Shown here: positions 1 to 40,698 of the stretch, in pieces
Position numbering within the stretch: position 1 is the first letter of the stretch
Layout of the letters: the number at the start of each line of letters is the position of its first letter
Virus record (IMG/VR): IMGVR_UViG_3300043446_001021
Coordinates: 1-40,698 of that record
Strand: one strand, 5' to 3'
DNA: 40,698 bases
DNA from: a virus
The notes under the pieces: generated by a model
Databases searched by the model: none
Seen by the model: the letters and a program-made list of their open reading frames with translations, nothing else
Told to the model about the DNA's origin: nothing
Position numbers and translations under genes: made by a program

Positions 1-68
1 GCACTAGTATAGCTACCTGCTGTAACACCAGTACCAGTAATATTAGAACTATTAATTTTAACCTGCAT
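1..68 (-). CDS. Tail-fibre-like protein, N-terminal fragment (runs off the left edge)
   Basis: Only the first 22 codons lie inside the window. They begin MQVKINSSNITGTGVTAGSY, which resembles the start of the fibre at 2859-4142, where the stretch TTGVQAGSYTSA occurs after a similar lead. This suggests a further fibre with the same attachment end, so the adhesion array continues beyond the window. The start is three bases after the preceding stop, behind a GGGG-containing stretch that could act as a weak ribosome site. Its C-terminal content is unknown. Confidence 0.55.
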   Translation of the reverse strand, partial: MQVKINSSNITGTGVTAGSYTS

Positions 69-71
69 AGC

Positions 72-446
72 TTACCCCAAGTTGTTTTGTATTTCTGTCC
101 AAGCTAGTGTGTTTTCATCCCAAGTATACAGCTTGCCGTCTGCAGGCATAGGTGTTGGTGCTGTCCACAAACAGGTCGTTTCATCCAAAACCCAACTAGC
201 AAATGGTTTGGGTGGTATAAACGCGTCTAGCTGTAAATTGTAGGTATACCCAATACCGGCATAGTTTTTACGAAATGGAGTACCACCACTAACATGCACA
301 CCACCACTAGTATTATAACTAGTGCGCTTGCACAGTTGACCGCGTATATCACCATAGTGGCGTTCCCAGTCAAAGTTTGACTCATCTCGGCCTACAATTA
401 CCTCGGTTACTACATAATTTTCATCTAAAAAAGCATAATGTGCCAT
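72..446 (-). CDS. Small conserved phage protein, paralogue of the 1071-1445 gene
   Basis: This 124-residue protein has no function I can name. It is a clear paralogue of the 124-residue protein at 1071-1445: both start MAH(Y/F)A, both carry FRK(N/H)YAGIGYTY near the middle, followed by QLDAFIPPKP, and both end with a Trp-rich tail containing LDETTC. Similar small proteins sit among structural genes of environmental myoviruses and siphoviruses, from memory. No signal peptide or membrane segment is visible. The start has a good ribosome site: GAGGAA lies seven bases upstream and is embedded in the stop codon of the oxygenase gene, so translation is probably coupled. Fibre accessory or decoration protein is a guess from position only. 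Confidence 0.75.
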   Translation of the reverse strand: MAHYAFLDENYVVTEVIVGRDESNFDWERHYGDIRGQLCKRTSYNTSGGVHVSGGTPFRKNYAGIGYTYNLQLDAFIPPKPFASWVLDETTCLWTAPTPMPADGKLYTWDENTLAWTEIQNNLG

Positions 447-455
447 TGTAATTCC

Positions 456-1058
456 TCAAACAAATAGCTCTGTTAATTCGTGATTTAAGCCTAGGTTGCC
501 TACTGGAAAAGTATTAAAACTTAGGCTAATTCTTTGATGTGCAGAATCTGCTCGGTTTTCAACCATGTGCTCTAGGTGGCTAGGAAAAATAATTAATTGA
601 TTTGCTATGCTAGGAAACCACCAGCTTTCACTGTTGAACAGGTTCCACTGCTGTGGTGGAATACTAAGCTGCCTATAACCACCACGATAAAAGTATAGTT
701 TGTCTATGTTTGGGTCACTGGCGACATATAGCACGCAACTTATTAAGCTGTTAGGATGTGCATGCTTGTGGTGAAATTGTCCACTACTAGTATAATTTGC
801 CCAGCTTTGGGTTATGCGTAGTGTTAGACTGCTTGGTGGCTGATATACTTGCTGAAAATACTCGTCTGCTAGCAGTTGTAGCTGAGCTTTTAAATCGGCC
901 AATTCTGGTTGGTCTAGTATATAGTTATTCATACTACTAGTATTACCAACATTACTACGTTGTGGTGCACACTTAATAAAATCTAATTCACTAGAACTAA
1001 TTGGTTGTGGTAAGTCTACCAGTGCTACTGCTGTGGGAAAAAGTTGATTGATTTGCAT
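456..1058 (-). CDS. 2OG-Fe(II) oxygenase (putative hydroxylase)
   Basis: This 200-residue protein matches the pattern of phage 2-oxoglutarate and Fe(II)-dependent oxygenases (the family annotated as putative 2OG-Fe(II) oxygenase, TIGR02466-like). Visible landmarks are a His-rich segment FHHKHAHPNS at about residues 95-104 (iron-ligand candidates H99 and H101), the strand CVLYVAS, then FPSHLEHMV at about 159-166 (distal iron ligand probably H164), and QRISLSFN at about 175-182, whose Arg176 would bind 2-oxoglutarate. The family hydroxylates proteins or small molecules; the substrate here is unknown. The gene sits between two paralogous small proteins in a cluster that also encodes collagen-like fibres, so modification of a fibre is possible. 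The assignment to the superfamily is fairly secure; the role is inference. Confidence 0.82.
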   Translation of the reverse strand: MQINQLFPTAVALVDLPQPISSSELDFIKCAPQRSNVGNTSSMNNYILDQPELADLKAQLQLLADEYFQQVYQPPSSLTLRITQSWANYTSSGQFHHKHAHPNSLISCVLYVASDPNIDKLYFYRGGYRQLSIPPQQWNLFNSESWWFPSIANQLIIFPSHLEHMVENRADSAHQRISLSFNTFPVGNLGLNHELTELFV

Positions 1059-1070
1059 GAAAAATTATTA

Positions 1071-1445
1071 TTATGTTATACTATTAAATAAATCCCAGGA
1101 AATTGTAGATTCGTTCCACTGATAAATCTTATCATCTTGTGGGTAGGGCACTGGACTAATCCAGCGACAAGTAGTCTCATCTAAAATCCAGCTTGGATAA
1201 GGTTTAGGTGGTATGAATGCATCTAGTTGAGGATCATAAGTATAGCCTATGCCAGCATAATGTTTTCTAAAACTACTATTATAACTAGTTTGACGCCAAT
1301 TTGTATAGCCACCAGACCAAATAGTTAAAAAAGCTATACCCATAGCTTCGCTTTCATTACCACTAGAATCTAGTAATTCATTGTTATTTACAACATGAAC
1401 CTCTAGTACTTGATTATTACTATCTAATTTTGCAAAATGTGCCAT
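1071..1445 (-). CDS. Small conserved phage protein, paralogue of the 72-446 gene
   Basis: This is a 124-residue protein of unknown function. It shares with the 72-446 product the MAH start, the central FRKHYAGIGYTYDPQLDA core and the IPPKPYPSWILDETTC tail. The N-terminal third differs more: a loop reading NNELLDSSGNESEAMG is present here, and a GGVHVSGG loop is present in the other copy. The third-position bases of the shared core differ in many codons, so the duplication is old or the copies were acquired separately. The pair flanks the 2OG-Fe(II) oxygenase gene. It ends twelve bases before that gene's ATG. No catalytic motif was found. Confidence 0.75.
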   Translation of the reverse strand: MAHFAKLDSNNQVLEVHVVNNNELLDSSGNESEAMGIAFLTIWSGGYTNWRQTSYNSSFRKHYAGIGYTYDPQLDAFIPPKPYPSWILDETTCRWISPVPYPQDDKIYQWNESTISWDLFNSIT

Positions 1446-1451
1446 AATTTA

Positions 1452-2453
1452 TTACCAAGTTATGGATCCGTTCCCATTAAACGTATAAATTCTGTAACCG
1501 CCTGCTGTAGAAATACTTGGGCTACCTGTAGTTGATACAGGAGCTGCATAGGTGTCTAAATATCTTATAATTACCACACCAGAACCTCCTGCTCCACCAT
1601 AAACACCTACTGCTCCTGGTGAAAAAGCATAACCAGAAGCTCCTGAGCCACCATTTCCTCTATTAGAAGTTCCTGCAGATGCTGTTGTACCACTAGTACC
1701 AGTAGCTCTATCTCCACCAGGTCCACCTGCTGCGTATGTTACAGCAGTTCCAGTAATACTACTACTTACACCAGAACCACCAGGACTACCAGTATTATAT
1801 TGAGCACCGTCTCTATCTGTGCCCGCTGTGCCTGCTCCTCCACCACCAGATCCAGCTGTACCCGCCGAATTTCCTGAATTATTACCACCCCTATTGCCTT
1901 GTGAAGGAGTTGTAGCAGGAGTATTTCCTGCTCCTCCTAATGTACCACCTGGGGTTCCATCAGGAGCACCTCCTCCACTACCACCTGCAAGTGCTGTAAT
2001 AAAAACACTACTACTCCAACCGGCACCTCCGCCACCACCGTAAGCAGTAATATTATTAAAAACAGAATTTGCTCCGTTACTTCCCCTTGTTCCTTGACCA
2101 GGGCTGGATGCTCCTCCACCTACTGTAATCGTGTAAGTAATGCCAGATGTTACGCTAACTGATCCAGCAAGATAACCACCTGCACCACCACCACCTGCAC
2201 CTCTACTTCCTGCATTTGCTGATCCACCACTTCCGCCACCTGCTACTATTATATACTCAACTGAAGTAGGTGCATTAGAGGCACTACCTCCTAATACTGA
2301 GGTCCAGGCACTGCCATTATACACTTCTACAACAGTTGTTGAAGAATTCCAACGAACCATGCCAGTAGCTGCAGTTGGTCTTTGAGCTGTACTACCAACT
2401 GGAAGCTGTAAAAATCCAGTATCATTAATAGTTGTATTTTTAAGTGTAGCCAT
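1452..2453 (-). CDS. Glycine-rich tail-fibre/adhesin-like protein
   Basis: From the chosen start the protein has 333 residues. Residues 1-50 form a small module beginning MATLKNTTINDTGFLQLPVG and ending YNGSAW, which is duplicated in the neighbouring 56-residue gene. After a SAPTSVEYIIV strand comes a long Gly/Ser/Asn/Thr-rich region with many GGG, GGSG and GAGG runs and a closing GSGVVIIRY strand. This layout is that of glycine-rich phage fibre tips, in which glycine runs can pack as polyglycine-II helices and the loops between them bind the receptor. The start at 2453 is preferred over an upstream ATG at 2474 because it overlaps the previous stop as TAATG and aligns exactly with the paralogue's start. 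The receptor-binding role is inferred from composition. Confidence 0.75.
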   Translation of the reverse strand: MATLKNTTINDTGFLQLPVGSTAQRPTAATGMVRWNSSTTVVEVYNGSAWTSVLGGSASNAPTSVEYIIVAGGGSGGSANAGSRGAGGGGAGGYLAGSVSVTSGITYTITVGGGASSPGQGTRGSNGANSVFNNITAYGGGGGAGWSSSVFITALAGGSGGGAPDGTPGGTLGGAGNTPATTPSQGNRGGNNSGNSAGTAGSGGGGAGTAGTDRDGAQYNTGSPGGSGVSSSITGTAVTYAAGGPGGDRATGTSGTTASAGTSNRGNGGSGASGYAFSPGAVGVYGGAGGSGVVIIRYLDTYAAPVSTTGSPSISTAGGYRIYTFNGNGSITW

Positions 2454-2623
2454 TAGAACCCAAACCTTATCCAAGCACTGCCATTATATATTTCTAAGTA
2501 ACCTAGAGTAGTATTAAACCGCCACATTCCTGTGCTAGGTGAAACCGGACGCTGTGCTGTAGTGCCTACTGGAACTTGCAGGTATCCAGTGTCATCGATA
2601 GTTGTATTTTTTAATGTAGCCAT
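2453..2623 (-). CDS. 56-residue standalone copy of the fibre N-terminal module
   Basis: This small gene reads MATLKNTTIDDTGYLQVPVG at its start and ends NGSAWIRFGF. It is nearly the same as residues 1-50 of the next gene downstream, including the TTAQRP(V/T) and YNGSAW landmarks, but stops instead of continuing into a glycine-rich domain. The stop codon overlaps the next start (TAATG), so the two are translationally coupled. It may be a free capping or trimerising module of the fibre, or the remnant of a fibre whose distal part was lost by recombination. The coding nature is supported by conservation of the protein sequence between the two copies. Confidence 0.7.
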   Translation of the reverse strand: MATLKNTTIDDTGYLQVPVGTTAQRPVSPSTGMWRFNTTLGYLEIYNGSAWIRFGF

Positions 2624-2635
2624 AGTATACCCATA

Positions 2636-2869
2636 TTAAGTAGTTGCAAATACAATATTCCAAATATCTTTAACCATTTGTGGTTCTTGGGTAATGTCAG
2701 AATCAGCGTACAATCTATAGGAGTAGTTTTTAACTACAGGCAACAATTCGTCGTCAGGATCGTCTAGTGTAATTACAGTATCTACCCATAGGGTTTTAGG
2801 TTCTGCTATAGGCACTTGTGTGGCTTCAGTAAACCTAATTGCACGTATTTGCGTAGTTTTAGTTATCAT
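2636..2869 (-). CDS. Hypothetical protein, 77 residues
   Basis: I do not recognise this protein. It is short and acidic in the middle (DDPDDELLP), begins MITKTTQIRAIRFTEATQ and has no membrane segment or Cys/His motif. Its start lies inside the last codons of the S74 fibre gene (11-base overlap) and its end is followed after twelve bases by the 56-residue module gene. The tight packing and the lack of any competing frame support it being real. By position it could be a small fibre-associated protein or chaperone, but nothing in the sequence shows that. Confidence 0.6.
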   Translation of the reverse strand: MITKTTQIRAIRFTEATQVPIAEPKTLWVDTVITLDDPDDELLPVVKNYSYRLYADSDITQEPQMVKDIWNIVFATT

Positions 2870-4142
2870 TGTACTTGTCCTTTAACACCTTTAATTCCTC
2901 TGCAAGATTATTTACCTTTGTAGTTAACTCTTTTATAGCCTCAATAAACAATCCAGCAAAATTTCCATAAGCAACACCATATTCGTCGGTATCACTAGCA
3001 TAAGTAACTACCTCTGGTGTTATTAAGTCTACTTCTTGTGCTATTACACCTATTTCACGCTTATCTTGCAAGTTTTTAACAGGATTATCAATTTTGCTAT
3101 AGTAAACACCGCGCAGTTGATTTACTTTGGCTAGTGCACCGTCTATAGTAACAATATCTTTCTTTTTCCGCCTATCAGAAGCTTCTGTTATAGTGCTTGT
3201 TGTATATAAACTGCCACTAAGGTATACACTATAGGACGCACTAGTTGTGCTGCTGTTTAGGCCTATATAGCTGGTGTTATATGGGCTATATATTATCCAG
3301 TGTCCACTACTGCTGTCGTAGAGCCCGCAATCAGTATTATCTCGCCCCATCCAGGTAAAATCGTTGGTAATATTCCAACCTTGCCAACTGCCTACACCAG
3401 CACCATAAGTAGAAGCATTACCATAGCTAGCACCTGAGCTGCCTGCCGACCATAGGCCATAGCCTTTATCTTGAAAGTATAAGCCTGTATCGCCTTGGGG
3501 TCTAAACCAATTATTTGCATATACTGCACTTAATTGCGAACTACCATTTGGATTTAAATAATAACCTGTATCATTACTATCATAGAAAATTGGTGCGCGT
3601 ATATCGCCTGAAATAGTCAAAACACCAGTACTAGGATTCCAGGTTGCTTTTGAGGAACTAACGCGGGCATTTAATGTGCCAGTAGTAGCTGTGGCGAATA
3701 CTGGATAGTAAGTGCTATTAGTAGTTGTATCATCAGTAATAGTGCCACTGCCTGCAGCACCTGTAGCACCTGTGGTACCTTGACTGCCAGTAGCACCTGT
3801 AGTGCCTGTGGTACCTTGCACACCTTGAGTACCCTGTGCACCGTTAACACCTATAGTACCATTAGTGCCTGTAGTACCTTGCACACCTTGCACACCCTGT
3901 GCACCGTTAACACCTATAGTACCATTAGTGCCTGTTGTACCTTGAGTACCAGTAGTACCCTGCACACCTTGCGGCCCTGTAGTACCCTGTGCACCAGCTA
4001 GGCCCTGTGGACCGGTGTTAATAGCTCCATTACTAGCACTGGTAATTTGTCCACTTTCATTAACAGTAATATCTGCGCTGGTATAGCTGCCAGCTTGCAC
4101 ACCAGTGGTAGCTATAATCCTAGCTGGAATTTTTGTAACCAT
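2859..4142 (-). CDS. Collagen-like tail fibre with C-terminal S74 chaperone/autoprotease
   Basis: The protein has 427 residues. Residues 1-43 are a probable attachment end (MVTKIPARII... AGSYTSADITV). Residues 44-132 are Gly-X-Y triplets dominated by GTQ, GTT, GVQ and GAT. Residues about 135-315 form the receptor-facing middle, containing FYDSNDTGYYLNPNGSSQL, a motif frequent in phage fibres upstream of such chaperones. Residues about 318-427 are a peptidase S74 (intramolecular chaperone) domain: SDRRKKKDI with candidate catalytic Ser322 and Lys326 or Lys327, then GVIAQEV, and a C-terminal coiled coil. In this family the chaperone trimerises the fibre and cuts itself off just before the serine. 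AGGA lies six bases before the ATG. A shorter fibre of the same design as its neighbour. Confidence 0.88.
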   Translation of the reverse strand: MVTKIPARIIATTGVQAGSYTSADITVNESGQITSASNGAINTGPQGLAGAQGTTGPQGVQGTTGTQGTTGTNGTIGVNGAQGVQGVQGTTGTNGTIGVNGAQGTQGVQGTTGTTGATGSQGTTGATGAAGSGTITDDTTTNSTYYPVFATATTGTLNARVSSSKATWNPSTGVLTISGDIRAPIFYDSNDTGYYLNPNGSSQLSAVYANNWFRPQGDTGLYFQDKGYGLWSAGSSGASYGNASTYGAGVGSWQGWNITNDFTWMGRDNTDCGLYDSSSGHWIIYSPYNTSYIGLNSSTTSASYSVYLSGSLYTTSTITEASDRRKKKDIVTIDGALAKVNQLRGVYYSKIDNPVKNLQDKREIGVIAQEVDLITPEVVTYASDTDEYGVAYGNFAGLFIEAIKELTTKVNNLAEELKVLKDKYNDN

Positions 4143-4155
4143 GTTTTGTCCTAGT

Positions 4156-4386
4156 TTATGCAGCAGCTTGCTGTAGTGGTTCTAGATTTTGTGTGGTCCA
4201 CCAAGGTTTGGCTAGCATGATCCTGAGGTGTTCACGGTTGCGACTTAGACAATCTGCCCAATCACTGTCAGACATGCCAGTGGGTTTGCCATCCATGATC
4301 AGGTTCACCGAGTCCATCGCGGCACTGTAGTGGCGTGCAATTTCTTCGGCGGTGGGTTGCTCCACAGGGGTTGCGACTTCAGTCAT
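4156..4386 (-). CDS. Small fibre-associated protein, 76 residues
   Basis: This is a 76-residue protein starting MTEVATPVEQPTAEEIARHY and rich in Trp and Asp toward the C terminus (SDSDWADCLSRNREHL, KPWWTTQNLEPLQQAAA). It is probably all-helical with no membrane segment. I do not know its function, though comparable small proteins follow S74-type fibre genes in other phages, which suggests a fibre chaperone or accessory role. It starts two bases after the stop of the larger S74 fibre, with AGGAAA upstream. Its codons are visibly more GC-rich than those of the genes on its left, matching the fibre gene before it, so the two probably arrived as one cassette. Confidence 0.7.
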   Translation of the reverse strand: MTEVATPVEQPTAEEIARHYSAAMDSVNLIMDGKPTGMSDSDWADCLSRNREHLRIMLAKPWWTTQNLEPLQQAAA

Positions 4387-4388
4387 TT

Positions 4389-6446
4389 TCAGTTTCCTTT
4401 CAGGGTTGCAAGTTCGGCTTTCACCGAGTCGAGTTCGGATTTGAGTTCTTGGATGGCGGCAGTTAAAGTTGCCACAAGGAATGAGGTATCAACGCCTTGG
4501 TACTTGGGGTTGCCATCTTCATCCACGGCATCCTTCTCGCCAGTCACTGCCTGCGGACAGACTTCAGCAAGTTCGTGGGCGATGAAGCCCTCGCCATCAG
4601 AGCCGTCTGATTTCCACTTGTAGGTGCAAGGCTTGAGTGCAGCGACCTTAGCCAATGCACCAGTCATGGGTTGGATTTCTTCTTTCAGACGGTAGTCTGA
4701 TGATGTGTTGTAAGCAACGGCAGTTGTTCCGTTTTGCGAAATAGTACCAATGACGCTACCGGCGAATAGGAAGTCCGCGTAACCGTTGCCGCTTACTGTA
4801 CCCGAGGCGTGACCCACTTGAATTCGTGGGCCGCCGGTAGTTGACGGGCCAAGAATTCTGGTTCCAGCATTGGCCGTCGAAAAGTAATCGAAGCTAACAA
4901 CTGCATTGTTATCGACGACAATCCTCGGATTCCCATCCCCATCAGACAGCACGATGTAGTTGTTGAGAGTGCGGATGTCGAGGCCACCTTCGTTCCCGTT
5001 ATATGCGCCGAGGATGGTGTTTTTAGTACCAGTCGTTACAAGGTATCCCGCACCAAAACCCCCAGTATCACAGCCAATAAAAGTGTTACCACCACCTGTT
5101 GTGTTGTAACCTGCCCATATGCCAACAAAAGTGTTTCCACTGCTAGTGGAGTTTAAGCGCCCTGCCGCAGTGCCAACATAAGTGTTGTAAGAACCCGTTG
5201 TATTTGTATAGCCTGCTCCCCAGCCAATTGCCACAACCCCTGCCCCAGTTGTGTTGCTATACCCCGCTTGATAACCAACGGCTGTGTTTTCAGAGGCGGT
5301 GGTGTTGGCGTTTAGCGCGCTGTTACCAATAGCGGTATTGTACGAACCTGAAGCATTTTGCAATGAATTTAAACCTATTGCGGTGTTATAGCTTCCTGTT
5401 GCAAGCGACATTGACTGATAACCAAATGCCGCATTTTGTGTGCCAGTAGTGTTTGCTTTGCCAGCATAAGCACCCACAAAAGCATTGTAGTTTCCAGTTG
5501 TGTTTCCATAACCAGCTTGATAGCCTAAAGCGGTTATTTCAGCACCAGTCGTATTACTATACCCCGCCTGATAACCCACAGCGGTGTTGCTGTTGGCGGT
5601 GGTGTTGGAGTAGAGCGAACGAAAGCCAAGAGATGTATTGTTTGCGCCAGAACTATTGGCTTGCAAAGCATATTCACCAATGCCAGTGTTGCCACTACCC
5701 GTATTTGCGTTCAAAGCGCCATAGCCAACAGCAGTTACAGAGTCAGCGGTAGACATGGTTACACCAGCCGCCGCCCCAATAACTGTATTTCTTGCACCTG
5801 TCGTATTCGCCGCCAAAGCACTCGCACCCACCGCAGTGTTGGTGGCTACAGCGCCTGCGCCACGGCCTAGGGTAATACCATTAACACCAAGTTGCGCTCC
5901 GTCAAAGGTAAGCACACTACCGCTTGTCGCCACCTTGGAGGCGTTGAGGTACAAGACACCGTTGGCAGTGCCAGCAGTAAGTACAGGATTTGCACCTAGT
6001 GTTAGTACACTGGTAGTTTTGTTGTAGGTAAAATTACTGCTGCCAGCCAGTGTGCCCACATCATTAAACTGTACCTGCGTGTCACTGCCGCCGGGTCCCA
6101 ATTTACTTAAATCATCACTGTGCCAGGTTTCGCCACTGACCAGTTGAACACGTTGCAGTATACGCTGTGTGCCACTGACATCCAGCTTAATGACGACTAT
6201 GACCGGTGCGGTGTCACGATTGTACACACTAATAGACTTGATAGTACGTTTAACACCACTAGCAGGCGCAGCAACCAGGGTAACATCAGTGGTGCCATTG
6301 AGCTGTCCATCACTGCTTAATTCCGAAAAAGTATTATCGCTTGTATCAGCATAGGCCACTACAAAATCAGGATTACTAGTAGCTACGCTGCTGGCTAATA
6401 CAGCCTTAATACTCTTAGCGGTTGAATCTAAAACTATTATTTTCAT
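4389..6446 (-). CDS. Tail fibre with YadA-like head repeats and S74 chaperone
   Basis: The protein has 685 residues. Residues 1-115 form a beta-rich N-terminal attachment domain. A GPGGSDTQVQFND motif at about 117-129 opens a standard phage fibre linker. Residues about 195-480 are tandem repeats of the NTAVG(Y/A)xAL..NTTG type, as in trimeric autotransporter (YadA) heads, forming a left-handed beta-roll trimer. Residues about 580-685 are a peptidase S74 domain, SSDYRLKEEI with Ser583 and Lys588, followed by GFIAHEL and a helical tail. Self-cleavage before Ser583 would release the chaperone. Base composition is unusually GC-rich from about 6.3 kb down to the gene end (for example 35 G/C in the 60 bases at 4501-4560), unlike the AT-rich tail-tip genes, which suggests horizontal acquisition. 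Confidence 0.9.
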   Translation of the reverse strand: MKIIVLDSTAKSIKAVLASSVATSNPDFVVAYADTSDNTFSELSSDGQLNGTTDVTLVAAPASGVKRTIKSISVYNRDTAPVIVVIKLDVSGTQRILQRVQLVSGETWHSDDLSKLGPGGSDTQVQFNDVGTLAGSSNFTYNKTTSVLTLGANPVLTAGTANGVLYLNASKVATSGSVLTFDGAQLGVNGITLGRGAGAVATNTAVGASALAANTTGARNTVIGAAAGVTMSTADSVTAVGYGALNANTGSGNTGIGEYALQANSSGANNTSLGFRSLYSNTTANSNTAVGYQAGYSNTTGAEITALGYQAGYGNTTGNYNAFVGAYAGKANTTGTQNAAFGYQSMSLATGSYNTAIGLNSLQNASGSYNTAIGNSALNANTTASENTAVGYQAGYSNTTGAGVVAIGWGAGYTNTTGSYNTYVGTAAGRLNSTSSGNTFVGIWAGYNTTGGGNTFIGCDTGGFGAGYLVTTGTKNTILGAYNGNEGGLDIRTLNNYIVLSDGDGNPRIVVDNNAVVSFDYFSTANAGTRILGPSTTGGPRIQVGHASGTVSGNGYADFLFAGSVIGTISQNGTTAVAYNTSSDYRLKEEIQPMTGALAKVAALKPCTYKWKSDGSDGEGFIAHELAEVCPQAVTGEKDAVDEDGNPKYQGVDTSFLVATLTAAIQELKSELDSVKAELATLKGN

Positions 6447-6455
6447 GTAATAATC

Positions 6456-9400
6456 CTAACTTGTAAACCATAAAAGTCTTTTTACCTGTGTTGTTGCTGG
6501 TGTTGGTGTACCTGTTGGTCCTTGTACGCCTGCTACGCCTTGGGGTCCTATTAGTCCACCTAGTACACGAATTTGTATTACGGTACCTAATTGTGGTGTA
6601 ACTACAAAATCAATGTTACTACCATTGATAGTATAGCTGTTAGTTGGTAACTGCATGATACCGTTTAGCGTTACAATTACATTGTGCACTGTTAGACCAC
6701 TAATAGCAGCAAAACTACTAGTAGTACCGTCGCCAGTGTATGTGTAAGTAGTGTACTCACTAACGGCTAGTCCAGCACCTGCACCTTGCACACCTTGAAC
6801 GCCTTGTACGCCTGTAGTACCTTGAGTACCCTGCGTGCCTGTAATACCTTGTATACCTGCTGTACCACTAAGGTCATTGATATACTGATAGCTGCTGCCA
6901 TTCCACAAGTATAGCTTGCTATTATCTGCGTCTTGAGCGTTACCAGTATCAATTAGTGCAAATTGTCCACTAATTATACCAGTTGGACTAGTATCAGCTG
7001 TTAGTGCCGCTACAGAGCTATATACTTTAGCTACTGTAAATGCAAGTCCAGTTGTACCTTGTGCACCAATTGTACCTTGAACACCTTGCAAACCAGTATT
7101 TCCAGTTGTACCTTGTATACCTATTAGTCCGCCAAGTACACGCAGTTGAATTATACTAGTATTAGGTGGCGCACTAACAAATACTACATTAGCACCACTT
7201 ATAGTATAATTTGTAGTTGGTAGCTGTGTAATACCGTTTACACTTACTAATACAGTATGAACTGTTAGGCCACTTACTGCAGCATAACTAGTTGTAGTAC
7301 CGTCACCAGTGTATGTAAATGTAGTATACTCAGTTACTGCTAGTCCAGCTCCAACACCTTGCACACCTTGTGTACCAGTATTACCTTGTACACCCTGCGC
7401 ACCCTGCACACCTTGAGTACCCTGTGTACCTTGTGTGCCCTGCATACCCTGTATGCCTATTAATCCACCTAGTATACGAAGCTGAATTATACTACTATTA
7501 GGTGGTGCGCTAGTAAATACTACATTGCTGCCACTTATAGTATAATTTGTAGTTGGTAGTTGTGTAACACCATCTACTACAACAAGTACAGTATGAACTG
7601 TTAGGCCACTTACCGCTGCATAACTAGTAGTAGTTCCGTCACCAGTATATGTATAGGTAGTGTACTCAGTTACTGCTAGTCCAGCACCTATACCCTGTAT
7701 ACCTTGCACACCCACAGTACCCTGCACACCTTGTGTACCTTGAGTACCCTGTACACCCTGACCACCAGTGCTACCAATAACACCGCTAGTACCTTGTACA
7801 CCAGTTGTACCTTGCACACCTTGTAAGCCAGTATTACCCATAGGCCCAGTACTACCAGCTACACCTTGTATACCTGCTGTACCGCTAAGGTCATTGATAT
7901 ACTGATAAGTGCTACCATTCCACAAGTATAGTTTGCTATTATCAGCATCTTGTGCATTACCAGTATCAATTAGTGCAAATTGTCCACTAACTATACCAGT
8001 TGGGCTAGTATCAGCTGTTAATGCGGCTACAGAACTATATACTTTAGCTACTGTAAATGCTAAACCTGCTGTACCTTGACTACCTGTTAAACCTTGAATA
8101 CCCTGACTACCATCAGCACCTATATAACCTGCAGTACCTTGAACACCTTGTACACCATCAGCACCTATATAACCTGCAGTACCTTGAACACCTTGTAGAC
8201 CTTGTGGTCCTTGTGTACCCTGTGTACCTTGAACGCCTTGTGTACCTTGTGTACCTTGTACGCCTTGGGTTCCTTGTGGTCCCTGAGTGCCTTGTATACC
8301 CTGTGGGCCAGTTAATCCAATTAAACCTAAATTACCTTGTGGACCTTGTGGTCCTTGTAAACTTTGTATACCTTGTATACCTTGTGGACCAAATCTACCT
8401 TGTACACCTTGTGGGCCTTCTAAACCTTGTATACCTTGTATACCTTGACGTCCATAGTTACCTTGTATGCCCTGTATACCCTGACCAGCTAAACCTTGCG
8501 GACCTAGATCACCTTGTATACCTTGCAAGCCCATTGCAGCATATTCACCTGGTATACCTTGCTCACCTTGTGGACCAACTGGTCCTGCTGGACCTTGTAC
8601 ACCCTGTGCGGCAAAGCTGCCTGGTAAGCCTTGTAAACCTTGAACACCTTGTAATCCACTGGCACCTTGTGCTCCATCATTACCTTGTACACCTTGAGCA
8701 GCATAGGCACCATCTAAGCCTTGTAAACCTTGTACACCTTGACTTGTTAATCTACCCCAGTATGTAGTATTTACTACGCCTGGACTAAATTCAGGAGCTT
8801 GTTCACCAAAATTACCTTGGTATATAGCTACAAAACTACTACCATTATAAAATACTACATCATCAGTTTTATAGAAGCTAAAGCCACTATAGTTACCGCG
8901 ATAGTTTAGTTTTGAACCTTGTATACCTGGTCCACCTTGTATACCTTGTATACCTTGTGGGCCTTGATCTCCATCTTCGCCAAAGTTACCTTGCAAGCCT
9001 TGTATACCTTGAGTACCCTGGCTAGCCTGCGGACCTTGCAACCCTTGACGACCTTGTACACCTTGTATACCACGCTCGCCTTGTTGTCCTTGTGTACCTT
9101 GCACACCTTGTATACCTTGAGTACCTTGTATACCTTGATTACCAACTGGACCTATTACACCTTGAATACCTTGTGCTGCATATAGTCCGTCTAAACCTTG
9201 TACACCTTGAATACCTTGTATACCGCTACCTATGGGACCTTGAATACCTTGAGCTGCTACTTCACCTGGTATACCCTGCAAACCTTGGAAACCTTGTACG
9301 CCTAGATTACCCTGTGGTCCTTGCACACCTTGACCAGCAAACAATCCATCTAAGCCTTGTATGCCTTGTGTGCCCTGTACACCTTGTACACCCTGTACGC

Positions 9401-12400
9401 CTTGTAAGCCCTGTAAGCCTTGAGTACCTTGCGGACCTACAAAGCTACCAATATTAACCCATGTTTGTCCGTTCCAAACCCACAAATTACGATCAATTAC
9501 ATAGGCGTCACCTATTTGATGATCTTCTAGTGGTAGTAGTACTGGTGATGTTAGCGTACCTTTGATTAAAATACTACTAGGATTAATACCACCAATTGTA
9601 CTACCTGTAGGTAGTGTAATACTTCCTTCTTCAGTACTACTTAAACTTGCACCGCCTAAGTTAATAGTATTGCCGCTAAGATATAAATCTCTAAATCTTA
9701 GTGTGGGGCTACCTAGGTCAAAAACCTCATTTTGAGTAGGTATAATATGTGTGCTAATAGCTTGTAGGTTTGTAGGTGATACTGTACCTGCGGGACCTTG
9801 GCTACCACGTATACCTTGTACACCTTGAGCAGCATATAAGCCACTTAGACCCTGTGTACCTTGAGCACCTTGTGTACCACTACCTGTAAAACCTTGTAGA
9901 CCTTGTAAACCTTGTGGACCGTCAGCAGGACCTTGTGGCCCTATAACGCCCTGTGTGCCTTGTGTACCTTGTGGACCATTAGCAGGACCCTGTATACCAC
10001 GAAACCCTTGTACACTTAACCTATTCCAGTAATTACTATTAACACTGCCTGGAACTACTTCGGGCGCTTCATTAACAAAACTACCATTATAAACAGCTAT
10101 AAAACTATGACCAGCATAAAATACCGCATCATATTTTTTATATGTTCTAATACTGTTGTAGTCGCCTGTCCAATTTATTGCAGGGCCTTGAGTACCCTGT
10201 GTGCCAGTTGTACCCTGCGTACCTTGCACACCTTGAAGTCCTTGTACACCTTGTCCAGCAAACTCACCTGATAAACCTGTCTTACCTTGGATACCTTTGG
10301 CAGCTACTAGTGCCCAGAATTCATATAGTGTTAACTCAGGATCTGTACTTATGTTATCATCTATAAGGCTAATATAAGTTGAATCCTTATAGTATACCAT
10401 GTCATTAATGCCATAGTATATATTTGGATCCCAAATACCACGCCACTCTAGTGGTATACCTGCGGTACCTTGTGCACCAATACCCATTGGGCCTTGTGTG
10501 CCTTGTATACCGCGAAAACCTTGTACACCTTGTAGTCCTTGACGTCCTGTAGTACCTTGTACTCGCTGGCCTTGAATACCTTGAATACCTTGAATACCTA
10601 GTGGGCCTTGAATACCTTGTCCAGCAAATGCACCTGTTAAACCTTGTGCACCTTGTGCACCGGCAACACCTTGCATTTGTTGATATCCATAACCTTGTAA
10701 ACCTTGATAACCTTGACTACCTGTACGACCTTGTGGACCTTGACGACCTTGTATGCCTTGTGGACCTTGAGTACCAGTACGGCCTTGAACACCTTGTGGC
10801 CCGTTATCGCGTCCTTGTATACCTTGAACACCTTGATAACCCCACCAACCTTGTGTTCCCTGACGGCCTTGCACTCCTTGAGCACCACGAGAACCCTGTG
10901 GGCCTTGAACACCTTGTCCAGCAAATGCACCATGCAAACCTTGCATACCTTGGTTGCCACGAATGCCTTGGCTACCTGTAGCACCTTTTGGACCTAAATC
11001 GCCTTTGTCACCTTTAAAACCTTGTGGCCCAACACGACCTTGTACGCTTGTACCCTGCTGACCCTGTGTGCCTTGTACACCTTGTCCAGCAAACATACCG
11101 TGTAAGCCTTGTGGACCTTGAGTACCTTGTACGCCTTGGGTACCTTGGCGACCTTGAATACCTTGCAGTCCCTGGAACCCTTTAAAACCTTGAACGCCTT
11201 GACGACCTTGTACGCCTAGATTACCCTGCGGTCCTTGTACGCCCTGGCCAGCAAACATTCCATGCAACCCTTGTGGACCTTGCGTACCTTGTATACCCTG
11301 AGTTCCCTGAACTCCCTGGATACCTTGAACACCCTGGCTGGCAACCAAATCCCAGTATATTCCTGGCGCTGGATAAGCAGCCGCACTATCAAATCCTGTT
11401 GGTATTCCATCAATTTTTGCAATCCAACTATTACCTAGATAGTGTACAACATCATATTTTTTATAATTAGTTGTACTACTATATGTTCCACGCCAGGTAA
11501 ATCCTAGACCTTGAATACCTTGAGTACCCTGTACACCTTGACCAGCAAATTCACCGTGTAACCCCTGTGGGCCTTGTAGGCCCTGCGTACCCTGTACACC
11601 CTGTATACCACGCAATCCTTGAGGTCCTTGTATGCCTTGCTCACCTTGTATGCCTTGTGTACCTTGCACACCTTGTGGGCCTTGTATACCTTGCGGACCT
11701 TGTATACCTTGTCCAGCATACATACCATGCAAACCTTGCATGCCTTGTACACCTTGTGGACCTTGCGGTCCCTGCAATCCTTGTACGCCTTGGCCAGCAT
11801 AAAAACCATGCAAGCCCTGCATACCTTGTATGCCTTGTGGACCGCGTATGCCCTGTGAGCCTTGTGTACCTTGTATTCCAGTAGTACCTTGAATACCTTG
11901 CGGACCATCTAAGCCTAGTGGACCTTGTACACCTTGTGCTGTCATGCGATTCCAGTATGTAGTATTTACTACACCTGGGCTAAACTCTGGTGCTTCCTCT
12001 GCAAATGTTCCGCTATCGTATACAGCAATATAGCTATCACCAAAATAATAAACTACATCATTTTTAGTATAGTATTCTGTAAAGGTATAATCACCACGCC
12101 AAGTTACTGCAACACCTAGAGTACCTTGAACACCTTGTATGCTATAACCTTGTATACCTTGTATACCTTGTGCGTCAAATAATCCACGTAGGCCTTGAAC
12201 ACCTTGTGGACCTTGCATGCCCTGCAAGCCTTGTCCTGGTGGACCTTGTATACCTTGTGCTGCATAAGCACCACTTAAACCTTGAGTACCTTGGCTACCA
12301 GTAGTACCTTGAAGACCTTGTGGACCTATAATATAACCTACAGCACTTACAGTATTATCTGTATAAGTAAGTGTTAATACTCCAACATCGTCTATTGTTA

Positions 12401-14999
12401 CTTGGCTAATACCGGTACCAATAATACCTTGTGTACCTTGTAAACCATAGTAGCCTTGTATACCATAATAACCTTGAGTTCCTTGTGCACCTTGTAAACC
12501 TTGAGCACTCATTTTTTGCCAATAAGCGCTATTAGTATTACCAGGACCAAACTCAGGAGCTTGCTCAAAGAAATCTAAAACATTAGATATGGCTATAAAC
12601 GTAGCACCGGCATACTGTACAACATCATATTTATTATAGAAGTTGTACTGGCTATAATCACCACGCCAGTTAAAACCAATACCTTGATAGCCTAATAAAC
12701 CTTGAACACCTTGTATACTTTGACCTTGTATACCTTGTATACCTTGACCAGCAAAAGCTCCATCTAAACCTTGTGTACCTTGTGCACCTTGAGCGCCTTG
12801 TGTACCTTGAATACCTTGAATACCTTGAGTGCCTTGAGGTCCAGCATCGCCTACGGTAAGTGTACCACTATATACAGTACTAAGCTGAGATACATAGTAT
12901 AGCTCACTGGGAGCATTTAATGGTACTGTAAAAGTTATTCTACCTTCAAGTGCTCCATTATTTATTAAACCTGGTTCATATACACTGCCACTACCAGCTT
13001 GCGGATAGGTTTTAATATAAAATCTATTATTATATTCACTGATAACATCAAAGTAGTAGGTGAATCCGCGAATAAGATGTAGTGTAGGGTTTATACTACC
13101 ATTTATATTCCAGCCGGAACCAAGCGCAAAATTTACTTGATGGTTTATACCGCCAACTAAACCTTGAGCACCTTGTAGCTGCTGATAACCAAATCCTTGT
13201 AAACCCTGTAAACCTTGTATACCTGTAGTACCTTGGGGGCCTTGTGTACCCTGCGTACCTTGTACACCTTGCAAACCTTGAGTGCCTTGCAAACCTTGAC
13301 TGGTAAGTCTACCCCAGTATTCGCTGTTAGGTACTCCTGGGCTAAATTCTGGTGCTTGTTCAGCAAACACACCGTTGTAGGTAGCAACAAAACTGCCGCC
13401 ATTATGAAATACTACGTCTGAGCGTTTATAAAATTCTGTAAAGCTGTAATCACCACGATAAGTATACTCACCGCCCTGTACACCCATTACACCTTGAATA
13501 CCTTGTATACCCTGATCACCACGATTACCAGTTACAGCAAATGTTATTATAACATCATCTGCGTCACCAAAAGAAGTAACACTACCACTAACATAAGTAC
13601 AGTTAATGATAAAGAAACCCTCATCTTCTAGGATACTAGTAATAGCATATAGTGCAAATACATTGCTATTAGGTTTGCTGGTTACTTTAAAGTGGCCTTT
13701 AATAGTACTTGTACCAGCATTAAGTGTACGTAAAAATGGTTGTATATCAAATGGACCATCTTGTTCGTCATCAATATATAAGATGGTAGCTAATGTAAGA
13801 TTACTGTTATTAAACTTTAATTTGCCGCTGCCAGGATCATTGGCAGTGGTAAGATTACTAAATGTATAGTCGAAACTAGCCCCTCCAAATTCTCCAGTTA
13901 AACCCTGAAGTCCTTGGATGCCTTGTAGTCCCTGCGGACCTTGTAGTCCCTGTAACCCCTGTGGACCTTGTAGTCCTTGTGGGCCTTGTAGACCTTGTGT
14001 ACCTTGCCTGCCTAATAAACCTTGTGTGCCTTGTACACCTTGAATACCTTGTACACCTTGTACACCTTGTGTTCCTTGTATACCTAATAAACCTTGTGGT
14101 CCTTGTAAACCTTGAACACTAATTATTTCCCAGTGATCACTAGCTTCCATGCTAGGTTCAATACCACCAAAACCAGTGGCAACTCTAAAGGACATAGTTC
14201 CTGTAAGAGTACCCTCTGTTGTTTCAGCATCTATTCCACCTAACTCTGGGCTAATAGTAAACCATGAGCTACCATTAGTATCAATAATATAATAATCAGT
14301 ACCTTGTGGATCATAACCTGGTAATATACCTGTTCCAGTATTTACACCTGTTACACTAACACGGTCACCAATTAAAAATCCGCCAGGTAGTGTTGTAGCT
14401 AAACAGTCAATACGACCATTTTCTTTTATATCAACGCCGTTTAGTAGAACACTATTGCCTAGCCCGCGTATAGCAATCCAACTGCTGCCTAAATGAAAAA
14501 CTGTATCATTAGTATTATAGATAGCGGTGTCGTCGTATAAACTACGCCAAGCAATTCCAAAACCTTGTATACCTTGTAGTCCCTGTGGTCCTTGTATACC
14601 TTGTAGTCCCTGAGGTCCCTGTATACCTTGTAGTCCCTGAGGTCCCTGTACACCTTGTAGTCCCTGTGGTCCTTGCAGACCTTGGATACCTTGTATGCCT
14701 AAATTACCTTGGATACCTTGAATACCTTGTAGCCCCTGCGGTCCTTGTATGCCTTGCATACTTTGTGGACCTTGAATACCTTGAAGGCCTTGAATACCAA
14801 ACAACCCTTGTACACCCTGCACACCTTGTGCATCGTACATACCTGCAATACCTTGAACCCCATAGAAGCCTTGTATGCCTTGGGGTCCTAGGGAACCAAC
14901 AGTAATTATTGTTGGTTCTTCTTTATCGAAAATTACTTTTGGCTGATCGGACTCGATAACTACGGTATTACCAGTGGAAGTAACTACAGTAGTTGTCAT
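6456..14999 (-). CDS. Giant modular collagen-like tail fibre, 2,847 residues
   Basis: Residues 1-35 are a non-collagen lead. The rest alternates long Gly-X-Gln triplet runs ([15 protein letters not shown]) with globular inserts. Eight inserts share a W-R-G-x-Y ... Y-x-K-x-D-V-V ... F/Y-I-A ... APEF-x-PG ... YW pattern of about 55 residues, like carbohydrate-binding (CBM5/12-type) modules; their first Trp or Tyr lies near 14547, 13460, 12666, 12100, 11493, 10443, 10170 and 8900. Further inserts are an FCCH-like domain near residues 175-270, two near-identical [11 protein letters not shown] modules and three TYTGDGTT modules near the C terminus. Such triplets form triple helices in known bacterial and viral collagen-like proteins. 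It is most likely a long trimeric side or tip fibre. The start overlaps the previous stop as ATGA. No S74 chaperone ends it, unlike its neighbours. Confidence 0.88.
6500..14895 (-). repeat. Nine-base-periodic collagen-coding repeat tract
   Basis: Most of this stretch repeats units of CAAGGNNNN on the coding strand (CCTTG every nine bases on the plus strand), encoding Gly-X-Gln. It is interrupted by the globular inserts of the fibre. Within it are longer near-copies: about 6858-7050 resembles 7870-8066, and three TYTGDGTT-type blocks at about 6557-6775, 7118-7345 and 7460-7690 resemble each other. The tract is not a CRISPR array, because the units are short, coding and lack unique spacers. It is a likely site of slippage, unequal recombination and assembly collapse. 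Confidence 0.9.
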
Positions 15000-15595
15000 C
15001 GTGTAACCTCCGGAACTAGTGAAAGATTACCATTTACAAATGTTTGTACTGCACCGCCTACATTGGTTAACTCTAGGCTGTAGACAGCATTTATAAATGT
15101 AAATGCAGCAGTTTGAGTGCTGGTCATATTAATACCAATAGTATAATTAGTAGTATCTATAACTATACCACTATTAGCAGTAGTTAGCTCTAAAATTACT
15201 GTGCTGCTGTCTATTGATTCTCTAATTTGCATTTTTGCAGTATAACCAGCTAATGGAACAGGTGTATTCCATTCTATTATACCACCACTAGTATAGGTTG
15301 TATACGCGGCACTATTAATAGTATTAATGGTAATATTGTTACTGTTAATAGCAGAAGTTAAGTAATAATCACTATCACTTAATTGATTAATTTCTTTCAT
15401 ACCACTAACGCCAGTAACACGCACTCTCCAATTAACTGGAGGCGTGGGTTGGCCGCTGTTTACTGTAATTACACAGGGTGCAGCTTTAGATATAGCACTA
15501 ATAGTAGCATAAGTTTTTGTGGCGGATTCCCAGCGCAAAACTTCTTGAAAAGTGCTACCTTGATAGACCTTAAAATTAATTCTGGCTGGAGTCAT
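14996..15595 (-). CDS. Small beta-rich tail/fibre-junction protein with FCCH-like insert
   Basis: This 199-residue protein begins MTPARINFKVYQGSTFQEVL and ends with a [11 protein letters not shown] strand. The outer parts (residues 1-40 and about 110-199, including GYTAKMQIRESIDSS and AVYSLELTN) resemble a small phage structural family that commonly precedes fibre genes. Residues about 43-108 look like an inserted domain of the E1-FCCH-like type (VTGVSGMKEINQLSDSDYYL ... YTTYTSGG), a fold often inserted in phage tail proteins. It overlaps the giant fibre start by four bases (ATGA) and the preceding gene by twenty, so the three are coupled. An adaptor between the tail tip and the collagen-like fibre is the natural inference; the sequence does not prove it. 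Confidence 0.7.
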   Translation of the reverse strand: MTPARINFKVYQGSTFQEVLRWESATKTYATISAISKAAPCVITVNSGQPTPPVNWRVRVTGVSGMKEINQLSDSDYYLTSAINSNNITINTINSAAYTTYTSGGIIEWNTPVPLAGYTAKMQIRESIDSSTVILELTTANSGIVIDTTNYTIGINMTSTQTAAFTFINAVYSLELTNVGGAVQTFVNGNLSLVPEVTR

Positions 15596-15938
15596 GATTT
15601 ACCACCTTTATATTGCTGTCAGACAACTTTCTAAAACTATTTAATTCTGAAGTTAGTGCTGAGATTTCTATGCGTAACTTATTATTTTCCATGTTAAGTT
15701 TGGCTAACTGATTATTCAACTCTATAACTTCTTCTTGTAGTTTACCTAGCTCTAAACTTAACCTGGTATTTTGGTTACTCATGCGCTCTATTTCTTCATG
15801 CATTACGCCAATAATATTTGTCTCGGCCTGAGTAGAACGCCAATCTCTTAGTAATTTTTGTACCCCTACAACCAAAGCAATAATTGCTACTGATAACATA
15901 GAGATTGTTTGTAACAAACCTTGATTTTCAATATCCAC
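15576..15938 (-). CDS. Membrane-anchored coiled-coil protein
   Basis: This 120-residue protein has one hydrophobic segment at about residues 8-28 (LLQTISMLSVAIIALVVGVQ), a short basic stretch (KLLRDWR), and then an amphipathic heptad region from about 40 to 107 rich in Glu, Asn and Leu (MSNQNTRLSLELGKLQEEVI). The start is GTG, nine bases after AGGAG; the ATG nearer the ribosome site opens a frame of only 18 codons. It is the first gene after the promoter at 16052-16080. The layout (N-terminal anchor plus periplasm- or cytoplasm-facing coiled coil) resembles inner-membrane spanins and some small phage membrane proteins, but no holin or endolysin gene is next to it. Lysis accessory is therefore only one possibility. 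Confidence 0.65.
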   Translation of the reverse strand: MDIENQGLLQTISMLSVAIIALVVGVQKLLRDWRSTQAETNIIGVMHEEIERMSNQNTRLSLELGKLQEEVIELNNQLAKLNMENNKLRIEISALTSELNSFRKLSDSNIKVVNHDSSQN

Positions 15939-16051
15939 TTCATTAATCTCCTAAATGATCTTATCAGTAACAATTATTATAGCTTATGGCTTATTATTAT
16001 AGTTAGTGGACCATAATAAAAATAATAGGATATTTTTTACAATTTTAACCT

Positions 16052-16080
16052 ATTATACCACAAGGGCTAACTAAAGTCAA
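16052..16080 (-). promoter_or_regulatory. Sigma70-like promoter for the fibre operon
   Basis: On the minus strand the -35 box TTGACT (16075-16080) and the -10 box TATAAT (16052-16057) are 17 bases apart, with an extended -10 TGG just before the -10 box. It lies directly after the terminator at 16081-16122 and about 115 bases before the start at 15938. The spacer contains CCCTTGTGG, shared in position with the promoter at 30721-30749. The rest of the leader is AT-rich, with two further TATAAT-like stretches that lack good -35 boxes. Confidence 0.8.
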
Positions 16081-16122
16081 TGCAAAAAATATCCCTGCAC
16101 TATTAAAAAATAGTGCAGGGAT
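16081..16122 (-). terminator. Rho-independent terminator after the Hint-containing tail gene
   Basis: A perfect 14-base inverted repeat (ATCCCTGCACTATT at 16091-16104 and its complement at 16109-16122) with a four-base loop is followed on the minus strand by ATTTTTTG. It lies 21 bases past the stop of the tail-tip gene and ends the unit that begins with the tape measure. The plus strand lacks an adjacent T-run, so it acts on minus-strand transcripts. Confidence 0.88.
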
Positions 16123-16142
16123 TATAGTTAATTTTTGGTATT

Positions 16143-19100
16143 TTATAGTGGCGTTCCTACTTGGCCACCTATGTTTATTACTTGTGAAGTAGCACTAGTT
16201 CCGCTAGCATTGTCTGCAATTTGTACAGTAAATGCTCGCTCATATTCTGCCGAATACATACTAGCTTCCCGTAATTTTATATTATGAGAAATCATATCAT
16301 TGGCAACATAAGTATGTGCATCTTCAACCTCAATACTAATAACTTCTCCAGTACCTTGATCTTCAATACTTGTTATTTGTTTCATACCATTTCTGCGCGA
16401 AGCTACAAAATCACCAGGTACTAAGTCAAATAACTGTTTCCATTGACGATTTCCAATATAGAATTTATGAGATGTAGATACTAATAGTGTAGTATTATCA
16501 CTAAAAGTTACTAATGCTTTAGGCTTAGTAGTTTGTTGTATTGCTACAATATTAAACGTATCCCAATATTTTGTATACTCGTGCATTGTATACACTTGCA
16601 TACCAACTTGTAAATCTTTTGCTAATACTGTAGTTCCTTCAACATCTACCAATATAGGTGTCATAGGATCTACACACCTATAGCCTGTGGCTTCTGCATA
16701 AAAGTTTTGCATAGCTCCTAGCTGTGTCCAACCAAGATTACTAGAATGTGAGCCTCCACCACCTGAATTAGTTACTGAAGTGCTGGTAACATTAATCCAG
16801 TATTTGCTTCCTATTCCTGGTGTAGTTGGCGTAAACCAATTTCCACTACTTGTTGTACCAGTACTTTCTTTAGCTTGCCAAGTACCATCTGGATAAAAAT
16901 ACACTGTAGCACCAGCACTAACACTAGCACTTGGAGATGTTACAAAATAGTTACCAATTCCGCTTAGTGATACACTACCACCAGTACCAGGTGTTTGACT
17001 ACTATCTGTTACTGTTACCGTAGGATTACTAGCAAAAGTAATTGTTGAACCTATGTCATTAGTTACTTCTATTTGAAAAGATTTGCTAGCTGTGGTTTCG
17101 TTATCTTCTAGTGCTTTAATAGTAAATGTTCCGCTACCACTATTAATTGTTATAGTACCGCTTGTAGGTGAAAAATACTTTGCGGGATTATCTACATATC
17201 CTGCACTTGGTTTAATTACCCAGTATAGTAAAGTACCGTCAGTAGGCGCATTAGCTGTAGCAGTAACTGTGCCAGTAGTTGTACTATTATCTGTTTCGTT
17301 AATAGTACCTGGACTAAATGCTAAACTATAAGTGGGTCCTAGCGAAGTATCATTTACTGTAATTGTGCCTGATGTAGCTACAACACCTACGCCAGCTTTT
17401 GATATTTCTACTGTAAATGTTTTTGCTTGACCAGTTGGATTAGTAGTTTTATCATTAATCGGTTTTATACTAAAGGTGCCGCTACCATTGCTACCAATTG
17501 TAAGACCACCTGCAATTTCCTCATAATGACTATTATTACTAACCGTACCAGTGTGAATTATTTTCCACTGATAGCCGGTACCTGCATCAATATTTGTAGT
17601 TGCAAGTGTACCAGTTAAAGTTGCACCCTCGTTTACACTACTAGCTATAGTTAGTGTATGAGTTGCTGCTCCTGCTGAACTTAAATAGTTTAATAGTGAC
17701 AATGTACCTGCATGTAGCCATGTACCACTTGGCAAGGTAGGACTATTTAATCTAAATGTATAATCTCCAGCTGTGGTTACGTTAAACTGTGCTCTATTTA
17801 CTTGAGTAAGAGCTGTATTAAGACGAACCGTTTGACTTTTACCAGCTACTCCATCTACCTTATCATTAGTTAGTGTAGTTGTGCCTCCACTAGCAGTAGG
17901 TGTTACACTAAAACTCCAGCTTCCACCACCTTCTCCAATATAACCGCTACCACTTACATTAGAAATAGTTATACTACCACTATTTACAGTTCCTGCCTTG
18001 CTGGTTAGTTTACCTTCAAATTTGGTAGAGTCTACTTCTTTAGCCCATTGTCCATAGCCAGTACAAGTTGCTCCACCAATACCACTTACTTCAGCAACAA
18101 TAGTAGCTTGCTCTGTTACAGCACCATCGCTAGTGCTAAATGTATCTTCTTTGTAAAAACTAGAGTATATAATTATTTCATATATACCTTTAGCTAGTGT
18201 AACTGTGCGTTCTACAGCAGTAGTAGTTAATCTTGGCATTGCAAGTGCCCAAGTAATGTTTATATTGTTTCTTAGACTTTGTAAGTCTAATTTTCCAACA
18301 GTTAGTGCACCTGCATTGATTAAATCAGCATCTATTGTTCCGCCTTTAATTTTACTGGCAGTTAGCTCACTAATTTTTGCGCTATCAATTGCAGCATTAG
18401 CAATTTTAGCATTAGTTATACTAGCATCTTCGATAAATGCATTATTAATATATACGCCAGGTGGAATAGTTACACTAGGATTACCTGTAGGATCTAATAG
18501 TGTTCTAGCGGTTGAATTAACAACAAATGGAAACATATCAGATTTTGGTACACTAATCCATTCACCACCTGTAGCTGCACCTAAACTATTTTTAGTTTCG
18601 CTCCAATATTTAGTAGTGCTCTTAATACCTGTACTTATTGGTTTACCGTTCCTAGTTAAACTAAGTACAAATACACTACCACTTACACTAGTTATATAGT
18701 AAAACGTGCCACTAGATTTATAACTAGCACCTAACTTAAGTGCGGAATCTTTTCCACCACCATTAGCTTCTGTAAGTATAGTTTCTGTACCCGTAATGTA
18801 TAGTGTCTTATCTACTGCAAAAGTACCTGTTGCAGTAAAATTTCCTACTTTGTCAGCGTTTTTTGTAGCTAAATTAGTAATAGTACTAGGAGTATAAGCT
18901 TTAATACAAACATAGTATACGTTACTATCTAAGTCATATACATAATCTTTTAGTGCATATGTAGCTGTAGCTGACCATGCTCCGCGATTAGTATACCCAC
19001 CTATATCTACTTGTAGTTTATCTAGTTGAGTTTTAGTTTTTAATTCCCAGTAGTGATAAGTAGAGTCACTAGCGTATGTAATGGGGTTATGTATACTTGG

Positions 19101-20207
19101 GCTATAGGTATTATATACAACTGTAACACCGCCTATTAAACCTTCATTTAATCCTACACCGCTAGTATCTACCCAGACTCGTCCATGCCACTTTACTGTA
19201 GGTGCTGTTGAACCTACGACTGCTGGTGCAGCTACCCAGAACCTATCAGCAACTACTCCAAACTCACTAAAAGGACTACCATCACTAAGTGCTGAACCAT
19301 TAGCTAAAGTACTGGTGTTAGATAGACCAAAACCAGCTACATGCCCAGCATTGTCAATTTTAACCGTATACTGATCGCTAAGCTGACTTACTTCTACAGC
19401 TACACGTTTTTCTCCTCGATCAACGCTGCTTATGCGACTTTGCAGTCCTTTATACAACTGGCCTTCAGTAATCTGATTTGCCATCATATCAAGAAACTTT
19501 TGCATGTCTAGGCCGGTTTCGCACATAAACGGACCTTCAGCTCCAGCGCTTAATCTACCAGCTTTATTTCTATACTTAAAAAACAGTGCATAAATTGTGC
19601 CGGCTTCTGCTGGAAGTGTAAAGATTTTTTTATCTTCAAACTCGCCTAGTACACTATCCTGTACCGCACTAAATGCTACAGCTTGTAACAATGAATTTGC
19701 TTTAATGCCATAAACAACTGTTGATTTATGCGTACTACTAGCATTAGTTCTAAGAGTACCTGCTGCATAATCACTGTAATTATAGTCTGTACTTTGTGAT
19801 ACACCAGAAACTGTACTACTAGGTAATGTAACGATAATAGTACTAATAGCTGCACTAACGCTTATGCCTAGTGGATTGGGTGGTAGATCTGTAGCTATAG
19901 CGGTTATATTAGCTTTAGGAATAAAACTATATTGGCTACTAATAGTAAATATAGTAGGGTCAAGTGCACTAGTAAGAGCATACCTAAAATAGTGAGTTTT
20001 TTCAACTTCTAAATTAGTTATTGTTGCTTGTAATCCTTCAGCATCCCACAATAAGTTTCCGCTATCTGGAGTAAAATTATTAGTTTTACTTACCCATACT
20101 TTTAAGTTTTTCTGATCGTCTCGTACAATAGTATTAAGCGAAATAATATCTTGTCTATCAATTGCTAATACTAAGGAGGCTACTCCTGCTGTATACTTAC
20201 TAGCCAT
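16143..20207 (-). CDS. Tail-tip/central fibre protein with DUF1983-like region and Hint domain
   Basis: The protein has 1,354 residues. The N terminus is fibronectin-III-like (about 1-110), and the middle holds helices and strands typical of the C-terminal half of lambda gpJ-type proteins (QITEGQLYKGLQSRISSVDR; then GFGLSNTST and KWHGRVWVDTSG). The series INNAFIEDASITNAKIANAA at about 575-600 is a repeat seen in phage tip proteins. Two Calx-beta-like Ig repeats follow at about 850-960 and 960-1070. A Hint domain occupies residues 1178-1309 and is annotated separately; 45 residues follow it. The gene begins two bases after the previous stop with a strong GGAGG site and is followed by a terminator. 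Together with the preceding 1,644-residue protein it appears to form a split J-type tip. Location: distal end of the tail. Confidence 0.82.
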   Translation of the reverse strand: MASKYTAGVASLVLAIDRQDIISLNTIVRDDQKNLKVWVSKTNNFTPDSGNLLWDAEGLQATITNLEVEKTHYFRYALTSALDPTIFTISSQYSFIPKANITAIATDLPPNPLGISVSAAISTIIVTLPSSTVSGVSQSTDYNYSDYAAGTLRTNASSTHKSTVVYGIKANSLLQAVAFSAVQDSVLGEFEDKKIFTLPAEAGTIYALFFKYRNKAGRLSAGAEGPFMCETGLDMQKFLDMMANQITEGQLYKGLQSRISSVDRGEKRVAVEVSQLSDQYTVKIDNAGHVAGFGLSNTSTLANGSALSDGSPFSEFGVVADRFWVAAPAVVGSTAPTVKWHGRVWVDTSGVGLNEGLIGGVTVVYNTYSPSIHNPITYASDSTYHYWELKTKTQLDKLQVDIGGYTNRGAWSATATYALKDYVYDLDSNVYYVCIKAYTPSTITNLATKNADKVGNFTATGTFAVDKTLYITGTETILTEANGGGKDSALKLGASYKSSGTFYYITSVSGSVFVLSLTRNGKPISTGIKSTTKYWSETKNSLGAATGGEWISVPKSDMFPFVVNSTARTLLDPTGNPSVTIPPGVYINNAFIEDASITNAKIANAAIDSAKISELTASKIKGGTIDADLINAGALTVGKLDLQSLRNNINITWALAMPRLTTTAVERTVTLAKGIYEIIIYSSFYKEDTFSTSDGAVTEQATIVAEVSGIGGATCTGYGQWAKEVDSTKFEGKLTSKAGTVNSGSITISNVSGSGYIGEGGGSWSFSVTPTASGGTTTLTNDKVDGVAGKSQTVRLNTALTQVNRAQFNVTTAGDYTFRLNSPTLPSGTWLHAGTLSLLNYLSSAGAATHTLTIASSVNEGATLTGTLATTNIDAGTGYQWKIIHTGTVSNNSHYEEIAGGLTIGSNGSGTFSIKPINDKTTNPTGQAKTFTVEISKAGVGVVATSGTITVNDTSLGPTYSLAFSPGTINETDNSTTTGTVTATANAPTDGTLLYWVIKPSAGYVDNPAKYFSPTSGTITINSGSGTFTIKALEDNETTASKSFQIEVTNDIGSTITFASNPTVTVTDSSQTPGTGGSVSLSGIGNYFVTSPSASVSAGATVYFYPDGTWQAKESTGTTSSGNWFTPTTPGIGSKYWINVTSTSVTNSGGGGSHSSNLGWTQLGAMQNFYAEATGYRCVDPMTPILVDVEGTTVLAKDLQVGMQVYTMHEYTKYWDTFNIVAIQQTTKPKALVTFSDNTTLLVSTSHKFYIGNRQWKQLFDLVPGDFVASRRNGMKQITSIEDQGTGEVISIEVEDAHTYVANDMISHNIKLREASMYSAEYERAFTVQIADNASGTSATSQVINIGGQVGTPL
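16281..16676 (-). other. Hint (intein-type) domain within the tail-tip protein
   Basis: The 132-residue segment (residues 1178-1309) begins CVDPMTPILV, has the block A pattern with an N-terminal Cys, a block B His in LLVSTSHKFYI, the strand LVPGDFVA, and ends HTYVANDMISHN with the terminal His-Asn pair of inteins. No homing-endonuclease insert is present. The residue after Asn1309 is Ile, not Cys, Ser or Thr, so standard splicing is not expected. This fits bacterial-intein-like domains, which often cleave rather than splice. The flanks (QNFYAEATGYR and IKLREASMYSAEY) look like one interrupted beta-rich domain. Confidence 0.82.
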
Positions 20208-20209
20208 AT

Positions 20210-23200
20210 TTAGCCTCCGTCAGTAAGAGTAGGTGGTTGAATTGTACGAATATTAATACTTCCAAGTAAACTTGTGCTAGAATAATTCTCAGTTCCGTCT
20301 ACAGCTCTACAAGCTATTCTATACTTAATGCCAGGTGCAGTTTCTGTAATAATAGGATTAGATCCGTCAATAGTTAATTTTAATAAATCAAATACAGCCA
20401 CATGACTATTACGAATCATTCTATAATTATTAGTTTTATCTGTATTTGTCATAAATTTAACATCATCCCAGAAATCACCACTACCACTATTTCTATACAA
20501 TCTAAACTCGTAAAGTCTATGATTGTCTGGAGGTATAGTTGTATTACCAATTGTGGGTCTTACTACTAAATTGGTGCCTTCAAGAGTAATGAGCAATCCT
20601 GTTGCATTAAAAAGATTGAGTTTTTTTCCACTCACTTGAAATAGTCCTTCTTGTGTCCACGGTCCAAATATACTACCAATAAGATTGGTATATCTAGCTC
20701 TAATTTTATATACGCCGTCTGTTTTTAATCCGGTTATAGTTAAAGTGCTTGAATCTTTTTCTACATAATACGGATTCTTTACTATATTAACATCAAATAA
20801 CTGTGTTGCTTCAATAATTTCTACCTGTATTTTTGCTAGACCTTTTATAGCTGTTGGTGGATTTGCAAAAGTTACTATTGTGGTGTTTACATAATTACCA
20901 GTTGAAACTTGTTCGCTAATATTATTAGAAGAATTAATGCTTATTATTACTGGCACGTAAGTTATAGTATTTTTTACAATATCTGTATTAACTAATGTAA
21001 TATTACTATTAAATTTTGTACTTAGTTTATTAATATTAGTAGTATAAATATCTGCGGCATAATCCATTAGTGTTAATTTAGCCGAAACATTTGAAGTTGG
21101 TTCTATTGATAGTACTACTAAGTCTTGAGTAACTTTATTTTCTTCACCAATCATTACCAGATTATCTGCTTCTACGCCAGTTAAACTGCCACTAACAACT
21201 TCTACTTTATCATAGTAATTACTAGTTGTTGCAGTAGTTACTAAACTACCAGCTACAGTTACCGGCTGAATTACTAGTGTAACACTAGGTATACTAGTAA
21301 TACCACTACTTGTTGGGTTTTTTCTTACCAACATTCTGTAGGATTTTGTTATATCAAACAGTATGCTTTCAGTTAAAGTAATAATATTTTTTGTACTAAT
21401 AACACTGCTAGATTTAATTCTAGCTGTGCCGCTGCCCCATAGTGGTACATCATGGGTTACCTTAACAAGATCACCTCGTGTGCACACTAAGTACTCAAAG
21501 TCTACATTTATTGAATAACGTTCTGGGCGCTTATGCAACTGTGCAAGATGCCACTTAGCAAAAAACTCTACTTGATCTTTGCTTGTAACGCCTGGAAACT
21601 GTATTTGCTCAAACTTTTCAGCAACCCTAATTTCTGCAGTGCCACTACCAGTAGCTGTACTGCCAGTTGCTACAAATATTTTTCCAACAACGTTTTCACT
21701 AGCTCCTACTGTTGTAAAGTCAGTGCCACCTAATGTTTTTATAAAGTATGTTTTTCCGGCTACAAGTGCACTGGCATTAACTGTACTAGCTGTTTTATCA
21801 TATCCCCAGTCATAAACTAATGCTTCATCAGCCTGATAACCTTTAGATTCATTAGGAAAACTTATTCTAAATGCATTAGGTATTTTTACTAATAATTTAG
21901 TGCTTTCAAATCCCCAACTATTATGTGGTGTAAAATGTTGTATAGTATTAGTTTTAGCTTTGTCAACTACTACACTCCATTTACCGTTAATAAATGTAGG
22001 GCTAGCCATTCCAGCAGCACATATATCCTTTAGTACTTCCATTAAATTTTGCGTACTAGTAATAACGTTATTATAACTTAGTACAGGCTTTCCTGTTACT
22101 GCATCTGGTGTAGCACAAAAGGTATACCATTCTTGCAAAGCCGTTAAATCTAATTCACTATCACTTACAGGATAAGTATTTGCGGTATGCTGTAGTACAT
22201 ATCTATATAGACTAGCAGGATTATTAGTATTGCCTATTTCCCAGGCGCTACCAGTCCAGATTAATGCTCTAGTAGTTACAAGTGCATTTACGCCTTCAAT
22301 ATTACCATTTACCTTACTGGAACTTTGTACAACTATTGCTGTTCTGGCTAAATTTCTATAATCTGTAACAGTATTGTATGTGGTGCTATTAGTATAGTTA
22401 CGCCAGGTTCTTATAGGCAATGCTTTAATAGGCGGTGTACTACTATCGCTAGCAGTTATAGCATATAAAAAGCTACGCCAAGCATAGCGAATATCACCAT
22501 TTTCTGGTATGCTTGTAGTTAAGCGTTTTACTCCAACAGTATATCTGGCTAAAGGTAATGGGCCTGGATAATCATATATAAAATTAAATCCATCTTTATC
22601 GTTTCTGTTTACTACTATTGTTCTAATGGCAGAATTTGGGTTTACATTATTTTGACCATCCCAAATAAAACTAATACGTAACGCTACACCACGATTACAC
22701 TCTGTTACTGTAAACGTTTCGCTATCACCCTCTCTATTAGTAGCAGTTACACTAACTGTGTGAGAACCTGCTTCTACATACACTTGTTGACGTGTTGCAT
22801 TAGTTGGAGAACCATATTCATTTACATTAGTATCCCAAGTGCTTTTACTAGTTAATTTTAAAACACCGTCAATATAAAAATTAGCTGAATTGTCTGCACT
22901 TAAATCTACTGTATAAATACCACTATATGGGAACACTACATTGCTTCTTGTTAGTGTAACAACATCATCAGTACTAGGTATACTGGTACCAGTATTAGTT
23001 TTCCATACTGCGTTATCTTTTAAAAATTGATTTTTCTTCCAAGCGCTGCTGGTTACAGTTACTACATCTCCTGTAAATGTATAAGGTACTCCACTAACAC
23101 CTGCTGCACTATTAAATAACACTAAATTAGTTTCAGCACTACTAATACTACTAGATATAGAGCCTTGGGCAATAGTAATATTATTACCACTATAAGTGCT

Positions 23201-25144
23201 AGTTAATCCTGTAAATGTAAAATTAGCCCCATAACCACTACGTAAATCACTAGAGCTAATAATTCCAGTATGTGTTTGTACATAGCTAGCTAATTTTATA
23301 TAGTTGCTTGGTACATCTGGCTCCCATTTAAAACCACTTTGATCAACTGGTACAGTTACAGTAGCAGGATCATTGTCACCAGTGGTAGCTGCTTCTACTA
23401 TATATGTATAAGATCCAGTATATAAACTTCTAGCTAGTGATTCTGTGGGGTTGCTACCATTAGTTTCGCTAAGGCCTCCACTAAATATTCTCAATGAACC
23501 ATTAGTTTCTAGTGCTACTATACTTTTTCTATAAAGCGGTGTTATTATGGTTGTCTCATATACTTCATTATTTAAAGCTTGTGTTGTATGCTCCTTAGGA
23601 ACTACACCAAGTGATAGTGTAACACTACTTTTAAGCTCATAAGGTTTTACAGCTTGACTAGTAGGCAGTGTAGGATTTACCGGATCTAATGTAGCAGCAT
23701 TTCCATATATTTCTGGAAATACTATAACTGCAAGTTGAACTTCTGCTTCGCTAGTTTCGCCATCTTTAACATTGATTTGTCGTAAACCATCAGGAAAATT
23801 AAAAGCTATTTTAAGACTAGTAGACTCTTGTGCAAAAGTAACCCATTTCCATGGATTGCCGCTACTATCGTTTACTAGCTCAACGCTACTACTTGGTAGC
23901 TGCTGTACATCACTAGGATAGTAACTATCAAATAATTGTTTATCACTAGCAGACTCTGCTGCCGCTATTCCTTCTAGTGTAAAGTATTTTTCATTGCCAC
24001 TAATAGGATTGCTGGCACTATCTGCTTGTTGAATTAATCTACTAATTGGTGTGCTACCAACACTAATAGTGTTACGGTCTATGTATAGTGGACCAAATCC
24101 CCAAATAACTAACAGCCTAAGTAAACTAGTGCGTTCTAGTGCCTCTAAATAGGGCGCAGCTCCTAGTAATCCAGTAACTCGCTGAGTACCTAGTACAACA
24201 GGTATAGCACCAAACGGATTTGCTTGATTTTGGGTACCACTAAATAAGTTAGTAGGCGTACCTTGCCCAGGATCTTTTGGTTGACGTATAGGAAATGCAG
24301 CATTTACTAGCGCAAACCCTGCAAATTGTACTGCTAGTGTGCCGGCCATTTGCCAGCCGCTAGCAGTACCTATAGTGGTTGCAACATCTATACCACCAAT
24401 TGTTTGAGCAGTAGCAGCAGCTTCCATGCCCGCTGTGCCTAGTATTGGGCCTAGATAGTAGCTAACTACAAGTACGGCTATAAATGCAATTAATCTACCT
24501 GCAGGACCTCTGCCTTGTGCTACTACCTTATAACTAATGTTACTTTTTTCAGTAAAATAAGTGGTTGCCCACAGTTCTTGTGGTATTGGTACTCCATCTA
24601 CCATTAGTACTAGTCGTTTTTTTAAACCTGTGCTTAACTTATAACGTACAGATAAATAATCTGCAAACGCCTGTGCACTAGTACCGGCCTGTGCTGTTTC
24701 TACAACAGTATTCCACTGTAGCGGATTTGGTACACCTGTTACTTGTAACAAATTTACTGTTTCTGTATATCTATAAAAGCCTTCTAGTCGACGAAACCAC
24801 TGAGGACTATTTAATCGCTCAATTACACTATCTTTGCCATCACGACTATGTAAAAACTTATCACCGCCAATGTATACACCAACGTGTATGGGTTCACCTA
24901 ATATATTAAATAAACATAAGTCGCCTAGTTGTGGAGTGCTTACTTTAGACCAGCTATCTTTAAAATAGTTAATGGTAGCTACAGCCTTAGGGTCGTAGCT
25001 ACCATCGTATAAATCAGCATAACTAGGTAACTTTATACCTAGCTGCTCATCATAAAATATTCTTGCTAATCCCCAACAGTCTACTCCAGACTTATCTCTG
25101 CCATTCTCTTTATATGGCAGACCTATATAACTGTCATAATTCAT
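20210..25144 (-). CDS. Fused NlpC/P60 peptidase, lambda I-like and lambda J-like tail-tip protein
   Basis: The protein has 1,644 residues. Residues 1-126 are an NlpC/P60 domain with Cys23 in DKSGVDCWGLARI, His87 in EPIHVGVYIG and His99, as in lambda gpK, which cuts peptidoglycan during tail-tip action. Residues about 130-285 resemble lambda gpI (KRLVLMVDGVPIPQELW, then a hydrophobic stretch LIAFIAVLVVSYYLGPILG). From about 290 the lambda J-like tip begins (NLFSGTQNQANPFGAIPVVL, GPLYIDRNTISVG) and continues to the C terminus. A PA14-like insert (YSGIYTVDLSADNSANFYID) lies at about 737-812, and a GKTYFIKTLGGTDFTTVGAS insert at about 1123-1172. In lambda these parts are separate genes. The gene starts on TAATG with the L-like stop and is followed after two bases by the second tip protein. 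Confidence 0.88.
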   Translation of the reverse strand: MNYDSYIGLPYKENGRDKSGVDCWGLARIFYDEQLGIKLPSYADLYDGSYDPKAVATINYFKDSWSKVSTPQLGDLCLFNILGEPIHVGVYIGGDKFLHSRDGKDSVIERLNSPQWFRRLEGFYRYTETVNLLQVTGVPNPLQWNTVVETAQAGTSAQAFADYLSVRYKLSTGLKKRLVLMVDGVPIPQELWATTYFTEKSNISYKVVAQGRGPAGRLIAFIAVLVVSYYLGPILGTAGMEAAATAQTIGGIDVATTIGTASGWQMAGTLAVQFAGFALVNAAFPIRQPKDPGQGTPTNLFSGTQNQANPFGAIPVVLGTQRVTGLLGAAPYLEALERTSLLRLLVIWGFGPLYIDRNTISVGSTPISRLIQQADSASNPISGNEKYFTLEGIAAAESASDKQLFDSYYPSDVQQLPSSSVELVNDSSGNPWKWVTFAQESTSLKIAFNFPDGLRQINVKDGETSEAEVQLAVIVFPEIYGNAATLDPVNPTLPTSQAVKPYELKSSVTLSLGVVPKEHTTQALNNEVYETTIITPLYRKSIVALETNGSLRIFSGGLSETNGSNPTESLARSLYTGSYTYIVEAATTGDNDPATVTVPVDQSGFKWEPDVPSNYIKLASYVQTHTGIISSSDLRSGYGANFTFTGLTSTYSGNNITIAQGSISSSISSAETNLVLFNSAAGVSGVPYTFTGDVVTVTSSAWKKNQFLKDNAVWKTNTGTSIPSTDDVVTLTRSNVVFPYSGIYTVDLSADNSANFYIDGVLKLTSKSTWDTNVNEYGSPTNATRQQVYVEAGSHTVSVTATNREGDSETFTVTECNRGVALRISFIWDGQNNVNPNSAIRTIVVNRNDKDGFNFIYDYPGPLPLARYTVGVKRLTTSIPENGDIRYAWRSFLYAITASDSSTPPIKALPIRTWRNYTNSTTYNTVTDYRNLARTAIVVQSSSKVNGNIEGVNALVTTRALIWTGSAWEIGNTNNPASLYRYVLQHTANTYPVSDSELDLTALQEWYTFCATPDAVTGKPVLSYNNVITSTQNLMEVLKDICAAGMASPTFINGKWSVVVDKAKTNTIQHFTPHNSWGFESTKLLVKIPNAFRISFPNESKGYQADEALVYDWGYDKTASTVNASALVAGKTYFIKTLGGTDFTTVGASENVVGKIFVATGSTATGSGTAEIRVAEKFEQIQFPGVTSKDQVEFFAKWHLAQLHKRPERYSINVDFEYLVCTRGDLVKVTHDVPLWGSGTARIKSSSVISTKNIITLTESILFDITKSYRMLVRKNPTSSGITSIPSVTLVIQPVTVAGSLVTTATTSNYYDKVEVVSGSLTGVEADNLVMIGEENKVTQDLVVLSIEPTSNVSAKLTLMDYAADIYTTNINKLSTKFNSNITLVNTDIVKNTITYVPVIISINSSNNISEQVSTGNYVNTTIVTFANPPTAIKGLAKIQVEIIEATQLFDVNIVKNPYYVEKDSSTLTITGLKTDGVYKIRARYTNLIGSIFGPWTQEGLFQVSGKKLNLFNATGLLITLEGTNLVVRPTIGNTTIPPDNHRLYEFRLYRNSGSGDFWDDVKFMTNTDKTNNYRMIRNSHVAVFDLLKLTIDGSNPIITETAPGIKYRIACRAVDGTENYSSTSLLGSINIRTIQPPTLTDGG

Positions 25145-25734
25145 TAGAATAACCCTGGAAAATATGTTGGAGAAAATGTAAAGCTAGGAAATGGCTCCCT
25201 GCTAAAACTTACCATGTCTAATTGTAAAGATATAGATTGTGCGCTATAAGTAGCGCTAGTTATCCAAAAATTATCAAAAAGCGCTTCTGTATATTCAGGA
25301 CTACTGCCTAGTACCAGTTCAATTGTTACTCGAACGGGTTCTGTTAGATATTTTCTAATTAATGCAATAGCCTGTGGAGTAACATAATTAATAGTAATAG
25401 ATAATGTACCAACACCTGTTTCTTGTTCTGGTGGTAAATTAATTTGCATGGGTATAAATACAAATTCTTGCACTTGACTATTAACAGTTCTTGTTACTCC
25501 GTATATTACTTCACTATCTGTAGTATAACCTTCCTTTGTTTCTAACTCCTGAGTAACCCAACCAGTAGTAGATCCTGTTAACCTTCCTGTAAAGCTATCT
25601 GTTAGTCTAATAGGATACTCGGATCCGGTAGGGTCAGGATCATGTATTGTTAATAGCATAATAAGTTGTTCCTCTGTTTCAGAGGAAAACATAGCTTTAA
25701 TAGCGGCAGCGGAAAGGTTATTAATTCTAGTCAT
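25144..25734 (-). CDS. Minor tail protein, lambda L-like (DUF1833-type)
   Basis: This 196-residue protein begins MTRINNLSAAAIKAMFSSET and contains LIMLLTIHDPD, PIRLTDSF, LPPEQETGVGTLSITINYV and a C-terminal DMVSFSREPFPSFTFSP. This pattern matches the DUF1833 family of phage tail proteins, which occupies the position of lambda gpL between gpM and gpK. In lambda that protein binds an iron-sulphur cluster through cysteines, but no cysteine is evident here, so the chemistry is not conserved. It overlaps its neighbours by ATGA on the upstream side and TAATG on the downstream side, consistent with coupled translation and stoichiometric assembly of the tail tip. Confidence 0.78.
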   Translation of the reverse strand: MTRINNLSAAAIKAMFSSETEEQLIMLLTIHDPDPTGSEYPIRLTDSFTGRLTGSTTGWVTQELETKEGYTTDSEVIYGVTRTVNSQVQEFVFIPMQINLPPEQETGVGTLSITINYVTPQAIALIRKYLTEPVRVTIELVLGSSPEYTEALFDNFWITSATYSAQSISLQLDMVSFSREPFPSFTFSPTYFPGLF

Positions 25735-26096
25735 AGTAGTATTTCAAACTGTAAATTTGCCATATAATAATCTGGTGCAACATAATCAAGTGTAAAAAAC
25801 TGACCTTCGCCTTGTGGAACAAGTCTACATTCTACTGTTGCTTTTGTTCTAGGGTGCGTAAAATTAAATCGTCTTACACCATATAAGGTATTATTTATAA
25901 AAGTTTCTAGTGTAGTTACTTCTGTATTAGTTAGTAAAAATTTTAGTGCCATAGTAGTAGGTCTACGGCCTCGAAATCTCATCTTGGCCGGACCTGCATC
26001 CATCGCAGAACGAATAATATTGGTACCAATAGTTTCTTGATAACCACGTTGTGGATTTTGTGGAAACGGGGCGCTAGGCCAGCTTGGTATTGCCAT
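25731..26096 (-). CDS. Minor tail protein, lambda M-like
   Basis: This 121-residue protein reads MAIPSWPSAPFPQNPQRGYQ at its start and contains RRPTTMALKFLLTNTEVTTL and GQFFTLDYVAPDYYMANLQF. It is beta-rich with conserved Pro and Arg positions near the N terminus, as in the phage minor tail protein M family, which follows the tape measure in lambda-like phages and joins the tail tip to the tube. It begins two bases after the tape-measure stop with a strong site (AAGGAG, seven bases before the ATG), and overlaps the L-like gene by ATGA. Identity rests on size, position and these motifs together. Confidence 0.75.
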   Translation of the reverse strand: MAIPSWPSAPFPQNPQRGYQETIGTNIIRSAMDAGPAKMRFRGRRPTTMALKFLLTNTEVTTLETFINNTLYGVRRFNFTHPRTKATVECRLVPQGEGQFFTLDYVAPDYYMANLQFEILL

Positions 26097-26098
26097 AA

Positions 26099-29000
26099 TT
26101 ATCTCCTTCCTGGCGGCATGGTTAAGCCATAAGTATTACCCATTGTTTGTTGTAGTGGGCTACCTATACGACTCATTTCTCCAGCAACCATTTCACCAAC
26201 TATTACTTCTACTTTACGGTTACCTCGTCCATCAGTTGTTTCCTTAACCTCAGCACGTTCTTTTCCATAATTGTTAACTACAACACTAACTGCTCCGCCC
26301 GAACTTTCAACACCTAATACGCCATTAGAACCACGTCTTAGTGGCATAATAGCCTCGGGTCCAGCTTCTCCCATTACACCAAGACCATTAGCAGCTTTAA
26401 ATAAAGTAGGTTTATTTACTATTTGATTAGTAAATGTTCCGCCCATAGCATATTTCATTACACCAGCAGTACTAAAAGCATTACCCATTGCACTTGGTAT
26501 GCCAAAAAATGCCGCAAGACTTGATCCTACTGCACCAGTGCCTCCAAACAAAGCTTTAGCAAAATTTTGCATTTGCATTTGTAATAATGTACGTGTAAAA
26601 TCTCCTAACATACTGGTCATAAAATCTTTAAAACTAAACTTTCCAGTTTTTACAAATTCCATCAGTGCGTCTGTCATTTTGCTAAATTGCTGGCTCCAGG
26701 TTTCTCCAAGCTTTACCGCGCTATCTGTTAATGATACGTTTAATGCTAAAATACTTGATTGTTGGTTATATAAAGTACTAGCTGCAGTTGCAGTATCTGT
26801 AAATGCCTGACCCATTGCAATTCCCCGAGCTATAAACGTAGGCTGACCTGCTTGAGGTACTGGACCAAATTCAGTATCCGCTCCTGGCGCTGCGGCCATA
26901 TCTCGTAATAATTGTAAAGTAGCATTATCTCTGGCATTAACAGCATTTAATAAAGATTTTTGTAAAGTAAGCTCATTTGTTAATTGTTGTAAGCGTAAGG
27001 TGCCTAATCTGTATTCTTCTGTTGTTAATTGACCAGTACTATTTTTAAAATCAAAAATTTGACGTTCGTAATCTAATTTTTGTTCTAATAATGTTAAGGC
27101 TGCATTATCAGCAGCTTGTGTACGTTCTGTTGTTGCAGTTAAATTATCTAAAAGTCTTGTAACTTCTGTTAATCTAACTTGCTGTACTGCTTCCTCTCCT
27201 CTAGCTGCCAATTCAGATAGCGTCTTTCTACTACTAGATTCAATATCTGCTAAAGCTTCATTATATAGTTTTGTACTTCTCGATATTGCTGCATCAAAAA
27301 CTTTTTGGGCTTCTTCTAAAGCGGCGGGTGTTTTTGCTGCTTTTTTATCTGCTTCAAACGTTAATCCTGCAGCTTCTATAGCACCTTTATATCGCTCTTG
27401 TTCTATTTGTAAACGTAAAGCACTCAATCTTTGATTTAACTCAAACCTAGCTTGTTGTCCGCCTGGACCTTGATCAGTCATTTCATTTAATTGTCTATTA
27501 ATAGCTTCAGCTTGGCTTTGTAATCCTTCAACAATATCTCTAGTTTTAACTCCAGCTAAATCAATAGCTCCTTTAAGTGCAGCCTGTTCTCTTTGATTTG
27601 CAAAACCTTGTCTAGCAAGTGCTCCACCTTTTAACTGGTCTAATAGCGCAACTAATGTGGGATCTTGTTTAGCTAATTCACTTAATCTAGTAACATCAAA
27701 AGCTCCAATAGCTCGTTCTACTTCACCGGTTCTAGCTATACGCTTTTGTAATTCAGGTATACGTTGTTCTATTTGTGGTTCTAGTACATTTCCTCTATCT
27801 TGTGCTTCTTTATAAAACTGCAGCTCCCTTAAATCAGCATCACGTTGTACTTGTAAACGTAGTAATTCTATACCTAATACAAGTTTCATATTACTATCTG
27901 ATAGTTTACTTTGTATATCTATAGCTTTTATTGCTAGATCTGTCTGACGTTTCACACTTTCTTGTGTTTGTTCTTTATAAGTACCAACTATAAATTGTTG
28001 CTGCTGAACTCCAAGCTGTGCTAGTCTTAACTTAAAATTAGCTAAGCTAGCGTCTATTTGTCTAACTACACTATCTTGTATTAGTTTTCTAGCTGTTTCA
28101 GCTATTTGTTCCATACGACCATTTAAATCGCCTAATTTAGATTTAGCATTATCTATAATGTCTGGTAATCGTGCTAATTCTGATCTTTTTTCAGTTTCTG
28201 CTGTAAAACTTAATGGGCCACTAGATAATTCCTTCTGTAGTTGTTTTAATTTTGCTTCACTAGTAGCTAAAGTTTTATTATAGTTATCGGATTGAGTCTG
28301 TAGTTGCTTGTATTCTTCTACTAATGGTGATAAAGATAGGGCTGTTTCAGGAGTTAAAAATTCTAATCCACCTTTTTTAGTTAACTCATCCATAGCACCT
28401 CGTGCACCTACGGCACTATCTAGCGCTTTTTTAAGTGAAGCTGCTTGTTTAACAGTATTAGCTAAAAATACTGTTAGTGGGCTATTATCTTTTGTAGCAT
28501 TAGCTAGATTTTGAAAGGCTGTTTCACTAGCTTTAGCAGTTTCTCTAACATCTTGTGTAACTGCTTGAGCATCTTTCAGTATTTTTTTATTATTTTGTAT
28601 TACGTCTTGAACACCCCTACTAAGTTTAAGTAGTTCTTTATCACTTAAACTATCAGTAAGTTTTACTAATACTTTTGCTATACCTTCTTCTGACAAATCA
28701 GTAGTGCCTAGTATATCTCCTATTGATTGTGCCATTTGATCACGTATAGCACCAACTGGCATAACTTTTAAAGAATTTGTAATAGTATCTGCTAAATTAT
28801 CTGCAAGAACAGCAGATCTTTGTCCACCTATAAATACTGCTAAAAAATCTTTTGCTTTGTCAAACCAACTGCTTGCTCTGTCTGCTTTGGCAAAAGCCAT
28901 ATTTACTTTTTCTAAGTTATCAGCTAAACCTTCTATGCTGTTTGCATAGGCATTAATACTGTCTACTGTTAGTGTATCTTTGTATTTTTCTGCAACAGCA

Positions 29001-30676
29001 GTAGCAGTTTTAGTAGATTCTGCTAAGCTATCAATAGCACTTTCAAATTCTTTAACAGCTTTAGCATTTTTAGAAAATAATAGTTCTGCTACTTCCATTA
29101 TAGTTGTTAAAACAGCTAATATAGGAAAAAATCTACTAACAAAACTAGTTAAATTTAAAAATGTTTGGCCCAATATTGCCAAACTACCAGTAAATCCAGT
29201 AGTAATTTTTCCTGCAGTACCTAGTCTGCCACTATATTCACCTAACTGTTTACCTAATTCTTTAAATCCGGCTATTGTGCCCGCATCTGCTGTTTTTTCT
29301 ACTACATCAGATAATATAGTTTTACCAATGTACCTTCTATCTGCTCCACGACTGGCTGAGGCCATCATCATAGCATGAATATCTCCGCCTAATACACTAG
29401 GGGGCTTTAGTAGTCGGCTTTGCAGCTCTTCGTCTTGTTTTGCTTGAAATCTTTTTTCTGCACTAATTTTTGCCTGTATTCCAGCTAATTTGTTTTCAAG
29501 ACTTACAATATCTTGAATAGTAGTTTTTTGTTTCTTTAACTTTTCTAATTGTTCAGTTAGTACAACTCTTTCAGCTGTTAACCCTACCATACGTTGTTCA
29601 CTAGCTGTAATACCTAATTGTTCTTTTGCTCTTTCTGCTTGAGATGCCCAAGCACGTTCACTTTGAACAGCAGCAAATTTTCCAGCTTGTGCTGCGCTAG
29701 CTTTTAAAACGTCACTATATCTATTAAGTGTAGGTATAGCCATTTGTGTAATTTTTAGTGCCATTAATCCAATACCGGCTGTAATTAATCCAGTATTTTC
29801 TGCTAAAAATTTTGCTATTGGTCCTACCACCGTATTAACTACAGTTAATATATCTTGCGCTACATTTTTTAAACTGGCTAATAATTGGTCGTATGGATTG
29901 CCAGCTTGTGCAATTTCACCAAATTTATCCGTGCCTTCTTTTAAAACAGCATTAGCAAATGCCTGACGACGCTCAAAATCTGTTAGCTGTGATTCTGCTT
30001 TACCAACACTGCGAGCATAATCTTCGGCAGCTTTACCAGTTTTAGTAAAGATGCCGAGTTCATCTAGTAATTCTGGCTCTAGCTTTGTAATACCGCGTGT
30101 TAATCTGCTAACAGCATCGCTCATATTAACACCAAGTGCTTGACTGGCTCCTTTAGCTACTTCTCCCAATTGCATAAATTGTTGAGCTGTTAAACCGCTA
30201 CTTATAGCTTTGGCAGTAGCTTCCATAGACTCACGCAAACTAATAGCTCCACCACTAGCAGCAGCAAACTGCTTGGCTAATCCACCCATAGCAATACCAC
30301 TAGCCGCACCTAGTTGATCTAGGCCACGAATCATTATTTCGGTGTTCATTGCTTCGCGTAATGCTGTAAAGGCAGCACTTACAGCAAATACGTTAGCTGC
30401 ATATGTAGCATATAGTCTAACTAGCCCGCCTAAGCCTTGAGCTTCAGCGGCAAAGTCTCTGGCGCTAGCACCTCCGCGGCCTGTAACTCCACCTGCTGTT
30501 GTGTATTCACCGTAGCCGGCCCGTCGCATAGCTTGATCGCCAGATCTTGTTCCACTAGCTAATTTTTGTGTACGCTCTAATTCTTTATTTAATTCTTTAG
30601 CAGCGTTAGTACGACCTTGAATCGTACCACCCTTATCTAATACTGCTATATCATATTCTATGCGATTACCTGCCAT
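26099..30676 (-). CDS. Tail tape measure protein
   Basis: The protein has 1,525 residues, largely helical and rich in Ala, Gln, Leu and Glu, with long coiled-coil stretches (residues about 550-1300). Hydrophobic segments occur near residues 293-308 (LITAGIGLMALKI) and 512-531 (FFPILAVLTTIMEVAELLF). The C-terminal third has the glycine-rich tape-measure signature (YAMGGTFTNQIVNKPTLFKA, GVMGEAGPEAIMPLRRGSNG), typical of the lambda H / prophage tape-measure family. It sets tail length and is exported into the host envelope at infection. If it is extended at about 0.15 nm per residue it implies a tail near 230 nm, which is an estimate. It starts the second transcription unit, behind the promoter at 30721-30749, with GGAG five bases before the ATG. 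Confidence 0.93.
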   Translation of the reverse strand: MAGNRIEYDIAVLDKGGTIQGRTNAAKELNKELERTQKLASGTRSGDQAMRRAGYGEYTTAGGVTGRGGASARDFAAEAQGLGGLVRLYATYAANVFAVSAAFTALREAMNTEIMIRGLDQLGAASGIAMGGLAKQFAAASGGAISLRESMEATAKAISSGLTAQQFMQLGEVAKGASQALGVNMSDAVSRLTRGITKLEPELLDELGIFTKTGKAAEDYARSVGKAESQLTDFERRQAFANAVLKEGTDKFGEIAQAGNPYDQLLASLKNVAQDILTVVNTVVGPIAKFLAENTGLITAGIGLMALKITQMAIPTLNRYSDVLKASAAQAGKFAAVQSERAWASQAERAKEQLGITASEQRMVGLTAERVVLTEQLEKLKKQKTTIQDIVSLENKLAGIQAKISAEKRFQAKQDEELQSRLLKPPSVLGGDIHAMMMASASRGADRRYIGKTILSDVVEKTADAGTIAGFKELGKQLGEYSGRLGTAGKITTGFTGSLAILGQTFLNLTSFVSRFFPILAVLTTIMEVAELLFSKNAKAVKEFESAIDSLAESTKTATAVAEKYKDTLTVDSINAYANSIEGLADNLEKVNMAFAKADRASSWFDKAKDFLAVFIGGQRSAVLADNLADTITNSLKVMPVGAIRDQMAQSIGDILGTTDLSEEGIAKVLVKLTDSLSDKELLKLSRGVQDVIQNNKKILKDAQAVTQDVRETAKASETAFQNLANATKDNSPLTVFLANTVKQAASLKKALDSAVGARGAMDELTKKGGLEFLTPETALSLSPLVEEYKQLQTQSDNYNKTLATSEAKLKQLQKELSSGPLSFTAETEKRSELARLPDIIDNAKSKLGDLNGRMEQIAETARKLIQDSVVRQIDASLANFKLRLAQLGVQQQQFIVGTYKEQTQESVKRQTDLAIKAIDIQSKLSDSNMKLVLGIELLRLQVQRDADLRELQFYKEAQDRGNVLEPQIEQRIPELQKRIARTGEVERAIGAFDVTRLSELAKQDPTLVALLDQLKGGALARQGFANQREQAALKGAIDLAGVKTRDIVEGLQSQAEAINRQLNEMTDQGPGGQQARFELNQRLSALRLQIEQERYKGAIEAAGLTFEADKKAAKTPAALEEAQKVFDAAISRSTKLYNEALADIESSSRKTLSELAARGEEAVQQVRLTEVTRLLDNLTATTERTQAADNAALTLLEQKLDYERQIFDFKNSTGQLTTEEYRLGTLRLQQLTNELTLQKSLLNAVNARDNATLQLLRDMAAAPGADTEFGPVPQAGQPTFIARGIAMGQAFTDTATAASTLYNQQSSILALNVSLTDSAVKLGETWSQQFSKMTDALMEFVKTGKFSFKDFMTSMLGDFTRTLLQMQMQNFAKALFGGTGAVGSSLAAFFGIPSAMGNAFSTAGVMKYAMGGTFTNQIVNKPTLFKAANGLGVMGEAGPEAIMPLRRGSNGVLGVESSGGAVSVVVNNYGKERAEVKETTDGRGNRKVEVIVGEMVAGEMSRIGSPLQQTMGNTYGLTMPPGRR

Positions 30677-30720
30677 AGCTGCTCCAGGTGGTTTAAACCA
30701 AAATATTGGAAATTACACCA

Positions 30721-30749
30721 ATTATAACACAAGGGTAATAAAATGTCAA
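30721..30749 (-). promoter_or_regulatory. Consensus sigma70-like promoter for the tape-measure unit
   Basis: On the minus strand TTGACA (30744-30749) and TATAAT (30721-30726) are separated by exactly 17 bases, with an extended -10 TGT. Both boxes are perfect consensus. The expected transcription start lies near 30714, about 38 bases before the tape-measure ATG. The spacer ends ACCCTTGTGT, matching the promoter at 16052-16080 at the same distance from the -10 box. Confidence 0.88.
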
Positions 30750-30754
30750 ACTAA

Positions 30755-30801
30755 AATTTTTAGTAATAAAAAAGCCTGCAAGTTTAACCACTGGCAGGCT
30801 T
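30755..30801 (-). terminator. Rho-independent terminator at the end of the chaperone gene
   Basis: GAAGCCTGC... pairs with GCAGGCTT (stem 30794-30801 with 30772-30779) around a 14-base loop, and the minus strand then reads TTTTATTACTAAAAATTTT. The upstream arm lies in the last codons of the 104-residue chaperone frame, so gene end and terminator overlap. It is followed at once by the promoter at 30721-30749. Confidence 0.82.
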
Positions 30802-31098
30802 CTTTTGTTTTTCATTGATTATATTGCCACGTATAGTGTCAATTAATTTAATCAATGTAAGTATAATTTTATAATCTTGTGGATCGATTTCTGTATATTG
30901 TAGTATTTCAGTTAAGCCAATAAAGCTTTTACCTAAATACAAACCATTAAATCCTTCCCATTCATCACGTAACATTCTATAAACAAGTAGAGCTTGTTGC
31001 ACCTCTAGTGGTAAATCGTCTAGTTCTATAGGTATTTCGCTATCAATTGGTTTAGTACCTAATTGTTGGCACATGTCCAAATATTGCTCTTTGGTCAT
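30784..31098 (-). CDS. Tail assembly chaperone, second frame (lambda T-like part)
   Basis: This 104-residue frame is probably made as the C-terminal half of a -1 frameshift product rather than on its own. It is helical, starts MTKEQYLDMCQQLGTKPIDS, and contains YRMLRDEWEGFNGLYLGKSF. The frame stays open for 23 codons upstream of its first ATG, back to the slippery site at 31167-31173, and the ATG has no good ribosome site. In lambda the gpG-T fusion binds the tape measure and recruits the tube protein, and this gene sits in the same place, immediately before the tape measure. The predicted fusion is 258 residues, close to the size of lambda gpG-T. Residues near the stop double as a terminator stem. 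Confidence 0.82.
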   Translation of the reverse strand: MTKEQYLDMCQQLGTKPIDSEIPIELDDLPLEVQQALLVYRMLRDEWEGFNGLYLGKSFIGLTEILQYTEIDPQDYKIILTLIKLIDTIRGNIINEKQKKPASG

Positions 31099-31148
31099 AC
31101 CTACGCTACTATTTTGAAAGTAGTTTTTAAGATCTATTTCAACTAACT

Positions 31149-31559
31149 CTATTTGCTCTTGGAAAAGTTTCCCAGGTCTGCTACTTGCTCACTAATAAAA
31201 CTGTCAAAATTTGAGCTGTTTTTCATTAAGTATAGTGCATTTTCACTAGTATATGCTAGTTCATCTTCAGGATTTAAGTGACTAACATCTACAGGTGCTA
31301 ATTGCTCTAGATAACTAACTTTTAATCCAGTCCACCCTTTTACAGCTTGTTCTACATATAGCTGTAAAAATAGCTCGTCGTTTAACTCCTCTTGAGGTTG
31401 ACGATTTTTAAAAGTAGTTTTTGTTGCTTTCTTGCGAATATTGATTAGGGTTTCACGACTTAAAAAAGCCACATCAATAAAAAATCCAGGCATACCAGGA
31501 AACTCTACCTGAATACTCTTGGATGGTACTAATAAATTTTTTAAACTAAGTTCAGCCAT
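31149..31559 (-). CDS. Tail assembly chaperone, first frame (lambda G-like)
   Basis: This 136-residue protein starts MAELSLKNLLVPSKSIQVEF and continues with GMPGFFIDVAFLSRETLINI, a beta then helical layout seen in phage tail assembly chaperones of the lambda G class (lambda gpG has 140 residues). It lies between the tail tube and tape measure genes, the standard place. Codons 130-131 (GGA AAC), together with the preceding G, form the slippery heptamer GGGAAAC five codons before the TAG stop. Ribosomes slipping back one base there would make the 258-residue fusion with the next frame. The start has only a weak ribosome site, and a strong hairpin lies just upstream. Confidence 0.85.
   Translation of the reverse strand: MAELSLKNLLVPSKSIQVEFPGMPGFFIDVAFLSRETLINIRKKATKTTFKNRQPQEELNDELFLQLYVEQAVKGWTGLKVSYLEQLAPVDVSHLNPEDELAYTSENALYLMKNSSNFDSFISEQVADLGNFSKSK
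31167..31173 (-). promoter_or_regulatory. Programmed -1 frameshift site (GGGAAAC)
   Basis: The heptamer is in the proper zero frame (G GGA AAC), as required for simultaneous slippage of two tRNAs. After a -1 slip the reading frame is open for 23 codons and then enters the downstream chaperone ATG in frame (31167 and 31098 differ by 69). Lambda uses GGGAAAG at the equivalent place. Confidence 0.88.
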
Positions 31560-31576
31560 TGTTGTCTTGGGTTAAT

Positions 31577-31598
31577 AGGGCTAGACGTATCTAGCCCT
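31577..31598 (-). promoter_or_regulatory. Strong hairpin between tail tube and chaperone genes
   Basis: AGGGCTAGA (31577-31585) pairs perfectly with TCTAGCCCT (31590-31598) around a four-base loop, and flanking TTAA sequences could lengthen it. There is no T-run after it on the minus strand, so it is not a standard terminator. It could act as an RNA processing, stability or partial attenuation element. Confidence 0.6.
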
Positions 31599-31607
31599 GG
31601 TTAAAGA

Positions 31608-33095
31608 TTAGGCGTAATATTTAAGCCTTATTTCGTTATCTTGTATAATATCAAACGCGTTGCTAGCAGTACCTTGAGCAGTAAAGTTTACAGTAGTTGT
31701 AATTACACTTTCTGCATTAACAGTGGGAATTGTTAATACAACTCCAGGCATTTCTAGTTCTACTTTAGTGCTGCTACCCGTCCCACCAATTTCTACTTGT
31801 AAGTAAAATTCTGGGTCACTATCTGTGGTTACTTGACCTACTAAATCACTAAATAAATCGGCACTATATTTAGTTCCGCCGCTGCCAGTACGCAAATATG
31901 CACTAAGTGAGCCAGTAATGCTACGACTACCAGTAAAATAAGTAATTGGCTGATTAACACTAGCCATATAAGCAGGTGTTAAATAAGTAATATTATTAGT
32001 TAGTGTAATACTACCACCTGTTAGTGGCATTACATAAGTGCTACCACTAGCCGGTAGCGTTCCCATACTACCGATTCCAGCCTTTAATGTAACAGTGCTA
32101 AGCTTATTAGCAATAAATGGTGCATCTTTAATTGCTGGCACATAGCTACTTGTACTCCAGCTTGTAGTTGTTACCCAATCTGAATAAGTATATCTACGAA
32201 CTGCTCGTGCCTGACCACTCCACTGTATACTAGCAATAGCGTCAATACCAAAATCAATTGTTGCTGTATTTAGTGAACAATCATCTAACAAGAAAACATT
32301 TTGATCAAAAATTACTATTAAACCAAAACGCTGCATTTGATGTTTGTTACTACTAGTTAATGTGCAAATTGCTGGATTACTACCACCACTACCAGTTTCG
32401 CTCCAAGCTGTTGAACCTCCAGAACCTAATGCTGCATTACTAAACATAGCATTCCACAGAACGCTCTCTTCTGCCACAATTTTTGTAGCCGCAGAGCCAG
32501 CCACTGTATCAATATTTATAGCAATAGTACCGCTTTCGCTTGTACTATCGGGGTCAAATATATTAAAAGTTAATGCTCCTGTGCTATACCCTGCTCCGCC
32601 ATCTGCTATTCCAATACCAACTAGTTGATTAGCCGTACCACCAGTACCAAATATTGGATATAATTGTGCGGCTCGGGCTGTAGCAGCTGCGCTTGGTAGA
32701 GCACAAGTAATTCTAGTACGTGGGCCATAAGTAGTAGCCGGATTACCAGTTCCAAGTGTTGTACCATTAAATGTTACACTAATAGCTGTAATTGCTCCCC
32801 CTATATTTTGATCTTTGGGGCGCATATAAGTAGTAAAATTAAAATCTACTGGGTTTAATGCAGTGTTAAAACTACGCTGACCGCGAATAGGTGCAGTACC
32901 TGTTTCATTGACAGCAATTGTTTCTACAGCTGTAGTTTGATTAAAGCTTAGGTCATCTAGAACTTGGATTTCCCAGGTATTAACGGAAGCTGCACTAAAT
33001 GCGCTATCATAGTTAATTACGCCTACATTAGGATCTGCAGTGCCGACATTTGTAGTAAAGTAAACCTTACTATTACGAAGTAAATTAATTGACAT
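31608..33095 (-). CDS. Major tail tube protein
   Basis: This 495-residue protein begins MSINLLRNSKVYFTTNVGTA and is beta-rich throughout (VLDDLSFNQTTAVETIAVNE, FNTALNPVDFNFTTYMRPKD, ITTTVNFTAQGT). Position between the tail terminator and the assembly chaperones identifies it as the tube-forming protein. It is about twice the usual 150-250 residues of tube proteins such as lambda gpV, so it probably carries additional Ig-like or decoration domains in its middle (residues about 100-300). The start has AGGA eight bases upstream in a purine run. A hairpin after the stop separates it from the less abundant chaperones. Confidence 0.8.
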   Translation of the reverse strand: MSINLLRNSKVYFTTNVGTADPNVGVINYDSAFSAASVNTWEIQVLDDLSFNQTTAVETIAVNETGTAPIRGQRSFNTALNPVDFNFTTYMRPKDQNIGGAITAISVTFNGTTLGTGNPATTYGPRTRITCALPSAAATARAAQLYPIFGTGGTANQLVGIGIADGGAGYSTGALTFNIFDPDSTSESGTIAINIDTVAGSAATKIVAEESVLWNAMFSNAALGSGGSTAWSETGSGGSNPAICTLTSSNKHQMQRFGLIVIFDQNVFLLDDCSLNTATIDFGIDAIASIQWSGQARAVRRYTYSDWVTTTSWSTSSYVPAIKDAPFIANKLSTVTLKAGIGSMGTLPASGSTYVMPLTGGSITLTNNITYLTPAYMASVNQPITYFTGSRSITGSLSAYLRTGSGGTKYSADLFSDLVGQVTTDSDPEFYLQVEIGGTGSSTKVELEMPGVVLTIPTVNAESVITTTVNFTAQGTASNAFDIIQDNEIRLKYYA

Positions 33096-33130
33096 CGTTT
33101 TTTTCCTATAATAAGGTATTTATCGAGCCA

Positions 33131-33165
33131 TTTACGAGACTATTATCTGTATTAGGTCTCTTAAA
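33131..33165 (-). other. Weak hairpin in the tail terminator to tube intergenic gap
   Basis: In the 79-base gap 33096-33174, TTTA and GAGAC (33131-33140) pair with GTCTC and TAAA (33156-33165) with one mismatch and a long loop. There is no T-run and no convincing promoter. The remainder of the gap holds only the ribosome site of the tube gene. Confidence 0.35.
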
Positions 33166-33174
33166 TACGGTTGC

Positions 33175-33615
33175 TTACATGATCTGATAACGAACCTGTA
33201 AGTAAATCTCGCCAACTGCATAGGGAGCTAGTAGGCCCTCGTCCGTAGTTATCGAGTCTATTAAAATTTCTGTTGTTTCATAGCCATTCGTTGTATCATA
33301 GACTAATCGTCTGTTCTTATCTACGCAAGTTTCTATATCGCCTAATAGCAGCTCTAGTTGCTCTTGTGCATAGTCCTCGCTTTTGCAGTATACTTTAACA
33401 CATATGCGTAACATACCCCAGGCAAAATCACTGGGATGATACTCGCGTGTTTCTGCACCAGGGCTTAAGTAAACACTGGGAAAATCTTGTACTTCGTCCC
33501 AAAACTTAAGTTTAGCAAAAGCATTATTTTGTAGGTTTATTTGATATGGTGGTACACCATCTATGGTTTTTAACTTTTCTGCTAAGGCACTTAATATACT
33601 TGATCTTTTGCTCAT
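33175..33615 (-). CDS. Tail terminator/tail completion protein
   Basis: This 146-residue protein begins MSKRSSILSALAEKLKTIDG and contains FPSVYLSPGAETREYHPSDF, a long helix (EDYAQEQLELLLGDIETCVD) and a C-terminal strand YLQVRYQIM. An N-terminal helix, a beta sheet and a mid helix are the features of tail terminators of the lambda U / HK97 gp10-adjacent class, which cap the tail tube and attach it to the head (lambda gpU has 131 residues). It starts on an ATGA overlap with the neck gene and precedes the tube gene. Identity depends mainly on layout and order. Confidence 0.7.
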   Translation of the reverse strand: MSKRSSILSALAEKLKTIDGVPPYQINLQNNAFAKLKFWDEVQDFPSVYLSPGAETREYHPSDFAWGMLRICVKVYCKSEDYAQEQLELLLGDIETCVDKNRRLVYDTTNGYETTEILIDSITTDEGLLAPYAVGEIYLQVRYQIM

Positions 33616-34976
33616 AGTGGTACTGCCCTTAGTTTTGTAATCATCAATTGGCTAGCAATTTCTCTAATAGATTTGCCAATCAATAATTTGGGATCTCTAC
33701 TACGAGGGTACTGCTGTTTGCCACCTTGACTAAAAGTAGCATATGGGTTACGCATATAACTATAAAAAGCAGTAACCATTCCTTGTTTACTAATACTAAC
33801 TCGTTCTACTGTTGCGCTATTAGCAAACCTTCCACTTCTATAATTTAGCACATCACGCCGATTACCTGTACCCATATTAGCACGGATTCTAGCAAACAGC
33901 ATTTGATTTATTATACTTTGCAAATCAACTGGTGATTGCTCTTTGCTAGCAGTTTCAGCATTTTGCTTTTTTACAGTAATCTTTTTAGTTTTTGCCTGCG
34001 GCGTAGCATGAATATCTATACGCTTAGGTGTTCGCTTTCTTTCAACATGCTTTTTAGGCTTTTTAAACTTTTTAGGAGCTAGAGCATTTAGTATTGATTG
34101 TTCAACATCTTCAATAATTGTATTAGATCCAGCAAGATTAGGAAAATTTTTACCTGTTAATACTTTAGCAATACTTGCCTTTAACTCACGAAATATTCTA
34201 GCTTCTTCAACAGAAAACTTATTATTTAGTTTTTGCCTGTGTAGCGTAACTACTACATAACCTTTGCCTAGTACTCGCTGTGTAGCTTCAATAGCTTCTG
34301 GCGCTACATTTTTAAAACTATACTGAGCACCTACTTGAATACTGTATAAATCTTGTAGGGCTTTGCGTGCTAGCTCAACAATTTGTTGATTGTGTGTGCC
34401 TTCACCAAACTTTAGTACATCACCAATTTTTAGTTCAAGTGGCGAAGTTAGTGGATCTTCATCTGCTGTAGCTACATGACCTATGTCTACCTTACGACGA
34501 GCAGTTTTAGTTACACTACCACTAGGTACGCCTTTTTTATTTAATATATCTTTAACTATTGTATTAGTACCAAAACTAGTTTTAGCTAAATCTGGATCTC
34601 TAGATAAATTTCTAACAACTGTATCTAATGCATCAAAACTGTTAGCTACTATAAATCTAAAATTATCACTGCCATCAATATAAACGTAACTAAACCCTGG
34701 TTTACTAAAATAACCTGCTGGTACAGCTTCTAGCGAAGCATATTTACGTTTAGCCGTTTTATCTAACACATGCTTTAGGGCTTCATAAGCATTATCATAA
34801 GCTTGCAGGTGCTGAGTAGTATTTCTATATACGTTTACTTTTAGTGCTTCATATGACAGATCTAGTATATGTGTTTTGGGATTTAATACTTCTTCACGAT
34901 AATCTCGTTTAAATATTTCTACTAGCTCAGGATATATTTCTGCAATTATATCATCAAGGGTTACATTTCCAGCCAT
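33612..34976 (-). CDS. Neck/head-tail joining protein with long N-terminal extension
   Basis: This 454-residue protein lies between the connector and the tail terminator, where HK97-like phages encode a neck protein of about 100-150 residues. Its last 90 residues (LNYRSGRFANSATVERVSIS, YMRNPYATFSQGG, DPKLLIGKSIREI) resemble HK97 gp10-like proteins. The first 290 or so are an unrecognised helical and mixed domain (DYREEVLNPKTHILDLSYEA, LKIGDVLKFGEGTHNQQIV). They are joined by a very basic linker of Lys and Arg (KKFKKPKKHVERKRTPKRID) at about 299-318. The basic linker could contact DNA. The start is on a TAATG overlap with the connector gene. Function of the N-terminal part is unknown. Confidence 0.6.
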   Translation of the reverse strand: MAGNVTLDDIIAEIYPELVEIFKRDYREEVLNPKTHILDLSYEALKVNVYRNTTQHLQAYDNAYEALKHVLDKTAKRKYASLEAVPAGYFSKPGFSYVYIDGSDNFRFIVANSFDALDTVVRNLSRDPDLAKTSFGTNTIVKDILNKKGVPSGSVTKTARRKVDIGHVATADEDPLTSPLELKIGDVLKFGEGTHNQQIVELARKALQDLYSIQVGAQYSFKNVAPEAIEATQRVLGKGYVVVTLHRQKLNNKFSVEEARIFRELKASIAKVLTGKNFPNLAGSNTIIEDVEQSILNALAPKKFKKPKKHVERKRTPKRIDIHATPQAKTKKITVKKQNAETASKEQSPVDLQSIINQMLFARIRANMGTGNRRDVLNYRSGRFANSATVERVSISKQGMVTAFYSYMRNPYATFSQGGKQQYPRSRDPKLLIGKSIREIASQLMITKLRAVPL

Positions 34977-35542
34977 TATGTATAGTCCGCTACATATTGA
35001 TCTAGTACCCGCTTAATGTGTGCTGGAAATGCTGTACTTTGCACATACTGTATTTGTGTAACATTTGGCGTTACATCACGGTTAACATGCACAGCGCTAT
35101 TATTCTTCGAATAGTATTCTACTAGGTCCATTACAGCTAGTTTTAAATCGTCAGGTACAGTTTCAAACCCTGCTAAATAACTAACTTGATAGCCGCGAAT
35201 TAGTGGTGCAAATAGCGGTACATTTAAACACCTAATACTATCACCATCTTGTACCCAATCTGTATATTCTACTAAATTTGTATAAGTTTTGCCATAATCT
35301 ATACTACGTCTAACAAATAGTATATTTACTACAGGGCTTTCTTTTAACATTAAATTAGTAAAACCGCCTTCAAATGTTTCTAGAACAGGTTGATCGTAGT
35401 AGTCAATAAAAGTACGGCGGCAGTATGTTTTGACTAAGCTACTAACTTTTGGTATTAGCAACTCGATTTCGTCATCTTTATTGCTACTTTGTATTCCCAG
35501 GTAATTTTTATACTCTGTTTTGGTTATTAAGTCTGTAGCCAT
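34976..35542 (-). CDS. Head-tail connector, HK97 gp6-like
   Basis: This 188-residue protein starts MATDLITKTEYKNYLGIQSS and has KVSSLVKTYCRRTF and DDLKLAVMDLVEYYSKN, the helical pattern of the HK97 gp6-like connector family that forms a ring under the portal. A strand-rich insertion (residues about 50-110) is common in long members. It lies just after the capsid gene and before the neck gene, as expected. GGAG stands five bases before the ATG. The gap between the capsid stop and this gene contains overlapping hairpins, listed separately. Confidence 0.78.
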   Translation of the reverse strand: MATDLITKTEYKNYLGIQSSNKDDEIELLIPKVSSLVKTYCRRTFIDYYDQPVLETFEGGFTNLMLKESPVVNILFVRRSIDYGKTYTNLVEYTDWVQDGDSIRCLNVPLFAPLIRGYQVSYLAGFETVPDDLKLAVMDLVEYYSKNNSAVHVNRDVTPNVTQIQYVQSTAFPAHIKRVLDQYVADYT

Positions 35543-35558
35543 AGTAACTCCGCTTTAT

Positions 35559-35613
35559 GTCTCTAAAACCTACCACAGCAGGCTTTAGAGACAGGACTCA
35601 TGTGAATCCTGTC
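35559..35613 (-). promoter_or_regulatory. Two overlapping hairpins between capsid and connector genes
   Basis: GTCTCTAAA (35559-35567) pairs with TTTAGAGAC (35584-35592), and GACAGGA (35590-35596) pairs with TCCTGTC (35607-35613). The arms share bases 35590-35592, so the full stems compete. No T-run follows either stem on the minus strand. A role in RNA stability or in lowering read-through from the capsid gene is possible. Confidence 0.55.
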
Positions 35614-35624
35614 TACATTTAAAA

Positions 35625-37577
35625 TTAAGCTACGTAACGGATTGTTGAAACTGCGGGTCCGTCAACTGTGCTAACTTGTGTCATACCCATACGTAGGCTA
35701 GCAACTAGAACACGGCTTTGACGCTCGATTAGATCGTCTGTGTCTACGCGCATACCACGCTGATTACCAACGATAAAGTTCATTGGGTTGAATATAACAG
35801 CAGCAACTTCTGTAGCTGTGTGTGGGCTTGCATCTACAAACTCACCGCTAACAATAACTGGTGTATTAGCAACGCTACCAATTTGTCCTGTTAGGATTGT
35901 AGCGCGATCACCAACTTTGTCAACTGTTAAGAAGTTACTATCTTCTAGTAGCTCATAGTACTGGCTTGTGCCAACAAAGATGATTAGGTCGCTAGGTGTT
36001 AATCCCCAAGCTGCTAGATCTTTACGAGCTGCTTGTAGTTTAGCAACTGTTAGCTTGTCGCCGTTACTAATGTCTAGTGTAACTGCACTAGATGCATCAT
36101 ACTCTGCAATACCTTTAACAGGATCAGCAGTTGTAGTACCTAAGCCAAATAGCATTGCTTTGTCAACGCTTTTAGCCATACGACGTGTCATTGCGTCACG
36201 AACAACTGGAAGAATAGCTAATAATGCATCTTCATCTTCTTCAAAAGCAATGTACTCACGTGTAGCTAGCTTATAGCTGCTTAGTGTGATTTCTTTTAGC
36301 TGATGAGTAGCTGTGCTGCCGCTGCTGTTGTTATTGCTATTACCAAAGTCAGTATTAGCAACCCAGCTTGCATATCCTGCTTCTGGATTGACAGGAATCT
36401 TCATGATTGGGTTATTCATAGCAATCTGGCGAACTGTACCAGCAACTACTAGACGCTTACGCATTTCAGCTTCTAGGTTTGTGCTAACTTCTGTTTCCCA
36501 TATTGCTGCAGGAATACGTGGGCTAGGTGCACTACCTGCATACTTTTGTACGAGGTCTTTACCAAACTTAGTATCTTCAATGCTTTTACCACTGATTTTG
36601 CTAAGTAGGATAGCTTTTTCTTTCTCATGATAGCTAGGACCACTATCATTACGTGCATCTGTAAACTGCATACGGCTCTTTTGAATAGCTTCTAGTTCAG
36701 CAGCTTTTTCACGAAGAGCTGTTTCTAGTCCCTCAAGCGCACTCTTGTGGCTATCGGCTTGCTCGGCTAGGCGCTTCTCAACTTCAGCTAATAGCTTTTC
36801 AGCACCTGTGTCAACTGTTTGAACTGCGCTAACAGCAGCCTTAATTTTAGCTTGTAGCTGTGCTTCTTCGTCAGCTTTACGCTGTAACTCTTGAGCAGCC
36901 TTGGCTTGAGCTTCTACAACAGCACGGGCTGTTTGCTCTGCAGCTTTAGCAGCAGCATCTGCTAACAATTTTTCTAACTCTTTTGGATCCATGTTCCATT
37001 CCTTTGTAGTATCGCTATTTGCTTGCGTAGATGGCTCTAGCCCTTTAGCTGATTCCGTAACTTCGGCAAATTGCTGTTTAAATAACTCAAACTCTTGGGC
37101 ATTATCAAATGCCTTGGCTAAACTAAATAGTGTGTTTTGATTTGCAGGTACACTAACTACACTGATTTCATGTAGTTCTAGGTCTTTGATCATAAATGTT
37201 TCGTCTTCTTGCCTATACTCAGCATCCTTGACCCTAAACCCAATACTAAACGCGCTTAATATCCCCTTTTTGATCAACTTATACACATCACCAATTTCAC
37301 TAGGAATTTGTGCTTTAATCCACAATCCTTGCTCATCAGCCTTGTAATCAACCATTTTGCCAATTGGCATTGTGTGATTATGATATGCTAAGATGATTGG
37401 ATTTTTCAGGTAATTTACCATACCTGTTTTCCAAACTCCTGCTGGCACTACATCGCCTTGACGATCCCGATCATTGGTTGAAGCATAACCTTCAATCATA
37501 ATACTATCATCGTCTTCGCTAGCAGCCTTGGCAGTAAACTTGCTGTCAAAATAGAGTACTTTGTTTTTTATATCCAT
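35625..37577 (-). CDS. Fused prohead protease and HK97-fold major capsid protein
   Basis: From the chosen start the protein has 650 residues. Residues 1-160 are an S78-type prohead protease with His66 in AYHNHTMPIGKM, Ser111 in LSAFSIGF and the LHEISVVSVPAN strand. A linker at about 160-195 leads to an Ala/Glu/Gln-rich coiled-coil delta (scaffold) region at about 198-315, then the HK97 capsid fold (WETEVSTNLEAEMRKRLVVA, EYIAFEEDEDALLAILPVVR, DLIIFVGTSQYYELLEDSNF). The protease would remove the delta region during maturation. The ATG at 37577 is preferred over one at 37637 because AGGAG lies four bases before it and the upstream one lies within the portal gene. A second strong start at 36992 is listed separately. 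Confidence 0.92.
   Translation of the reverse strand: MDIKNKVLYFDSKFTAKAASEDDDSIMIEGYASTNDRDRQGDVVPAGVWKTGMVNYLKNPIILAYHNHTMPIGKMVDYKADEQGLWIKAQIPSEIGDVYKLIKKGILSAFSIGFRVKDAEYRQEDETFMIKDLELHEISVVSVPANQNTLFSLAKAFDNAQEFELFKQQFAEVTESAKGLEPSTQANSDTTKEWNMDPKELEKLLADAAAKAAEQTARAVVEAQAKAAQELQRKADEEAQLQAKIKAAVSAVQTVDTGAEKLLAEVEKRLAEQADSHKSALEGLETALREKAAELEAIQKSRMQFTDARNDSGPSYHEKEKAILLSKISGKSIEDTKFGKDLVQKYAGSAPSPRIPAAIWETEVSTNLEAEMRKRLVVAGTVRQIAMNNPIMKIPVNPEAGYASWVANTDFGNSNNNSSGSTATHQLKEITLSSYKLATREYIAFEEDEDALLAILPVVRDAMTRRMAKSVDKAMLFGLGTTTADPVKGIAEYDASSAVTLDISNGDKLTVAKLQAARKDLAAWGLTPSDLIIFVGTSQYYELLEDSNFLTVDKVGDRATILTGQIGSVANTPVIVSGEFVDASPHTATEVAAVIFNPMNFIVGNQRGMRVDTDDLIERQSRVLVASLRMGMTQVSTVDGPAVSTIRYVA
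36990..37004 (-). promoter_or_regulatory. Internal ribosome site and start for capsid without protease
   Basis: AAGGAA (36999-37004) stands six bases before an in-frame ATG (36990-36992), codon 196 of the fusion. The start falls in the linker between protease and delta region and would yield a 455-residue scaffold-capsid protein (MDPKELEKLLADAA...). The position and spacing favour real use. Confidence 0.65.
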
Positions 37578-37587
37578 CTTACTCCTC

Positions 37588-38763
37588 TTAGTTGCTAGGC
37601 CTACCACCCTCTGATGGATTGGCTGCTGAACCTGCAATGTTAGCAGGTATTCTTAGGGTATCATTTCCAGCTATGGTTGGATACCTTAATTCTATACGGG
37701 CTTCGTTTGGAGTTATAACGCCGCCGTTAACTAGTGTGCTATGATAAGCTGCTACGTCTTTTAATTCTGGCTGTAGTGCACTGACATTATTGGTTACTTC
37801 TGCCACGTCATATCCAAAATATCTTTCCACTGCGGAAACATATAACCTAACGATTGGCAGTACAGTTTCCAGGTAAAATAGTTTAAGATTAGGGGCAATG
37901 TTAGCATTGTTACCACCACTCAATAATATAGGCGGTACACCTATGGTTGTCATTACGCGCTCACTGTGGCGCGCAATAGCTTTATCAAAGTCTAAGTCTT
38001 GAAAGTCATTGTCCTGCAATTTAACAGGCTTCAACCCACTATCTAGGATAATTGGGCGACGTCCACCACTGCGCGGGTTATATCGCTGTGCCCAGTATTG
38101 ATAGGTTTTTTCCTTGGCAGCTTGCGATAGTGTATTTTCTGTGGTTAGTGCCATGCCAAAAACAGCACCATTTTTAAAGAAGTTTTGCTGAAACTCATGC
38201 ATGTTCCATAGTGTATCTATACTCTGACGTGCAGCTGACAATCGGCTCTGCCCGCGATAGATACTCTCCGAATTCACATCTCTGAAGTAGAATACTTCCG
38301 ACTCGCGAAAGACAATTTCACCGTTATACTTGTAGCCACTAATAAACGTTTTGCTATCAGTTAATATTTCCACATTTTCTGCTGGTAGATGGTACATAAA
38401 TGTACCATCAAAGTGCACAAAGGCATTGCCGTCTAACAAGAAATCTGTGAATAAGCTGCGACGAAACTCCTGTGCCGACTGGTAGGGATTTGGTCTAAAG
38501 TTAAGTAGTGTGTTTAGGGTCTTTTGACGTAGTCCAGCTACCACTCCCTCATGCTGTTTGTCTTTTATATCGTAATCAAGGCTAGCGCAAGCGGCAACTA
38601 CCTTGTTAACACTAGTGTTTACACAGTCTATATCACGAAAGTAGAATCTATAGCTTATAGGCTGTGTACTGCCTACGCTACTACCTTCAGCTTCACTAAT
38701 GCGTTGTTGAGCAGGATTTAGTTTTTCAACCATCCACTCACGTAATCTTTCCATTCTGCTCAT
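37588..38763 (-). CDS. Portal protein, HK97 family
   Basis: This 391-residue protein contains portal landmarks: VAACASLDYDI near the N terminus, LLDGNAFVHFDGTFMYHLPA, EVFYFRDVNSESIYRGQSRL, a long helix SIDTLWNMHEFQQNFFKNGA, and GVPPILLSGGNNANIAPNLK near residue 290. The twelve-copy ring it forms is the DNA entry gate and the docking site for terminase and connector. The ATG at 38763 is chosen over a GTG six bases upstream because AGGAG then sits five bases before it. That ribosome site includes the stop codon of the HNH gene (TAGGAG), so the two are coupled. It is slightly shorter than many family members. Confidence 0.9.
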   Translation of the reverse strand: MSRMERLREWMVEKLNPAQQRISEAEGSSVGSTQPISYRFYFRDIDCVNTSVNKVVAACASLDYDIKDKQHEGVVAGLRQKTLNTLLNFRPNPYQSAQEFRRSLFTDFLLDGNAFVHFDGTFMYHLPAENVEILTDSKTFISGYKYNGEIVFRESEVFYFRDVNSESIYRGQSRLSAARQSIDTLWNMHEFQQNFFKNGAVFGMALTTENTLSQAAKEKTYQYWAQRYNPRSGGRRPIILDSGLKPVKLQDNDFQDLDFDKAIARHSERVMTTIGVPPILLSGGNNANIAPNLKLFYLETVLPIVRLYVSAVERYFGYDVAEVTNNVSALQPELKDVAAYHSTLVNGGVITPNEARIELRYPTIAGNDTLRIPANIAGSAANPSEGGRPSN

Positions 38764-38768
38764 ACCCA

Positions 38769-38773
38769 CTCCT
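38769..38773 (-). promoter_or_regulatory. Portal ribosome binding site overlapping the HNH stop
   Basis: AGGAG on the minus strand is formed partly from the TAG stop of the HNH gene and lies five bases before the ATG at 38763. It decides that ATG against the GTG at 38769, which would leave almost no spacing. Confidence 0.75.
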
Positions 38774-39191
38774 AGGTAAAACGGCTAAAGAATCCGCCAC
38801 GCTTCTCTACCACTAACCCAGAAGCCTTAGACTTCTGCGTTTCAATCCACACACGCTGTTTAGGTACTGAGCTAACCGTGGGTATTTTACCATAAACACT
38901 ATGCAGCATTACATGATGGCGATTACAGAGTGTGTAAACCAATTCATATAATTCGTGATAGTGCTCACTGATAAAATCATCACGAACAGCTAGGATTCCT
39001 TCATCCGTATCAATACTATAACCATGCTGATCTGCCCAACTGTATAACAAATTAGTTATACTGTGTAGGTGATGCAGCTCTAGGTCATTGGTACCACCGC
39101 AGATGTAGCAACTAGATTGTTTTTGGTAGGCAGCCTTGGCTTTGTCCCTAACCCATTTAACAGCAATACGGTTGTTTGTATTTTTTGCCAT
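38772..39191 (-). CDS. HNH endonuclease-like protein
   Basis: From the ATG at 39191 the protein has 139 residues. It has a zinc-type pair Cys28 and Cys31 (SCYICGG), the catalytic-type ELHHLHSI at about 38-45, and CNRHHVMLH at about 89-97, which together form an HNH (beta-beta-alpha metal) finger. In HK97-type phages an HNH protein next to the terminase is needed for DNA packaging or cos cutting, so this is the likely role rather than a free homing nuclease. An upstream TTG at 39233 would add fourteen residues, but it coincides with the -35 box of a promoter whose -10 box lies only twelve bases before the ATG. No ribosome site is visible before the ATG. Confidence 0.8.
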   Translation of the reverse strand: MAKNTNNRIAVKWVRDKAKAAYQKQSSCYICGGTNDLELHHLHSITNLLYSWADQHGYSIDTDEGILAVRDDFISEHYHELYELVYTLCNRHHVMLHSVYGKIPTVSSVPKQRVWIETQKSKASGLVVEKRGGFFSRFT

Positions 39192-39203
39192 GTTAATTGT
39201 GTA

Positions 39204-39233
39204 ATTATATACTAAAGGGTAGCACCAGTGCAA
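39204..39233 (-). promoter_or_regulatory. Promoter-like sequence before the HNH gene
   Basis: TTGCAC (39228-39233) and TATAAT (39204-39209) are 18 bases apart on the minus strand. The spacer contains ACCCTTTAG, a partial match to the spacer of the two other promoters. The predicted start would be about six bases before the ATG at 39191, giving an almost leaderless transcript. The weaker -35 box makes this less certain. Confidence 0.55.
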
Positions 39234-39249
39234 CCCAAAATTTTACCAG

Positions 39250-40539
39250 CTATACCACATAACTATAAAGTGCATAACGAACAGCATCAGCCATGTGACT
39301 ATAACGGTTGTGCTTGGGCCGCTCACGTGCTAGGCCTTCGCGATCGTCCCACTGATATTGATCTAGCATGGCTAAGACGTGGTTGCAGTCCTTGTGTACC
39401 CTAAATCTACCCTGCTGCACTAGTGTTTGCACATATGCAATGCCTGGTAGTACATCTTTTTTAGCACGTGTGGTAGCAATATCGTAGTTATAGGCTAGAT
39501 CAGCGGCAAATTGTGCAGCTGCACTATCAATAAACACAGTTTCTATACCGTGCTGGCTAATAAACCTCTGAAAATGCTCTGCATGCTCACGTGTAGTCCG
39601 CTCCGACTCGCAATAATCCTGTACGGCATAGAAACAATCAGTGTTGTAATCGTAGGTAATGGTTACCCAAGCTGTTTCATCCTTGTAGCCAGGGTCTAGA
39701 CCAGCAATTGTTTCGCCACGTAAGTCTGGTAACTCTTCTAAGATATACTCAGGCTTGAATCCTTCATAGATTTGACCTAGGTAACTAGTAAAACTTGCCA
39801 TATATTCCTGCTCAAACTCACTTTTACTCATGCTGCGACGTGCTTCATCAACATCCGATTGTGCCATGCGGCTATTCTCCGAATAATCTGCTTGTAGGCT
39901 TACCCATTCTGGAAAGTTAGGGTCAAATCCACGCTGCCAAAACTTACTAAACCAGTTGTTTTTACCACGTGGTGTGCTAATAAAAATGGCTTTTGCCGAT
40001 GGTTTATCTAGCGTAGGTCTGAGCGCAATGTTAAACGCATCTTCTCCATGATCCGACAGTGCAGCTTCATCAAATATGATAAGGTCATAGCTGCGACCCA
40101 CGGTACTATCGACCGTACTGATTGAACCCATGCGTATGGTTGAACCGTTGGATAATTCGATAATCTTGTCTTTAAGGTTGTCACGGGTTACCTCTAGGTC
40201 AAAGTGTTTGATCAGTCTACGCTGCAGCTCAAAACTGATTGCACTTAGGTTGTAGTTAGGGCTAATGATAAGTACATTGCAGTTGGGTACTAGTGTAACC
40301 AGTTGACCTATAACATTGGCTATGTATGTTTTGCCCAATCGCCTGGCAAGTGCAGCGCAAATGAACCTGTACTGTGGGTCATTGACTGCATTGATTAGTG
40401 CGATTTGGGGTCTGTTGATAGTATCGTAGAGGTTTAAGAGCCTAAGATAGTTGTCGATAGGTAGTTTGATAAATCGTTTTGTAGGATCAAACTCCTTAAT
40501 GTACTCTGTTTCTACATTATTTCTGCTTACTACGAGCAT
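39250..40539 (-). CDS. Terminase large subunit
   Basis: This 429-residue protein is the packaging motor. The ATPase part shows a Walker A-type loop ALARRLGKTYIA (Lys70, Thr71), Walker B LIIFDEAAL (Asp157, Glu158), and a coupling motif ISTPRGKNN near 188. The nuclease part has Asp282 in AGLDPGYKD, Asp338 in VFIDSAA and Asp418 in HMADAVRYAL, the acidic triad of the RNase H-like fold. The order and size are normal for phage large terminases. It is the first complete large gene of the head unit, and the start codon overlaps a tiny upstream ORF. The start has only a weak ribosome site, so coupling to that ORF is possible. Confidence 0.95.
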   Translation of the reverse strand: MLVVSRNNVETEYIKEFDPTKRFIKLPIDNYLRLLNLYDTINRPQIALINAVNDPQYRFICAALARRLGKTYIANVIGQLVTLVPNCNVLIISPNYNLSAISFELQRRLIKHFDLEVTRDNLKDKIIELSNGSTIRMGSISTVDSTVGRSYDLIIFDEAALSDHGEDAFNIALRPTLDKPSAKAIFISTPRGKNNWFSKFWQRGFDPNFPEWVSLQADYSENSRMAQSDVDEARRSMSKSEFEQEYMASFTSYLGQIYEGFKPEYILEELPDLRGETIAGLDPGYKDETAWVTITYDYNTDCFYAVQDYCESERTTREHAEHFQRFISQHGIETVFIDSAAAQFAADLAYNYDIATTRAKKDVLPGIAYVQTLVQQGRFRVHKDCNHVLAMLDQYQWDDREGLARERPKHNRYSHMADAVRYALYSYVV

Positions 40540-40615
40540 GGATGAGTTCCGCTAGTGCTATTGTTATGAGGATGCTAAGGCCGATACAGTTTAGGGTGAA
40601 CCATAGGGCGCTCAT
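40517..40615 (-). CDS. Putative 32-residue membrane peptide upstream of terminase
   Basis: The frame reads MSALWFTLNCIGLSILITIA, then LAELIHARSKQK. It has one hydrophobic segment followed by a basic tail. It starts on an ATGA overlap with the preceding gene and ends 23 bases inside the terminase gene. Its start is not preceded by a clear ribosome site. It may be a real small membrane protein, or only a coupling ORF that delivers ribosomes to the terminase start. There is no homology that I recognise. Confidence 0.4.
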   Translation of the reverse strand: MSALWFTLNCIGLSILITIALAELIHARSKQK

Positions 40616-40698
40616 ATGCCGTCGCCTGACACCAGTTTATGTATAAGCTGGCTGTACTTGCTGCCATCGTCGTTGATCTGTACGTTTACTTGCTTTTG
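40612..40698 (-). CDS. C-terminal end of an upstream gene (partial)
   Basis: The last 28 codons read QKQVNVQINDDGSKYSQLIH then KLVSGDGI and end in TGA at 40612. The frame is open to the window edge and its stop overlaps the next ATG as ATGA, which supports it being a real gene. Its position before the large terminase suggests the small terminase subunit or a packaging-associated protein, but the visible piece is too short to tell. Confidence 0.5.
   Translation of the reverse strand, partial: QKQVNVQINDDGSKYSQLIHKLVSGDGI

Follow-up and report, generated by a model that had tools for sequence, protein, structure and literature searches.

A Hint domain resembling type-A bacterial intein-like domains in a phage tail-tip protein, and a family of phage tail Hint domains with a lysine beside the C-terminal junction

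Introduction

Inteins of phages are usually regarded as parasites of DNA enzymes. For the bacterial intein-like (BIL) domains of ciliate BUBL loci, amine conjugation has been suggested. The S74 intramolecular chaperone is a C-terminal module of phage tail proteins that is thought to be removed after assembly. Type-A BIL domains end with His-Asn, lack a nucleophile at +1, mostly cleave and can splice via the freed amine (PMC4031507; also PMC7664689, PMC5874633, PMC7765530); the reviews disagree on the efficiency of this ligation (PMC4031507, PMC7664689, PMC5874633, PMC7765530).

The Hint domain considered here is found in a virus record of 40.7 kb (IMGVR_UViG_3300043446_001021; the whole stretch of 40,698 nucleotides is called the window), whose terminase has its best identity (~48%) to terminases of Vibrio phages. 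A preliminary description had dealt with this domain alone; it is one of 41 Hint domains with Lys at +1 or +2, nearly all of them in phage or prophage tail proteins. It probably serves to process a phage tail protein, as a catalytically competent and domesticated Hint of the type-A BIL kind.

The Hint domain and its host gene

An intein-type Hint domain starting with Cys1178, including a block-B His and ending with His-Asn followed by Ile had been recognized by the preliminary description, and profile, PDB and AlphaFold matches agree with it. The Hint identity of residues 1178-1309 is beyond chance. The domain begins at C1178 (CVDPMTPILV), with 1177 residues upstream, and ends with H1308-N1309 (domain His131-Asn132); I1310 is the first of the 45 residues that follow. 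The block-B His is domain residue 70, within S-T-S-H (S-x-x-H motif), the block-F His is His121, and position F:4 is occupied by Ser114, not Asp.

Taken alone, the domain matches Pfam Intein_splicing with an E-value of 4.2e-8 and 33.6 bits, narrowly missing the curated cut-off (35.8), and NCBIfam intein_Cterm with 17.7 bits, above the cut-off (15.6). Among PDB sequences, it matches the NpuDnaB mini-intein best (3.5e-6). The AlphaFold pLDDT over the Hint is ~90-97, and Foldseek relates the model to the NpuDnaB intein (4o1r, TM 0.83) and to a Clostridium thermocellum BIL domain (2lwy, TM 0.86). The lack of a homing-endonuclease core, also part of the preliminary description, is borne out: the 132-aa Hint has no insertion, and Pfam and NCBIfam scans matched no endonuclease family in it.

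The host protein had been called a tail-tip protein. This label is retained because the 1354-aa protein has a PF09327 Phage_Tail_Tip match at residues 585-617 (Pfam, 1.7e-6, over the cut-off) and because its gene adjoins a central tail fibre J gene (Table 1). With its Hint and the S74 domains of its tail-fibre-like proteins, the phage of the window may have two different types of C-terminal self-processing.

Table 1. Features of the window. Positions are those of the window; an empty cell means that no strand is given.
Feature	Position	Strand	Basis and remarks
Tail-tip protein gene, Hint-bearing	16143..20207	(-)	One unbroken ORF, 1354 aa
C-terminal flank, 45 residues	16146..16280	(-)	Ile(+1)-Lys(+2), then two predicted strands (FTVQIADNASGT...)
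Hint domain, residues 1178-1309, 132 aa	16281..16676	(-)	Pfam, NCBIfam, PDB sequence match, AlphaFold, Foldseek
N-terminal flank, last 100 residues (1078-1177)	16677..16976	(-)	Five predicted beta strands; ends with GYR, then C
Central tail fibre J protein, adjoining the tail-tip gene	20210..25144	(-)	phrog_31, 2.7e-57; N-terminal NlpC/P60 domain, PF00877, 7.8e-16
Two tail-fibre-like proteins	4389..6446 and 2859..4142		S74 chaperone domain at the C-terminus of each (Pfam)
2847-aa protein	6456..14999		Mostly G-x-Q-G collagen-like repeats, with other short domains interspersed
670-aa ORF	35625..37637		Resembles by eye a fusion of prohead protease and major capsid protein

Collection of the family

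Direct searches gave chiefly terminase and ribonucleotide-reductase inteins (25-38% identity) and one close contig (L002). The flanks of the window protein had few relatives in IMG/VR and among named phages, and viral scans with single proteins likewise gave few relatives. The family was opened by a DNA pattern for CVDPxTPI, which led to L016/L017, L012 and L020; 44 viral loci were then obtained by searching with five aligned domains. A first genome scan found no family members. The genome collection added two prophage-like genes of sphingomonads (Stakelama pacifica and Sphingomonas desiccabilis). Genomes of the order to which Stakelama belongs contributed two more members, and a gut phage record one. 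The resulting set includes 41 distinct Hint domains, nearly all from phage or prophage tail proteins. The search motifs ([DNK][AH]HTY[VI][SA]N and CVDPxTPI) bias this sample to close kin, not to particular flank residues.

Conserved features of the family

Cys1, the block-B His, the block-F His, His131 and Asn132 are found in all members (41/41), as is the block-B motif [TS]xxH (41/41). These catalytic residues are kept down to ~30% identity and in hosts that are not all homologous. The F:4 Asp is found in one member (1/41), Lys or Arg being present there in 28/41. The +1 residue is Ile, Lys, Asn, Ala, Val, Leu or Met, never Cys, Ser or Thr (0/41). Since no member has such a +1 residue, clean class-1 splicing is not what selection has kept. 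Values of dN/dS are 0.06-0.33 for ten close Hint pairs and three tail-tip pairs (dS is high in the latter), and the family is judged from these sequences to be under purifying selection. Conserved catalytic residues and purifying selection thus support a presumably active domain.

The C-tail has 2-15 aa in 34 of the 41 members, in which the Hint therefore lies at most 15 residues from the C-terminus. The seven others comprise the tail-tip trio, three proteins in which the Hint is internal, and a J protein (L116/L119) with its Hint close to the N-terminus. Among the hosts are J or tail-fibre proteins (phrog_5616, phrog_31) and a further family of tail proteins (phrog_376), along with proteins whose function is unknown; Gly-rich linkers are frequent just N-terminal to the Hint. 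No Hint-free J homologues were found in Sphingomonadales. In the tree, the family is not cleanly separated from phage terminase inteins, the intein branches being long and the deep nodes weak.

The J protein of L119 (3662-8122; also L059-L063; phrog_31) consists of 24 aa, the Hint, KGGGKGGG and then J, i.e. the reverse of the C-terminal arrangement. That this N-terminal Hint restores a lambda-J-like start was a conjecture, and the search made for it returned no match.

Flanks and insertion point in the tail-tip proteins

The three tail-tip Hints (window, L002 and L016) form one supported clade (99/95). They share a common insertion point, with GYR before Cys1 and xK after Asn, and C-tails of 45-47 aa. 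The FT[IV]QI core of the C-flank is kept in both relatives, L002 and L016. In L002 (2753-7816) and L016 (6842-11162), the tail-tip gene is made up of two ORFs with the break at a Gly-rich linker, the ORF of the window being continuous; in L002, the gap between the two ORFs includes an ORF (5445-5987) that is cupin-like by eye.

In this subgroup, the Hint appears to lie within a beta domain and to interrupt it, because the model gives the N-flank five strands and the C-flank two; the flanks (pLDDT 72-81 in the N-flank, excluding its ends and one loop) are modelled less confidently than the Hint. The preliminary description had raised such an interruption as a matter for comparison with Hint-free homologues. 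The strands predicted in both flanks favour it; no Hint-free homologue of the beta domain was found in IMG/VR or among named phages, so the interruption is read from the model. Autocleavage had also been expected to separate the 45-residue tail from the body. A simple shedding is improbable, given two predicted strands of a beta domain and the kept FT[IV]QI core; since it supplies these two strands, the 45-residue C-flank of the window may remain bound or be ligated back instead of leaving.

Lysine beside the C-terminal junction

All 41 members have a Lys at +1 (7 members) or +2 (34 members), as do all clusters defined under 50% identity (15/15). From +3 to +10, Lys occupies 3 of 229 positions in 37 representatives. 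The phage inteins, all 11 of which have Cys, Ser or Thr at +1, have no Lys at +1 or +2 (0/11). The Fisher values obtained for Lys (~1e-11) overstate the case because the members are related.

Among Hints of alphaproteobacterial genomes without a +1 nucleophile (separate alignment A6), Lys is found in 8/8, a sample that is not independent, as L119, one of the eight, is a phage family member and some rows were known beforehand to carry Lys. Nucleophile-less Hints outside the family (nine from plasmids and three from gut phages) have none (0/12). These twelve rule out a general rule by which the lack of Cys, Ser or Thr at +1 is accompanied by Lys at +1 or +2: the Lys is a mark of the family and of a few bacterial relatives, not a general replacement.

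The shortest tails (L036 and L037) consist of Asn-Lys. Three bacterial proteins (L148, L158 and L153) stop directly after the Hint, with His-Asn-Lys or His-Asn-Lys-Gly. In most of the nucleophile-less plasmid Hints (L168-L176), whose hosts are calcium-binding or hypothetical proteins, Ser occupies +2 (ES, IS, DS, QS, LS), a different possible acceptor pattern. The Lys of the family may be an acyl acceptor, may assist Asn cyclisation or may make a structural contact.

Proposed mechanism

Most likely, judging from its residues, the Hint of the window autoprocesses, N-terminal thioester formation and Asn cyclisation leading either to cleavage or to amine-driven ligation. Cys1 would attack the Arg1177-Cys1178 peptide bond to give a thioester, and His131 and Asn132 would cut the C-terminal junction through Asn cyclisation. 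With neither a +1 nucleophile nor the F:4 Asp, the two steps would be uncoupled and cleavage favoured, giving mainly cleavage products, with some re-joining through attack of the C-flank's freed amine on the thioester.

In most relatives, this would remove the C-terminal module and leave a body ending in a Gly-rich linker, a removal that may be likened, by analogy, to the loss of S74 from other tail fibres. In the window, where the flanks are modelled as one beta domain, the outcome would be a nicked or re-joined domain that does not lose the 45-residue tail: cleavage at both junctions could leave the 45-residue piece within the sandwich, and attack of the amine on the thioester would yield a protein of 1222 residues. 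The processing step would be part of tail maturation or assembly. The papers searched include no report of cleavage of any family member.

Alternative explanations

The preliminary description had stated that normal splicing needs Cys, Ser or Thr at +1. This nucleophile is indeed missing; its absence does not by itself preclude splicing, as type-A BIL domains ligate through the freed amino group (PMC4031507). Efficient splicing, with excision of the Hint and re-joining of the flanks by aminolysis into a mature protein of 1222 residues, would agree with such a ligation by a type-A BIL domain without +1 nucleophile (PMC4031507), with flanks that appear in the model to form one beta domain and with the conserved core of the C-flank; it is nevertheless unlikely, as cleavage dominates in the BIL domains assayed (PMC4031507), the F:4 Asp is lost and the tail of 2-15 aa in most relatives leaves little to re-join. 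The domain could also be a degenerate mini-intein, formerly self-splicing, that has lost its +1 nucleophile and is now inert or merely a tolerated insert. Its closest matches in cultured phages are terminase and ribonucleotide reductase inteins, it has no endonuclease and its +1 residue is non-nucleophilic. The retention of all catalytic residues across deep divergence, purifying selection, the single site shared by all three tail-tip relatives and the family-wide Lys signature argue against decay, which we consider very unlikely; for the window alone, a decayed intein is possible since the tree does not cleanly split the family from terminase inteins.

A further explanation gives the Lys a direct role: at +1 or +2, it would replace the missing thiol or hydroxyl as acyl acceptor, and an amide bond would link the body either to this Lys in the C-flank or to an amine on a different tail protein. 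Its presence in every member and every cluster, set against its scarcity from +3 to +10, its absence from the 11 phage inteins and the 12 other nucleophile-less Hints, the Asn-Lys tails and the bacterial proteins ending with His-Asn-Lys (L148 and L158) speak for this role. However, nucleophile-less Hints elsewhere do without Lys, which makes it a family mark rather than a general substitute, a nucleophile that needs exact placement would not usually move between +1 and +2 as this Lys does, and the counts are not independent in a family of related members. We know of no precedent for Lys as a splice acceptor in an intein, nor of any description of such a ligation for inteins. This role of Lys is improbable; that there is a Hint subfamily in which the junction Lys accepts the acyl group of the Cys1 thioester, joining the body by an amide or isopeptide bond to its own tail or to a neighbouring virion protein, is given little credence.

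Meaning

Intact nucleophile-less Hints that end tail-tip, J and other tail proteins point to domesticated self-processing in virion assembly. The family-wide Lys after the cut site suggests, from sequence, a conserved self-processing step in tail building, and this invariant Lys next to the cut site makes a sharp prediction. Such Hint domains could provide new cleaving or ligating tools.

Comparison with known systems

The literature searched, which excluded the primary BIL papers, includes no description of the phage-tail Hint family, its C-terminal placement, its mechanism or its Lys mark. Automatic annotation already records a Hint in such phage proteins, as BFVD entries from uncultured Caudovirales are named 'Hint domain containing protein'.

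Several classes were rejected for the window Hint. A class-1 intein is contradicted by Ile, not Cys, Ser or Thr, at +1 and by a location toward the C-terminal end of a tail-tip protein that has few relatives, not at a conserved site of an essential enzyme. Class-3 inteins have no Cys1 and a Cys at F:4; here, Cys1 is present and F:4 is Ser114. Type-B BIL domains lack the His-Asn of block G, which is present here. A homing (selfish) intein does not fit a 132-aa element that is only a Hint and matches no endonuclease family. The His-Asn end speaks against a Hedgehog Hog domain, a class marked by cholesterol transfer and a sterol-recognition region.

Phage mini-inteins in terminase or ribonucleotide reductase (Corynebacterium phage Stickynote, Campylobacter phage PC14) share motifs, length and the His-Asn end with the window Hint, at 25-33% identity, but have Thr or Cys at +1 and reside in enzymes. 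The BIL domains of ciliate BUBL loci (6y75) have the same fold (E-value 3e-9) and different hosts. The likeness to the S74 chaperone concerns the role only, by analogy; fold and chemistry are unrelated.

The closeness to bacterial intein-like domains, a type in which cleavage predominates (PMC4031507), put forward in the preliminary description, is upheld by the His-Asn end and the missing +1 nucleophile. By its tested features, taken from sequence and model, the window Hint is classed as a type-A BIL domain: it has the Hint fold, an intein-like N-terminal nucleophile and block-B His, a C-terminal His-Asn, a +1 residue (Ile1310) other than Cys, Ser or Thr, and a place in variable, non-conserved protein regions, as its flanks have few relatives and the hosts of the family are not all homologous. 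The type of chemistry is thus already known from BIL domains. With the type-A BIL domain of C. thermocellum (2lwy), the family shares the Hint fold, Cys1, His-Asn, the lack of a +1 nucleophile and variable hosts; it differs by its location in phage tail proteins, usually at the extreme C-terminus, and by the Lys found throughout at +1 or +2.
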